This document shows, piece after piece, positions 1 through 42,414 of a DNA stretch of 42,414 bases. Made by a program: the position numbers and the translations under genes. Numbering within the stretch: the first letter of the stretch is position 1; every line of letters begins with the position of its first letter. The notes beneath the pieces are model-generated. The model was not told the DNA's origin and did no database searches. It was given only the letters and a program-made list of their open reading frames with translations. Origin of the DNA: a virus; IMG/VR virus record IMGVR_UViG_3300009537_000048, positions 1 to 42,414 of that record. One strand, 5' to 3'.

Positions 1-67
1 TGAACGAATAGACAATTGCTGACGTGCTCGCAATCATGCAAATCAATAACATCAGTAAATACTTCAC
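1..67 (-). CDS. Partial: N-terminus of an exported or membrane-anchored small protein, cut by window edge
   Basis: A GTG at 65-67 opens a frame that reads leftward off the window, so only the first 22 residues are visible (MKYLLMLLICMIASTSAIVY and on). This is a short basic start followed by an uninterrupted hydrophobic stretch and small residues, the shape of a signal peptide or signal anchor. The GTG overlaps the stop of the upstream 37-codon gene (GTGA). GGAGGAA lies about 8 nt upstream, a strong ribosome binding site that decides the start. The cysteine at residue 10 is not in a good lipobox. A role in lysis (spanin-like) or at the envelope is possible but cannot be judged from so short a piece. 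Confidence 0.5.
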   Translation of the reverse strand, partial: MKYLLMLLICMIASTSAIVYSF

Positions 68-177
68 AGTTCTCGTTCCTCCGCCTCTACCCTCACACTT
101 CCCGATTGCGAGGGTTCATGGGTGATCGCGGCGTTGAGATACCGACGCGCAAATCGATTTGCGATTGCCCTTTTCAT
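64..177 (-). CDS. 37-aa hypothetical protein, partial paralogue of the gene at 875-1537
   Basis: This small frame starts at ATG 175-177, with AGGAG 5-6 nt upstream, and ends in a stop that overlaps the next gene's GTG. Residues 8-17 (RFARRYLNAA) are identical to a stretch of the 220-residue protein encoded at 875-1537. The similarity continues weakly beyond it (ITHEPSQSG against IDYEPPSSSG). The DNA is 26/27 identical over this segment. It is therefore probably a short duplicated copy of part of that gene that has gained its own start. The C-terminal half is acidic (EAEEREL). Function is unknown. It could also be a decaying fragment, but the ribosome binding site and coupled stop/start argue that it is translated. 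Confidence 0.5.
   Translation of the reverse strand: MKRAIANRFARRYLNAAITHEPSQSGSVRVEAEEREL
131..157. repeat. 27-bp direct repeat, copy 1 (partner at 1368-1394)
   Basis: This 27-bp segment matches 1368-1394 at 26 of 27 positions, in the same orientation. Both copies lie in minus-strand genes in the same reading frame and encode the RFARRYLNAA motif. Confidence 0.8.
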
Positions 178-201
178 GCTTTCTCCTCACTCGCCTCCAC
201 C

Positions 202-231
202 CTTACAAAGTTTCCGGTTTATTATCGTCAA
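202..231 (-). promoter_or_regulatory. Weak promoter-like sequence in an internal operon gap
   Basis: The gap at 178-267 holds no gene. On the minus strand it contains TTGACG (231 to 226), 18 nt, then TGTAAG (207 to 202). That is five of six and four of six matches to the sigma-70 boxes. It would drive the 37-codon gene and the signal-peptide gene to its left. The spacing is one base longer than ideal and the -10 box is poor, so this is tentative. Confidence 0.2.
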
Positions 232-267
232 CGCGTACTTTGTCAGGGATCTCAGTGACCCCTCACG

Positions 268-582
268 TCAGATTGGTTCATCGGTAATAACGAGGTGGGC
301 GGTCGTCTTGTCCTTGAGCCGATCTAGCACGTCGCACTCTCCAACAGAGAAGCTGTCTTCTTCCATTGGCGTCCATTCCGAGTACCCCCAGCCCAACGTG
401 GTCACCGCTTTGCCGTTTGCCAGCACTTCCCCATCGAGAATGACCCGCACATCCGTCCCCCACTTAGCCTCGGCGATCTCGTCCACAATATCGACTCCGC
501 CAATTCTGATGGCTCCATCCGACTCGTCGAAGCAACGATAAGGATCGCCCTCGGTAACCGGGCCATTAAATTCCAGTCTCAT
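268..582 (-). CDS. Hypothetical acidic protein, 104 aa
   Basis: I do not recognise this protein. It is acidic and rich in short beta-strand patterns (GAIRIGGVDIVDEI, VRVILDGEVLANGKAVTTLGWG), so it is probably a small soluble beta protein. The frame stays open upstream, but the ATG at 580-582 is preferred because it overlaps the stop of the 21-codon frame at 579-644 in the ATGA style used throughout this operon. The upstream extension would overlap the previous gene and is proline/serine-rich junk. No metal-binding, membrane or catalytic motif is visible. As part of the leftward small-gene operon it is probably an early-expressed accessory protein. Confidence 0.6.
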   Translation of the reverse strand: MRLEFNGPVTEGDPYRCFDESDGAIRIGGVDIVDEIAEAKWGTDVRVILDGEVLANGKAVTTLGWGYSEWTPMEEDSFSVGECDVLDRLKDKTTAHLVITDEPI

Positions 583-644
583 TCGGCGAGTTCCACTAAG
601 AGAGTGCGAATCGGTTGATGGGCGATTAGAGGGCGGGTTTTCAT
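579..644 (-). CDS. 21-aa mini-ORF coupled to its downstream gene
   Basis: This ATG (642-644) lies 3 nt after the stop of the 648-878 gene, with AGGA upstream. The frame encodes MKTRPLIAHQPIRTLLVELA plus a final E and ends in a TGA that overlaps the next ATG (ATGA). Its size and position exactly fill the space between two neighbours, which suggests a real translated mini-gene or a coupling leader. Only its spacing and ribosome binding site support it; there is no recognisable motif. Confidence 0.4.
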   Translation of the reverse strand: MKTRPLIAHQPIRTLLVELAE

Positions 645-647
645 GAT

Positions 648-878
648 TCAATCCTCGCCAAGATGGATACATGGTTCACGCCTTGGTCTCAGGCTCTTTT
701 CTTGGACGCACTTTGTCTCAATGATCCATCGTCCGCCAAAGATTCTTCTTGCAACCCGAATTACAACCTTTCTTGTTCCAACCGATTCGATTACGGCTGC
801 GACTGGAATCCTGTATCCGTATCCACCACGGGGACGGAACAGCCAATTGACTCGTGCTCCAGGAATAAACTTGCTCAC
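648..878 (-). CDS. Small basic conserved-type protein, 76 aa (SH3-like fold suspected)
   Basis: The start is GTG at 876-878. It overlaps the previous stop (GTGA) and is preceded by a near-perfect Shine-Dalgarno GGAGGTGAT 3-5 nt upstream, which fixes the start. The protein is basic, with an N-terminal pattern GARVNWLFRPRGGYGYRIPV followed by alternating strands (KVVIRVARRI, RWIIETKCV). From memory, small single-domain proteins with this RGGYGY..PV pattern occur as hypothetical proteins in bacterial genomes and phages. The pattern suggests a small beta-barrel that could bind nucleic acid or protein. Function is unknown. Confidence 0.65.
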   Translation of the reverse strand: MSKFIPGARVNWLFRPRGGYGYRIPVAAVIESVGTRKVVIRVARRIFGGRWIIETKCVQEKSLRPRREPCIHLGED

Positions 879-1537
879 TCGATCACCTCCCGCAGTTTTT
901 CGATTTCTGGACGCTCAAACGATTTGGTGTCCCACCACTTCACCACCTTCCTCGCCGCGTCAATGATCGCGCCGACGTTCGGCTCGTCGGGGAGGACTTC
1001 GTTCCGCTTCTCTGTCTTCGGCGGCCGCTCGAGATTAGCCACTACAGGGCAATCGTTTCGATGTTTTCCGCTCAAGAAAAGTGCTCCGCTTGGATCTACT
1101 CTCTCCACACTTGCGCAAAGCTGATCCGCTATCTGACGCTGTTGTTCTTCGGTGACTTGTCCCTTGCCACATTTGATGACGACTTGTGGGCAAGTGCAAT
1201 TCGGTGGCGGTTCGGCTCTCTTGAATTCCCACAGAATTCCGCAACGCTGACACAGCCACGATGTTTCGGTGTTGTTGTCCATTGTCGATTCGCATCGCGG
1301 GCATTTCGTAGCTTTCGGCGGGGCGGGTGTTGGGCCGGATGATGATGGAGGTTCGTAATCGATAGCAGCATTGAGATACCGACGCGCAAATCGAATCGAT
1401 TCTTGATCGTTATCGATCGTGGCGCGGACGAGAGATTCGATCGCGCCGGAAATGGCCGGTCCTTTGTCCTTTCCTTCGAGACGCCTGGCGATGTCGTGAT
1501 CAGCGAGTTCTTCCCAGGTGGGAGATTCAGTCGTCAT
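875..1537 (-). CDS. Zinc-ribbon-containing hypothetical protein, 220 aa
   Basis: Start is ATG at 1535-1537, with GAGGAA 5-6 nt upstream; it overlaps the previous gene by 11 nt. The N-terminal 75 residues are helical and include RFARRYLNAAI, the segment duplicated in the 37-codon gene at 64-177. After a proline-rich linker, residues ~80-105 form a CPRC...CQRC zinc ribbon with an 11-16 residue knuckle spacing. A second cysteine group (CTCP...KC) follows. The C-terminal third is helical and ends in a Lys/Glu-rich segment. The layout suggests a small adaptor or nucleic-acid-binding protein. No catalytic motif is seen and the function is unknown. Confidence 0.6.
   Translation of the reverse strand: MTTESPTWEELADHDIARRLEGKDKGPAISGAIESLVRATIDNDQESIRFARRYLNAAIDYEPPSSSGPTPAPPKATKCPRCESTMDNNTETSWLCQRCGILWEFKRAEPPPNCTCPQVVIKCGKGQVTEEQQRQIADQLCASVERVDPSGALFLSGKHRNDCPVVANLERPPKTEKRNEVLPDEPNVGAIIDAARKVVKWWDTKSFERPEIEKLREVIE
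1368..1394. repeat. 27-bp direct repeat, copy 2 (partner at 131-157)
   Basis: This copy lies within the 220-residue zinc-ribbon gene and is 26/27 identical to 131-157. Both copies encode the RFARRYLNAA motif on the minus strand. Confidence 0.8.
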
Positions 1538-1745
1538 CGATTTCCTCTGTGCGGACAGGAATTTCAAACGTTTTGGTGAGCATCTCGCGGATGTGCTGAT
1601 TAACGATGTCAGCGCATCCGAGGCATAGTTCAGCGGTGTACGGCGCCGAACAGTCGTTGGGATCAGTGACGCCGATGGTGACCGTTTCCACCTGGAGGTC
1701 GAAACAGTCTTTGTCGTTTCGGTCACAGAGGTCGCAGGTTTTCAT
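1527..1745 (-). CDS. Small cysteine-pair (zinc-finger-like) protein, 72 aa
   Basis: ATG at 1743-1745 overlaps the previous stop (ATGA). The protein opens with CDLC at residues 4-7 and has a second pair CLGC near residues 42-45. That is the ligand set of a small treble-clef or zinc-ribbon domain. The tail is acidic (EEIDDD). Small phage proteins of this shape often act as adaptors of host enzymes or bind nucleic acid, but nothing here identifies a partner. It sits in the leftward operon next to another zinc-ribbon protein. Confidence 0.6.
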   Translation of the reverse strand: MKTCDLCDRNDKDCFDLQVETVTIGVTDPNDCSAPYTAELCLGCADIVNQHIREMLTKTFEIPVRTEEIDDD

Positions 1746-2059
1746 TCGTATGGAATTGCTGGAATTTTTTCGCGGGTGGGGCTTGGCAGGTCGTAGGGGG
1801 AGATCGGAGCATCGTCACGATCGGCGACCATTCGCATCGCCAATTCTTCCGTGATCGGGCTAATCGCGTAGATGGACCCGGTTCCGACCAGCTTGGTCCA
1901 GCCAGGCTTGAGCTGACGTCCCTCGCAAGCCACAGGTGGAACGTCGATTCGGACGAATCCGGTCCCAGCGATGACTTGCTCTGTCACGCGGCCGATGTAC
2001 CGCTGGTGACCCATTACATCGACGATCGCGTAACAGTCGAATTTCTCTTCGTTGCTCAT
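1742..2059 (-). CDS. Hypothetical protein, 105 aa
   Basis: The ATG at 2057-2059 overlaps the stop of the 28-codon membrane peptide gene (ATGA), with GGAG 8 nt upstream. The frame remains open further upstream but only as the antisense of neighbours. The sequence begins MSNEEKFDCYAIVDVMGHQR and continues through a beta-rich segment (YIGRVTEQVIAGTGFVRIDVP) and a further strand-helix part (GSIYAISPITEELAMRMV). It ends in a proline-rich tail. I believe similar small proteins occur in phage and plasmid accessory regions, but I cannot name a family. Function is unknown. Confidence 0.6.
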   Translation of the reverse strand: MSNEEKFDCYAIVDVMGHQRYIGRVTEQVIAGTGFVRIDVPPVACEGRQLKPGWTKLVGTGSIYAISPITEELAMRMVADRDDAPISPYDLPSPTREKIPAIPYE

Positions 2060-2142
2060 TGGAAGCACTCCAGTTGAAGGATGGTGTAGATGATGGCCGC
2101 GCTGATCAGGAGGTCGATCAGGAAGCCGATGATTCGTGTCAT
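2056..2142 (-). CDS. 28-aa single-pass membrane mini-protein
   Basis: This mini-gene fills the space between two larger genes exactly. Its ATG (2140-2142) overlaps the stop of the 2139-2567 gene, and its TGA overlaps the ATG of the 1742-2059 gene, so ATGA junctions occur at both ends. The product starts MTRIIGFLIDLLISAAIIYT and ends LQLECFQ. About 18 consecutive residues are hydrophobic apart from one Asp, enough for one membrane helix. It is too short for a classical holin. It could be a small regulator of a membrane protein, a superinfection-exclusion peptide or a host-toxic peptide, but function is unknown. Confidence 0.6.
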   Translation of the reverse strand: MTRIIGFLIDLLISAAIIYTILQLECFQ

Positions 2143-2567
2143 ACGAGCAACCATCCTTCCATCCAGGGTATGAAGTGGACGGACAGCCCGCCGTACGCAA
2201 TATGGTTCTTGTTCACGATCTCCAGGCTCACAGGCACATTGAATGGACCGTAGTGGTCACATTCATCCAGGAACCGATACCAGAAGTCTGGACCGAGGTA
2301 GAGGTTCTTAGCCTCATGTCTCCAGATCGCTTCGAGGTCGAGCTTTAGTTCCAAGATCGCTTTACGAACGTTGTCGACATCGATTCGAGTGTAGACAGCA
2401 TAGTGATGGCAAAGCTTGTCGTGAATGATCACGTAGCCAGTCTTCTGCAGAATCCAAAGAGCGATCTTCCCAATCCTTCGATAAGGATGAATCGTTCCGT
2501 TGCAATGCTCTGGGATGAAGAAAGGATCGCCTTCCCGTCGGCGCTTCATGACGGAGACTTGGGTCAT
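2139..2567 (-). CDS. Hypothetical protein, 142 aa
   Basis: The preferred start is ATG 2565-2567, 8 nt after the upstream stop; an internal ATG at 2547-2549 is an alternative. Neither has a clear ribosome binding site, so translation is probably by coupling. The protein has a basic start (MKRRREG) and is rich in aromatic residues (YVIIHD, NLYLGPDFWYRFLDEC, HYGPFNVPVSLEIV), pointing to a compact alpha/beta domain. No family or catalytic motif is recognised. It precedes the 28-codon membrane peptide in the operon. Confidence 0.55.
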   Translation of the reverse strand: MTQVSVMKRRREGDPFFIPEHCNGTIHPYRRIGKIALWILQKTGYVIIHDKLCHHYAVYTRIDVDNVRKAILELKLDLEAIWRHEAKNLYLGPDFWYRFLDECDHYGPFNVPVSLEIVNKNHIAYGGLSVHFIPWMEGWLLV

Positions 2568-2574
2568 TGTGATG

Positions 2575-2790
2575 CTAATTCTTTCTCTGAGGAAATGGGA
2601 GCTTCCTGCGACGATAGACGATATTCCTGAGCTGAACGCCTCGAGCAATGGCAGTCTGGCTCACCGGCTGCCATTGCTTGGAATTCGGATTGAAGCCTTC
2701 ATCACCGTCCTGGAGCGTCTCGTATGGACCGAGAATCCTCCAGATGTAGTCATTGAAGACTTCTTCTGGTTCGTAGCCGAGCTGATTCAT
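2575..2790 (-). CDS. Hypothetical protein, 71 aa
   Basis: ATG 2788-2790 shares one base with the stop of the preceding gene (TGATG), which implies coupled translation. The N-terminal part is acidic and aromatic (GYEPEEVFNDYIWRILGPYE) and the C-terminus is strongly basic (YRRRKLPFPQRKN). No domain is recognised. Confidence 0.5.
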   Translation of the reverse strand: MNQLGYEPEEVFNDYIWRILGPYETLQDGDEGFNPNSKQWQPVSQTAIARGVQLRNIVYRRRKLPFPQRKN

Positions 2791-3563
2791 CAGTCGAACG
2801 TGACAGAGCCGGCAACGACGGTGGCCTCGCCAGCAAGATGCTCAGACAGACGCCCAACAACTTCGTCGAGGACTCGCGATTGCTCTCTCGCCAATAAATT
2901 GCCGATTGGTTCTAGGGCGATCGTTTCTTTGTCGAAATCCAGTGAGACAGCGCATTCGAGATGAAGCGTTGAGACAAAGTCAGACGGATAGTCCCAGTAC
3001 GGGACCATGACTCGCACTTTTTCAGGAATCTCCGTTTCGATTCCGGTGCGAGCCTGTTGTTCGATCGACCGGCCGAATGATTCCTGGGTTTTGTCGACCA
3101 CGCCGCGAGAGTGGCGATGCGATTCAAATGTCAGAGACCGAACAGTAGCCAAGAGCTGTTCGTTCATCACGCAGCCGTCGAGGACCGTTCGCAGATGGCT
3201 GATCAGAGTTTTCTGTGCAACGCCATCTTCCAATCCAATCAGGCAGGAGAGCGGAGCTGATTGGAGCATGTTGAGCACAATCAACTGCGATCGGTCAGCA
3301 TCGTTTGGAAGGCCGATGATTCGGTTGTGATCAACGAACACGGTAGGAGAATTCTCTACGAAAGCACCGAAAAGTTCGCAGAAAGACGTGAGGGATGTGA
3401 CGTACCGCGTGATCGGTTTGTATTCCGGTTCGATCGTTTCGGTCTTTTCCTGGCCGTTGATGGTCACGACACGAGTCCGACGTCCGGTCATCCGCAGGTG
3501 CGGAATCGGGTGCAGTCTCGATTCGGCCTTGTCGTAGATTAGTTGCAGGAGTTCAGCGAGCAT
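2790..3563 (-). CDS. Hypothetical protein, 257 aa, faintly like phage DUF2303/YfdQ proteins
   Basis: This is the largest unknown gene of the left operon. A central segment (SLTSFCELFGAFVENSPTVF, then VDHNRIIG) and the helix-strand pattern after it recall the general shape of the phage DUF2303 (YfdQ) family. I saw no diagnostic motif, so the link is weak. The C-terminal half has a VRVMVPYWDYPSDF segment followed by strands (LECAVSLDFDKETIALEP), and the protein is soluble. It starts at ATG 3561-3563 with a poor GAAGAG site, after a gap that contains a terminator-like hairpin. It lies just downstream of the 123-residue gene, a pairing common in phage early regions. Confidence 0.5.
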   Translation of the reverse strand: MLAELLQLIYDKAESRLHPIPHLRMTGRRTRVVTINGQEKTETIEPEYKPITRYVTSLTSFCELFGAFVENSPTVFVDHNRIIGLPNDADRSQLIVLNMLQSAPLSCLIGLEDGVAQKTLISHLRTVLDGCVMNEQLLATVRSLTFESHRHSRGVVDKTQESFGRSIEQQARTGIETEIPEKVRVMVPYWDYPSDFVSTLHLECAVSLDFDKETIALEPIGNLLAREQSRVLDEVVGRLSEHLAGEATVVAGSVTFD

Positions 3564-3597
3564 GATTATCTCTTCAGGGTGGGTGGTGATGATTCTG

Positions 3598-3629
3598 AAA
3601 ACCCTGCTACCGCCAGCGCGGCAGCAGGG
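3598..3629 (-). terminator. Terminator-like hairpin within the leftward operon
   Basis: CCCTGCT (3602-3608) pairs with AGCAGGG (3623-3629), and GCC/GGC pair inside after a 3-nt bulge. Read on the minus strand the hairpin is followed by TTTTC. It lies in the 120-nt gap between the 123- and 257-residue genes, one of the few gaps of this operon, so it may attenuate transcription there. The T tract is short, so readthrough is likely. Confidence 0.4.
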
Positions 3630-3683
3630 AGCGGGCTAGACTCACGGCACTGGCCGCTTTGCCCTGTCCTTCAAGGGTTTGAG

Positions 3684-4055
3684 CTAGTTGTCGGTTTCCT
3701 CCTCTTCGTCGCCGAAGGGAAGGGCATTCTGTCGGTGATCGTCGGGAACCATTTCCTGGTAGACCATCATTCCGCCCTTGCGAACGCCAACGTCGTAGAC
3801 CTTGGATTTGCGGGTTGGGACGTCGTCTTTGACTTGGATCTGGATCTTGGCGCCGTCGATCAGGCCATCTTCTCCACAGACCGGCTTGGCGATCACCTCG
3901 AGCGTGGCTTTCCTCGTTCGTGATTCCCCCGGCCGGTCGTCCAAGTCCTGTGCAATTCGCCGCAGGGCTTGATTCATGGCCAAATTCACACGGCCACCAT
4001 CAATTGTTGCCAGAGTTTCGAGGCTGAGTTGCTGAAGACCGTAAGTGTCAGACAT
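3684..4055 (-). CDS. Hypothetical phage protein, 123 aa
   Basis: The gene starts at ATG 4053-4055 with AAAGGGA 4 nt upstream. It has a helical N-terminal half (LQQLSLETLATIDGGRVNLA, NQALRRIAQDLDDRP), then a beta-hairpin-like half (ATLEVIAKPVCG, AKIQIQVKDDVP) and an acidic tail (GDEEEETDN). I recall small phage early-region proteins with this order, often next to a DUF2303-like gene, but cannot assign a function. The region just upstream (4056-4110) must hold its own promoter, if it has one, because the upstream neighbour in the operon is more than 120 nt away and an opposite-strand gene lies between. Confidence 0.6.
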   Translation of the reverse strand: MSDTYGLQQLSLETLATIDGGRVNLAMNQALRRIAQDLDDRPGESRTRKATLEVIAKPVCGEDGLIDGAKIQIQVKDDVPTRKSKVYDVGVRKGGMMVYQEMVPDDHRQNALPFGDEEEETDN

Positions 4056-4110
4056 AATGTCCCTTTCGTGTTTGTGCTAAGTGGTCGAAAAAATCTTCTA
4101 GGAGCAAGTG

Positions 4111-4215
4111 ATGAAAAAGGGTAAGGGTAAGAAATGCAGTAGCGGAAAGTCAGGATCGAAGATGATGAAATCGGCAAAGACGACTAAGAAACCGAAGAGT
4201 CGTCGGAAGTATTGA
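4111..4215 (+). CDS. 34-aa lysine-rich basic mini-protein, opposite strand to its operon
   Basis: ATG 4111-4113 has AGGAG (4100-4104) exactly 6 nt upstream, one of the best ribosome binding sites in the region. The product (MKKGKGKKCSSGKSGSKMMK followed by SAKTTKKPKSRRKY) has about 13 lysines and two arginines among 34 residues, with no acidic residue and one cysteine. It resembles the basic tails of nucleoid or histone-like proteins, and tight DNA or RNA binding is the natural guess. It fills the only sizeable gap in the minus-strand operon and its 3' end overlaps the tail of the 4184-4438 gene. It could be a DNA-condensing or host-directed peptide; function is unproven. Confidence 0.6.
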   Translation: MKKGKGKKCSSGKSGSKMMKSAKTTKKPKSRRKY

Positions 4216-4438
4216 CGTACAACATATCTCTCGTGATTGGGTTGACGTAGCAGCAAACAAGACCCTCAACCTCGAGAGAAGCCATCATGTGTTCAAACAT
4301 TCGGATTCCACGAACTGGCCAGTCTAAAGCATTCATCGCTACGGGTTGAGGCAGGTGCCCGTGCTGCCGAAGGACGAGTAGGATGCAATCGACGTCCCAT
4401 GCGTTCCAGTACAAGAGCCGTCTCAGTTTCGTGATCAT
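4184..4438 (-). CDS. Hypothetical protein, 84 aa, helix-turn-helix-like shape
   Basis: ATG 4436-4438 has GAGG 7-8 nt upstream. The sequence has short helices (WDVDCILLVLRQHG, then GIRMFEHMMASLEVEGLVC) followed by a strand pair (CYVNPITRDMLYVN). This is compatible with a small winged-helix DNA-binding domain, and a regulator role is possible but unproven. The tail is acidic/serine-rich. The last 32 bp overlap the opposite-strand basic mini-gene. Confidence 0.5.
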   Translation of the reverse strand: MITKLRRLLYWNAWDVDCILLVLRQHGHLPQPVAMNALDWPVRGIRMFEHMMASLEVEGLVCCYVNPITRDMLYVNTSDDSSVS

Positions 4439-4452
4439 GCGATTGCCTCGAA

Positions 4453-4749
4453 TTATTCCGAAGCACCTGGGAAAGGTCTTTTGTGCAAAAGGAACAGTTC
4501 CAGGGCGGCGAGGGTTCCATGGCGAGTTCCGGTCGGTGTCTTCTCGATCGTGACGAACAAAAACGAGTAGTTACGCTTCAGATCCATCAGTTGTTCTGGC
4601 AAGACCGACTGAGTTCGACCATCGATGATATGCTTAATGACTGGCATCAGCAGGAGGTGTTCGTGGTACAGGATGAGTGTCCACCTGCCAGAGAGCAGAC
4701 ACGAGATCGGGTGTATCTGTTTATTCGGGAGATCGATTGCTTGTATCAT
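4453..4749 (-). CDS. Hypothetical protein, 98 aa
   Basis: The start at ATG 4747-4749 is supported by GAGGAAA a few bases upstream and gives a 29-nt overlap with the preceding gene. The protein is rather hydrophobic but has no clean membrane helix (RWTLILYHEHLLLMPVIKHI; NYSFLFVTIEK; TLAALELFLLHK). No motif or family is recognised. It could be a small alpha/beta protein. Confidence 0.5.
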   Translation of the reverse strand: MIQAIDLPNKQIHPISCLLSGRWTLILYHEHLLLMPVIKHIIDGRTQSVLPEQLMDLKRNYSFLFVTIEKTPTGTRHGTLAALELFLLHKRPFPGASE

Positions 4750-4915
4750 CGGTTTCCTCTTCGTTCTCTAGCTTGCGTCTGATTCTCAGCCCGAGGGCTC
4801 GAGGCGTGTAATCGATTTGCGGCTCGTTGATGCGATACCAATTCCCATCGGAGCCGCGATACTCATCTCCGTCTCGAACAATTTCATCGAGGTAGACGTC
4901 ACGGTGCGTATTCAT
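4721..4915 (-). CDS. Hypothetical protein, 64 aa
   Basis: ATG 4913-4915 lies inside the end of the methyltransferase gene (17-nt overlap), in the coupled style of the operon. The frame is open upstream, but only as the antisense of the methyltransferase tail. The product is small and charged: DEIVRDGDEYRGSDGNWYRI, then a basic stretch (LGLRIRRKL) and an acidic tail (ENEEETDD). A small beta-hairpin protein is likely; function is unknown. Confidence 0.5.
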   Translation of the reverse strand: MNTHRDVYLDEIVRDGDEYRGSDGNWYRINEPQIDYTPRALGLRIRRKLENEEETDDTSNRSPE

Positions 4916-5714
4916 GGTTTGCCAGCCAGATCTCTGGCACCTTTCGATTCCCCTGGTTGCGAGTCCCCTTCTCAAGGATATTCCATCCAGGGTAAAGGTT
5001 GCGAATGAACCCGCAGTCATCGTAGCGGATCAGAATTCTCGCATTATTGAAATCATTGAGAAGTTCGGCGAGCAGAACGTGCTGAAAGGTCGTGAACGTG
5101 TATAGGTATGCATCGCCAGTCGTGTACCACGGCGGATCGGCGTAGATTCCGGATGTCGAGTTATCTCTTACCTTCGGAATCAAATGCGAGAATTCCATGC
5201 ACGTCCACTCGCAATTCTTCATGCAGGCAGCCCACTGAGAAAGCTCTTCCGCGGCCGTGTTGATTCTTGAAGCGTTGCTCCCTCCGGAATTGGTCATTCG
5301 GAAAGATGGTTTGGTCTGATCCGTCAGCTTCGATGTGCCACCGTTTCCGCCGCGGCCGACCCAGCACAGTGCCCAGTAGGCCCATGCAAGCTCTTGCCAT
5401 CCAGCGTGCTTATGATTAGTAACCAGGTGTGCGGCACGCATGATCTCTGATGGATGAGATAGCGTAGAGGAGCATTCGAGAATTAGTCTTTTAACTGGAC
5501 CATCACCGAATCGCCCACTGGCAACCTTGTAGAAGTTGATCGCGAATTCATTCAGGTCATTCGCCACGATCCGCTTGTCCTTCAGGAACGGCAGGATCGA
5601 CGCGCCACCAACGAAAGGGATCGTGATGTGATTGCACGACTGGAAGTAGGCAGCGATCTCTTCGGCGACCTGGGCATCGCTACCGAAGTACGACAGAGGC
5701 GACTTGGTTTTCAT
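4899..5714 (-). CDS. D12-class DNA adenine (N6) methyltransferase, Dam-like
   Basis: The 271-residue length is usual for the D12 (Dam-like) family, which transfers a methyl group from S-adenosylmethionine to N6 of adenine in a short DNA target. Visible motifs in order are the N-terminal PLSYFGSD (residues 6-13), the S-adenosylmethionine-site element FVGGAS (34-39), VANDLN (50-55) and the catalytic motif IV DPPW (193-196). Most family members have DPPY; the Trp variant is less usual but known among N6-adenine enzymes. The start ATG overlaps the stop of the winged-helix gene (ATGA). No cognate endonuclease is nearby, so it is an orphan methyltransferase. Probable roles are protecting phage DNA from host restriction or timing of packaging and transcription. 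The target sequence cannot be read from the gene. Confidence 0.85.
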   Translation of the reverse strand: MKTKSPLSYFGSDAQVAEEIAAYFQSCNHITIPFVGGASILPFLKDKRIVANDLNEFAINFYKVASGRFGDGPVKRLILECSSTLSHPSEIMRAAHLVTNHKHAGWQELAWAYWALCWVGRGGNGGTSKLTDQTKPSFRMTNSGGSNASRINTAAEELSQWAACMKNCEWTCMEFSHLIPKVRDNSTSGIYADPPWYTTGDAYLYTFTTFQHVLLAELLNDFNNARILIRYDDCGFIRNLYPGWNILEKGTRNQGNRKVPEIWLANHEYAP

Positions 5715-6133
5715 GACCGCGCCTTTTTAGAGATTGCGGCGTCCGCTTCAATGAACAGTCCGACGAGCTTCAATAAGTCGACTACCTTTTCACCTGCCGG
5801 TGTCAATTCCCAGCATGAACTCTCGCAGAATGATTGCTCCTTCAATCGTTCCCCTCGAGGCAGTCGAACAATCAATCCGCGCTTTTCAAGTGCTCGACTC
5901 GTAGCGAGAAAAGTGTCGGCCTGTGAGCCAAGAGACTGAAAGTAGAGCTGGCGATCCCATGTTACACCGTCTGCTACAGCACAGAGGAATTCAAGCATTG
6001 CTTGGCTGAGATTCAGTGAGAAGTGGCTTCTCATGGATGCGCCAATGAAGTCTTGCTTCCACGCATCATTCGAGATAGGGATGGTCGGAGGTTTAGACTG
6101 CTTCGACGTGGCAGTGGTCTTCTTTTTGGCCAT
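5711..6133 (-). CDS. Winged-helix-like putative regulator, 140 aa
   Basis: This is the first gene of the leftward arm, starting at ATG 6131-6133 (MAKKKTTATSK). The first 25 residues are a basic, low-complexity tail. Residues ~50-125 show helix-turn-helix order (LNLSQAMLEFLCAVADGVTW, ATSRALEKRGLIVRLP) then a strand-turn-strand wing ending WELTPAGEKVVDLL. The pattern resembles MarR-type or restriction-linked winged-helix domains. Its position next to the divergent intergenic region suggests it may regulate one or both arms, but this is inference. It overlaps the methyltransferase by 4 nt. Confidence 0.55.
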   Translation of the reverse strand: MAKKKTTATSKQSKPPTIPISNDAWKQDFIGASMRSHFSLNLSQAMLEFLCAVADGVTWDRQLYFQSLGSQADTFLATSRALEKRGLIVRLPRGERLKEQSFCESSCWELTPAGEKVVDLLKLVGLFIEADAAISKKARS

Positions 6134-6276
6134 GGCTCTTGTGTGATGGTGACGTGTTTCCGGTGAAGATCGTAAGCGGAATTGACCTGCCATCAACACG
6201 AAACTCTTGCTTTCATGGAAAAAAAACGCCATCCTGTCTGTGGTTTTGGGAATCTGTGACGGCTGGAGGGATTGCG
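6134..6276. promoter_or_regulatory. Divergent intergenic region between the two transcription arms
   Basis: These 143 bp separate the first leftward gene from the first rightward gene and contain no plausible ORF. Both arms need promoters here. On the plus strand TTGCTT (6207-6212), 17 nt containing an A8 run, and CATCCT (6230-6235) form a weak sigma-70-like pair, and TTGACC occurs at 6182-6187 without a good partner. The phage may use a non-sigma-70 signal. I cannot place a promoter with confidence. Confidence 0.4.
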
Positions 6277-6738
6277 GTGGCAAAAAAGAAGTCGAGCGAT
6301 GACAAGCCCGTCAGCCTTGATGAAATGAAGGCGGCTCTCGCCTTGTCCGAGGAAAAGGCCAAGGAGATAGAGGCAGAGGAACAGCGTCAGGAAGATCAGA
6401 GGGCTTATGAGCGTGCATTGGAGCGACTTCCAAATCGTGCCAGCCCACTGAAGGAGATGGAATTCGTTCGCACGCATCCGGCAATGAGCCGCAAGGATCG
6501 AGGCGAAGAAAGGGTAGTACTCCAAGCGGCAGACATCAAGAAAGCCCCGAGCGTGTTCGCAGCTCAGCAATTGCAGCATTGGTGCAATAAGCCGGAGGAA
6601 TTCCACAAGCAGATGATCGGCCTGCAGCGGAAGAAGGTCGAAGCCGGTGAAGGCGATGAAGCCGTAGGTGATGACGGCCCGGCAGAAATCTCAAGAATCG
6701 ACGAGATGCTTCAGTTACTCGATGGATCTGTCAAATGA
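6277..6738 (+). CDS. Candidate small terminase subunit (TerS), 153 aa
   Basis: The gene starts at GTG 6277-6279, with GGAGGG 6 nt upstream; no in-frame ATG exists upstream. It ends overlapping the large terminase (ATGA). Residues ~15-60 form an acidic coiled coil (EEKAKEIEAEEQRQEDQRAY), then comes a conserved-looking core (LPNRASPLKEMEFVRTHPAM) and a helical segment (SVFAAQQLQHWCNKPEEFHK). Small terminases bind the phage packaging site as rings and hand DNA to TerL. Position and size fit that role, but I do not see a clear DNA-binding helix-turn-helix, so the assignment rests mainly on context. It is the first gene of the late operon. Confidence 0.5.
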   Translation: MAKKKSSDDKPVSLDEMKAALALSEEKAKEIEAEEQRQEDQRAYERALERLPNRASPLKEMEFVRTHPAMSRKDRGEERVVLQAADIKKAPSVFAAQQLQHWCNKPEEFHKQMIGLQRKKVEAGEGDEAVGDDGPAEISRIDEMLQLLDGSVK

Positions 6739-8741
6739 TCGAGATGCCGGAACTTTCCAACGAGCGACTGAGGCACAAGTACGTTCCGACCGATCTGATT
6801 CAAAACCTTCGGTTCCGCCGAGATCTGCTGATTCGCTGCGAGAATAGCCGCAAGTGGCGAGATGCGATCACGCAGGTTTGCCGCGAGGACGTGATCTTCT
6901 TCTTCAATTCTTTCTGCTGGTGTCTCGAACCGAGGCCGAGGTATTACGACAGAATCAGCAGAACAGTAATTTCCGAGATCGATGTGACGGAGGATATCCG
7001 ACAAGACCTGATCGAGATGCCAGCAGAGATTCCGTTCATCGCATGGGAACACCAGATCCCGCTGATCTTGCAAATTCAGGATGCGCTCGGAAAGCGAGAT
7101 ATCGGAGTAGAGAAGAGCAGGGGCGAAGGAGCGTCATGGATTGGAATTCTTCTCGCTGTCCACGAATGGAAGTTTCGGCGCCAAGCGACTATCGGTATGG
7201 TTTCCAAAGATGAGGAATCAGCTGACGATCCAAACGATCCGAACAGTTTGTTTTGGAAGATCGACTTCACGCTGAAGATGTGGCCGAAGTGGATGGCAGG
7301 AGAACGCAACGTACATTGGAAGCGAAATCTGAACCAGCACACTTTGATCAACCTTGTGACCGGATCATCGATCAGCGCCTATGCAGCTGTCGGAAATGTT
7401 GCCCGTGGTGGACGTGCAAGGTGGTTCTTTTCTGATGAGTTAAGCGCTTTTCCTCGCCCAGCAGACCGCGATGCTATGGCGGCAACACAGCACGTGACTG
7501 AATCGCGATTGGTCGTATCAACGCCGCTCGGAGCCGAAGGCGCTTACTACGACTTCATGCACGAACCGAGCAACAGGCTGAAGCTCGTTCTCGACTGGAA
7601 AGACAACCCAACGAAGAATCGAGGTCTGTATCGCCTGATCGAAGGGAAGCCGGTTGCCGATGATCCGATCAACAATCCGCTTCCACCCGATTACGATCCG
7701 CCATCGAACCGCGTGCTCGAGATGTACGGTCGATTGCGGCGAAGAGGATTCAAGCTCGAGAACAGGCTTCGCAGTCCGTGGTACGACAACGAATGTGATC
7801 GGGCAAGCGCCACTCCTCAGAACATCGCGCAGGAATTGGATCGCGACTACGGCGGCTCGAGCTATCGCGTGTTCCTGGATGGATTCTTTACCAAAGCCGA
7901 GCAACACTTGTCTCAGCCACTTAGTGTCGGTGACATCAACTTCGGCCTGGAGATTCTGGATCAAGTCCGGTTCGACACGGTCGACGGTGGTCCGCTGAAG
8001 CTTTGGGTGCCTCTCGATTCACTCGGCAATCCGATTCAGCGCCCATACGTGTTCGGCTGCGACATTTCATCAGGGACGGCAGGTTCGTACACGTCCAACA
8101 GCACGATCGTCGGATTCGATCAAGTAAGCAAGGAGCAAGTTCTCGAATTCGCGATCAACTCGATGCCTCCAGCACATTTCGCTGATTACTGCATCGCAAT
8201 CTGCAAATGGTTCCACAATGCGTTTCTGATCTGGGAGGCAAACGGTCCAGGGACGGCATTCGGCAAACAGGTCATGGAGAGGATGTACCCATCGATCTAC
8301 TGGCGTCGATCGCTCGATAGCCGCGGGAACCAGATGACCAAGAAAGCGGGATGGTGGACTGACAACAAGTCCAAGGAGATTCTGTGCAGCCAATTCGGGA
8401 TGGCGGTGACCACCGGTGAGCTGACTCTGCGATCGAAGGAACTGAAGGAGGAATGCGGCCGATACGTTCGCAAAGGTGACAAGATCATCAACGCCTTGGT
8501 CCAGAACGCCCCAGAGGATTCGACCGGCGCGAGCCACGGTGACCGCACGATTGCCGCTGCGATTGCCTATCAGGGATTCAAGGCCAGGCCATGCACGCAG
8601 TCTGAAACATCCTATATCAGTAGCAATCCACCCGAGGGATCGATGGCGGCACGGATGAAGGAGTATGATGAGCGGATGGCGAGGGAGCGAGCCGACGACG
8701 GCTGGCAGGGCGGCAAGACATTAGATTCTATTTGGGTGTGA
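6735..8741 (+). CDS. Large terminase subunit (TerL), ATPase-nuclease packaging motor
   Basis: TerL pumps DNA into the prohead using ATP and cuts it with an RNase H-like nuclease. The 668-residue protein shows the expected order: an adenine-binding region, a Walker A-like EKSRGEGASW (126-135), a Walker B-type WFFSDELSAF with D234/E235, and a coupling segment VSTPLGAEGA (261-270). The nuclease domain has acidic residues at D443 (GCDISSG), E501 (WEANGPG) and D603 (HGDRT). Length is somewhat above the family norm. It overlaps TerS by 4 nt and precedes the portal by 1 nt, so the three are co-transcribed and probably coupled. Confidence 0.92.
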   Translation: MIEMPELSNERLRHKYVPTDLIQNLRFRRDLLIRCENSRKWRDAITQVCREDVIFFFNSFCWCLEPRPRYYDRISRTVISEIDVTEDIRQDLIEMPAEIPFIAWEHQIPLILQIQDALGKRDIGVEKSRGEGASWIGILLAVHEWKFRRQATIGMVSKDEESADDPNDPNSLFWKIDFTLKMWPKWMAGERNVHWKRNLNQHTLINLVTGSSISAYAAVGNVARGGRARWFFSDELSAFPRPADRDAMAATQHVTESRLVVSTPLGAEGAYYDFMHEPSNRLKLVLDWKDNPTKNRGLYRLIEGKPVADDPINNPLPPDYDPPSNRVLEMYGRLRRRGFKLENRLRSPWYDNECDRASATPQNIAQELDRDYGGSSYRVFLDGFFTKAEQHLSQPLSVGDINFGLEILDQVRFDTVDGGPLKLWVPLDSLGNPIQRPYVFGCDISSGTAGSYTSNSTIVGFDQVSKEQVLEFAINSMPPAHFADYCIAICKWFHNAFLIWEANGPGTAFGKQVMERMYPSIYWRRSLDSRGNQMTKKAGWWTDNKSKEILCSQFGMAVTTGELTLRSKELKEECGRYVRKGDKIINALVQNAPEDSTGASHGDRTIAAAIAYQGFKARPCTQSETSYISSNPPEGSMAARMKEYDERMARERADDGWQGGKTLDSIWV

Positions 8742-8742
8742 C

Positions 8743-10557
8743 ATGACACGAGCATCAACACTATTCGGATCACACGTTTCCAAGACGCCTGTCTACAGCA
8801 AGACAGAGGCTCAAAACCCAGAGTTTCGTCTGAAGAATGCGATCGGATCGTCCTACCGCCAGCTGAGGCAATATCGAGTCGGTGTGCGGCGTCTGAACGA
8901 AGCCTACGCAGGTCCAGTCTACGGTGCGGAATCGAGCGGCGAGGACTATTCAGGCAAGCCGGAAAAGTTCCTGAATCTTCTCAAACAAGCTTTGTCGGCG
9001 CACATCATGCTGCTGGCGAGCAACAATCCGCAGGTTCTTGTGACGAGCCACAAGCTCGAGCGTCGACCATTCGCCAAGACATACCAACTGGCGATGAACA
9101 ATCTTCTCAAGAGGATCAACTTTCAGGCAACGATGGAACAATGGGTGAGAGACGCATTTATTTGGATGGGGATTGTTCGTGTTCACATGGCCGACAGCGG
9201 AAGGACGGTTCATGAGGGCGATCTCTACATGGATCCAGGCATTCCGTTTGTCTCGAACATCGCCCTGGACGACTTCTTCTACGACAGCAACGCAAAGAAG
9301 TGGTCTGAGTGCCAGTTTATGGGCGACCTGTATCGTCTTCCGGTGGAGACCGTCAAGAATTCCGGACTGTATTCGGGGAAAGAGGTGGATGACCTCCAGC
9401 CGACCAGCAAGTTCAGCGGGACCGAGGAACGAGTTCAATCTCTGTCATTCGGCTGGGAATTGCAGGACGACGAGCTTCAGCCTATGTGTGATCTGTGCGA
9501 TGTCTGGCTGCCGCGGAAGAAGGTGGTTCGGACATACGTCGTGAAGGCACGATCGACCGACAACCTGATCATTCACGGCGATCCGGTTGCTGAGAACAAA
9601 TGGACTGGAAGCGAGCTTGGACCGTACAAACAAATGCATTTCGACATGGTCAGCGACAACATCATGCCGCTGTCGGTCGCGGCTGATCTGTATCCGCTCG
9701 ACCGCATGATCAACAACATCTTCCGAAAGAACAATCACAAATCGCGCCGACTGAAAGAAATTCACCTGTTCACGCCAGCGGCAGAAGACGACGCAAATCG
9801 CGCGAAACGAGCCAGCGACGGAGATTTCATCCAGAGCAATGCCCCTAACGAGATCAACACGATCAAGACTGGTGGCGTCGATCCGGGGCTGCACGGCTTC
9901 ATGTTGAACGGCATCGATCTGTTCGATCGGATCGGCGGCAACCTGCCGGCAATCCTTGGCCTGGGAGCTTCGAGCGATACTGTCGGCCAAGAAAAAATCA
10001 TCGCGGCTGGAGCGAGCGGCCGGATGACACAGCTACAGGGCTACGTCGAAAAGCCACTGACTGAATGCATTAAGGACCTTGGATTGCTGTTGTGGAATGA
10101 CGAATTCACCGAACTTCCGCATCGTGTAGACATCGATGGGCTGCAGGGATTCTCCTACGACGCATCGTGGGTTCCAGGGAATCGAGACGGAGAATTGACC
10201 GATTACGATATGTCGGTCGACGTCTATTCGCTGCAGAGTCAGGGGCCGGGACAGCGATTGCAGGCGGTGAATCAATTACTCGGACAGCTTTACATTCCGC
10301 TGCTTCCGATGCTCCAGCAGCAAGGCGGCACAATCGACTTCCCGCGTCTGGTGCAATTCCACGCGGAGATGATGAATCTCCCAAGATTGACGGAAATCGT
10401 CACGTTTTCGACCCCTCCGATACAGAACGATGGGATGATGGGTGGCGGAAAGTCGCCAACCTCGACACGGAATTACGTGAGAGAGTCGGTCAGCGGCGGT
10501 CAACAGGGCGGTGCGCCAGACGCACAAGAATGGCTGAAACAGGCTTCACAGGCTTGA
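8743..10557 (+). CDS. Portal protein, 604 aa
   Basis: The portal forms the dodecameric ring at the capsid vertex through which DNA enters and leaves, and docks TerL and the tail adaptors. The product is long, mixed alpha/beta and lacks catalytic motifs, as expected. It has an N-terminal helical segment (LRQYRVGVRRLNEAY), a stem/wing region (ALSAHIMLLASNNPQ; FQATMEQWVRDAFIWMGIVR) and a C-terminal glutamine-rich helical barrel (LLPMLQQQGG). The start is 1 nt after the TerL stop. It is identified by gene order, length and general portal sequence character. The 67-nt gap after it holds a small inverted repeat (CTAAT/ATTAG at 10577-10592) but no gene. Confidence 0.85.
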   Translation: MTRASTLFGSHVSKTPVYSKTEAQNPEFRLKNAIGSSYRQLRQYRVGVRRLNEAYAGPVYGAESSGEDYSGKPEKFLNLLKQALSAHIMLLASNNPQVLVTSHKLERRPFAKTYQLAMNNLLKRINFQATMEQWVRDAFIWMGIVRVHMADSGRTVHEGDLYMDPGIPFVSNIALDDFFYDSNAKKWSECQFMGDLYRLPVETVKNSGLYSGKEVDDLQPTSKFSGTEERVQSLSFGWELQDDELQPMCDLCDVWLPRKKVVRTYVVKARSTDNLIIHGDPVAENKWTGSELGPYKQMHFDMVSDNIMPLSVAADLYPLDRMINNIFRKNNHKSRRLKEIHLFTPAAEDDANRAKRASDGDFIQSNAPNEINTIKTGGVDPGLHGFMLNGIDLFDRIGGNLPAILGLGASSDTVGQEKIIAAGASGRMTQLQGYVEKPLTECIKDLGLLLWNDEFTELPHRVDIDGLQGFSYDASWVPGNRDGELTDYDMSVDVYSLQSQGPGQRLQAVNQLLGQLYIPLLPMLQQQGGTIDFPRLVQFHAEMMNLPRLTEIVTFSTPPIQNDGMMGGGKSPTSTRNYVRESVSGGQQGGAPDAQEWLKQASQA

Positions 10558-10624
10558 TTCTCCCAGGCTAGTTTCGCTAATCTGTTAATTAGAAGCTCAC
10601 CATCACGCTAGGCTAATCGCCTCG

Positions 10625-11128
10625 ATGCGTGTTATCTCCGTGAGCCAAGATCAACAAATCCCGTTCCGCAAGCACGACGATTCCATTGAGTGGGTGTCGT
10701 TCTCTTACATGATGGAACGCATGGACGCCCAGGGATTCATCACGCTCCCGAGTGGAGAATTGGGACGTCGCGCCAGAGACTTAGAGCCGCGGCCGGTAGC
10801 GTCGCGCCCAATTCGCCGGCAAACCAAGATCGTCAGCGATCAGCTCGGATTCATCGACAAGTGCTTGCCCGAGATGCAGGCGCACCTGGATCAGACCGGG
10901 ATCAAGGGAGTCGAATTCAAGCCCGACCCGGAAGTGCCTGGCTTCACGCAGGTTCACTGTTCATCCGAGGGAGCCAAGCAGAAGTACATGAAGGCTCGCT
11001 TTCTCCGAGACAAAAATTCTCGCAACGGCGGTGGCCGCGCGCTGAGCGAGAAAGACTTGGCCGATGCCAAGGAGTTAGTTGAGCGGTCAGCATCACACAA
11101 ATTGGAAGGCATCACAAATGGTTGTTGA
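10625..11128 (+). CDS. Hypothetical head-module protein, 167 aa
   Basis: This gene lies between portal and scaffold, where phages often keep small head-assembly or structural genes. It has no clear ribosome binding site upstream of ATG 10625. The protein is hydrophilic and basic in the middle (LGRRARDLEPRPVASRPIRR). A segment GIKGVEFKPDPEVPGFTQVH and a lysine/arginine-rich stretch (KYMKARFLRDKNSRN) follow, then a helical C-terminus. No known family is recognised. Its end overlaps the scaffold gene by 11 nt, implying coupled expression with head genes. Confidence 0.6.
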   Translation: MRVISVSQDQQIPFRKHDDSIEWVSFSYMMERMDAQGFITLPSGELGRRARDLEPRPVASRPIRRQTKIVSDQLGFIDKCLPEMQAHLDQTGIKGVEFKPDPEVPGFTQVHCSSEGAKQKYMKARFLRDKNSRNGGGRALSEKDLADAKELVERSASHKLEGITNGC

Positions 11129-12188
11129 AAACGACGACTTCGGCAAAGGCATCTTCGACGACGACATCGCGAACGTGGACGATTCGGACACGGCAGTGAT
11201 GGATGCGAAGGAGCCGGAAGAAGAAAAGATCGAATTGACCGATCGCGAGATCGCGATCGCGAGGGGAGAAGATCCGGACGAATCTGAGGCGAAAGCGAAG
11301 GCAGCCAAAGAAAAAGAACCGCCCAAAGAAACTGATGACGAGCCGCTGCCAGAAGAAGAGAGTCCGAAGTGGTCGATCAGTGATGTTCGATTGGCCAAAG
11401 CATACGGTCTCGAGGAGGACGATCTTCAGAAGTTCGATTCACCTCAATCATTGCACGCGGCAATTGATCTTTTGGAGTCACGAACCGACGCTGGAAAGAA
11501 GGATCAAGCTGACAGTCCCTCCGACCCAGCGTCGAGTGATGCCGATGACTCCAAGGATGGGGCTGTCAGCAACGTGCTCGGTTTCGAGAAGACCGATGTT
11601 GAGGCCATCGAGAAGCGATTCAACGCACTCGATGAGGATGGCGACCGGATCTACGACGAAGAATCCGCCGAGCACATGATCGCCCAGGCCAAGCACGCTC
11701 GAAAGATCGAGGATGCGCTGGAAGCGGCGTTGAAGCGAATCGACGAAGTGACCGGCCAAAGTGAGCAGGCGACTCTCGAGCAGCAGTACCAAAACAACCA
11801 GCGTCAATTCAATCAGGCACTGGACGACATTCCCGGCATGTACGGCAAGGGTGAAGAGCTGAGCAACGCCCAGCAGGCCGCGCGTCAACAGATCGCCGAT
11901 CATGTCGAGACGCTGTATGCAGGCTATCTCGCGCGGAACGTCGATCCGCCGTCGATTCCGGATCTCGTCAAACAGGCGGTCACCGCGGTCCATTCCAAGG
12001 AACTGACAGAAGCACAGAAGCGAATCGAGCGTCTGCAGCAACAATCAAAACAACGGCGTAGCCCTGGATCAAAGGTCACGCCATCAAAGCAAACTCCTCC
12101 TGATCAGGATCCATATTCGCCGGAAGCAATTGCGAATGCACCTGACTTGGTCGAATTCTTTGAAAACGCGCAGTTGGAAAACGGATAA
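11118..12188 (+). CDS. Scaffolding-type protein, 356 aa
   Basis: Scaffold proteins guide capsid assembly and then leave the head. This protein has the usual character: very acidic, low-complexity and helical, no cysteine. It has an acidic N-terminal third, a long coiled-coil centre (IEDALEAALKRIDEVTGQSE; QQYQNNQRQFNQAL) and a basic, Gln-rich C-terminal region (KRIERLQQQSKQRRS), followed by a short acidic end. In P22-like scaffolds the basic C-terminus binds the coat protein. The start is ATG 11118-11120, with GGAAGG 8 nt upstream. It sits directly before the major capsid gene, which strongly supports the call. Confidence 0.75.
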   Translation: MVVENDDFGKGIFDDDIANVDDSDTAVMDAKEPEEEKIELTDREIAIARGEDPDESEAKAKAAKEKEPPKETDDEPLPEEESPKWSISDVRLAKAYGLEEDDLQKFDSPQSLHAAIDLLESRTDAGKKDQADSPSDPASSDADDSKDGAVSNVLGFEKTDVEAIEKRFNALDEDGDRIYDEESAEHMIAQAKHARKIEDALEAALKRIDEVTGQSEQATLEQQYQNNQRQFNQALDDIPGMYGKGEELSNAQQAARQQIADHVETLYAGYLARNVDPPSIPDLVKQAVTAVHSKELTEAQKRIERLQQQSKQRRSPGSKVTPSKQTPPDQDPYSPEAIANAPDLVEFFENAQLENG

Positions 12189-12208
12189 CTAATTTTGGAG
12201 AAGAGAAG

Positions 12209-13246
12209 ATGGCGTTGACACCTGATCAAGTAGACGACTTCGTTCAGTTGACGTTGAAGAATTTCAAGCGGTACAAGTGGACGGACATTTCGCTGCCGTT
12301 GCAGTTCTACACCGCGTCGAAGATGTTCGACGAAAAGAAAGTGACCGAAGCCGGCGGAGAACAAATCAGCTGGCGGATCAAAACGAAGAACACCGGAAAC
12401 GCGCGGAACACCGGGCTGTTTGCGGTCGACATCACGAAGGTCGAAGATGTTGCGACCGACGCGAAAGTCCCGTGGAGCAAAACCACGACGAACTGGTCCT
12501 ACGACATTGACGAGGACGGCTTTCAGAGCGATCGCGAAACGATCGTCCGCCTGCTTCAGATGCGAGAGCACGACGCTCTTTCCGATCTCGCACGGCTGAT
12601 GGAGGAGAATCTCTGGACGGCGCCGACAGGAACGACCGACACTCGGCCGATGGGAATTCCTTTCTGGATTCAGAAATCCAACACGACTCCGGCCGGTGGA
12701 TTCACCGGTGGTGACCCGGCAAACTTCTCGGCTGGCGCTGGTGGCGTGAGCGTTGACGACTATGCCCGTTGGAAAAATTGGTCATTCAACTACACGGCAG
12801 TTTCCCGCGATGACTTGGTGAAGAAGTTGAAGAAGTCGGTCGTCTTCACCGAGTTCCGTCCGCCAGTTCCGCATCCGGAAACGGGATGGGGGCAGACGGA
12901 TTACGAGATGCACACGACCTACGATGTGCAGGAGCCGTTGGAGCGGCTCGCGGAGACTCGCAACGACAACCTCGGCGCGGATGTGGCTCGCTACATGAAC
13001 CAAGTGGTGGTCGGCGGCATTCCTCTTGGATGGGTCCCGTACCTGCAAGAGAACGAGACATCGGATCCGATCTACGGATGCAACTACAGCGTGCTTCGTC
13101 CGTTCGTCAAGAAGAACGCCTTCATGCGTCGCAATCCGCCGAAGCAAGCGGCGAGGCAGCACTCGGTACGAGAGGTACATATAGACTGTTGGTATAATAT
13201 TTTGTGTACCAGTCGTCGAGAAACTTTCGTCGGTTACATCGCTTAA
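12209..13246 (+). CDS. Major capsid protein, 345 aa
   Basis: The start is ATG 12209 with a strong GGAGAAGAGAAG site. The length and order (directly after the scaffold) fit a HK97-fold coat protein. The N-terminal half contains E-loop-like and spine elements (ISWRIKTKNTGNARNTGLFA; REHDALSDLARLMEENLW). The C-terminal half ends in a typical coat pattern NPPKQAARQHSVREVHID followed by YNILCTSRRE. The last 60 bp are notably AT-rich (TATAATATTTTG) compared with the rest. No protease or fused scaffold is present. This is the most abundant protein expected in the virion. Confidence 0.85.
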   Translation: MALTPDQVDDFVQLTLKNFKRYKWTDISLPLQFYTASKMFDEKKVTEAGGEQISWRIKTKNTGNARNTGLFAVDITKVEDVATDAKVPWSKTTTNWSYDIDEDGFQSDRETIVRLLQMREHDALSDLARLMEENLWTAPTGTTDTRPMGIPFWIQKSNTTPAGGFTGGDPANFSAGAGGVSVDDYARWKNWSFNYTAVSRDDLVKKLKKSVVFTEFRPPVPHPETGWGQTDYEMHTTYDVQEPLERLAETRNDNLGADVARYMNQVVVGGIPLGWVPYLQENETSDPIYGCNYSVLRPFVKKNAFMRRNPPKQAARQHSVREVHIDCWYNILCTSRRETFVGYIA

Positions 13247-13303
13247 CTGACAACCTGAATTTGAAACGAAACTGAAAGAAGAAACTGACGAAAGGAAAAA
13301 GAG

Positions 13304-14194
13304 ATGTTGAATTCACTATTGGCACACATGCTCTACACGCCGCATGCCAGCCAATCTGGCGGGCGTGGCTTGTCGCCGGCACTGTGGTCGCGAGCACGCG
13401 ACTCAATGCAAAACCCGGACGGAACTGTTGGGGCCATCATGTTCAGTGATGACTTCACAAACTTTGCCATGAATCAGACTGGCGATGCTTCCGCCGCCTT
13501 GACGTTCCCCAGCATTGAAGGCGTTGGTTCAGGCGGCTATCACTGCTATCTTGACATTGGTGCAAGCGCTACCCCGCTGCAAACCGACACGGCAGCAGAC
13601 TGGGGTGGCGTGGTGCGTTTGATCGGCGGTGACACTGACGATGACGTTGCCGTTCTCAACACGCCTGAGTTCCTTGGCTACGACGTCGCGAATTCGGCCG
13701 AGCGGATGATCATCTTCGAGGCTCGTGTTCGCTTGACTAACGTCGCTGACGGCAGTGCGTTCATTGGGCTCGGCTCGTCTGAGATGCGAGCTGTCAACGG
13801 CCTGATCGCCAGCAACGGTGCGCCAATCACAACGGCAAATTGCATCGGTTTCAACGTCATCGAGGACGATCCGGATGGGTGGGATTTCATCCATCAAGCC
13901 GCGAGCGTGGACGACGTCCGAACGGCTTCCATGCAGAATGCCGTCGCATCGACGTGGTACAAGCTCGGATTCATCATCGATCCGTTGGCTGACGCCGCTG
14001 AGCGTGTTCAGATATTCGTCGACAACGTCAAGAAGGCAACATTCGTCACTGGCGCCGTCGTCGAAGGCACAACGTTCCCAGCCGACGTTGGCCTTGGGCT
14101 GGTTGCTATCGCGCACACGGAAACTGCCGCGACTCACCAGAAGGTGCTGGACATCGATTGGTGGGCTGCCTACCAAGGCGGAGCGACCGGCTAA
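13304..14194 (+). CDS. Virion protein with a concanavalin-like jelly-roll domain, 296 aa
   Basis: The protein follows the capsid gene and precedes a strong terminator, so it is probably made at high level. Residues ~45-290 look like a single LamG/concanavalin A-type beta-sandwich: SDDFTNFAMN, MIIFEARVRLTNVADGSAFI, TWYKLGFIIDP and VQIFVDNVKKATFV, ending VLDIDWWAAYQGG. These folds in phages usually bind carbohydrate or decorate the capsid. A head decoration protein is my best inference; a head-fibre role is possible. The N-terminal 40 residues are low-complexity and hydrophilic. The start is ATG 13304, with AAAGGAAAAAGAG upstream. Confidence 0.65.
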   Translation: MLNSLLAHMLYTPHASQSGGRGLSPALWSRARDSMQNPDGTVGAIMFSDDFTNFAMNQTGDASAALTFPSIEGVGSGGYHCYLDIGASATPLQTDTAADWGGVVRLIGGDTDDDVAVLNTPEFLGYDVANSAERMIIFEARVRLTNVADGSAFIGLGSSEMRAVNGLIASNGAPITTANCIGFNVIEDDPDGWDFIHQAASVDDVRTASMQNAVASTWYKLGFIIDPLADAAERVQIFVDNVKKATFVTGAVVEGTTFPADVGLGLVAIAHTETAATHQKVLDIDWWAAYQGGATG

Positions 14195-14213
14195 TCACTA
14201 GCGTTTCATTTAT

Positions 14214-14246
14214 GCCCTAGCGTCATTGTGGCGCTGGGGCTTTTTT
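14214..14246 (+). terminator. Rho-independent terminator after the head module
   Basis: A 9-bp stem, GCCCTAGCG (14214-14222) paired with CGCTGGGGC (14232-14240) with one G-U pair, has a 9-nt loop and is followed by six T (14241-14246). It lies 19 nt after the capsid-associated jelly-roll gene and 25 nt before the next start. It probably limits, rather than blocks, readthrough into the tail genes, which would keep coat protein most abundant. Confidence 0.9.
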
Positions 14247-14271
14247 AGCATCACACTTTGAGAGAGATTCA

Positions 14272-14964
14272 ATGTCACTCGACACGATCACCGAAATCGA
14301 CCGCGCCCTTATCAACCAGATGGTTGGACCGGAAATGTTCGAGAAGGGTTATCCGGAGACTTTCCTCGACGAGTACCTGATTCGAGCGAGGATGCTTTCC
14401 GCCGCAGGGAAAACTGGCGGGCTTGGTTCCGAAGCGATCATGCAGTTGCTGCGAGACTTCAACGTCTCCAAGCCACCGCCACCGGAATTGGTCGAGGTGA
14501 AAGACTGGCGGGACATCGCCACTGGCGCCGTGATCTACTTCCGCGGCGATCGAGGGCGATTCGTCCAGGCTCTGGAAAACGGGCGTGTGCTGGTCAAGAT
14601 GGATGGCCAGAGAGCCCAGTGGGAAGTCAACCGAAACGAGATCACGCTTCGGACGACTCCCGTGTTGGCCGATTATGATGACCCGATCGAGGATGAAGCG
14701 GTGATCATTCCAGCGGCCGAGGCGGCTGTGAATGTTCCCGTTCCCGAAGATTCGCCTCAAGAGATTCGCGAGCCGACCGAGGAAGAACTGCTCTTCCAGC
14801 AGTGGGTCGCAGTCGATCCGTTGACCAAGGTGATTGCCGAGATCGACGGCGAGGAGGTCGAGGGCGAATTCGTCACGATCGACGGCAATGAGATCACTCT
14901 TTACATCAACGAAGAAGCTGTGTCGCTCGAGGCCAGCAAGGTGCAACTTCCCGTACAAGCGTAA
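14272..14964 (+). CDS. Hypothetical virion-associated protein, 230 aa
   Basis: The first gene after the terminator starts at ATG 14272 with GAGAGA upstream. The N-terminal third is helical and acidic (MVGPEMFEKGYPETFLDEYL). Residues ~85-125 look like a small SH3-like barrel (AVIYFRGDRGRFVQALENGR, VLVKMDGQRAQWEV). A proline/glutamate-rich linker follows and a second small beta domain ends the protein (VIAEIDGEEVEGEFVTIDGN, EITLYINEEAV). Position suggests head completion or tail assembly, but no family is recognised. Confidence 0.6.
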   Translation: MSLDTITEIDRALINQMVGPEMFEKGYPETFLDEYLIRARMLSAAGKTGGLGSEAIMQLLRDFNVSKPPPPELVEVKDWRDIATGAVIYFRGDRGRFVQALENGRVLVKMDGQRAQWEVNRNEITLRTTPVLADYDDPIEDEAVIIPAAEAAVNVPVPEDSPQEIREPTEEELLFQQWVAVDPLTKVIAEIDGEEVEGEFVTIDGNEITLYINEEAVSLEASKVQLPVQA

Positions 14965-14973
14965 GAGAGAACC

Positions 14974-15339
14974 ATGGAAAGCTGGCCAATTGATATTGCG
15001 TCTGGAGAGCCTGACTCGAAGACGCATGCGCCGAGTGGAAACACGGCTGCCGTTAATACGCTTACTCCAGCTAGCGGAAAGTACATCGCTATCCAGTCGA
15101 TCGAGTGGAGTTATGACGGCGTTCCGACAGGCGGCGGACTTGTGATCACGGTTGATGGAACCACTGTCTGGTCGGTCGACATCACAGCTGCCGGTCCAGG
15201 ACATTTCGACTGGAGCATAGCTCCCAGGATCTTTTCTGATTTCGCTGGTGGGATCCCAACCAAAGATCAGGAAGTGGTGGTCACTCTGGCGGCTGGCGGA
15301 GTTGGAATCAGCGGAAAGCTCAATACCCGTTACCTGTAG
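14974..15339 (+). CDS. Small beta-rich virion protein, 121 aa
   Basis: A compact beta-sandwich is suggested by alternating strands (KYIAIQSIEWSYDG; GGLVITVDGTTVWSVDITAA; EVVVTLAAGG). The pattern IEWSYDGVPTGG followed by VDITAAGPGHFDW occurs, as I recall, in small phage proteins near capsid or fibre genes, probably head decoration or fibre tips. ATG 14974 has AGAGAGAA directly upstream. Function is inferred from context. Confidence 0.6.
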   Translation: MESWPIDIASGEPDSKTHAPSGNTAAVNTLTPASGKYIAIQSIEWSYDGVPTGGGLVITVDGTTVWSVDITAAGPGHFDWSIAPRIFSDFAGGIPTKDQEVVVTLAAGGVGISGKLNTRYL

Positions 15340-15348
15340 GAGTCGACC

Positions 15349-17802
15349 ATGGCGATAACTCCTGCAATGACGGGCATGAGCGGCATGTCCGGGATGACTG
15401 GCGGCTTCCTTCCCTCTAAACTGTCGAATCTTCGGCAGTGGTTTCTGGATAACTCTGGCTATCGATCCAGCGAGCTGAATGGAATTCCTGTCCTTGATTC
15501 CAAGGAATCATACGGGACGTATCGGCAGCCGCGTCAGGGAAGGTGCTACAACTTCGACAACACAGACGATCGAGTTGATTTGCCGGCGGCTGTTAACACG
15601 ATGTTTTCGCAAGCCAATGATTTCTCAATTGGAATTTCGTACATTCATTCCGCAGCAACCGGACACATCTTTTCCTCTTTCAATTCAAGTACCGATCGGT
15701 TTGTCATTGAGGACACTGGAAGCTCGCTGAGATGCAACGCCTACGATGGAACAAGCAACGGGGCCTCCACGACCACTACGCTTGTCAACGGAACCGTTTA
15801 TCGTATTTTTCTTTCTTGGGTCAATTCTACGTCGACGCTGAGTTTATGGATCGACTCTACGTTGCAGACTGGAACCCTTGCCGGTTCTCTTGGAGCAGGA
15901 GCCCCAGCGGCTTACCTGGGAGTGCTCACTTCCCTCACTAGCAATTGGGGCGGGAATCTGTGGGACGTTCGCTGTTATAATTCGGCGTTGAGCGATCCAG
16001 CGGACGAGGCCACGACAGCGCCGACATTCCTCTATCACTGCAACGAAGAATCGGGACTGACGGCCTACGATTCTTCCGGCAACGGCGCAGACGGCACACT
16101 CACCAACATCACCCAAAGCACGTTCCACGCAACTGATACTGGAGTGACGTCGAATCCAGCGAACGAAGTTGGTTACAGCGAGAGCGGCGCAGTCATCGTA
16201 CCGAGAGACGAATCTGACACAGACAACGACGTTCTTGGAAACCCACTGGACTACACCGGCAAAACTCCGTACCCAGCTCAGGTGAACACGCCATGCGTGA
16301 CACTCGACGGCACGGATGACTACATTGCGATGACCAACACGGTCAGGGACGTTATGACGACCGCGTCAGACTGGTCGATCGCGCTGAAGGTTTACGTGCC
16401 CACTGGTGCAGCAGGCGGGGACATGATCCTTAGTGTTACCGGGGCAGTTGGCAATGACAGGGCAGGAATCGAGTACAACGGTAGTGCTATCCGGTGCGGT
16501 GTTTGGGATGGGGCATGGATTGCAAAGTCAGGCGCGTTTTCTCTGGATACGTGGCACGAGATTGTTATGATCTATGATGCCTCTCCGAGAGGATTAACTG
16601 TTTACGTTGACGGGGCAGCGCTGGCTGGTTCAACGAGTCCGACATCGAATGGAACAGTAGCGGCAAACATTGGAGCACTTACAGCTGGCACGCTTGCGCT
16701 GGACGGACGCATCGCTGACGTCCGAATCTTCAACAGCAAGTTGGCGTCTGAAGCAGAGGCAAGAACTGTCACGCCAACACACTATTACCCGATGCAGGAA
16801 GGGGCTGGGAATATCGTCTACGACGTTGGCAGCACAGGAGGAGAGCACGGCACGATCACGAACGCTGCTCTTTCGGACTTCTGGGCCAACACGACCAACG
16901 ATGTAGAGGATCATTCGATCCTCTACGGCGGACAAAATATATTGTTCTTCAACGGGACAAGTGACTACGTTCGCCTGGATTCTGCGATCACGACAGGAAC
17001 GACGTTCTCGATTGCTGCGTGGGTCTATTTGCCAAGCTCGACGTCGTTTAGTTTCATTATCAACAACACTGGCGCGACGATCGGTCTTATTTACCGCAAT
17101 GGAAGCAATAAGTTCTCGTACTACTTCTCTTCGTCGGACCATCTGAGTGACACAGCTCTTCCGTCTGGATGGGTGCATGTCGTCTTCAGCGTTTCGTCTG
17201 GCACCGGAACCTTTTACGTTGACGGAACTGCTGACGGGACAGTTGCTTCGGTGCCAACCGCAGACTTACAGGACGTTGGGGGTAAGGCGGCTGGAGGAGC
17301 AAGTTTCAGTGGGCCGATGTACGACATTCGCGTTTACAGTGATGCATTGAGTTCAACGGAAGCTCAGTATCTGGCGTCAAACGGCGCGAGCGGGGACGAT
17401 CCTGGGACAGACAACCTGACGCTTCATCTCAAGTTTGACGGTGACGCGACTGATTCATCTGCAAGCGGAAACGATGGAACCCTTAACGGTCCGTCATTCG
17501 CGTTCGTTGGTGCCGATCCCTCCGCAGGAACGGTTTATCTTGGAGGAGAACCATCCCCGTCGCGCGTCGCCAACAAGCTCGGTAACGTCAATTCAGAGAT
17601 TGACACAAATCCCTATACAGCGGCCGAACTGAACGCACTCGGCGCAGAGACGGATTACGCGCTGACAGACACGCGGCAGGACGTTTCACCCAACGACACC
17701 AAATTCCGTCGTACAGACACGGATGGCGACGATCGTTTCTTCACGGTAGATACTGCACTAACAGGGGCCAACAAGACAGACGCGGAGGCGTATGTGTCAT
17801 GA
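15349..17802 (+). CDS. Tail or head fibre-like protein with three LamG/concanavalin repeats, 817 aa
   Basis: The protein is built from three copies of a LamG-type jelly roll. Their opening strands read CYNFDNTDDRVDL (about residue 66), CVTLDGTDDYIAM (about 315) and LFFNGTSDYVRLD (532-544). Each is followed by a FSIA/WSIA strand and ends in a D(V/I)R(C/I/V)(Y/F) turn. Each repeat is linked to a connector of the type EGxGxxxYDSSGNGxDGTLTN, present near residues ~230, ~485 and ~695. Such domains bind glycans, so host-surface binding is likely. The first 30 residues are a Met/Gly-rich tail. It starts with a strong TAGGAG site and overlaps the next gene by 4 nt. Confidence 0.75.
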   Translation: MAITPAMTGMSGMSGMTGGFLPSKLSNLRQWFLDNSGYRSSELNGIPVLDSKESYGTYRQPRQGRCYNFDNTDDRVDLPAAVNTMFSQANDFSIGISYIHSAATGHIFSSFNSSTDRFVIEDTGSSLRCNAYDGTSNGASTTTTLVNGTVYRIFLSWVNSTSTLSLWIDSTLQTGTLAGSLGAGAPAAYLGVLTSLTSNWGGNLWDVRCYNSALSDPADEATTAPTFLYHCNEESGLTAYDSSGNGADGTLTNITQSTFHATDTGVTSNPANEVGYSESGAVIVPRDESDTDNDVLGNPLDYTGKTPYPAQVNTPCVTLDGTDDYIAMTNTVRDVMTTASDWSIALKVYVPTGAAGGDMILSVTGAVGNDRAGIEYNGSAIRCGVWDGAWIAKSGAFSLDTWHEIVMIYDASPRGLTVYVDGAALAGSTSPTSNGTVAANIGALTAGTLALDGRIADVRIFNSKLASEAEARTVTPTHYYPMQEGAGNIVYDVGSTGGEHGTITNAALSDFWANTTNDVEDHSILYGGQNILFFNGTSDYVRLDSAITTGTTFSIAAWVYLPSSTSFSFIINNTGATIGLIYRNGSNKFSYYFSSSDHLSDTALPSGWVHVVFSVSSGTGTFYVDGTADGTVASVPTADLQDVGGKAAGGASFSGPMYDIRVYSDALSSTEAQYLASNGASGDDPGTDNLTLHLKFDGDATDSSASGNDGTLNGPSFAFVGADPSAGTVYLGGEPSPSRVANKLGNVNSEIDTNPYTAAELNALGAETDYALTDTRQDVSPNDTKFRRTDTDGDDRFFTVDTALTGANKTDAEAYVS

Positions 17803-18302
17803 GCGTGAGAATTTACGGTCCCGATTCGCTTACTCTGCCGGCAGGAATCGGCGGAGACCGTCTGGATAGTGTTCGGATCAAGCGGGATGTGATCGCGAGT
17901 TCGCTTGGCGGCGGTCAGACGGCTCTGATTGGTATCTCTCGGGATAGCATTCCGCTGGCCGATGCGAAACGGATGGTCAATGCAGGAGCAACGATCTACG
18001 GTCTGGAAGTCTGGTTCGAGCTGGTCACTGCCGCGGTGCTCGACCGACCACATCCTCTGGCTCCCGATCGATCCCCGCGTCCGACCGAGACTTGGGCCGA
18101 ATACGGAGTCTTCGGTAATTCGCACGCTCCTGTTGGACCATTCAGCGGCAAGTATTACCGCAGCAGTTGTATTGGTGTGAGCGGTGAACCTCTGGAAGCA
18201 TCGCTATGGACGGATTGGATCGACAGCCCGCCATCTGGCGTTGTCGTCAAGACAGTCGATGAAGTGAGAACGATCTTTGACACGATCACGATCGGAACGT
18301 AA
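17799..18302 (+). CDS. Hypothetical virion protein, 167 aa
   Basis: ATG 17799 overlaps the stop of the LamG protein (ATGA), and its own stop overlaps the next ATG by one base (TAATG). It is therefore tightly coupled to the adaptor genes. The protein is beta-rich (IYGPDSLTLPAGIGGD; ATIYGLEVWFELVTAAVL) with a tyrosine-rich middle (GKYYRSSCIGVSGE). No family is recognised. Position between the fibre-like and adaptor genes suggests head-tail completion. Confidence 0.55.
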   Translation: MSVRIYGPDSLTLPAGIGGDRLDSVRIKRDVIASSLGGGQTALIGISRDSIPLADAKRMVNAGATIYGLEVWFELVTAAVLDRPHPLAPDRSPRPTETWAEYGVFGNSHAPVGPFSGKYYRSSCIGVSGEPLEASLWTDWIDSPPSGVVVKTVDEVRTIFDTITIGT

Positions 18303-18979
18303 TGGCACTTCACACACTCACTTACGATCAAGTCGCCAGGGAATTGGGACGTCGACTGCATGTCGGCGAAGATCCCGATGATTGGGATACGCTAACGTCT
18401 CAGCAGATGGATGACGTGATCTTGCGTGGGAGCCGGATGCTCTACTTCCCTCCTGCGACGATGATCTCTGATCAAGCACTCGTGAACCACAACTGGTCGT
18501 TCATCGTCGAATCGTTGAGCATGACGCTGAGCGATGCAACGACCTACAACGACTTGCCTTCTGACTTCGTTCGACTAACAGGAAAGCCGACGATCGCTGG
18601 ATCCGAATACCCGCTAGAGCCAATTTCCGAGGCGAAGATTCGAGCGTTGTCCAGCGCATCGTCCGGTCTTGGTGATCCGCAGTATTACCATATCCGTCGC
18701 GAGACTCCGAGCAGCGCCGATCTGCTGTATCAGATCGGAGTTTATCCGCAACCAGTTGGCGACAAGACACTGACAGGCGAATACGTCTTCGATCCGACAG
18801 TGGCGTCTGAAGCTCAGGACCCGATCGTTCCGTCATGGGCAGCAGAAGCCTATCTTGCGGCTCTGTACTACGCTGGCGACATGCTTCTGAATCACCCAAA
18901 CGTCGACCCGAAGCTGGAGGAAAACTTCAAGGAGTTGTTGGCAGCGAGCATTCTTTGGGACAAAGGAATCAGCGGATGA
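18302..18979 (+). CDS. Tail adaptor-type protein, copy 1 of a triplicated domain, 225 aa
   Basis: This protein begins with a helical segment (YDQVARELGRRLHVGEDPDD) typical of phage head-tail adaptors (gp4 of P22 and gp11 of T7 families). From about residue 61 it carries the pattern NHNWSFI...YNDLPSDFVRLTG, then DPQYYHIRRE and a beta segment ending LTGEYVF. The same pattern occurs twice in the next gene. The C-terminal helix (PSWAAEAYLAALYYAGDMLL) is the usual adaptor end. Adaptors bridge portal and nozzle. The start is coupled (TAATG), and the stop overlaps the next ATG. Confidence 0.7.
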   Translation: MALHTLTYDQVARELGRRLHVGEDPDDWDTLTSQQMDDVILRGSRMLYFPPATMISDQALVNHNWSFIVESLSMTLSDATTYNDLPSDFVRLTGKPTIAGSEYPLEPISEAKIRALSSASSGLGDPQYYHIRRETPSSADLLYQIGVYPQPVGDKTLTGEYVFDPTVASEAQDPIVPSWAAEAYLAALYYAGDMLLNHPNVDPKLEENFKELLAASILWDKGISG

Positions 18980-20622
18980 TCATCAATCAAGTCTTCAATA
19001 CGGTGGACGTCGAATACGGCACCTACAACTGGCTGCGTCGTGAGGTCTGCTTACAGAATGGATTCGACGGCGACCACGCCCTTCTCGGCAAGTCAGAGCG
19101 AATGTGGATCGATTCGATCGTCGAACGCGGATTGATGCAATTCGTCAATGCCGAGTGGCCAACGGTTCCGAATCCTCCCGATACTCCGATCGGCGAAGGG
19201 CGTGAGCCCGACCAGATGCACGCCGAAGCGGCCAAGGAAATGCGTCGACGGCCACCACATCGCTGGTCGTTCATGCATCGAATCCACACGATCACGACAG
19301 TCGCTGGGACCTACGAATACGAATTGCCGGTAGACTTCGGCGGAATCATTGACGAACCGACAACGCGTCGTCAGGGAGGAAGGATAGCGATCGTCCGCGA
19401 ATCTCACATCCGACAATTGGTCGAATCGGACGGCGAGAGCGGTGACCCTCGGTACTGTGCCCTTCGCCGAAGCAACATCGGCGGCGCGGAAAGGATGAAG
19501 ACCGACTTGATTCTCTATCCCAATCCGGATGCCATCGAGACGATTTCAGTCGAATATCGTGCGAATCCGGAAACATTGAGTGATTCGATCCAGTATCCTC
19601 CTGGTGGAATCGAGCACGCGGAAACGATTCTGGCGTACTGCTTGATGGTGCTTGCCGAGCGGAAAGGGGAGATTGGAGAGCAGCACATCGCGCGGGTTCA
19701 GCAGCGTCTTGTTTCCTCGATCGTGCTCGACAAGGCCAGCGACAAGCCAACGGCCGATGGCGTCTGGATCGAGGATGACGGTCGATTCAATGCAGCCTGG
19801 CTGTCGCGGATGGTCGGTCGCCACATCGGAGCCGGGCCGAATCCGAAGGTCTGGACGCACGCGCAAGAGCAGCAGATCGCCGAGATCATTCGTCAGGCAC
19901 GCCGAAAGGTCTACAGCCCACCAGTGCTCCCAGGCGAAATCAAGTCGCACGACTGGAGCTTCCTGCGTCAGATCGGCCACATCACCACAGCGAGCGGTGT
20001 GTGGTCTTACGATCTGCCTCGTGACTTCGTCCAGATGTACGGCCCGGTGTTCTATAGCGGTGGCGGTGACGTCACGGACAGCGACGGGAACACGGTCGCG
20101 GTCGGAACGGTTCTGTATCGCGCCTTGCAGGTTCGCGGCGAGGCGGAACTGATGCAGCTTCTTCAGCGGCAGGAGGCATCGACGCGGCCGACGATCTGTG
20201 CGATTCGACCGAAGAAGTACAACGAAGCGGAAGGAAGTCGCTGGGAAATGCTCGTATGGGCGGTTCCCGATGGAGCGTATCCTCTTGAATTCAGGTATCG
20301 CGTCAATCCAGACACCAGCGTTCCGAATTCACTGCCGGCAATCGTCGAGCACCTCGACCTGCATGGCGGCGACCGATTCACATCGATGTACCTCGAAGCC
20401 GCGTTCATGTGTGCTGACTTCTTCATGGGAAAGAAACGCAGCGAGCACGAAGAACGATTCCTGCGCGAGGTGATTTCAGCGGTGGCTCAGGATCGTAGCT
20501 CATCATGCCCTGATTCTCTTGGCTACAATGCAGACTGGAGAGGAAACAGAGATGAATACGGCTATCGCGACCATCATGATCTAGATTCCAACGTGGTGAC
20601 GGTGAACGGAGCCATCTGGTAG
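18976..20622 (+). CDS. Tandem tail adaptor-type protein, copies 2 and 3 of the domain, 548 aa
   Basis: The start is ATG 18976-18978, overlapping the previous stop (ATGA); the upstream in-frame region is only the neighbour's antiframe. The protein is twice the usual adaptor length because the domain is repeated. Copy A (residues ~92-200) reads HRWSFMHRI..GTYEYELPVDFGG. Copy B (~322-450) reads HDWSFLRQI..GVWSYDLPRDFVQM. Each ends in a strand pair and xxEYRANPETL / FRYRVNPDTSV. Helical bundles with IEHAETILAYCLMVLAERKG and VEHLDLHGGDRFTSMYLEAA close the halves. It probably occupies the same ring position as two adaptors. The last ~45 residues are hydrophilic and poorly patterned. Confidence 0.7.
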   Translation: MIINQVFNTVDVEYGTYNWLRREVCLQNGFDGDHALLGKSERMWIDSIVERGLMQFVNAEWPTVPNPPDTPIGEGREPDQMHAEAAKEMRRRPPHRWSFMHRIHTITTVAGTYEYELPVDFGGIIDEPTTRRQGGRIAIVRESHIRQLVESDGESGDPRYCALRRSNIGGAERMKTDLILYPNPDAIETISVEYRANPETLSDSIQYPPGGIEHAETILAYCLMVLAERKGEIGEQHIARVQQRLVSSIVLDKASDKPTADGVWIEDDGRFNAAWLSRMVGRHIGAGPNPKVWTHAQEQQIAEIIRQARRKVYSPPVLPGEIKSHDWSFLRQIGHITTASGVWSYDLPRDFVQMYGPVFYSGGGDVTDSDGNTVAVGTVLYRALQVRGEAELMQLLQRQEASTRPTICAIRPKKYNEAEGSRWEMLVWAVPDGAYPLEFRYRVNPDTSVPNSLPAIVEHLDLHGGDRFTSMYLEAAFMCADFFMGKKRSEHEERFLREVISAVAQDRSSSCPDSLGYNADWRGNRDEYGYRDHHDLDSNVVTVNGAIW

Positions 20623-20644
20623 GAGAGAGATGTTGGTGAATTGC

Positions 20645-21454
20645 TCATCCACACTTCCGTTTTCGATTCGCTTTCTTGCTAACATGGGGAGGCTTTTGAG
20701 ATGGTGGAATGATCGGAGTTTCCAGTGCGTCTTCGATCGTCCATCCATAAAACAGTCTTTGTTTAACTGTTCCATAGGAAATATCGCAGGTTTCTGCAAG
20801 CTCGGAAGCAGTTTTCAGTTCGCCTTTGTAGCGATACAGCTTCGCGTTTTTCTTTCGATTCAATGGAGCTTTAACTGCTTCTTCGGGTTCCCATCCAAGT
20901 TGACGTATTCGAGCTTTGGCTGTTGTGTAGCTCATCCCAAATTCCTCGCACCACTCAATCAGGTGCTTGGTTTCTCCATCAATGGTGAAAACGAGGCTGT
21001 TCAATTTATTCCTTGCTTGTTCCGAACCTGTTGCCCATTTGCAGTTGCCAGAAAAATACCCAAGTTCGTTGTCGATGCGTTCAATGCTGTGCTTCGTGGA
21101 TGGTCGTCGTCCCATGTCCTCAATGAAAGCTGCGAACGAATTTCTCCATCGAGAACAGATTGTGATTCCTCGATCACCGTATCTGTCATACGCCGAATTA
21201 TTTGGATTCTCGCATCGCTGAATTATTCCACACCAAGTTTTGTATTCAGGTATCTTGGAATAATGGAAACCGCTCGGTTTTACACCAAGTGGAGTTTCGA
21301 TTGCACGTTCAATCGTCCATCCGTTTCTCAGGCGATTCCTGAATGTGTCATAGGACAGTCCCGTGAATTCTGCCCATTCAGCCAGCGTTTTCTCTTCGCC
21401 ATTGTAGGCGTAACGCTTGCCCCACCGTTTTTTCGTACAATGCTTTTCAGCCAT
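20645..21454 (-). CDS. HNH-type homing endonuclease-like protein, 269 aa
   Basis: The gene is antisense to the late operon, starting at ATG 21452-21454 with GAGGAG 7 nt upstream. The central domain (residues ~68-150) has the pattern YKTWCGIIQRCENPNNSAY, RYGDRGITICSRW, then HSIERIDNELGYFSGNCKWA. I associate this with phage HNH-like nucleases; His122, Asp128 and Asn137 are candidate catalytic or fold residues. Three similar helix modules flank it: ~14-55 (NGEEKTLAEWAEFTGLSYDT), ~155-197 (DGETKHLIEWCEEFGMSYTT) and ~206-247 (KGELKTASELAETCDISYGT). They probably bind DNA target sequence. It is likely a free-standing homing endonuclease inserted between virion genes. Confidence 0.75.
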   Translation of the reverse strand: MAEKHCTKKRWGKRYAYNGEEKTLAEWAEFTGLSYDTFRNRLRNGWTIERAIETPLGVKPSGFHYSKIPEYKTWCGIIQRCENPNNSAYDRYGDRGITICSRWRNSFAAFIEDMGRRPSTKHSIERIDNELGYFSGNCKWATGSEQARNKLNSLVFTIDGETKHLIEWCEEFGMSYTTAKARIRQLGWEPEEAVKAPLNRKKNAKLYRYKGELKTASELAETCDISYGTVKQRLFYGWTIEDALETPIIPPSQKPPHVSKKANRKRKCG

Positions 21455-21484
21455 GTTTCGCTCCTCGATAGCGGAATTCGGTTA

Positions 21485-21518
21485 GAAAGCGATGGGGGCT
21501 ACTACTCCCGTCGCTTTC
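21485..21518. promoter_or_regulatory. Strong 12-bp hairpin between the endonuclease and next virion gene
   Basis: GAAAGCGA (21485-21492) pairs with TCGCTTTC (21511-21518). The stem extends inward through a G-U pair and GGG/CCC to 12 bp with a 10-nt loop. It lacks a T tract in either direction. It sits 31 nt upstream of the endonuclease start and 42 nt before the plus-strand gene at 21560. It could be an mRNA-stabilising or processing element, a protein-binding site, or the edge of the inserted endonuclease block. Confidence 0.6.
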
Positions 21519-21559
21519 GCATTCTCTCTTACAGCCCACAGTGAGGCAAGGATTGATCC

Positions 21560-21922
21560 ATGGCCAACGAATTAGATCTTGCCGGCAAGATGGTATATCG
21601 GGAAGGCGGAGTCGGCGCCGACCTCAGCCGAGGATGTCGGGTTTCCATCACTGGAACGCAATACCTCCGGACCGTTCAGAACATCGGAACGAGCGAGGAA
21701 GCTCTTGATGTCGGATCGCTGGACACGCTCGGCTACTGCATGATCATCAATCGAGACCCGACGAACTTTGTCGAGATTCGCCCTGGAACTGGTGTTCAGG
21801 ACATGATCAAAGTCTCTCCAGGGAAGTTCTGCATCTTTGAGTTCGCTGATCTGGTGACAGCCCCTTACGCAATCGCGGACACAGCCGCTTGCGACATCGA
21901 GATCCTTATAATCGAAGTGTAG
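21560..21922 (+). CDS. Small virion structural protein, 120 aa
   Basis: ATG 21560 has AAGGA 7-8 nt upstream. The sequence is a short beta protein with the pattern QNIGTSEEALDVGSLDTLGY, then INRDPTNFVEIRPGTG, KVSPGKFCIFEF and a final strand DIEILIIEV. I recognise this pattern from small structural proteins of many unrelated phages, where they probably form part of the tail or fibre hub. The precise role is unknown. It is 8 nt from the next gene. Confidence 0.65.
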   Translation: MANELDLAGKMVYREGGVGADLSRGCRVSITGTQYLRTVQNIGTSEEALDVGSLDTLGYCMIINRDPTNFVEIRPGTGVQDMIKVSPGKFCIFEFADLVTAPYAIADTAACDIEILIIEV

Positions 21923-21929
21923 CGGTGGC

Positions 21930-23822
21930 ATGCCTTCACAAGAAGTATCGTTTCCATTCCCGATTCGAGGTCTGACGAAGAACAGAGCGTATCAGGAAGG
22001 CGACACGCAAACGACGAGAGACGCTATAAACGTAATCCCCAGCGATTACGATGAATCGCGGGTGAGGGGTGGAACTCGCCAGGGCTTAGCCAAGCGTTAC
22101 ACCGCTAAGACCGACGCGAGGCCGACATTCGTCGTGCGTGTTAGCGGTGGCGACAGCACCGAGATCTACGAATTCTTGATAATTGGGACGCCAGGAAACA
22201 TCTACAAAGGTGAGAGTGTCGCCAATGGAACCGAACCTCCTATCAGCTATTCGGAAACTCTCAACGCGCTGAGCGGAGAACTGGCAACTGAAGATGGAGA
22301 TACGCTGATCACCGAAGTCGCCAGCAATACGATCATTATCGACGATTTCAATGTCACAGGAATCGATCCCGAAGTAGTCACGCAATACGGTGATAGCGTC
22401 ATTATTGGCAGCGATGGAGAAGTTTTATTCTCAGGCACGGACGGGGATATCAATCCCAGTGGCCAGTTTGATGATGACGCCGGAACGGACTGGACCGATC
22501 CGAATGGAGATGGGATCAGCGTCGACCCAGAGCAACACTACCTAGAAATAACGGCCGACGCGGCAACAACGGCAGAAGTCTATCTTGGAACTTTCGCAAT
22601 CGGATCGGTCAGTTCGACAGTGATTACGCTGACCGCAGATCCTCGTCTGGATACGAGCCAAGCCACCACGACGGGAAAGCTCACATATCAGATCGTAAAT
22701 GCGGTGCGCGACCTGAATCCGAATACCCCGTCAATCGCCACGCTTTCACCGGTTGGCACTGGCGGGTTCATCCCAACGAACGCCGACGCTGTCATTTCAT
22801 ATCGTGATCGTCTGGTGTTCGCGACAGCGCGACTTTGGGAGATGAGTCGCCAGGGAGATCCCGGAGACTTTGATTATGCTGCAGACCCGGAGGATCCAAC
22901 TCACGCGATCGCCGGGACGACTGGAGGTCCAGGACAGCCCGAAGACCCAATCATCACGATGGCGACTGGTGGTTTCGACTATCTCATCCTGTTTTCCGAA
23001 TCGTCAACGTGGGTCATGCGAGGTGATCCAGGTTACGGCGGACAACTCTACCAGTTGTCTGACACAATTGGCTGCGTCGGCCGGAATGCATGGTGCCACG
23101 GAGATGGACAAGAGATCTACTTTCTTGCGAAGGAAGGCTTGTACGTGATCGGTTCTGGCGCCAGAGAACCGCAGCAAATATCTCCGGAGCGTCTGCCGAA
23201 AGAACTCCGCGGTCTGGATCAGGGAAACTACCATCTGACACTGGTCTATGAACCAGATGACGATATTGTTCTGATTTTCGTGTTCCCGAAGCAAGGTACT
23301 GGAGGAACGCACTACGCCTATCACATTGAGACTGATTCGTTCTGGCCGATCAAGTTGATGGATAATTCGTTCCAGCCCGTCGATGGAGTGACGTTCGGAG
23401 GCAATCCAGCCGTTTCACGGAGAGCAACTTTGGTTTGCGTTGATGGATATGTCCGAAACTGGCAGGGGTCAAAAGACGACGGAAAAAACATCACTAGCCA
23501 CGTCGTGTTTGGGCCTTACTTGGCGTCGAAAGAATCAGCCATCGACGGGATAATTCAAGAGCTGAACGCCACGCTCGACAGTGATGGAGCTTCGGCCACA
23601 CTGGAGGTGTATGTCGGATCTAGCGCAGAAGCAGCGTCCGAGGCGGCAATCACAGCGACAAATCCAGCATTCAGCGCATCAATCGGTCCCGGCCGCACAT
23701 ACACAAAACGTCCGCGTATCCGTGGTGTGGCTTTTTGTATTCGCATTTCAGCTTCGGCAGCATGGGCGTTTGAGGGCTTGACCGGAATGATTTCTACTGG
23801 CGGGAAAGTGAGAAGGATTTGA
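21930..23822 (+). CDS. Tail nozzle-like protein (T7 gp12/P22 gp10 role), 630 aa
   Basis: The N-terminus carries the entry typical of podoviral tail tube/nozzle proteins: SFPFPIRGLTKNRAYQEGD followed by TRDAINVIPSDYDESRVRGG. The rest is a long all-beta, acidic chain with repeated strand patterns (VTQYGDSVIIGSDGEVLFSG; YRDRLVFATARLWEMSRQGD; SSTWVMRGDPGYGG). In T7 and P22 such proteins are beta-propeller hexamers that continue the tail channel below the adaptor ring. The gene order (adaptor, then this) agrees. A role as minor tail hub protein is the alternative. The stop overlaps the next ATG. Confidence 0.7.
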   Translation: MPSQEVSFPFPIRGLTKNRAYQEGDTQTTRDAINVIPSDYDESRVRGGTRQGLAKRYTAKTDARPTFVVRVSGGDSTEIYEFLIIGTPGNIYKGESVANGTEPPISYSETLNALSGELATEDGDTLITEVASNTIIIDDFNVTGIDPEVVTQYGDSVIIGSDGEVLFSGTDGDINPSGQFDDDAGTDWTDPNGDGISVDPEQHYLEITADAATTAEVYLGTFAIGSVSSTVITLTADPRLDTSQATTTGKLTYQIVNAVRDLNPNTPSIATLSPVGTGGFIPTNADAVISYRDRLVFATARLWEMSRQGDPGDFDYAADPEDPTHAIAGTTGGPGQPEDPIITMATGGFDYLILFSESSTWVMRGDPGYGGQLYQLSDTIGCVGRNAWCHGDGQEIYFLAKEGLYVIGSGAREPQQISPERLPKELRGLDQGNYHLTLVYEPDDDIVLIFVFPKQGTGGTHYAYHIETDSFWPIKLMDNSFQPVDGVTFGGNPAVSRRATLVCVDGYVRNWQGSKDDGKNITSHVVFGPYLASKESAIDGIIQELNATLDSDGASATLEVYVGSSAEAASEAAITATNPAFSASIGPGRTYTKRPRIRGVAFCIRISASAAWAFEGLTGMISTGGKVRRI

Positions 23823-24226
23823 TGGTCTGGACAAATATCGGATTCCGCGATGAATCGTTCCGAGCGCCGCCAGAGAACGGATCGCCCGAAGATCTGCGTC
23901 GATCGCTTGATCGGCTCAATCGTCGAATCGATATCGCAATGAATCGCCTCGATCGCTTACAAGGAGTCAGCGATGTCGCTGATGATACTTCACTTGACGA
24001 ATCGGATCAGAACGTATTTTGCGATACGGATTCGGCAAACATCAAGATCACGCTTCCGACAGGCGTGACGGGCCAGTATTATCGAATTGTCAACACTGGA
24101 ACATCTGGCAATAAAGTGCGTATCACATCCGACGATGATTTTATATTGGGAGAAAAGGAAGTCTTTACTCTCAATGATGGTGAAGCTTTGATACTTGTTT
24201 TTTCTTCAGACAAGGGATGGTACTGA
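23822..24226 (+). CDS. Small tail or fibre protein with N-terminal coiled coil, 134 aa
   Basis: ATG 23822 overlaps the stop of the nozzle gene (TGATG). An N-terminal helix (DLRRSLDRLNRRIDIAMNRL) is followed by a beta domain of the kind seen at the C-terminus of phage fibres: ITLPTGVTGQYYRIVNTG, NKVRITSDDDF, EALILVFSSDKGWY. It probably trimerises by its coiled coil and forms a small fibre or fibre cap. No enzyme motif is present. Confidence 0.65.
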   Translation: MVWTNIGFRDESFRAPPENGSPEDLRRSLDRLNRRIDIAMNRLDRLQGVSDVADDTSLDESDQNVFCDTDSANIKITLPTGVTGQYYRIVNTGTSGNKVRITSDDDFILGEKEVFTLNDGEALILVFSSDKGWY

Positions 24227-24229
24227 TTG

Positions 24230-24982
24230 ATGAGCCGGCAATTCACAAGAGACTTTTATCTGGAGGTAATGAAGGGCAATATATCGAATCATGAATCCGT
24301 TCTGATTCGCGGCCACAACAACAGCCTCTCCACAACACGCCTCACAATCACGCCAACATTATCCGCTGGCAGCATTGATCAGAGTGGCATTGCATCGGTG
24401 CCTGCAACAGTGAGGGTGGCCAGCACAAGCACCTTAGATACTGCAGCAGGGACTGGACTTCGGACGATGACGCTAATTGGACGCAGCAGCACCGGCGCCG
24501 AACAGACTGAGACTATCACAATGAATGGACAGACATCCGTTGTAAGCACAAAGACATATCGTGCAATCACTGGATGGACGGGGCTAACGTGGGGTACTGT
24601 ATATTCAAATGCTGGTACAATATGGGTTGGCGCTGGTACATTCACAGCAGGTGTTCCAGCGACCAAGTATTTTGCCGGTGATGTAGGAGTCAACATTGGG
24701 AACACGGCATATTATGTAGTTCCCCTGAACAAAACGCTTTATTTGCGTCAAGCATTGCTGACAGTTGGAATCACGTCACGAGAATGTTCTTACCGCATAG
24801 ACTATAGCACTGCTGGACAAAAATGGATTAACCATCGGTTTTGGCGAGTTAGTAGCTCATTCACGGCTAGTTTGTTATCCGGTCGACAATTCATCGCTGG
24901 TACACATGTACGTGTAACAGGACAAGCTAGTGCTGCGGCCACAGAAGTTGCGGTCGACCTGGACGGCGTTCTGGTATCTTAG
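24230..24982 (+). CDS. Tail structural protein, beta-rich, 250 aa
   Basis: The start is ATG 24230, 3 nt after the previous stop (an in-frame TTG at 24227 is possible). It opens with YLEVMKGNISNHESVLIRGH, then has the pattern STLDTAAGTGLRTMTLIGRS, TETITMNGQTSVVS and YRAITGWTG. I recall this from structural proteins in diverse tailed phages. It is all beta, with a C-terminal jelly-roll-like part (GTHVRVTGQASAAATEVAVD). Codon use here is slightly more AT-rich than in the head genes. The likely role is in the tail tip or fibre base. Confidence 0.65.
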   Translation: MSRQFTRDFYLEVMKGNISNHESVLIRGHNNSLSTTRLTITPTLSAGSIDQSGIASVPATVRVASTSTLDTAAGTGLRTMTLIGRSSTGAEQTETITMNGQTSVVSTKTYRAITGWTGLTWGTVYSNAGTIWVGAGTFTAGVPATKYFAGDVGVNIGNTAYYVVPLNKTLYLRQALLTVGITSRECSYRIDYSTAGQKWINHRFWRVSSSFTASLLSGRQFIAGTHVRVTGQASAAATEVAVDLDGVLVS

Positions 24983-24992
24983 GGAGAATAAT

Positions 24993-25763
24993 GTGGCAAC
25001 TGTAAAAATCTCCGATCTGACTCCAGCTGGCACAGATCCTGTTGATGCGGATATTTTCCCTGCGGTTCAAGACAGCAGTAGCGCCACCAAAACATTCACG
25101 ATGGCGGAAATCTCGTCAAAGGTTCAGAGTGACGTTGACGCGGCTATCATCTCTGCGAGTAAGTACACCAACATCGCGCCCAGCGGTTCGACAATTACGT
25201 TTTCTGACACTTCTGACATTGCCGAAGGCGAAGCCCTGAAGATCGTGCAGAATGACGGTCCAACAACGCGATATGTGTTGATTACCGACATCACAGGGAC
25301 CACGGTGACAGTTTCCGGCGCAACTCTCACAGGAACTCCCACCACGATCACTTCGATCGCAAGGCTTGCTCCGGCTCGCGTGATCCAACTGGATATATTT
25401 TGTCCAGGTCTGTATGCGGTGGACGGCGCAGACATCGGTTTGATCGCCAGAGAGACACGATCACTTCTTCGCTGGCATGCGCCGACAGCGTATTTGTTGT
25501 ATGCAGCAGCCCGGCACGCCACCCAAGACACTGACAGCGGAAGCCAGCCGACATTGAACATTACGGTCGATGGAAGTGACGCTTTCAATACCGACATCAC
25601 AATGCCTAATGGAGCCACGTGGCAAGCCGTCGCAGGAGGCGACGCGGATATCAACAACTACACTGTGAATTTCGAGAGCGCCATCGAAATTGATCTCACA
25701 GACCCTGGGGGAAACCAAGACGCTCGAGATTTGTTGGTCTCTCTCGCACTGGTGCTCGATTGA
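24993..25763 (+). CDS. Tail fibre-type protein, 256 aa
   Basis: The start is GTG 24993, chosen because AGGGAGA lies 5-6 nt upstream and the coding pattern begins there; the in-frame extension further upstream is the antiframe of the previous gene. The N-terminus VKISDLTPAGTDPVDADIFP with TKTFTMAEI is the common base motif of phage fibre and spike proteins. A coiled segment and beta domains follow (STITFSDTSDIAEGEALKIV; PTLNITVDGSDAFNTDI). It probably attaches to the tail by its N-terminus and binds the host by its C-terminus. Confidence 0.65.
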   Translation: MATVKISDLTPAGTDPVDADIFPAVQDSSSATKTFTMAEISSKVQSDVDAAIISASKYTNIAPSGSTITFSDTSDIAEGEALKIVQNDGPTTRYVLITDITGTTVTVSGATLTGTPTTITSIARLAPARVIQLDIFCPGLYAVDGADIGLIARETRSLLRWHAPTAYLLYAAARHATQDTDSGSQPTLNITVDGSDAFNTDITMPNGATWQAVAGGDADINNYTVNFESAIEIDLTDPGGNQDARDLLVSLALVLD

Positions 25764-25764
25764 T

Positions 25765-26826
25765 ATGTCAGCTATCAGAACGAATCGAATCAGTGGAAGC
25801 AGTGGGTCGGTGGCATTAGGTCTAGCCGTCACCGGGACTCCGTTTGTTCATGCATTGCAGTACGATTTTGATAACGGGTTTGGAACCCTCTACGATCCAA
25901 TCGCACCTTCATTCACAACCAACGCCAATGGTGTTGCTGTAGGGAGCGGAAATAGTGCCATCGTTGCCACAGGCGGATCCAACAGCAATATCCATGTGTG
26001 GTCGTACAACCCGGTCAGTGGAAGTTTTGGATCGGCCACACAGACGAGTTTTACGTTTCCCTTTAGCGTCAACTTCAGCCAGAATCGTGATCGCCTACTT
26101 GTGTCTGGAGATGGTGGTCTCAGCGAGTACGCTTACACCAGTTCGACGGACACCATTGGCAGTTCCGCATACACCATCACGAGCACATTCGGAGCAAACT
26201 TTCGGATCAGCGAATTTTTATGGAATGACAAGATCGTCATTGTGTCATTCACCAGCGGATCCTCGTTCGCCACGTACACGCGCAGCTTGTCGAGCAAGAC
26301 ACTGACGTTCAAGCAACTGTCGGCGGCTTACGGTGTCCCAGACACATTTTCGCTGTCCGGAAAAACTCTCTCAGATGGGCGGCGCACCTTGGCACTCCCG
26401 ACAAACACCGGGTTTGTGTTGTTGCGGATGTCCGCCACCGGTGCGATCGGATCGACAATCAGTACCTCGTTTACTGGTTCGGCGGTGCGGACCGCGATGT
26501 TCGATCCTTACAACAGATTGATTACGGTTGAGACAAATCCGAACGTGTTGAATATCTACACGCAATCTCTCAGCGGATCATTCACTCGAATCAATTCAAT
26601 TAGTGATTGGGGTGCAAAAGGTACTCCTGGCGGAATGATGTACGACAAGGATCGGGATGTTCTGTTCATCGGCCATTCTGTGAGCCCATATATTTCCGCA
26701 TGGAAGATGGACGGCACTGGCTTTGGCGCCGAGATCACTGGGCCATCTGGCGGCGATATCCCAGCCGGATTGGTTAATCGGATCAGCGTGATGTACGATG
26801 AACGCTGGAAATCTTTCAATACATAG
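25765..26826 (+). CDS. Beta-propeller tail protein, 353 aa
   Basis: The frame starts at ATG 25765, 1 nt after the previous stop; upstream in-frame codons belong to the neighbour's antiframe. The sequence has repeating blades of about 45-50 residues. Recurring elements include PFVHALQYDFDNGFGTLYDP, VAVGSGNSAIVATGGSNSNI followed by HVWSYNP, LLVSGDGGLSEYAY, and DVLFIGHSVSPYISAWKMDG near the end. This matches WD40/YVTN-like propellers found in phage tails. It is probably a receptor-binding or structural tail protein, with about seven blades by length. It lies at the end of the fibre genes. Confidence 0.7.
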   Translation: MSAIRTNRISGSSGSVALGLAVTGTPFVHALQYDFDNGFGTLYDPIAPSFTTNANGVAVGSGNSAIVATGGSNSNIHVWSYNPVSGSFGSATQTSFTFPFSVNFSQNRDRLLVSGDGGLSEYAYTSSTDTIGSSAYTITSTFGANFRISEFLWNDKIVIVSFTSGSSFATYTRSLSSKTLTFKQLSAAYGVPDTFSLSGKTLSDGRRTLALPTNTGFVLLRMSATGAIGSTISTSFTGSAVRTAMFDPYNRLITVETNPNVLNIYTQSLSGSFTRINSISDWGAKGTPGGMMYDKDRDVLFIGHSVSPYISAWKMDGTGFGAEITGPSGGDIPAGLVNRISVMYDERWKSFNT

Positions 26827-26834
26827 GTGCTGTC

Positions 26835-27467
26835 ATGTTGGATTGGCTTAAAGCGGCGTTGAACACCCAGGCTGGTGGCGCAGCAGCATTAGGCGCTGGC
26901 GCCCAGATTGCCGGTCAACTATTTGGGCAGAAAACGACCAACACCACATCGACTGGATTTGACCAGAGCCAGTTGCCTTTCTTCCTGCGAATGCTTGGCC
27001 AAACGCAGCAAGCGAATCAGCAGGCCCGGCAGCAGATCAGCGGCGTCACCGGCCAACAGCTTCAGGCGAGCCAGGCAGGATACGGGCAGCTCTTGGGGAT
27101 GTTGTCCGGTCTTGGCAATGAGCAATTGCGGCGGATCACCGAGCGCGAGACGGCAGCAAGGGGACGTGGTCGGATGGCATTGGGGCAGCGAGGGCTCAGA
27201 AATACCACACTTGGAATATCATCCGATGTCGCGGCGGCTCGTCAGGCGGCGCGTGAGCGGCTGGCGGCACAGGAACAGATCCAGGGCAGGCTGGCCGGGG
27301 CGTTCGGTCAGCAGCTTCAAGCTTCGGACCGAATTCGGGCAGGTGAGTCGCAAGCACTTATTTCTCTGCTTGGTCAGAATCCACAGTTGCTCGGCTTGCT
27401 CGCACAGAACATTGCTGGATCACAACGTCAGGTTCAGACTCAGAAGAAACACGGTCTCTTCGGGTGA
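26835..27467 (+). CDS. Small internal (ejection) virion protein, 210 aa
   Basis: The protein begins with a hydrophobic, Ala/Gly-rich stretch (AGGAAALGAGAQIAGQLFG) followed by long Gln- and Ala-rich helices (TQQANQQARQQISGVTGQQ; AARQAARERLAAQEQIQGRL). No cysteine is present. T7 gp14 and P22 gp7-type proteins have this character: they are packaged inside the head and form a pore in the host outer membrane during ejection. It is the first of three consecutive genes of this kind. AGGTG upstream of ATG 26835 supports the start. Confidence 0.65.
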   Translation: MLDWLKAALNTQAGGAAALGAGAQIAGQLFGQKTTNTTSTGFDQSQLPFFLRMLGQTQQANQQARQQISGVTGQQLQASQAGYGQLLGMLSGLGNEQLRRITERETAARGRGRMALGQRGLRNTTLGISSDVAAARQAARERLAAQEQIQGRLAGAFGQQLQASDRIRAGESQALISLLGQNPQLLGLLAQNIAGSQRQVQTQKKHGLFG

Positions 27468-27470
27468 TGC

Positions 27471-29750
27471 ATGGCCAAAGAAAAACCAAACTTCCTTCGG
27501 TCATTAGTCGAGGGATTCGCTGTCGGATCAGGAGTCCCAGCGTCACTCCTTCCAAGTTCCATCGCTCGAGACGAAGCGGCCGAAGCGCAGAAGCTTGCCA
27601 ATGCACTTGAATTGGCTCGCGCTCGGACGAAGCCTGAAAAGCAACAGTTGATTCCTGATTTCGGAGGTGGCATCGACGCTTCGCTGTTCGGTCCAGCAGC
27701 GCTGTCGCAAGAGCAGCCGCCAGAGCCAACACCCGACGAGCTTCAGCAATCGCTCTCTGCGCGTATCAACGCAATTCCACCAGAACGACTCCGTCCTGAC
27801 AAGCTTCCGGAATACAACCGCCTGAAGCGTGCTGAGCAGATTATCAACAGCGAAGACCTGACTCCAAAGCAACGCGCGGAACTTGCCGCCCAGGGTCACC
27901 TTGCAGCCGATCGGGCGATGCTCGAGGACGCGGTGATTCCGGAGCCGACAGCGGAAACTGAATATGCCAAGCGAGTATTCCATGATGGTGAACGTGCTGC
28001 CATTCTCAAAGGCAACGGAGATCTTGAGCTGAACGACAAGCTCGAACAGGCCAAGATCGATAGCGACACGCGGCTGACGATCGAGAAGATGAAGATGAAG
28101 GCTCAGCGTGCGTCGGAACTGAAGACGCAGGAAGGAGAACTTGCGAAGCAGAAAGAGCAAGACTGGTCGCGAATTGCTCTGGATGAGGAGAAGGCGTTCT
28201 TTGAGGAATCGCCGATTGAAAAACGAGAGGCTGAGTGGGACAAGCGGTGGCGTTCCGTCAACGATGAAGTCAACCCGCCAGCTGGATGGGCGAAGATGAA
28301 GGTTCGCCAAGACTTGAAAGATCGACTGGCGAACCGTCGCGGCATGTGGCAATTCGAGGAATCGATTCCGGATTCTGACCCGCTCGATCAAGTCTACGAG
28401 ATGCGGAAGGATGATCCTGATCAGTGGATCGTTGAGAAGGATGACGCGATTGCCAGGCTCAAAGATGCTGGAAATGAGGCTCCGACATTCGACGATATCG
28501 TGCTGGATATTGCCGAGAACGGTTCGATCGGCGAACTGGCCAAGATCAAGCGTCTCAAGCAAGAGCGGATGCTTTCAGAGGTGGAACGGAAACAGGCCGA
28601 TTTGCTTCGCCGTGCGGCTGATGCTGCTGCTGGAATGCCTCAAGCCCCAGCGACTCCTTCTCCTCGAAAGCCTGGGGAAACGGCAACAACGATTGAGCCC
28701 AGCCCAATTGTCCCAACTCCAGAGGAACAGGCGGTCGCTGAAACACAGCCGAATACGCTCGAAGGAATGAAGGCGATCGGAAAGAGCGTGGCGTACAACG
28801 CGATCAAGGAATCGATCAAGCGAGTTATCGGCGTCGATCCAGAACAAGAGGAAACACCAATCGTTGACCTTTCCACTGTGTCAGCACATGCCAAATCGCC
28901 TCACCGTAAACGTGGTCCGCAGCGAATCAAACTGGAACAGGCGGTGCGCGAACAACTCGCCGATGCAATGAAGCGGCCGGTTGGTAACGTTCCGCAGTAC
29001 GAAGTGGATCGAGTCTTGTCGTTTGACGACGTGCTTGCGATGGAAAAGCAGCCGAAGAAACAAGAAGGCGAGACGTACTTCCAAGATCTGTCGGAAGAAG
29101 AACAGGCTGAGATGCGCAAGGTCGTTACGCCGATCATGCGAGAGGAGGATTATGACGCATTGCCTCCAGGTGAATTTGCGATGGATCCAGAAACCGGTCT
29201 GATTCGACAGAAGGCAATTCCAAACAGATCATCGGAGTGGCTACAGGAATACTCCGACATCCCAGTTGTCAGTGACGCAAAGTCATTCGACGATATCCCT
29301 GTTGGTGAAATTTACGCGGATCAGCGCATACTCGATTCAATGGATGCCAAAGATGAAAGTATTCTCCGAGATGCAATCGCAGGAGCCATCGGAAGTGTTT
29401 CGGATGCTATGAATCCAGTGGTTCTGGCGGGACGAGGAGCTGGCATCGTGCAACCCGACGAAAGCCTTGGCAAAACTGCTGCTGATGCGATTCTGGACAT
29501 GCTCATTAAGCCACGGGCAGACGTTGTTGGACCCGGTGCGCATGCGTTCAAGATCAAGAAAGAAGGCGACAAGTGGGATGATAAGGACGATGACGTGATG
29601 CTATCGGACGTGATCGTGCAAGCGGCCAAAATTGCTCCATCGGCTTTCAAGACCGGTTTCACATCAGCTCGCAAGACAATGAGCAACGAACGCAGGAAGA
29701 TGGCGGCTGAGTCGAGGAAGTCGATTGTTGGTCGTCGCTCAAAAAGGTGA
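27471..29750 (+). CDS. Internal virion protein, 759 aa, largely coiled coil
   Basis: This is a large, highly charged, mostly helical protein rich in Glu, Lys and Ala with no enzymatic motif. Long coiled-coil-like stretches include DLELNDKLEQAKIDSDTRLT and LKQERMLSEVERKQADLLRR. Proline-rich linkers (PATPSPRKPGETATTIEPSP) split it into parts. The C-terminus is very basic (ERRKMAAESRKS, GRRSKR). It has the position and character of T7 gp15-like proteins that line the DNA-ejection conduit. It starts 4 nt after the 210-residue gene and ends 4 nt before the giant protein gene, so all three are coupled. Confidence 0.65.
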   Translation: MAKEKPNFLRSLVEGFAVGSGVPASLLPSSIARDEAAEAQKLANALELARARTKPEKQQLIPDFGGGIDASLFGPAALSQEQPPEPTPDELQQSLSARINAIPPERLRPDKLPEYNRLKRAEQIINSEDLTPKQRAELAAQGHLAADRAMLEDAVIPEPTAETEYAKRVFHDGERAAILKGNGDLELNDKLEQAKIDSDTRLTIEKMKMKAQRASELKTQEGELAKQKEQDWSRIALDEEKAFFEESPIEKREAEWDKRWRSVNDEVNPPAGWAKMKVRQDLKDRLANRRGMWQFEESIPDSDPLDQVYEMRKDDPDQWIVEKDDAIARLKDAGNEAPTFDDIVLDIAENGSIGELAKIKRLKQERMLSEVERKQADLLRRAADAAAGMPQAPATPSPRKPGETATTIEPSPIVPTPEEQAVAETQPNTLEGMKAIGKSVAYNAIKESIKRVIGVDPEQEETPIVDLSTVSAHAKSPHRKRGPQRIKLEQAVREQLADAMKRPVGNVPQYEVDRVLSFDDVLAMEKQPKKQEGETYFQDLSEEEQAEMRKVVTPIMREEDYDALPPGEFAMDPETGLIRQKAIPNRSSEWLQEYSDIPVVSDAKSFDDIPVGEIYADQRILDSMDAKDESILRDAIAGAIGSVSDAMNPVVLAGRGAGIVQPDESLGKTAADAILDMLIKPRADVVGPGAHAFKIKKEGDKWDDKDDDVMLSDVIVQAAKIAPSAFKTGFTSARKTMSNERRKMAAESRKSIVGRRSKR

Positions 29751-29754
29751 CTAA

Positions 29755-32700
29755 ATGGCCAAATGGACTGAACGCGCGAAGTCTGCAACATTGGAAGCGA
29801 TCGAGCGGGCGAAGGATATAAATCGTCGCATCGAGGAAGAACGCGGCAACGTCCCTGACAGCGCGATTCTTCGCAATCTCCGCGGTGTCGGCAAGACTTT
29901 GGCAGTTCGGTCGCTCGCTGTACCTGCGAAGCTCCTAGAGCCGGTTCTTCCGGGTGCAGCGGAATCTCTGCATCGATCGGAGCGAGCGACGCAGCAAGTG
30001 CTCGCCGAACGTGACCCAGAGACTCCGCTTCCGGACATCATCGAGCGAGGAATGCGAGAGGCAGCCGTCACGTTGCCCCAGATGGCTGTGCTGAGTCGAT
30101 TCGGAGGTGCTAAAGGAATCGTTGGTGGAACGATGGCGCAGGTGTTTGAGCGTGAATATTCCGCTGCTGTCAAACGAGGTGCGAGCCCACGGGTGGCATT
30201 CAAGTTTGCCGGCCAGCAATCCGCGATCGAGGGTGGTGTCACAAGTCTGTTCATGAGTGTCGCCCCTGGACTGGAAGGAATGTTCCTCAAAAGCGGTCTT
30301 TCCAAGGAAGTCGCAGAAGGAGGATTGAAGGGTCTGAGGAAAGGCGTCATAAGCGGTGCAAAGAGTTTCGGCGCTGAGCTTGGTGAAGAAGAACTGATCG
30401 AACTGGCTTCACTGGTCAATTCAAAACTGGCGGGAATGGATCCCAACGCTTCTCTGGAAGACGCCGAAGAGGTGGCGATGGATACCGCCGTCACGACATT
30501 CATTACATGGGGTGCAGCGAAAGGAATCCAAACTGCCGGGAATCGAGCCAAGCGACTTCGTAGCATCCAGGAAGAGATCGAATCGACCCCAGCTGATGTA
30601 GATCAAGGCGCGTTCGTCGACATCACCTACGAAGTCCTCCAGGACGTCGATGAGGTCGAAGTCGACAAGGTCACCAAAGCGCTCAACGATGCCGGCGCGA
30701 CAGCGGATCAGGTTGTCGAAGCTATCAGCACTGTCGTCGATCCAGAGATATCCGAATTCGAGATCAACGGCAACAAGATCCAAAAGCTGGCGCCGGAGGA
30801 ATCACGTCGTCGTCGCCAAGTGATCGAGGAAACCAAGCAGGCTGGCCAAGCCGAGGAAATGACTCCCGAGCAGGCCGCTGTAGCAGCACAGATTCTTGCC
30901 GAGGATGAAGGCTCCCCTGCCCCGGTCGAAGCTCCTCAGCCAACCCCTGCAGCTCCCGCAGTCGTCACACCTTCGCCGACCGTTACACAACCTTCCGATG
31001 CCATCGTCGCCGAAACACAGCAGGAAACAGGGAAACCGGCGCCCATTGAAACCAAGAAGCCGGTAGAAACGCCGACCCAGCAACCACCAGAGGAGGTCTA
31101 TTCTGGATACACGGTAGAGGTCGAAGGCGAAGCAGGGTGGTTCGCCCCAGAGGGAGAGCCAGAGGCAGTCGAGGTTGATGGTGAAGAGCACGAAGTCGCT
31201 TTCTACAACCCCAAGGAAAAGCAAGTCTCGTACTACGACGAGAACGGAGATGAAGTCCTAGTCGATCTTGTAGAGGAACCAGAACCAGAGGCCGCGCCGC
31301 CAGCGAAGAAGCAGCCCGCGCTCAAGAAACCGGCTGACGAGACTCCAGCGGCGCGACCTCCTTTCAAGATGCCGGAACCGTTGGCCAAGGCATCGCCGCG
31401 GTACGGCACTCAGCAACTCCAGTTCGAGTCCGACTACGATCGGGCTGCCTACATCCTTTCAAAGACAGGGAGACCAAGTGCGCAGCAGGCCAAATTCATT
31501 CGGGCACTCGAGGAACAAGGTCACACGATCGACGACGTTCGCCGTCACGGGCGCGAGGTGGTCAGACCTTACATCAAGCAACAGGGCGACACCAAGGCGA
31601 AGAACGTGTTGCGTGTGCCACGATCGGCGATTGTACCGCGGCCGATGGTTAAGCCCGAAGCACCTGCACCGAAGGCACCTCCAAAGAGCGTTGTCGGCCG
31701 GAAGCCCAAGAAGCCTGCGAAGCCTGCTTCCGAGAAGCCAAGTGTGAAGAAGCCGAAAGAGGAGAAGGAACCGAAAGCCGAGAAGCCCGAAACTCCACCT
31801 CAGGCGGAAGAAAAGCCTGATGCTGAAGTGCGTCCAGTAAAGGTGCTCAAGAAGTCTGTTCGGTTCGCACCCGAGACTGTTCTTCCGAATACCGTCAAGC
31901 AGAAGAAGGTCACTGTCCGCGGCAAAGAGTTCATCGAAGTTCCGAAGTCGGAAGTTGACAAGATTCCAGGGTATGTTGGTCCGGAAAAACCTGAGCCCAA
32001 GAAGAAGCCGCCGCAGAAGACTGTTCTCAATAAAAACGCCTTTGACGCTGAGAGCATCAAAGGAAACGAAATGGGAAAGAGAGCCTTGGTCATTGCCTTG
32101 GCAGCAGCTCGACCGGTCAGGTTTGTTGCAGCCAACGAAGGAGCCGAACCATTCATAGCGCAGTTCAGAAAGACTGCAAATAGCCTTGGCATCAAAGAAT
32201 CAGACGATGGAATCCCTGTCCCTGTCGAAAAGCCACCACAACGCGAGATAGATTCCAAATTGCTTGGAACTTCATCGCAGAACATTCTTGACACAGTGAG
32301 TGGGAAGAATATCAATGTTCCGACTGAGTTGGATAGAAATTCCCAAGTGCTACTCAAGGATGCTGTTGAAAAGTTGGCATTGAGCCAGGCCGAATCCAAG
32401 TCCATTCAGGACGTCGCTGGACATATCGCAGCTCTTCAAGATCACAGCGTCATACAAGCAGAAGACATTGCTGAGGCGATCAACCAGCTCACTTACGGAA
32501 GGACAGTTGATGAATCTGTGTCGGCGAAAGTCGAACAAGAAGCGAAGCCTGCAAAGAAGAAGCAGGCAATAAGAAAAGGGACGATCGCTGACAAATTCCA
32601 GAAAGCCAAGGATGAAACAGACGGTGCGTTCCTGCTGTTCAAGATGGGCGACTTCTACGAAATGTTCTATGAAGACGCTGAGTTAGGAGCCAAGTCGCTT

Positions 32701-35700
32701 GGATTGACTCTCACGACTCGTGATAAGTCTAGTGACAATCCAATTCCGATGGCTGGATTCCCTTACCATCAGCTTGATGCTTACATTGTCAAGCTTGTGA
32801 AAGGCGGGAACAAGGTTGCTGTCGTCGAGCAAGTTGACGATAAGGGCAATCCTATTTACGGGGAAACGGTGACACCTGCAAAGAAGTCTGAGCAAGGACT
32901 GTCCTCGGATGCAGAATCTGAATTGGCCAAGTTGATCGAGCGTTACGAAACACAGGCACGCAAAGATGAAGGTGGAGCTGGTATCGCTGTCGGTGCCGAG
33001 AACATCAATTACAGATGGGCTGCCGATGCCTTGCGTCACATGCGAGACAGGATGCGGGCTGGCGACTCTGTTGAGGAAGCAGCAGACTCTGCGAAATCCA
33101 AAGCGAGGGAATGGATTGACAAGCACAACAAGCGTCGGCCAAAAGATGTCAACTGGGCGCGTTCGGAAACCTCGGCTGATTCGTATATCACAAACGCTGT
33201 CCGCGTTTTGAGCAAGAACAAGAAACCAGCAAAGAGCGTTATTCCGAAGAAGGCAAAGAAAGACGACAAGGTGATTATCGGCAAGAAATCACATCTTGAC
33301 GATCAAGGTGTTGTCGAGAGAGCACTTCGTCGTGAACAGGAAAAAGGAAAGCCAGCCTGGTGGGATGGATCTCACCTCTACAGACTTGGCGGAAAGTACG
33401 AACTGACGACAGACGAAAAGGGGAGGCAGACGCTCAGGAAACTGCACAACCTATCCATCGGCGGTATCTTGAATCACTACCCTGGACCAAATGAACTCAT
33501 TTCCACAAATCAAGCAGCAATCGACGCCAAAGCTGAACTTGATGCAAAGGAAGCGGATAAGAAAAAGGCTCGCGATGAGAAAGCAGAAGCCGATCGAGTC
33601 ACCGCAGCCGAAGAAAACCAGCGAGTCCAATCTCTCGACAAGGACATTAAAGATCATATTGCTGTCGTCAAGCTGCGTGGCAAGAAGGAGAAGATCAAGA
33701 TCCTTCTTGGGGATCGGGAAACTGAGATAGAAGCGCCAGCGACGGTGTATGGAAACTTGGCTGTTCACAAGGGCGAAGCAGACAGCAAAGAACGTCAATG
33801 GAAAGTCGCTATCGTTCCTGCCAAAGGAAACATCACAGCGTTTGCGACGAAGAAAGAGGCCACGAATTTCGTGAAGATGATTCACGGCCTGTCTGACTTC
33901 AACATGAAGGACGCTGGAGAGTTGGTCGGCACTCCTGAATACGAGACGATGAAGCTTGCGGCTGCATACGCCAAGTTCGCCGGAATGAAGGTCGATGAAA
34001 TTCAGAAGTTAAGGGATGCATTGGTTGGTGTGACGACGGAAACCAAAAAGCCGAAGTCATCCAAGAAGAAGTCGGGCGACCGTCGTGCGAAAGCTCCAAT
34101 GCTGATTGCGAGAGCCGCCAAACCTTCACCATCGAAACCACAGGCAAAGGCCAATGTCCGAAAAGGTGGAATCGCCAGCAAGATTCAGGAGGATGGTTCC
34201 AATCGGAAAGTTGGTCGTCGATCGATCGCTGAATTCCTGAACAACGCATTCGGCGCTCACATGATTGTCACGACGAGCCAGACGTCCAGGAGTCATCCTG
34301 CTTTGATCCGCAATTCAGGATCGGTCATCTTCACGCGGAGTGGTTCATGGGATCTGAATATCCATGAAGCCGGTCACGCTCTGGACAGTATCCTCGAGTC
34401 TCAGAATCCAAACTGGTATTCCTCGATTGGACCAGAGCTGGAGGTGTTCGCCGCAGATCCAGTTCTTGCTCCGAATGCATCAGCTCCGACAGCAGAGGAA
34501 GGTATCGCTGAATTAGTTCGTCAGTATGTCACAGGACAGGAGACCGATCAGCAGTTGACCGATCGAATGATCGCCGCTGTCAAGCAGACCAGCCCGGAAC
34601 TGCACGCAACACTCGCTGACGCAAGGCAGGCTTACCGACTTCACCTGTCGCGACCGGAGCCAGAACGTGTAGCCGCTGACAGGAATGATCGTCCTGCTGT
34701 CGCCACTGCTGCCAGCCGCGCAGAAGAATGGTTCTGGAGTGCTCTCACTCATATCATCGGCAAAGGTGTGCTCAACCACAGGTATCGACGTCGATTGTGG
34801 AAAGCCGTAACCGGCGAATCAACGGCTGCGATGCTGGATCCAACTGGAGTGATTGGATCGATTCACAAGATGATGAGTGATGAGAAGCGTGCTCGCGACC
34901 AGATTGCGAAAGGTCTGCTAAACGAACGCCGACCTGACAACGTCGAGGTTGTGTACCAGAACAAAATAAGAACTTCGTCTGCCATTCTCCAAGCACTTCA
35001 GGGAAATGGGCTGACGCTCTACTTGTACGGCGATGGATTCAACGCGCTGTCGAAAGAGGATATCCGAAAGCTTCGAGACGCTGGCCTTCCTCTGCCAGAG
35101 AAGTTTGCCAAGCATGGCGAGCCGCAAAGGATCACAACGAAGTCGTTTGAACAGATCACCCAAGCGGTCGGAGACAAGAACTGGCAGGACTTTGAAACTG
35201 CCGTCTATGATCGAGTCGCCTACGAACGACACACGAAGGCTGGGCATGAATACCCTGGCATGGATATTCGATCTCCAGAAGACTTGAAGCGTGCATCGGA
35301 CAAGGCGTTCGAGGAGAACCCTGAATGGGAGAAACACTTTGATGATCTGCAAGAGTTCATGGCGCAGAATCTTCTCGTCGGCATGTTGGGTGGACAGTAC
35401 ACGGTCAATGAGGTCGTCGCGATTCACACGAAATGGGATGTGTACGCTCCACTTCAGAAGCAGATCGAGAACGCGGCGATGGGTGGTGGATCGCGATCGA
35501 CTGAGCCCGACTTTGGTGTTCGACGGGCTCGCGGCACAAGTCAACTGGAGTATCGGCCGCTGAAGGATTCCATCGAAGATCGCGTCAAGCAAGCGGTTCG
35601 CGCCTACACAGATAACGCGATGGCTCTCGCGGTTCGCGATCGGTCTCGCCGGATCGGAAGCGACAAGCGAATCGATTACAAAACTCGCCAGGATATCCAG

Positions 35701-38217
35701 CGGACGATGATCCCTCTGAATCTGGATCGAACAGTCGATGCTACGGTTGATCCGTTAATGGCGGGAGAAATCATCGCCGATGGCATCAACCGGAAGACCT
35801 TGGAGGAAAATGGGATATCGACGGAAGGCATGTCTCGCCGGCAGGTGATAGAGGAGCTGGAAAACCTTCCGGAGGATGTGTTTACTGCCCAGGACATTGC
35901 TCTGGCTATCCCAGGTCTCCCGACGATCAACATCTACGGACATAAGAAGCCGAACCTGCCTCGCGTGGTTGGTTTGTGGGAGAACGGACAGAGGAAGTAT
36001 TACCACGTCGCTGATCCTATGAATTTCGCGATGTTCGTGGAAACAGGTGGTCAGGATGCTTTGCTCAATCATGTGACGAACGTGCTTGGAAATCTCGCCG
36101 AGCCGTGGAAGCGAGCCTATACAGAGGCTCTCAAGTTTGCCATCCGAAACTTCCCTCGCGATGTCATCACGGCTTCATTCAATGCGGACACGGTTCGTGG
36201 ATCGATTCCAGGATACTACGCTTGTCTCGCGACACTGGAGATGATTACCGGAGGAACCTACATTCAGGAGGCCAGGGAAGCAGCCAAAATGATGGCCAGG
36301 TCATTCGACGCAACGACAGGCCATGATCATTACTCCCGGTGGCAAAACTTCACGGCCATGGTGGCTGAAGGGATCAAGGATAAGCATCACTACAACATGA
36401 CGTTCACTGAATGGCTGATTGCAGCTCCAGGTCGCGGTATGTCATTGGGGCTGAAGACGGTCGATATCATCAACTACATTACTGGTGGTCGGGCTCTTTC
36501 CAAATTCACTGAGTCATTGACACGCGAAGGCGCCTACATCGACGCCAGACGACGAGGACTGGATCAGGCGACCGCACACCGTAAGTTTGACCTCAGCTCT
36601 GGAAACTTTGCTCAGCGACAGGCGAATCGAACCGTCGCTGGATTCGTTCGCGCTGCTGGCTTTCTGAATCCGGCGTTGCAGATCATGTGGCAGAACTACG
36701 AAGCGATATCGCATCCAAGTCCTTCGCGTCGTCTGAGCCTGAATGCTGCGAAGGCGTCTTACATCAGCTCTTTGGCTGCGGCAGCTGCGGCAACCAACAT
36801 TCTTCTGATTCGCAGCCTGTTCGATGATGACGAGGCCGAAGAGATTCTCGAGAACATGCGTGAGACGCCGGAGAAGGAGCGACTTGGGAATGCGTCGATC
36901 ATGGGATGGTTCCGAATGCCATTCGATTACGGGATGGCTGGAACGCTGATGTCCACCGTCTGGAACGAAACGCAAGATCACATCCTCGGACAGCTTGGAA
37001 AGCCCGTCAACAAAGATGCAGTCGAAAGAGCCAAGGCGGTGATCATACGCGCGGCGAACCTCCCGAAGGCGGACAGCCTGATTCCGCCGAGCGTGAAGGT
37101 GGGAGTCGAGCAGTATCGAAACCGTGTAGAATACACGGATCGGGAAATCGTTCCGTCCTACATGCTCGATCGGTACGGTGAGAATCCTCAGTTGCAGTAT
37201 TTCTGGGACACGCCTGAAATCTACATGGAAATTGGAAGCGCTGCTGGAGTCAGCCCGCTAAGGGTGCAGCACGCGGTCAAAGGAATCATGACCTCAGTCA
37301 TCGACAGCACGGTTGTCTACTTGGACAAAGTCCACAAAGGTCGAGCGAAGTGGGCAGATTTCCCTCTGACTCGAGGACTGATTACATGGGAGCCGCGCGG
37401 CTTGAATTCCAGATCGGTTCAGACCCTGATGGACATGGATGCCGCACATCAAGCTCTCAAGATCGCCATCGAGAAGGACACCCGCCTATCGAAAGAGCAG
37501 AAGGACAAGCTTCGATCCAAGCGGGACGCCTTGGAGATGGCCAGCGAGACCATGAAATCGATCACGAAACTCTGGGACGACATCCGTGAAGAACGAAATA
37601 GCGAGACCCCAGATTACGACCGGATCGAGTCGCTCGAGCGTGAAATCCGCGATATCGCCTCCGAATTCATCAATGACGAGAAGATATCTCCTGACATCCT
37701 CGCCAAGACATTCGACGCTCAGATCGACCGCATGATGCCATACAAGCCGTCTGGGAGCCGTCTTTACAAACCCGGCAAAGGAGCACCAACAAAGCCTGAA
37801 GAGCCATCCAAGAGCCGCGCAGTGGCTCCTGACGCCTGGAATCAGTACGATCGCGACATTGAGGAATACCAGAATCGCCTGGAAATCTTCCGTGAGTCCA
37901 AGCAGGCAGCCCGTGGAGCGATCAGAGATCTCCTCGGCCGTCCGAAGGGATTATCGGCCGAAACGCTTCAGGCGATGCAGAAACGGCTCAGGACAGCGAT
38001 GAGCAGCCAATCTCGACCAAAGCCGCCTTCCGCCACGTTCAAGAGCCGGAAGGGCACCAAGAGCCGCTCAGAGCAGTACAAGGCTTGGAAGGAGTCATGG
38101 GATTCGTACAGGACGGCACGCGAGGAATTCATCGACTTCCAGCAGGAAGCGGCTGACATTCTGGAACGGGTTGAATCGCTGATCGACGTCCAGGATCTGA
38201 AGCAAGCATCGCCATGA
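29755..38217 (+). CDS. Giant internal virion protein (2820 aa) with ComM-like remnant, MutS domain I and zincin motif
   Basis: The start is ATG 29755, with AAGGTGA upstream. Domains by eye: ~95-260, a hydrophobic Ala/Gly-rich region typical of ejected phage proteins; ~375-470 and ~620-695, Pro/Lys/Glu linkers; ~549-615, a LQFESDYDRAAYIL domain common in phage polyproteins; ~763-921, a ComM/Mg-chelatase-like region (IKGNEMGKRALVIAL; LSQAESKSIQDVAGHIAALQ) whose Walker A loop is replaced by ANEGAEP. At ~944-1032 there is a MutS domain I with GDFYEMF (F967, E969) and PIPMAGFPYHQLDAY. A zincin motif HEAGH (1537-1541) is followed by EEGIAEL (1581-1587). Residues ~2115-2550 match the polyvalent-protein type (RNFPRD, 2131-2136; NPALQ, 2305-2309). 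A helical C-terminus follows. It is probably ejected with DNA. Confidence 0.8.
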   Translation: MAKWTERAKSATLEAIERAKDINRRIEEERGNVPDSAILRNLRGVGKTLAVRSLAVPAKLLEPVLPGAAESLHRSERATQQVLAERDPETPLPDIIERGMREAAVTLPQMAVLSRFGGAKGIVGGTMAQVFEREYSAAVKRGASPRVAFKFAGQQSAIEGGVTSLFMSVAPGLEGMFLKSGLSKEVAEGGLKGLRKGVISGAKSFGAELGEEELIELASLVNSKLAGMDPNASLEDAEEVAMDTAVTTFITWGAAKGIQTAGNRAKRLRSIQEEIESTPADVDQGAFVDITYEVLQDVDEVEVDKVTKALNDAGATADQVVEAISTVVDPEISEFEINGNKIQKLAPEESRRRRQVIEETKQAGQAEEMTPEQAAVAAQILAEDEGSPAPVEAPQPTPAAPAVVTPSPTVTQPSDAIVAETQQETGKPAPIETKKPVETPTQQPPEEVYSGYTVEVEGEAGWFAPEGEPEAVEVDGEEHEVAFYNPKEKQVSYYDENGDEVLVDLVEEPEPEAAPPAKKQPALKKPADETPAARPPFKMPEPLAKASPRYGTQQLQFESDYDRAAYILSKTGRPSAQQAKFIRALEEQGHTIDDVRRHGREVVRPYIKQQGDTKAKNVLRVPRSAIVPRPMVKPEAPAPKAPPKSVVGRKPKKPAKPASEKPSVKKPKEEKEPKAEKPETPPQAEEKPDAEVRPVKVLKKSVRFAPETVLPNTVKQKKVTVRGKEFIEVPKSEVDKIPGYVGPEKPEPKKKPPQKTVLNKNAFDAESIKGNEMGKRALVIALAAARPVRFVAANEGAEPFIAQFRKTANSLGIKESDDGIPVPVEKPPQREIDSKLLGTSSQNILDTVSGKNINVPTELDRNSQVLLKDAVEKLALSQAESKSIQDVAGHIAALQDHSVIQAEDIAEAINQLTYGRTVDESVSAKVEQEAKPAKKKQAIRKGTIADKFQKAKDETDGAFLLFKMGDFYEMFYEDAELGAKSLGLTLTTRDKSSDNPIPMAGFPYHQLDAYIVKLVKGGNKVAVVEQVDDKGNPIYGETVTPAKKSEQGLSSDAESELAKLIERYETQARKDEGGAGIAVGAENINYRWAADALRHMRDRMRAGDSVEEAADSAKSKAREWIDKHNKRRPKDVNWARSETSADSYITNAVRVLSKNKKPAKSVIPKKAKKDDKVIIGKKSHLDDQGVVERALRREQEKGKPAWWDGSHLYRLGGKYELTTDEKGRQTLRKLHNLSIGGILNHYPGPNELISTNQAAIDAKAELDAKEADKKKARDEKAEADRVTAAEENQRVQSLDKDIKDHIAVVKLRGKKEKIKILLGDRETEIEAPATVYGNLAVHKGEADSKERQWKVAIVPAKGNITAFATKKEATNFVKMIHGLSDFNMKDAGELVGTPEYETMKLAAAYAKFAGMKVDEIQKLRDALVGVTTETKKPKSSKKKSGDRRAKAPMLIARAAKPSPSKPQAKANVRKGGIASKIQEDGSNRKVGRRSIAEFLNNAFGAHMIVTTSQTSRSHPALIRNSGSVIFTRSGSWDLNIHEAGHALDSILESQNPNWYSSIGPELEVFAADPVLAPNASAPTAEEGIAELVRQYVTGQETDQQLTDRMIAAVKQTSPELHATLADARQAYRLHLSRPEPERVAADRNDRPAVATAASRAEEWFWSALTHIIGKGVLNHRYRRRLWKAVTGESTAAMLDPTGVIGSIHKMMSDEKRARDQIAKGLLNERRPDNVEVVYQNKIRTSSAILQALQGNGLTLYLYGDGFNALSKEDIRKLRDAGLPLPEKFAKHGEPQRITTKSFEQITQAVGDKNWQDFETAVYDRVAYERHTKAGHEYPGMDIRSPEDLKRASDKAFEENPEWEKHFDDLQEFMAQNLLVGMLGGQYTVNEVVAIHTKWDVYAPLQKQIENAAMGGGSRSTEPDFGVRRARGTSQLEYRPLKDSIEDRVKQAVRAYTDNAMALAVRDRSRRIGSDKRIDYKTRQDIQRTMIPLNLDRTVDATVDPLMAGEIIADGINRKTLEENGISTEGMSRRQVIEELENLPEDVFTAQDIALAIPGLPTINIYGHKKPNLPRVVGLWENGQRKYYHVADPMNFAMFVETGGQDALLNHVTNVLGNLAEPWKRAYTEALKFAIRNFPRDVITASFNADTVRGSIPGYYACLATLEMITGGTYIQEAREAAKMMARSFDATTGHDHYSRWQNFTAMVAEGIKDKHHYNMTFTEWLIAAPGRGMSLGLKTVDIINYITGGRALSKFTESLTREGAYIDARRRGLDQATAHRKFDLSSGNFAQRQANRTVAGFVRAAGFLNPALQIMWQNYEAISHPSPSRRLSLNAAKASYISSLAAAAAATNILLIRSLFDDDEAEEILENMRETPEKERLGNASIMGWFRMPFDYGMAGTLMSTVWNETQDHILGQLGKPVNKDAVERAKAVIIRAANLPKADSLIPPSVKVGVEQYRNRVEYTDREIVPSYMLDRYGENPQLQYFWDTPEIYMEIGSAAGVSPLRVQHAVKGIMTSVIDSTVVYLDKVHKGRAKWADFPLTRGLITWEPRGLNSRSVQTLMDMDAAHQALKIAIEKDTRLSKEQKDKLRSKRDALEMASETMKSITKLWDDIREERNSETPDYDRIESLEREIRDIASEFINDEKISPDILAKTFDAQIDRMMPYKPSGSRLYKPGKGAPTKPEEPSKSRAVAPDAWNQYDRDIEEYQNRLEIFRESKQAARGAIRDLLGRPKGLSAETLQAMQKRLRTAMSSQSRPKPPSATFKSRKGTKSRSEQYKAWKESWDSYRTAREEFIDFQQEAADILERVESLIDVQDLKQASP

Positions 38218-38266
38218 TCAATTGACCAGGACGTGTTAAGCTAGGCAACAATCTAGGTAAGATTTG

Positions 38267-38280
38267 GCGCAAATTTGCGC
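38267..38280. terminator. Perfect 14-bp palindrome at the convergence of the two arms
   Basis: GCGCAAATTTGCGC is a perfect palindrome 49 nt after the giant gene stop; its last base is the first base of the stop codon (complement of TAG) of the minus-strand gene at 38280-38504. It can form a 5-bp hairpin in RNA from either strand or bind a dimeric protein. It probably helps end transcription from both sides, but no T tract is present. Confidence 0.45.
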
Positions 38281-38504
38281 TAGTCGTCATCGTCGTAGCC
38301 GATTTCGTAGCCATCGATCTCTTCCTCTTCCTCTGGCTCCCAATCGATTCCGTCGCATGGTCCGCCAGCCAAGACGCCTTGGCACGGGCGCATGTGATCG
38401 GGACGACAATGGCAAGACTTGGTCTGTTCCTCGACGAACGCCTGATACGCAGGATCGTCTTCCCAGGGGTTTTGATCGGCAGGGTTGTCTTCTGGAGGGC
38501 TCAT
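38280..38504 (-). CDS. Small acidic, cysteine-containing protein, 74 aa
   Basis: This is the last gene of the right-hand minus operon; ATG 38502-38504 starts 1 nt after the upstream stop. The protein has a cysteine cluster (SCHCRPDHMRPCQ...PCDG, residues ~31-50) and a strongly acidic tail ending EPEEEEEIDGYEIGYDDDD. Acidic phage mini-proteins of this kind can mimic DNA and block host enzymes, and the cysteines may bind zinc. These are inferences; no family is recognised. Confidence 0.55.
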   Translation of the reverse strand: MSPPEDNPADQNPWEDDPAYQAFVEEQTKSCHCRPDHMRPCQGVLAGGPCDGIDWEPEEEEEIDGYEIGYDDDD

Positions 38505-38505
38505 C

Positions 38506-38907
38506 TCAGTTCAGTCCTGGAACGAATCGATCGGTCGGAGGCAGCGATACGTCGGCGTAACCGCAGGAGCGGCGGAATCGCGCGAGCAATTCCTCCTCGT
38601 CATCGCCGTAGTACAGGTAGACGTTGATGTCATCGTTAAAGAATGCATGATATCCCTCCTGCAGATACAGATCGTCGATTATTTCGTCGGTCATCTCGAT
38701 CGCAACCGCGTCGCTTCCAAGAATGCCTCCGGATAGCTTCACGACTCCCTTCAGTGCTGGCAGCAGGATCACGTAGTCGTACCGAGTGTTTTCAATCTGA
38801 ATCTCCTGGGGATATCCCTCCTCGATGCAATCCATGCTCTCCTGATCGATTCCGATAAAGCACGATTCGCGGCCATGCACGTCGCGGATGCTATAGCAAA
38901 GGATCAC
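38506..38907 (-). CDS. Hypothetical acidic protein, 133 aa
   Basis: The likely start is GTG 38905-38907, overlapping the previous gene by 17 nt with a poor ribosome binding site; an internal ATG is possible but would shorten it. The product is acidic and beta-rich (SCFIGIDQESMDCIEEGYP; YDYVILLPALKGVVKL; AVAIEMTDEIIDDLYLQEGY; NVYLYYGDDEEELLARF). No domain is recognised. It could be a small inhibitor or a soluble accessory protein. Confidence 0.5.
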   Translation of the reverse strand: MILCYSIRDVHGRESCFIGIDQESMDCIEEGYPQEIQIENTRYDYVILLPALKGVVKLSGGILGSDAVAIEMTDEIIDDLYLQEGYHAFFNDDINVYLYYGDDEEELLARFRRSCGYADVSLPPTDRFVPGLN

Positions 38908-39238
38908 TTGTGTCGCTCACGAATTGGGTGATGTTTGGATGAAGCGGCTCGGTGCCGCGGAGCACGGGGATCAGGCGTTTCATTTCGTCGATCAATTCGG
39001 CTTCCGTCCACTGCCCTTCTTCCACCTTAGCGAATTGGCGCTCGATGTGGTCTGCCACGCCGCCGTAGATGTCACGGAAGACGAGAAGTCGGGCTTCGTC
39101 TTCCATTATCGTTCGCCGGGCGATCGGCATGACGGAGCTGACGGTCTCCCATGATTCAAACGTGATCCACGCGCGGAATGCGTAGTTGTTCTTTGGAGTG
39201 CGTTTCCCTATGAGTTGGATGTCATCGAGATCAATCAT
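38891..39238 (-). CDS. Hypothetical protein, 115 aa
   Basis: ATG 39236-39238 starts 3 nt after the zinc-ribbon gene with GGAGGTTGAAG upstream, a strong site. The protein is alpha/beta, with DIQLIGKRTPKNNYAFRAWI at the start and helices after (EARLLVFRDIYGGVADHIER; WTEAELIDEMKRLIPVLRG). Length and composition are those of a small soluble accessory protein; function is unknown. Confidence 0.55.
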   Translation of the reverse strand: MIDLDDIQLIGKRTPKNNYAFRAWITFESWETVSSVMPIARRTIMEDEARLLVFRDIYGGVADHIERQFAKVEEGQWTEAELIDEMKRLIPVLRGTEPLHPNITQFVSDTSDPLL

Positions 39239-39241
39239 TCT

Positions 39242-40870
39242 TCAACCTCCACTCGGGCATTTACATCGGGCCATGACTTCGCCGCAGTTGCTGCAGATAC
39301 CCCATGACTTCAGACTCGGTCCAGTTCGAGGGGAGCCGTACAGGTATTCCTCGATAGTGTCCAATTCCTCCTTGGTGTATCCGCCAACGAGCAATTCGGC
39401 TACTTGCTCGGGTGAATAGACATCGACGTGCGGAGGATCGTTAGGACCAAAAATCCTGCGGCGATACGTTTGTTGCGAATCTTTGTCTTGGCCTACCTTT
39501 CTTCTGTCGCTCGGATGCCACACCCATTCCGGCTTTTTTCCGCTGCGACAAATATCCATGATGCTTTGATCGTCAGGACCAAGCACACCGGTAGATTCAA
39601 TCAGCTCGTACCCGTCGCCAGCTTCGCCTTCCGGTGAAAACTCGCATTCGTCTGGATAGGGATTCCCGTGTCGATCGCGCCGCTCAGGGACATCGATCTT
39701 GAATGGCTCGCCTTCACGCTCATTGCCGTACAGGGCTTCATCGACACGTTTCATGTGTTCGACTTCTTCAGCACTGGCGACGTAGACGTTGTTTCCCATG
39801 TCCGTCCCAGGTGGCTGCGAGGAGGGTTCCTCGTAATGTTTGATACACCTTTCCAATCGTTCTTGATATCGGTCGTCAACATAAACACGGAAGCTGCGAT
39901 CCGTGGACAGGTCCTTGAGTAGATCGAGGACTATTTGATTTGTGATCTTCGGAATAGTCTCGTTGGCTGGTGGCACAGAGGCCGGTTCACGATCAAGCAA
40001 AAACCCAACAACAATATCCCTGCCACATTTTGGGCACTTCCATTCGTAATCAGGGTCATGTGGACGAAGCTCGAAGTCAGTCGTCTTACCTTCATGGCCA
40101 CATTCGCATCGATATTGATCCTTTGGAAGCTTCTCATTGGCTGGTGGCGCCGAGGCCGGTTCCTCGCGGTACTCCTGCTTGGTTGGACGGCCGCCAGGTG
40201 GAGGAATCACAGCCGAAAACGGCTTCATGCACTCCATGTCAAAGAGCAGTTTCATGATCCGTTCGTTGTCCTCTGCCAGGAAACACATAGCCGCGCGATC
40301 GATTGTCGCTTCGGAGTCATCACCATGGTTCTTGCACAACGCTGCCGCCTGTATCGCTAGTGGGCAATTCCTCATGACGTGCCACCTCTTCTCTTCGAGC
40401 ATCTTGTGAAGCTCTGATGCAGGACCTTCATTCGGCCGCGGATCGGAATCTGGAACACAATACGGAGACACGCCAAGCACTTCGTTGATCTTGTCGTCAA
40501 TCAGGTCGGCCGGATGGCCTTCAAGCGTCTTTTCCATACACAGCTTGATGATCCCCATGATTTCGTCCAAAAGGCTGGTCTTCGTTGATTCTGTCACCTG
40601 AACGTGCGTGTCAAGAATCTTGCAAACTTGGTGTCGTGTCTTCGTGTCGCTCATGACTTCTCCCCAAAAGGCTTTCTGGAATTCTCGATCGATCTGCCGC
40701 AGTGTTTCTGCAAGGGATCGTCGAATCAATTTGACCGGGATCGCGAAGTGATGCCCACGCTGGCAATACCCGCTATGAATCTTGTCGGCCAGTGCTCCGC
40801 AGATGTGGCAAGGACCGTTGTAAACGGGATCAGTGCGTTTCTTGACATCGACCTGGAGATCGTGGTTCAT
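39242..40870 (-). CDS. Modular multi-zinc-ribbon protein with repeated proline linkers, 542 aa
   Basis: Three zinc-binding-type groups are visible: C21/C24/C36/H40 (CHICG...CQRGH), C255/C257/C279/C282 (CECG...CPKCG) and C526/C529/C536/C538 near the end (CSNCGEVMARCKC). Linkers EPASAPPANE (237-246), EPASVPPANE (295-304) and EPSSQPPG join the modules. The first two linkers are also repeats at the DNA level (27/30 bp). The N-terminal helical half (residues ~45-220) and the C-terminal half look unrelated, so the gene is probably a fusion of several small accessory proteins. It overlaps the GIY-YIG gene (ATGA). A nucleic-acid-binding scaffold is possible; function is unknown. Confidence 0.6.
   Translation of the reverse strand: MNHDLQVDVKKRTDPVYNGPCHICGALADKIHSGYCQRGHHFAIPVKLIRRSLAETLRQIDREFQKAFWGEVMSDTKTRHQVCKILDTHVQVTESTKTSLLDEIMGIIKLCMEKTLEGHPADLIDDKINEVLGVSPYCVPDSDPRPNEGPASELHKMLEEKRWHVMRNCPLAIQAAALCKNHGDDSEATIDRAAMCFLAEDNERIMKLLFDMECMKPFSAVIPPPGGRPTKQEYREEPASAPPANEKLPKDQYRCECGHEGKTTDFELRPHDPDYEWKCPKCGRDIVVGFLLDREPASVPPANETIPKITNQIVLDLLKDLSTDRSFRVYVDDRYQERLERCIKHYEEPSSQPPGTDMGNNVYVASAEEVEHMKRVDEALYGNEREGEPFKIDVPERRDRHGNPYPDECEFSPEGEAGDGYELIESTGVLGPDDQSIMDICRSGKKPEWVWHPSDRRKVGQDKDSQQTYRRRIFGPNDPPHVDVYSPEQVAELLVGGYTKEELDTIEEYLYGSPRTGPSLKSWGICSNCGEVMARCKCPSGG
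39959..39988. repeat. 30-bp direct repeat, copy 1 (partner 40133-40162)
   Basis: It matches 40133-40162 at 27 of 30 positions in the same orientation and encodes part of the EPASVPPANE linker of the zinc-ribbon protein. Confidence 0.8.
40133..40162. repeat. 30-bp direct repeat, copy 2 (partner 39959-39988)
   Basis: 27 of 30 positions match 39959-39988. It encodes the EPASAPPANE linker, in the same frame as copy 1. Confidence 0.8.
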
Positions 40871-41754
40871 TGGCTTTCAGTCTTGGAGGTTAGCTTGCCC
40901 TCATTGTTGCGGCTTGGCCGCAACTGCCAAATGTAGAAACATTCAGCAAAGTGGATTTCCTTGGCATCCATGGGGATCGTGACGATCAGATCATCCTCAC
41001 GGATGGTGGTGTGGCCCTTCAGGCGAGAAGGGATGTTGACGGATTTGCCAACGTAAGCGCAGCCATCGATATCCCAGGCCGTGTAGATTCCAGAAAACGG
41101 GTCGGCTGCGATGATATCGTGAAGGAAGCGGCCCTGACAAAGATCCACGGCCGGCATTCCATGACACTGGAAGCTTCGCTCCAAGTCCATAAGGCTGGCC
41201 AGTTCGAGGATAGACGACCTAACCGATTCTTTGGTCACACACTGGCGGTGAGCGAGGCCGCGGAGCCGCTTCAATACTGTCTTGTAGCTCGGATCGTAGA
41301 TAGCCTTTGAGATCAGCTCTTGTGCTTGGAGAACGCCTCGTTCAGCCGCCTCGCGCATTCTCAGAGTTTCGTCATGCTTCTTCGTCAATTCCATCTGAAC
41401 AGCCCAATCGAAGTTCGTTCGCTCGACTTCAACGAACGCATCGAAGCAAGCCGCGAACCCCTCAAAAAACGCGACTGGTAGACAAAGGTGTTCGGCCAGG
41501 GTTGCGATCGATACCCAGCCACCACCCTTGTAGGACCACCGTCCCGTTTCCGTGTCGCACTGAATCACGAGATTCTTGTGGCGATTCAGGTCCCAGAGCC
41601 CTATTTTCATGATCGGCCAGTCGCCGAGACAGATCGTTCTGATTCGGATGCGACCACCCACGCGACTGTAGAACGTCCGAATCAATTTCTCGGCTTCGTC
41701 GCCACCAGAGTCAAGTCTCGCATTGATTTCGTCGTGATAGGTATCGGCAATCAT
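40867..41754 (-). CDS. Protein with C-terminal GIY-YIG nuclease domain, 295 aa
   Basis: The start ATG overlaps the previous stop (ATGA). The first ~215 residues are helical and of unknown fold. The last 75 residues show the GIY-YIG nuclease pattern: GIY (222-224), YVGKS (234-238), Arg244 and His248, and Glu271 in HFAECFYIWQLRPSRNN as the metal-binding residue. GIY-YIG enzymes cut DNA with a single metal ion and occur in homing endonucleases, UvrC and phage nucleases. The N-terminal part may give DNA or partner specificity. It is the best-defined enzyme in the right-hand operon. Roles in host DNA breakdown, recombination or homing are possible. Confidence 0.7.
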   Translation of the reverse strand: MIADTYHDEINARLDSGGDEAEKLIRTFYSRVGGRIRIRTICLGDWPIMKIGLWDLNRHKNLVIQCDTETGRWSYKGGGWVSIATLAEHLCLPVAFFEGFAACFDAFVEVERTNFDWAVQMELTKKHDETLRMREAAERGVLQAQELISKAIYDPSYKTVLKRLRGLAHRQCVTKESVRSSILELASLMDLERSFQCHGMPAVDLCQGRFLHDIIAADPFSGIYTAWDIDGCAYVGKSVNIPSRLKGHTTIREDDLIVTIPMDAKEIHFAECFYIWQLRPSRNNEGKLTSKTESQ

Positions 41755-42044
41755 GATGGCTCCTCCTGCCGTCTCTGGCCACGCTCGCCTTCTTCCCGCT
41801 GAATCAGCAGTTGAACGTCATCGCACCACTTCTGATGTTCTTCGAGTAATTCCAAAGTGATCGACAAGCACAACTTCTCGTGTTTTTCGATAAATTCCAA
41901 AGGTCTTTGAGCATGTGTCGACAAGACGTGAGAACAGCGACGACAGGTCACTTTGTAAGTCGGAGTGTTCGTGTACGCGAAACTGCCGACTTGCTTTACC
42001 TCGTAACGTTCCTTCTGCTCGTCTGTCAGTTCTGGGGCGATCAT
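41751..42044 (-). CDS. Small cysteine-pair protein, 97 aa
   Basis: ATG 42042-42044 overlaps the previous stop (ATGA). The product has a CRRC pair (residues ~34-37) and a histidine-plus-cysteine pattern after it (HAQRPLEFIEKHEKLCLS) that fits a small C2HC-type zinc finger. A long helix follows (LELLEEHQKWCDDVQLLIQR) and the end is highly charged. It is probably a nucleic-acid- or protein-binding accessory; no family is identified. Confidence 0.55.
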   Translation of the reverse strand: MIAPELTDEQKERYEVKQVGSFAYTNTPTYKVTCRRCSHVLSTHAQRPLEFIEKHEKLCLSITLELLEEHQKWCDDVQLLIQREEGERGQRRQEEPS

Positions 42045-42391
42045 TCCAGGCTATCCAGAAAGGAGTCAACTCGGCGAACCAATGCACGTGACGAATCCGT
42101 TTCGTGGATCTCGTTTCCAGACTGCTCGACGCAATCGATCAGAATTTCCGCCTCGTGACGCAGTTCTTGAAGCAAACCCAGCATCAGCGGAGCCGATCCG
42201 ATCAGCGTAGTCTCCATGACAGGGCGTCTTAACTCAGCATAGCCTTTAATGCTCTTGCCAATGAGATCAGCGTCTACTTCCTTGAATTGCTTCACTCTCT
42301 TTCCGTCTTCTGTTGAGTAAACCAACATTTGATCGCCTGCCTGAATTACACGTTCATGGTCATTCAGTGGCCGGTATTTGATTTCTCTCAT
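42041..42391 (-). CDS. Hypothetical protein, 116 aa
   Basis: ATG 42389-42391 has AAAGG 7 nt upstream. The N-terminal half contains a beta hairpin (VIQAGDQMLVYSTEDGKRVK), and the C-terminal half is a helical hairpin (APLMLGLLQELRHEAEILID; SSRALVRRVDSFLDSLE). The latter resembles helical C-termini common in small phage early proteins. The next gene upstream lies outside the window. Function is unknown. Confidence 0.55.
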   Translation of the reverse strand: MREIKYRPLNDHERVIQAGDQMLVYSTEDGKRVKQFKEVDADLIGKSIKGYAELRRPVMETTLIGSAPLMLGLLQELRHEAEILIDCVEQSGNEIHETDSSRALVRRVDSFLDSLE

Positions 42392-42414
42392 TGTGATGCC
42401 TTTGTGATGGGTCT

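Follow-up and report, generated by a model that had tools for sequence, protein, structure and literature searches.

What would a short-tailed virus build with three adaptor domains? The question is raised by a 42,414-base linear record of an uncultured virus from IMG/VR (the whole stretch analysed, hereafter called the window), in which two adjacent genes, A and B, encode one such domain (D1) and two in tandem (D2 and D3), respectively. Only a single adaptor ring was known in short-tailed phages until five stacked rings, made from separate genes, were described in crAss001 (PMC10172136). Our answer is that genes A and B quite probably supply three paralogous domains, each of which would form a 12-fold ring, that these rings would be stacked into a tail barrel connecting the 12-fold portal to the 6-fold nozzle, and that the barrel length of relatives would change by whole domains.

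The adaptor-domain identity of both products, proposed in a preliminary description of the locus, was confirmed by Pfam. Against a curated cut-off of 27 bits for SU10_adaptor (PF24175), A scored 37.1 bits and B scored 68.6 bits over two stretches, and a per-place search of the window record with the same family gave 45.8 and 37.0 bits. The DNA pattern encoding W-S-F-x17-L-P-x-D-F was found exactly three times in the window, with 0 expected and none in 100 shuffles. When aligned with one another, the three segments also proved to be homologous, as that description had suggested (pairwise BLAST E-values of 2e-12, 2e-12, and 4e-17; Smith-Waterman z scores of 17, 18, and 28, with none of 1000 shuffles scoring as high). 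The three-part motif that it had read in every copy holds for the WSF and LPxDF elements, but not for the third, which is YRANPET in D2 and YRVNPDT in D3 but YVFDPT in D1. In alignment, the three domains are only 26-30% identical to one another, and the duplication must therefore be old. The start codon of gene B overlaps the stop codon of gene A by four bases (ATGA).

The order of portal and capsid genes, adaptors, and nozzle-type gene (Table 1) is shared with gp11 of phage SU10 (Kuravirus), which belongs to the same Pfam family, and was also observed in L154, L160, L098, and L065 as far as these records reach. Within the same limit, relatives keep the order of terminase, portal, capsid, adaptors, a 120-aa gene, and nozzle. 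A scaffold-like gene lies between the portal and major capsid protein genes of the window. The portal protein is 41-43% identical to syntenic ORFs of relatives, and the major capsid protein, which served as the bait for finding relatives, is 38-68% identical across the multi-domain clade. The nozzle-type gene is kept downstream of the adaptors in relatives, and the position of this gene points to its product as the putative nozzle.

Table 1. Features of the window (with window positions) and adaptor-domain layouts of related records
Feature	Position or record	Strand	Evidence or remark
Large terminase	6735-8741		phrog_2, 2e-17
Portal protein, presumed D3 docking partner	8743-10557	+	SU10_portal E 2.5e-4, weak, below cut-off
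Major capsid protein	12209-13246	+	phrog_9953 major head protein, E 5e-5
Gene A, one SU10-type adaptor domain (D1), 225 aa	18302-18979	+	PF24175 E 6e-9; HMM positions 2-220
WSF-x17-LPxDF signature of D1	18494-18568	+	DNA pattern
Gene B, two tandem adaptor domains (D2+D3), 548 aa	18976-20622	+	PF24175 in two stretches, E 1.3e-18; two HMM domains of 139 and 154 bits
Domain D2 (B1), B residues ~8-264	18997-19767	+	best match is D2 of 7/7 other 1+2 genomes
WSF-x17-LPxDF signature of D2	19264-19338	+	DNA pattern
Domain D3 (B2), B residues ~271-510	19786-20505	+	best match is D3 of 7/7 other 1+2 genomes
WSF-x17-LPxDF signature of D3	19954-20028	+	DNA pattern
38-residue C-terminal tail of D3, CPDSLGYNADW...VVTVNGAIW	20506-20619	+	similar tail on most single-domain adaptors
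Nozzle-type tail protein, 630 aa, presumed D1 docking partner	21930-23822	+	phrog_3287 virion structural protein, E 4.8e-7
Layout 1+2	L031/L093/L115, L086/L154, L045/L088/L160, L065, L171, L176, L253
Layout 1+1+1 (three separate genes)	L024/L094
Layout 2+1+1	L009, L275
Three fused domains	L120
Four fused domains	L104
Five fused domains, 1273 aa	L152
Nine fused domains, 2165 aa	L251 (record G026)		repeat spacing 235-243 residues

Several other ORFs of the window were recorded. Directly after the adaptor genes, on the opposite strand, is a 269-aa ORF (20645-21454, minus strand) in which an HNH-endonuclease-like stretch was seen by eye and for which Pfam returned helix-turn-helix matches only. 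In L046, L057, L060, and L080, homologs of this ORF likewise adjoin adaptor genes, and the site thus seems prone to acquiring genes of this kind. Immediately upstream of the adaptors, an 817-aa protein (15349-17802, plus strand) resembles repeated LamG-type modules; it shows weak similarity to an ORF of 1503 aa that lies within the split adaptor gene of L154. A 2820-aa ORF (29755-38217, plus strand), which has no relatives among the compared loci, may encode a virion protein that is internal or ejected.

Direct peptide-pattern searches with B, A, and the portal protein retrieved no relatives because these proteins are too diverged; hence, the WSF-x17-LPxDF DNA pattern and a capsid-protein profile were used. 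More than 200 records, among the matches listed, came from two pattern scans, the first of viral contigs, together with a profile derived from 79 single-domain adaptors and a scan with the capsid profile. Searches of cultured phages with B, A, the capsid protein, the five-domain protein, and the two-domain protein of L065 gave no meaningful E-value, and searches of the sequences of solved structures gave chance matches only. Our own adaptor profile scores SU10 gp11 weakly, and the window domains are linked to SU10 only via the family profile. The capsid profile also matches six bacterial contigs (Pirellulaceae, Brocadiaceae, Verrucomicrobia UBA6015, Cerasicoccus frondis, Sumerlaeota, and one unnamed bacterium), which hints at hosts in or near the PVC group, several of these being short MAG contigs that may be misbinned.

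Most records with a detectable adaptor have one domain and many have more; the share of multi-domain records in the pattern scans is no true frequency, as records with more copies match more easily and several are near-copies of one another. The domain layouts include 1+2, 1+1+1, 2, 2+1+1, 3, 4, 5, and 9, and the arrangement in the window phage is not unique but one point in a series that runs from one to nine domains. Pfam PF24175 itself matches the 1273-aa chain in five stretches and the 2165-aa chain in nine, so that these counts are independent of our own profile. Across most of the 228 profile positions, the domains keep the family pattern. Two further arrangements were seen among the records. 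In a large group (L183 to L244) with capsid proteins roughly 50-56% identical, one adaptor domain follows about 100 extra N-terminal residues, and in L253 (9834-12422, minus strand) an 863-aa ORF contains the first adaptor domain as its C-terminal part, so that this domain may be fused to some other protein.

Comparison of the eight genomes with the 1+2 layout revealed that the domains correspond by position. In 163 of 168 comparisons, the best match occupied the same position, a count that leaves out the fused three-domain L157, where position is not kept; about 56 would be expected without a position effect. For the window domains, all 21 comparisons gave a best match at the same position. 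D2 of the window scored 139-191 bits against D2 of the seven other genomes versus 41-87 bits against their other domains, and D3 scored 93-165 bits against its counterparts, being 56% identical to that of L098. A tree of the domains agrees with position for D2 and D3, with D1 poorly resolved. These position-specific matches indicate that D1, D2, and D3 are old, distinct parts, and such positional orthology suggests that they may have separate roles.

The variation in domain number is best seen in two sister genomes, G009 and G026, which both come from metagenome 3300035199, are syntenic and have capsid proteins that are 83% identical and group as sisters in the capsid tree. The adaptor of G009 is a 506-aa protein with two domains, whereas that of G026 has nine. 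The first domain of G009 is 74% identical to domain 1 of G026 and the second is 72% identical to domain 9. Within G026, domains 1-8 are 56-77% identical to one another, and domain 9 is 32-40% identical to them. Repeats have been gained or lost internally, while the two end domains have stayed fixed. Where tested, the repeats of the nine-domain gene are 65-74% identical in DNA and are therefore not assembly copies. This divergence, the low identity among the three window domains, and the recurrence of the 1+2 layout with positional orthology in eight distinct records make it extremely improbable that the duplication arose by recent accident or faulty assembly and lacks structural meaning, a reading for which nothing speaks beyond the absence of cultured relatives.

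A clue to the orientation of the domains comes from their C-terminal ends. Most single-domain adaptors carry a tail of about 27-45 residues, often resembling LGYNxDxSD...VTxNGxxY. In the window, D3 has such a tail, D2 has none, and the gene A protein stops three residues past the last domain helix, also with no tail. In all ten multi-domain sets that could be fully read, to which this rule is limited, only one domain bears the tail, and it is usually the last. The linkers between the domains of G026, which share a W-P motif, are just 17-23 residues long, so no internal domain carries a tail there. A tail had been expected on every single-domain adaptor, but L061, L068, and L079, with one detected adaptor domain each, lack it; the tail is thus no absolute mark of portal contact. 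Moreover, the tail-bearing gene of L024/L094 is the first of three, which means that gene order is not always ring order.

The SU10 adaptor binds the portal through its C-terminal embracing loop, which is threaded between portal subunits (PMC9509320), and the tail of D3 would occupy the place of that loop. By this analogy, the 38-residue tail of D3 is likely a portal-embracing loop that would thread between portal subunits in the same way. In the T7 adaptor, a C-terminal helix reaches the portal and the alpha1-alpha2 loop contacts the nozzle (PMC6702177). With the C-terminus toward the portal and the N-terminal part toward the nozzle, a tandem chain should run from the nozzle (N-terminus) to the portal (C-terminus), which would place D3 next to the portal, A next to the nozzle, and D2 between them. 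Twelve B chains would then contribute D3 to a portal-side ring and D2 to the ring below, and twelve A chains would form the D1 ring on the nozzle side. In crAss001, the gene order gp34, gp35, gp40, gp43 likewise follows the tail from nozzle to portal (PMC10172136).

From the sequences we infer ring formation, 12-fold symmetry, the order of stacking, and tail length. Family membership was counted in favour of ring formation, as SU10 gp11, the founding member of PF24175 (which it matches at 2.5e-29), is a dodecamer between portal and nozzle (PMC9509320). Single-domain adaptors of the T7 type had been described as 12-mers in the preliminary description, which agrees with the literature (PMC6702177, PMC9509320). 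That description had also envisaged a stacked or mixed collar with different symmetry; we retain the idea of stacking but not that of a different symmetry, given the chains of five and nine domains and the 12-fold symmetry of every ring in crAss001, whose barrel of about 23 nm consists of five dodecameric rings of paralogous ring proteins (PMC10172136). By crAss001 spacing, the barrel of the window phage would measure about 14 nm and that of G026 about 41 nm, and a linker of 17-23 residues could plausibly span the roughly 4.6 nm per ring.

The two domains of B might instead lie side by side, six chains forming a pseudo-12-fold ring in which D2 and D3 alternate, with A as a separate 12-mer ring. 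Such an arrangement would make for a smoother transition from 12-fold symmetry at the portal to 6-fold symmetry at the nozzle. Pseudo-symmetric rings are formed by the fused two-domain tail-tube proteins of P74-26 and T5 (PMC10034513), and the two adaptor subunits per nozzle subunit in T7 and SU10 (PMC6702177, PMC9509320) make alternating subunits plausible. However, since neither 5 nor 9 divides 12, five- and nine-domain chains of the same family and clade cannot tile twelve positions in this way. In addition, close relatives switch between two and nine domains, and D2 lacks the putative portal-embracing tail that D3 has. While side-by-side packing is possible for B alone, we consider this reading unlikely.

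Some relatives have adaptor genes that are interrupted. In L154 (8322-14798) and L160 (4760-9503), D3 is split, with the last helices and the C-terminal tail in a separate 101-aa ORF located 3-6 kb downstream and tail-fibre-like genes between the pieces. An intron was considered for this split last domain and rejected, Rfam having found none in L154 or L159. As the downstream piece in L154 has its own ribosome-binding-like sequence and start codon, and tail-fibre-like genes lie between the pieces, we regard it as part of a split gene. D2 is split at other points in L162 (5663-7878) and L288 (2432-6558), where the gap contains ORFs resembling genes for tail spikes or fibres; adaptor genes seem to be recurrent sites of insertion for fibre cassettes. 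In L102 (7681-9326) and L181 (10513-12052), D2 is contained in two overlapping ORFs broken at nearly the same profile position (94-100), which could reflect a frameshift or a split gene. In L009, L275, L120, L152, L104, L091, and L178, the last domain has an insertion of 64-85 residues right after the LPxDF motif, as does the first domain of L091; this insertion is possibly an enlarged fibre dock.

It may be asked whether just one of the domains is the adaptor ring, with the others serving non-ring roles such as tail-fibre docking or collar decoration. The insertion after LPxDF (64-68 residues in the last domain of several fused relatives), the tail-fibre-like genes inside some split adaptor genes, and the fibre docks carried by the T7 and SU10 adaptors would fit such roles. 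Against them stand the retention of the family pattern over most of the profile and the similarity of the first eight G026 domains to one another, which is as for equivalent ring positions. We therefore regard this reading as very unlikely and favour stacked rings, in which relatives would fuse the same ring domain into chains of 3, 4, 5, or 9, and the gain or loss of whole ring domains inside one protein would change the length of the barrel.

Known systems share some but not all of these features. In SU10, a single adaptor domain gives a single dodecameric ring (PMC9509320), whereas the window phage has three domains, two of them fused. T7 gp11 and P22 gp4 likewise form a 12-fold ring between the portal and the next tail protein but have a single domain and a single ring, unlike the window phage. 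With three ring-type domains in its genome, the window phage resembles the crassviruses, which have several paralogous ring proteins per genome (R1-R5; gp34, gp35, gp40, and gp43 in crAss001). Their 12-fold rings are stacked between the portal and a hexameric muzzle (PMC10172136), whereas stacking in the window phage is proposed from its genes, and the number of rings is thought to vary between crassvirus clades (PMC10172136, PMC10136315). However, crassvirus rings are encoded by separate single-domain genes of other families (PF25710, PF25702, and PF24228), while the window proteins belong to PF24175; A and B did not match the CrAss_Ring_1, _2, and _3_4 Pfam models at E-values up to 1, whereas the crAss001 proteins match their own models. 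Podoviruses with dual tubeA genes (phiGT1 and Bcep22-like phages) also have two adjacent adaptor paralogs in one genome, but these are separate genes of very different origin that were joined by recombination, with no fused chain reported there (PMC10386132). In P74-26 and T5, a ring-forming tail domain has likewise been duplicated and fused, but the two domains are neighbours within a single pseudo-symmetric ring (PMC10034513). Fused multi-domain adaptors were not found in any report among the open-licence papers searched. Stacked rings from separate genes are already known, and fused multi-ring chains appear to be new.

In long-tailed phages, a tape-measure protein sets the length of the tail. 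The series of fused adaptors suggests that the viruses described here may vary tail length through the number of times that one ring domain is repeated within a single protein. Probably, twelve chains run along the barrel wall and place one domain in each of up to nine rings, so that the number of fused domains would set the barrel length as a covalent ruler inside the tube, with no separate tape-measure protein. If this is true, the ruler would be altered by simple gain or loss of internal repeats, and each additional domain would lengthen the tail by the same amount, about 4.6 nm should the crAss001 spacing (five rings in 23 nm) hold here. A fused-ring lineage whose sisters stand seven domains apart would then show the stepwise lengthening of a short tail, and its members would offer a natural series (1, 2, 3, 4, 5, and 9 domains) for testing what tail length does.

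Follow-up and report, generated by a model that had tools for sequence, protein, structure and literature searches.

MutS domain I has been named as a DNA-binding domain (MutS-I) of polyvalent proteins, which are encoded by phages and conjugative elements (Iyer et al., 2017, J Bacteriol, PMC5512222). In that account the domain occurs in Bacteroidetes and Firmicutes, approximately 80% of cases also contain ArdC-N, and polyvalent proteins are the sole setting of MutS-I outside MutS; Planctomycetes are not mentioned, and the domain was proposed to recognize short lengths of unpaired DNA in the element as it enters (PMC5512222). A search of later, mostly openly accessible literature on phage MutS domain I added nothing. 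In MutS itself, F36 and E38 stack on and hydrogen-bond to the mispaired base, and mismatch discrimination is abolished by F36A or by changes to E38 (PMC3848065, PMC12292046). G-quadruplex DNA is still bound by MutS F36A (PMC3437207), which suggests that several non-B structures may be read by MutS.

The DNA analyzed here (the window) is a complete virus record from IMG/VR, 42,414 bases long, in which no terminal repeat was seen. It contains an uninterrupted reading frame of 2820 residues (29755–38217, plus strand) bearing MutS domain I, assigned as a polyvalent-type phage protein from its position after the structural cassette and from giant ORFs in the equivalent slot of related phages and a Planctomycetota prophage. 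The protein appears to belong to the known kind: as in the polyvalent proteins, MutS domain I lies outside MutS, within a very large multidomain mobile-element protein, and as in their phage type, the gene has a portal–terminase packaging-gene context. However, its origin is probably separate and its architecture differs; no ArdcN match was found by Pfam in the 2820 residues, the setting is that of podovirus-like late genes, and the nearest kin of the domain are planctomycete MutS. We favor, at a probability of roughly 0.55, the reading that a planctomycete-derived MutS domain I within an injected polyvalent giant docks on helically weak DNA.

MutS domain I in the giant protein

On profile, sequence and predicted-fold evidence, residues 947–1030 (32593–32844, plus strand) are assigned as a genuine MutS domain I. 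The preliminary description had placed such a domain at 32584–32850, and the Pfam MutS_I match (PF01624) falls inside that span, with 91.1 bits against a cut-off of 20.6; it covers profile positions 6–89 of 113, and its E-value is 7e-26 when the entire protein is searched and 7e-28 once the domain is excised. E. coli MutS matches the giant protein ungapped across 81 residues (PDB phmmer, 2e-19). The chance expectation of the ten-residue MutS-like motif, approximately 4e-11 given the composition of the giant protein, excludes a chance origin. Structure prediction, which had been proposed as a check, was carried out with AlphaFold2 on residues 925–1052, using an alignment of 65 rows that included true MutS rows. 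The model has a pLDDT of 84, rising above 90 across most of the core; its best Foldseek matches in the PDB are all MutS, bacterial then MSH3 (E 1e-9, probability 1.00), and its rmsd to 1ewq is 2.2.

The Phe-x-Glu motif (F967-Y968-E969; 32653–32661, plus strand) lies within GDFYE at residues 965–969, and in the PDB phmmer alignment F967 and E969 fall on E. coli MutS F36 and E38, so that the motif had been both recognized and numbered correctly. The earlier statement that no lever, clamp or ATPase is present also holds, as Pfam matches to MutS_II–V (connector, core/lever, clamp, ATPase) are lacking anywhere in the 2820 residues. The domain is thus like bacterial MutS in sequence, predicted fold and F-x-E, but without the other domains the protein would have no dimer clamp, ATPase or MutL recruitment; because connector, lever, clamp and ATPase are missing, it should be unable to run mismatch repair. 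That a bacterial mutS fragment was joined to the phage contig by misassembly is extremely improbable. Several mutS matches in IMG/VR and INPHARED are indeed plainly bacterial flanks or contaminants; here, however, the domain is flanked in frame by approximately 940 and 1790 residues of one ORF, has 60% identity at best to any sampled MutS, and is accompanied by no other MutS domain.

Immediately N-terminal of MutS domain I, residues 847–910 (32293–32484, plus strand) give a borderline match to a helical Mg_chelatase_C-like domain (PF13335, 26.6 bits against a cut-off of 26.0, E 9e-6); MutS_I and this borderline Mg_chelatase_C are unrelated domains joined in one protein on a phage contig. A HEAGH motif at residues 1537–1541 (34363–34377, plus strand) marks, from the motif itself, a candidate zincin metallopeptidase active site; Pfam gave no match there to a zincin-like domain, which polyvalent proteins often but not always carry, and single-sequence fold prediction of the region was of low confidence (pLDDT 44). 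The sole strongly hydrophobic segment, residues 2334–2357 in a Kyte–Doolittle scan (36754–36825, plus strand), has counterparts in the giants of three related phages, likewise a few hundred residues before the C-terminus. Residues 531–602 (31345–31560, plus strand) form a short module common to marine and cyanophage proteins (tblastn: AP013547, E 2e-8; Prochlorococcus phage P-SCSP2, E 2e-5), and this is the only region outside MutS_I for which INPHARED yielded homologues. None were found outside MutS_I among viral contigs, nor by blastp or phmmer in the related phages. The collections searched hold no close homologue of the 2820-residue giant, which counts against the favored reading.

The giant protein is probably a late-expressed polyvalent protein that reaches the cell interior along with the phage DNA. 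Its label as a virion protein derives from gene position, and the late-gene slot, together with the relatives described below, makes virion location and ejection plausible. If docking is correct, the protein would enter the cell together with the phage genome, and domain I, as one of several modules, would dock on mispaired, unpaired, nicked or branched DNA. This might tether the giant, or a fragment that the putative peptidase had freed, to the phage genome as it enters or replicates; alternatively, the docked domain might shield weak sites from host enzymes. In full MutS, the hold on DNA is aided by the clamp and the dimer partner. We know of no experiment demonstrating mismatch binding by isolated MutS domain I, and this too counts against docking; the locus raises the testable question of whether domain I can find DNA defects without clamp, dimer or ATPase.

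Copies of the domain outside MutS

Motif scans (GDFYE...GFP) and similarity searches together gathered several dozen non-MutS proteins with MutS_I. One (L183) combines ArdC-N, a metallopeptidase and MutS_I, which is the architecture of Iyer et al., and two (L153, L019) are conjugative-type proteins. Two giant clostridial-type phage proteins (L176, L177) resemble the window giant in carrying MutS_I at approximately residues 940–960 of a protein of >2300 or 4124 residues, after late genes; on the L176 contig (G025), genes for terminase, portal, capsid and an internal virion protein lie upstream. They differ in having methylase and helicase-like regions and a far more divergent MutS_I, and outside this domain they have no convincing similarity to the window giant. 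The presence of a MutS_I giant after virion genes in an independent clostridial-type phage supports the favored reading.

MutS_I is the sole recognizable content of phage proteins of 86 (L179), 88 (L028), 95 (L032) and 105 (L048) residues, and this recurrence indicates that the domain works by itself. These stand-alone forms extend the "only setting" statement of Iyer et al. Some are already auto-annotated in structure databases (BFVD A0A8S5PL02, A0A8S5L9N2). Like the window domain, L179, L048, L032 and the two BFVD proteins are phage-encoded MutS_I without other MutS domains; unlike it, they are tiny independent genes, and their readable contexts are near DNA-metabolism genes, not within a giant late protein. 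The L179 gene overlaps the end of a DNA helicase gene, the L040 gene directly follows a primase gene, and a DnaD-like loader lies approximately 2.3 kb from L025. Additionally, two proteins (L027, L181) are ParB–MutS_I fusions, the ParB N-terminal domain of L181 being interrupted by MutS_I, and a zinc-finger protein with MutS_I (L031) has a ParB gene nearby. The solo phage proteins, the helicase, primase and ParB neighbors, and the fusions with ParB and ArdC-N all support docking on DNA. Phage proteins as short as 86 residues, containing little else than domain I, lend themselves directly to testing; active ones would be minimal binders of mismatched or unpaired DNA and might inhibit host mismatch repair.

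Conservation of GDFYE in our alignment A3 was not counted as evidence because GDFYE was part of the search pattern; nine non-MutS copies found by similarity were used instead. F-x-E is kept in eight of these nine, including as NSFYE and GDFFE, with two of the eight near-identical. This retention, along with the Pfam, PDB sequence and fold matches, supports docking. The ninth, a solo copy (L257), has lost F-x-E (GEVYR) yet kept the remainder of the domain, so that DNA reading may not always be essential; several solo copies also adjoin helicase, primase or ParB genes. Both observations would fit a protein-interaction module, in which domain I was kept for contact with the replisome, a clamp or phage proteins and not with DNA. 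We regard this as quite unlikely, since pure protein contact needs no DNA-probing F-x-E.

Among other searches, a single-sequence scan of viral contigs recovered host mutS only, mostly at contig ends, and matches on Acinetobacter plasmids proved to be truncated mutS pseudogenes on transposase-bearing plasmids.

Origin of the domain

Among 182 gathered MutS_I domains, ten of the 11 best matches to the window domain are planctomycete MutS by record title (52–60% identity) and the remaining one is from an unnamed bacterium; the MutS pool was selected by a GFP-type motif, and the set of proteins compared is biased accordingly. Across 294 Planctomycetota genomes, a subset reaches 52–59% identity, and most others approximately 42–55% with clearly lower scores. 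In a tree of 104 rows and 92 columns, the window domain falls in a group (SH-aLRT 94) that also contains planctomycete MutS and a pair of tiny phage proteins, and Bacteroidota-type solo domains are nested within Bacteroidota MutS. Constraining the window domain with planctomycete MutS beats the free tree (+13 likelihood, AU p 0.72); constraining all solo domains together lowers lnL by 33 (AU p = 0.10). One origin for all solo domains is disfavored by these trees, though not rejected.

The window domain was probably captured independently, from a planctomycete-type mutS gene, as its nearest kin are planctomycete MutS and not the earlier polyvalent copies; support for this is moderate. The locus shows the mismatch-recognition domain of MutS to be a mobile module, with more than one capture probable. 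A wider scheme, which is possible but doubtful, is that phages have repeatedly and independently cut domain I from the mutS genes of Bacteroidota, Bacillota and Planctomycetota hosts. It would serve them as a stand-alone detector of DNA defects, whether within injected giants, inserted in ParB or encoded by genes of 86–105 residues beside replication genes. On this scheme, planctomycetes would be represented by the window, where the host's own mismatch sensor may have been turned into a viral counter-measure.

A planctomycete source also bears on a possible role against mismatch repair, which we consider unlikely. Injected domain I would act as a decoy: by sitting on mismatches or heteroduplex joints but bringing in no MutL, it would keep host MutS from aborting recombination or repair between the DNA of the phage and related DNA. 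An intact F-x-E without connector and ATPase would make a silent competitor, and the nearest kin, planctomycete MutS, are of the likely host type. However, few injected copies would face MutS dimers, whose affinity needs more than domain I, and several solo copies accompany replication or ParB genes, not recombinases; our search of mostly openly accessible literature found nothing on phage MutS decoys.

Two candidate signatures were discarded. GFP in place of GVP or GIP in PxMAGxP, considered as a marker of polyvalent copies, also occurs in Bacteroidota, archaeal and planctomycete MutS. The G+C content of the domain, considered as a sign of recent capture, is at the 2nd percentile, yet its GC3 is ordinary and its flanks are also low.

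Phage context and likely host

The window encodes a podovirus-like late cassette, all upstream of the giant ORF and on the same (plus) strand: a terminase large subunit (6735–8741; PHROG 2, E 2e-17), an SU10-like portal protein (8743–10557; a weak Pfam SU10_portal match, E 2.5e-4, below the cut-off, syntenic in relatives), a major capsid protein (12209–13246; PHROG 9953, E 5e-5) and an SU10-type adaptor protein (18835–20622; Pfam SU10_adaptor, 68 bits). With the major capsid protein as marker, 35 viral relatives were found at 51–66% identity. Relatives with enough flank have giant ORFs in the same slot, of 4486, 2256, 2017 and >1400–1500 residues; HExxH motifs occur in some of them, and in one a weak GNAT match falls short of the curated cut-off. 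Sequence similarity to the window giant was detected for none of them. As judged from these sequences, the giant-protein slot is kept across an uncultured podovirus-like group, with its contents swapped. MutS_I is absent from all 14 related records examined, several of which are fragments; the domain would therefore be dispensable to the group, and its absence counts against the favored reading.

The differing slot contents and the relatives without MutS_I would also fit a neutral passenger, a functionless fragment of host mutS in a tolerant, rapidly reshuffled giant gene. This is very unlikely, given that frame, hydrophobic core and F-x-E are intact at only 52–60% identity to the nearest MutS, apparently long after capture, and that phages and conjugative elements show the trait repeatedly. 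Docking by an injected giant is supported by the same-slot giants of the relatives and of a prophage, and by the planctomycete affinity of the nearest MutS_I.

This syntenic prophage lies in a Planctomycetota chromosome (G415), one of 392 Planctomycetota genomes sampled; none was found in 399 genomes of the Shewanella phylum or 396 of the Flavobacteriaceae phylum. Its terminase, portal and capsid proteins share 32–33% identity with those of the window phage, and a planctomycete host, resting on this one prophage, is suggested. The giant ORF of the prophage spans approximately 1825 residues across two fetched pieces and contains HEYGH.

MutS domain I outside MutS

Several phage proteins of only 86–105 aa consist almost entirely of MutS domain I, and are encoded at the compared loci L179 (4302–4559, overlapping the last part of a DNA helicase gene), L048 (1651–1965), L032 (9862–10146), and L028 (2997–3260). 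Among the nine copies found by similarity outside MutS, the Phe-x-Glu motif is lost in one alone, the polyvalent-type protein of L257 (MT836722.1), which carries GEVYR instead. Two Acinetobacter plasmids (L012 and L018) hold truncated mutS pseudogenes of ~150 aa; both additionally encode transposases and a hydrolase gene.

The domain also occurs joined to other modules. In a phage ParB-type protein (L181:3611–5572), MutS domain I splits the ParB N-terminal domain. Proteins close in size to this one carry the domain at the C-terminus in L027, L173, and L178, with ParB identity confirmed among these three in L027 only. At L031:3119–3727, MutS domain I is fused to a putative phage DNA-binding zinc finger, with a ParB-like gene nearby.

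Further modules of the giant protein and a related giant ORF

Directly N-terminal to MutS domain I in the 2820-aa giant protein lies an Mg_chelatase_C-like helical domain (window 32293–32484), a lid of the ChlI/ComM type; the AAA+ domain is absent beside it. With a borderline score, this segment may represent a second detached fragment of a bacterial ATPase within the protein. Residues 531–602 (window 31345–31560) form a ~70-residue module that also occurs in proteins of a marine phage and of Prochlorococcus phage P-SCSP2.

The equivalent slot in the related phage G011 holds a 4486-aa giant ORF (L228:602–14062) with two HExxH motifs, for which Pfam returned nothing above cut-off.

Methyltransferase and adaptor genes

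A D12-class DNA adenine methyltransferase is encoded upstream of the terminase on the opposite (−) strand (window 4899–5714). The SU10-type adaptor domain was found in two window ORFs (18302–18979 and 18835–20622), the latter matching it in two stretches; the adaptor thereby appears duplicated within 18302–20622.

Follow-up and report, generated by a model that had tools for sequence, protein, structure and literature searches.

The window analysed here is the entire 42,414-base stretch of virus record IMGVR_UViG_3300009537_000048. The last gene of its plus-strand structural module is a giant open reading frame (ORF), with the Shine-Dalgarno-like sequence AAGGTG (29744-29749) just 5' of its ATG. 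In order, the module comprises a terminase-like protein, an SU10-like portal, an SU10 adaptor, a nozzle-type protein matching a virion structural family, ORFs of 210 and 759 aa, and the giant. The adaptor matches the SU10 adaptor in Pfam (E 2e-18); the portal resembles the SU10 portal at E 2.5e-4, under the cut-off of that model, and a portal search among named phages gave no match. Also within the structural module, upstream of the adaptor gene, an 817-aa protein (15349-17802, plus strand) contains three concanavalin A-like (Laminin_G_3) stretches (E 5e-36) and is possibly a receptor-binding or decoration protein. On the minus strand, a gene block includes a D12-class N6-adenine DNA methyltransferase (4899-5714; E 5.5e-14), and the C-terminal part of the product of 40867-41754 looks by eye like a GIY-YIG nuclease ('GIYTAWDIDGCAYVGKSVN...'), with no match in Pfam. 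The features of the giant and of the two genes before it are as follows:

26835-27467, plus strand: 210-aa ORF in a gp14-like position (size and order only; no family match)
27471-29750, plus strand: 759-aa ORF in a gp15-like position (size and order only; no significant family match)
29755-38217, plus strand: giant ORF, 2820 aa, ATG start, single uninterrupted frame
30835-32034, plus strand: Pro/Glu-rich and Lys/Pro-rich linkers flanking the FES module, at about residues 361-540 and 605-760 (composition)
31348-31566, plus strand: FES module, 'SPRYG...FESDYDRAAYIL', residues 532-604 (tblastn hits H21 and H28; profile)
32293-32484, plus strand: ComM/YifB C-terminal lid-like domain (Mg_chelatase_C), residues 847-910 (Pfam PF13335; NCBIfam TIGR00368)
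32593-32844, plus strand: MutS domain I (MutS_I), residues 947-1030 (Pfam E 7e-26)
34069-34677, plus strand: zincin metallopeptidase domain, residues 1439-1641 (HEAGH at 1537-1541; Glu1582 in EGIAELVRQYVT)
35527-37569, plus strand: LPD38-type C-terminal region, residues 1925-2605 (hhalign; profile built without the window)
36145-36162, plus strand: RNFPRD at residue 2131, inside the LPD38-type region
36661-36681, plus strand: FLNPALQ at residue 2303, inside the LPD38-type region
36754-36810, plus strand: hydrophobic helix after FLNxxxQ, residues 2334-2352 (top hydropathy window of the whole protein)

The original prediction had described a 2820-residue protein carrying, in order, the FES FESDYDRAAYIL module, a ComM-like remnant, MutS_I, a zincin, and an RNFPRD/NPALQ region of polyvalent-protein type. 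The frame is real, the domain coordinates confirm the order, and MutS_I, the zincin, and the polyvalent-protein C-terminus were each borne out by the evidence detailed below. The giant joins several domains with unrelated activities in a single chain and has late/virion genes upstream on its strand, the hallmarks of a large polyvalent protein. The succession of a nozzle-type protein, 210 aa, 759 aa, and the giant also resembles that of T7, in which gp14, gp15, and gp16 measure 196, 747, and 1318 aa, respectively (PMC8954989). As neither preceding ORF matches a family, their likeness to gp14 and gp15 rests on order and size; neither homology to these proteins nor any sequence homologue of known function was detected. 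The prediction that the giant follows "two typical internal virion proteins" fits by position and size, with no family match for either ORF.

To score the domains of the giant, profiles were built without the window sequence, and each was scored against the window protein and 200 shuffles. The first signal from the C-terminus was weak tblastn similarity to giants of Vibrio, Shewanella, and Escherichia phages, and direct searches of viral contigs with the whole protein and with the C-terminus found no close relative. Aligned against a partner profile composed of Pfam LPD38 proteins, the C-terminus matched over 569 columns (hhalign 98.4%, E 1e-14), scoring 127.6 versus at most 26.4 for 40 shuffles; the LPD38-region profile gave 82 bits versus 5.6 for the best shuffle. 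In RNFPRD, the residues on invariant columns are N, R, and D, and in FLNPALQ they are F, L, N, and Q. The Pfam LPD38 model itself (PF18857) stays below cut-off, with no match to the window protein at E≤10, and the giant is therefore a divergent member; we use the label "LPD38-type" since the homology is seen solely via intermediate LPD38 proteins. From IMG/VR, 40 relatives of the C-terminus were fetched, and LPD38 was found in all 18 that were domain-scanned, several of which also carry ART, RadC, InPase, ddrB-ParB, methylase, or helicase domains. When prokaryote genomes were searched with the LPD38 alignment, five loci emerged, none with MutS_I.

One element of the prediction, a hydrophobic N-terminal region, did not hold, as the best 19-residue window there has a mean hydropathy of 1.16, with no clear membrane helix. 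The strongest such window of the protein is instead the helix at residues 2334-2352 (1.56), inside the LPD38-type region; its position ranks among the three highest hydropathy peaks for 30 out of 35 non-identical relatives. Being both the strongest and conserved, this C-terminal helix is the better replacement for the "hydrophobic N-terminus," and it is possibly a membrane-inserting segment.

In the zincin, an HExxH motif is followed by a Glu ligand in alpha-helical surroundings. Both HEAGH and Glu1582 align with the invariant ligands of relatives, Glu1582 being the third ligand, and EGIAELVRQYVT corresponds to EGFAEFVRLWLT of Vibrio-phage-like giants. The domain matches the zincins of phage polyvalent proteins, with an hhalign score of 44 versus at most 18.7 for 50 shuffles, and a modest 11.3 bits for the window-free profile versus 3.7 for the best shuffle. 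Its AlphaFold core is helical and confident over approximately 100 residues (pLDDT ~90). Among the best structural matches in BFVD is one annotated as a "large polyvalent protein associated domain" (probability 1.00, E 0.03), and a PDB fold search with the zincin model gave nothing significant (best E 0.27).

The Phe-x-Glu motif of MutS is a mismatch-recognition, DNA-contact motif. It is intact in MutS_I of the giant, in which F967 and E969 align to F36 and E38 of E. coli MutS. The domain is 40-49% identical to bacterial MutS, finds MutS chains in the PDB (E 1.5e-17), scores 106 bits with the window-free profile versus 8.0 for the best shuffle, and is modelled with a pLDDT of ~77-95 across residues 945-1040. 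No match to the connector, core, clamp, or ATPase domains of MutS was found in the giant with Pfam or NCBIfam; i.e., domain I is present by itself. MutS_I of the giant probably binds DNA. The GC content of its segment (0.48) is only slightly lower than that of 235-residue segments of the ORF (0.49-0.58), which is not decisive for a horizontal origin by base composition.

In the N-terminal half, the FES module (51 bits with the window-free profile versus 5.3 for the best shuffle) matches by tblastn hypothetical proteins of marine Autographiviridae. These FES-bearing proteins are 1484 or 1596 aa long and lie after tail tubular proteins and smaller internal genes, i.e., in the gp16 position. The module recurs in 30 further IMG/VR loci, with SLT, ParB, Zeta-toxin, or SNF2 domains in some of the proteins. 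The ComM lid just passes its Pfam model (PF13335, 26.6-28.3 bits; cut-off 26), matches positions 434-497 of the 499 in the TIGR00368 model (E 2e-6), and is predicted as helices with low confidence. Pfam and NCBIfam detect this C-terminal lid only, the AAA+ Walker A/B ATPase core of ComM/YifB being absent from the giant. Residues 763-800 resemble the start of the ComM ATPase, lacking the P-loop (score 41 versus E. coli YifB over 38 residues, above the 99th percentile of shuffles); this similarity is suggestive only, yet "remnant" is a fair word for the ComM part because the segment exceeds that percentile, and the prediction of a ComM-like remnant thereby gains modest support.

To compare the slot between phages, a terminase search was run; it identified relatives at 30-50% TerL identity whose portals and major capsid proteins (MCPs) are also related. 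Two such sister phages had sufficient downstream sequence (TerL 47% and 32%, MCP 56% and 26% identical to the window), and their giants were located by synteny; the whole window protein had given no match when searched against the sister contigs. In each, the structural genes are followed by a single giant ORF, of 2705 aa in one phage and 2784 aa in the other. HEIGHLVDW lies at 1472 in the first and 1574 in the second, and both show a hydrophobic peak near 2390. Their N-termini showed no similarity to that of the window protein. Both are without MutS_I and the FES module, and the ComM lid was not found by Pfam; the 2784-aa giant (L195, 8166-16517) instead contains PBECR3 at 1240-1352 (Pfam), a predicted nuclease of polyvalent proteins. 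With the LPD38 profile, the sister giants score 11.2 bits, which is marginal, and 0.7 bits (best shuffle 5.6). As this likeness is weak, our claim is of a shared slot, size, and zincin motif, with the C-terminus only probably shared. The middle part of the giant thus seems to be swapped between related phages, and the comparison suggests that a peptidase, and probably an LPD38-like delivery end, persist in the ejection-protein slot as its cargo varies.

Among the LPD38 and FES relatives retrieved by the C-terminal and FES searches, none contains MutS_I. An initial scan of viral contigs for MutS_I returned mostly whole bacterial MutS. With a phage-type MutS_I profile, 80 loci were obtained, the ORF being readable in 78; 55 of these ORFs are not whole MutS, though a few of the 55 are cut by a contig end. 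Most of these proteins are short, with several fused to ParB: in three phage contigs (L221, L241, and L261), MutS_I is joined to ParB_N and HTH_ParB in either order, and many other phage contigs encode stand-alone MutS_I proteins of ~110-700 aa. Phage contigs thus encode many MutS_I proteins other than MutS, in addition to the elements that the 2017 survey lists. One locus (L231, also recovered as L283; IMGVR_UViG_3300031867_007788) contains an ORF of 6282 codons, with an open 5' end, in which ddrB-ParB, Kinase-PolyVal, MutS_I, SNF2 helicase, HExxH, ART-PolyVal, and LPD38 lie in one frame. Having both, it makes MutS_I in an LPD38 giant rare rather than unique. The original prediction knew of no described protein with the order seen in the window; we also found none in the literature examined, but the wider scheme is not unique, given L231 and the reported presence of MutS_I in polyvalent proteins (PMC5512222). 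Among the proteins found here, the window protein is the only one in which sequence matches place an FES module and a ComM lid together with MutS_I and an LPD38-type region.

Taken together, the anatomy of the giant and its comparison with relatives support the predicted ejection-type large polyvalent protein with DNA-directed (MutS_I) and protein-directed (zincin) domains. In the reading that we consider likely, the giant is a large polyvalent protein in a gp16-like slot that would be packaged, ejected, cut by its zincin, and held on DNA through MutS_I. The phage would be a podovirus with an SU10-like portal and adaptor, from which the giant, packaged in the head, would exit with the DNA. The LPD38 C-terminal region and hydrophobic helix would serve in virion incorporation and membrane passage. 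Either before packaging or after entry, the zincin would cut its own chain, freeing the variable N-terminal/middle segment, which MutS_I would then hold on the entering phage DNA via mismatched, unpaired, or distorted sites. Packaging, entry, zincin cutting, and delivery of a DNA module are proposed by analogy with two systems: (i) T7 gp16, the C-terminal part of which is implicated in cytoplasmic DNA binding and has putative membrane helices (PMC8954989), and (ii) P1 DdrB, which bears this kind of peptidase and is proteolytically processed before packaging (PMC5512222). We consider packaging and ejection likely; the chances for and against self-cleavage by the zincin appear evenly matched, and a role in protecting the entering genome is rather doubtful; these gradings, and that for DNA binding, are our judgement.

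Could the giant be purely structural? It would then be a very large gp16 analogue forming a cell-envelope channel, with MutS_I, the ComM lid, and FES as passengers kept for length or packaging and devoid of effector roles. The gp16 slot and size order would fit, as would a ComM lid without its ATPase core, and the absence of the modules from the sister giants would imply their dispensability for core function. Yet MutS_I retains the Phe-x-Glu DNA-contact motif, the zincin has intact ligands that are also conserved in divergent polyvalent proteins, and relatives carry catalytic cargo, which together make this account improbable. The same low standing befits a second alternative, which shares the delivery step and differs in the activities of the zincin and MutS_I: the peptidase would mainly cut host proteins, and MutS_I would compete with host mismatch repair or act as its decoy. 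Host targeting is the alternative given for the peptidase by Iyer et al. 2017, and the 40-49% identity of MutS_I to bacterial MutS also speaks for this account; against it, it is processing that is documented for P1 DdrB, with the same kind of peptidase (PMC5512222), and domain I lacks the dimer and ATPase parts of MutS. Very improbable is a fixed tail or tape-measure-like component that stays outside the cell, since, despite the gene lying at the end of the structural module, the SU10-like portal/adaptor and the T7-like gene order suggest a virion with a short tail, which needs no tape measure, and neither LPD38 nor the zincin nor MutS_I is a tail-shaft module.

Extending the favoured reading of an ejected, DNA-held polyvalent protein, an injected mismatch-recognition domain joined to a self-cleaving peptidase could yield a freed module that travels on the incoming genome, whose ends or lesions it would shield or mark against host nucleases or repair. 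The giant gp16 slot would then be an exchangeable cargo bay, its content swapped between sister phages and its delivery end constant. We regard this full scenario as unlikely.

Among the closest known systems are the LPD38 polyvalent proteins (class described by Iyer et al. 2017, PMC5512222), represented by giants of Vibrio phages 1.183.O and 1.232.O and Escherichia phage PTXU04. Like the window protein, these lie at the end of the structural module and have an LPD38-type C-terminus, a zincin in many cases, and mixed cargo; unlike it, they carry methylase, helicase, ART, RadC, InPase, and similar domains, with MutS_I in none of those fetched by the C-terminal search. L231, which also pairs MutS_I with LPD38, shares the succession of MutS_I, HExxH, and LPD38, but also contains ddrB-ParB, Kinase-PolyVal, SNF2 helicase, and ART-PolyVal; FES was not found in it, and Pfam detected no ComM lid. 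MutS-I likewise occurs outside MutS in polyvalent proteins from Bacteroidetes and Firmicutes elements, ~80% of them with ArdC-N (PMC5512222). Of our loci, L254 and probably L011 belong to this group, L254 having an MPTase-PolyVal zincin beside MutS_I, as in the window. These proteins differ in their ~800-aa length, C-terminal MutS_I, and lack of LPD38, and L254 has ArdC-N, a domain with no match in the window protein.

T7 gp16 and the gp16-position proteins of marine Autographiviridae (S31-C1 and P-SCSP2) share with the giant a slot after gp14-/gp15-like genes, and the marine ones share FES. They are shorter (1318-1596 aa), and the FES group has no match to MutS_I or LPD38. T7 gp16 carries an N-terminal transglycosylase, none being seen in the window protein, and has putative membrane helices near its C-terminus; the giant has one conserved hydrophobic segment, at 2334-2352. 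The ejection-protein review does not mention polyvalent proteins (PMC8954989). The window protein represents an architecture new to the phage polyvalent proteins, a class already known, and is probably ejected. It places a recognisable mismatch module in a probably injected phage protein and offers a testable link between the ejection proteins of short-tailed phages and the polyvalent proteins.
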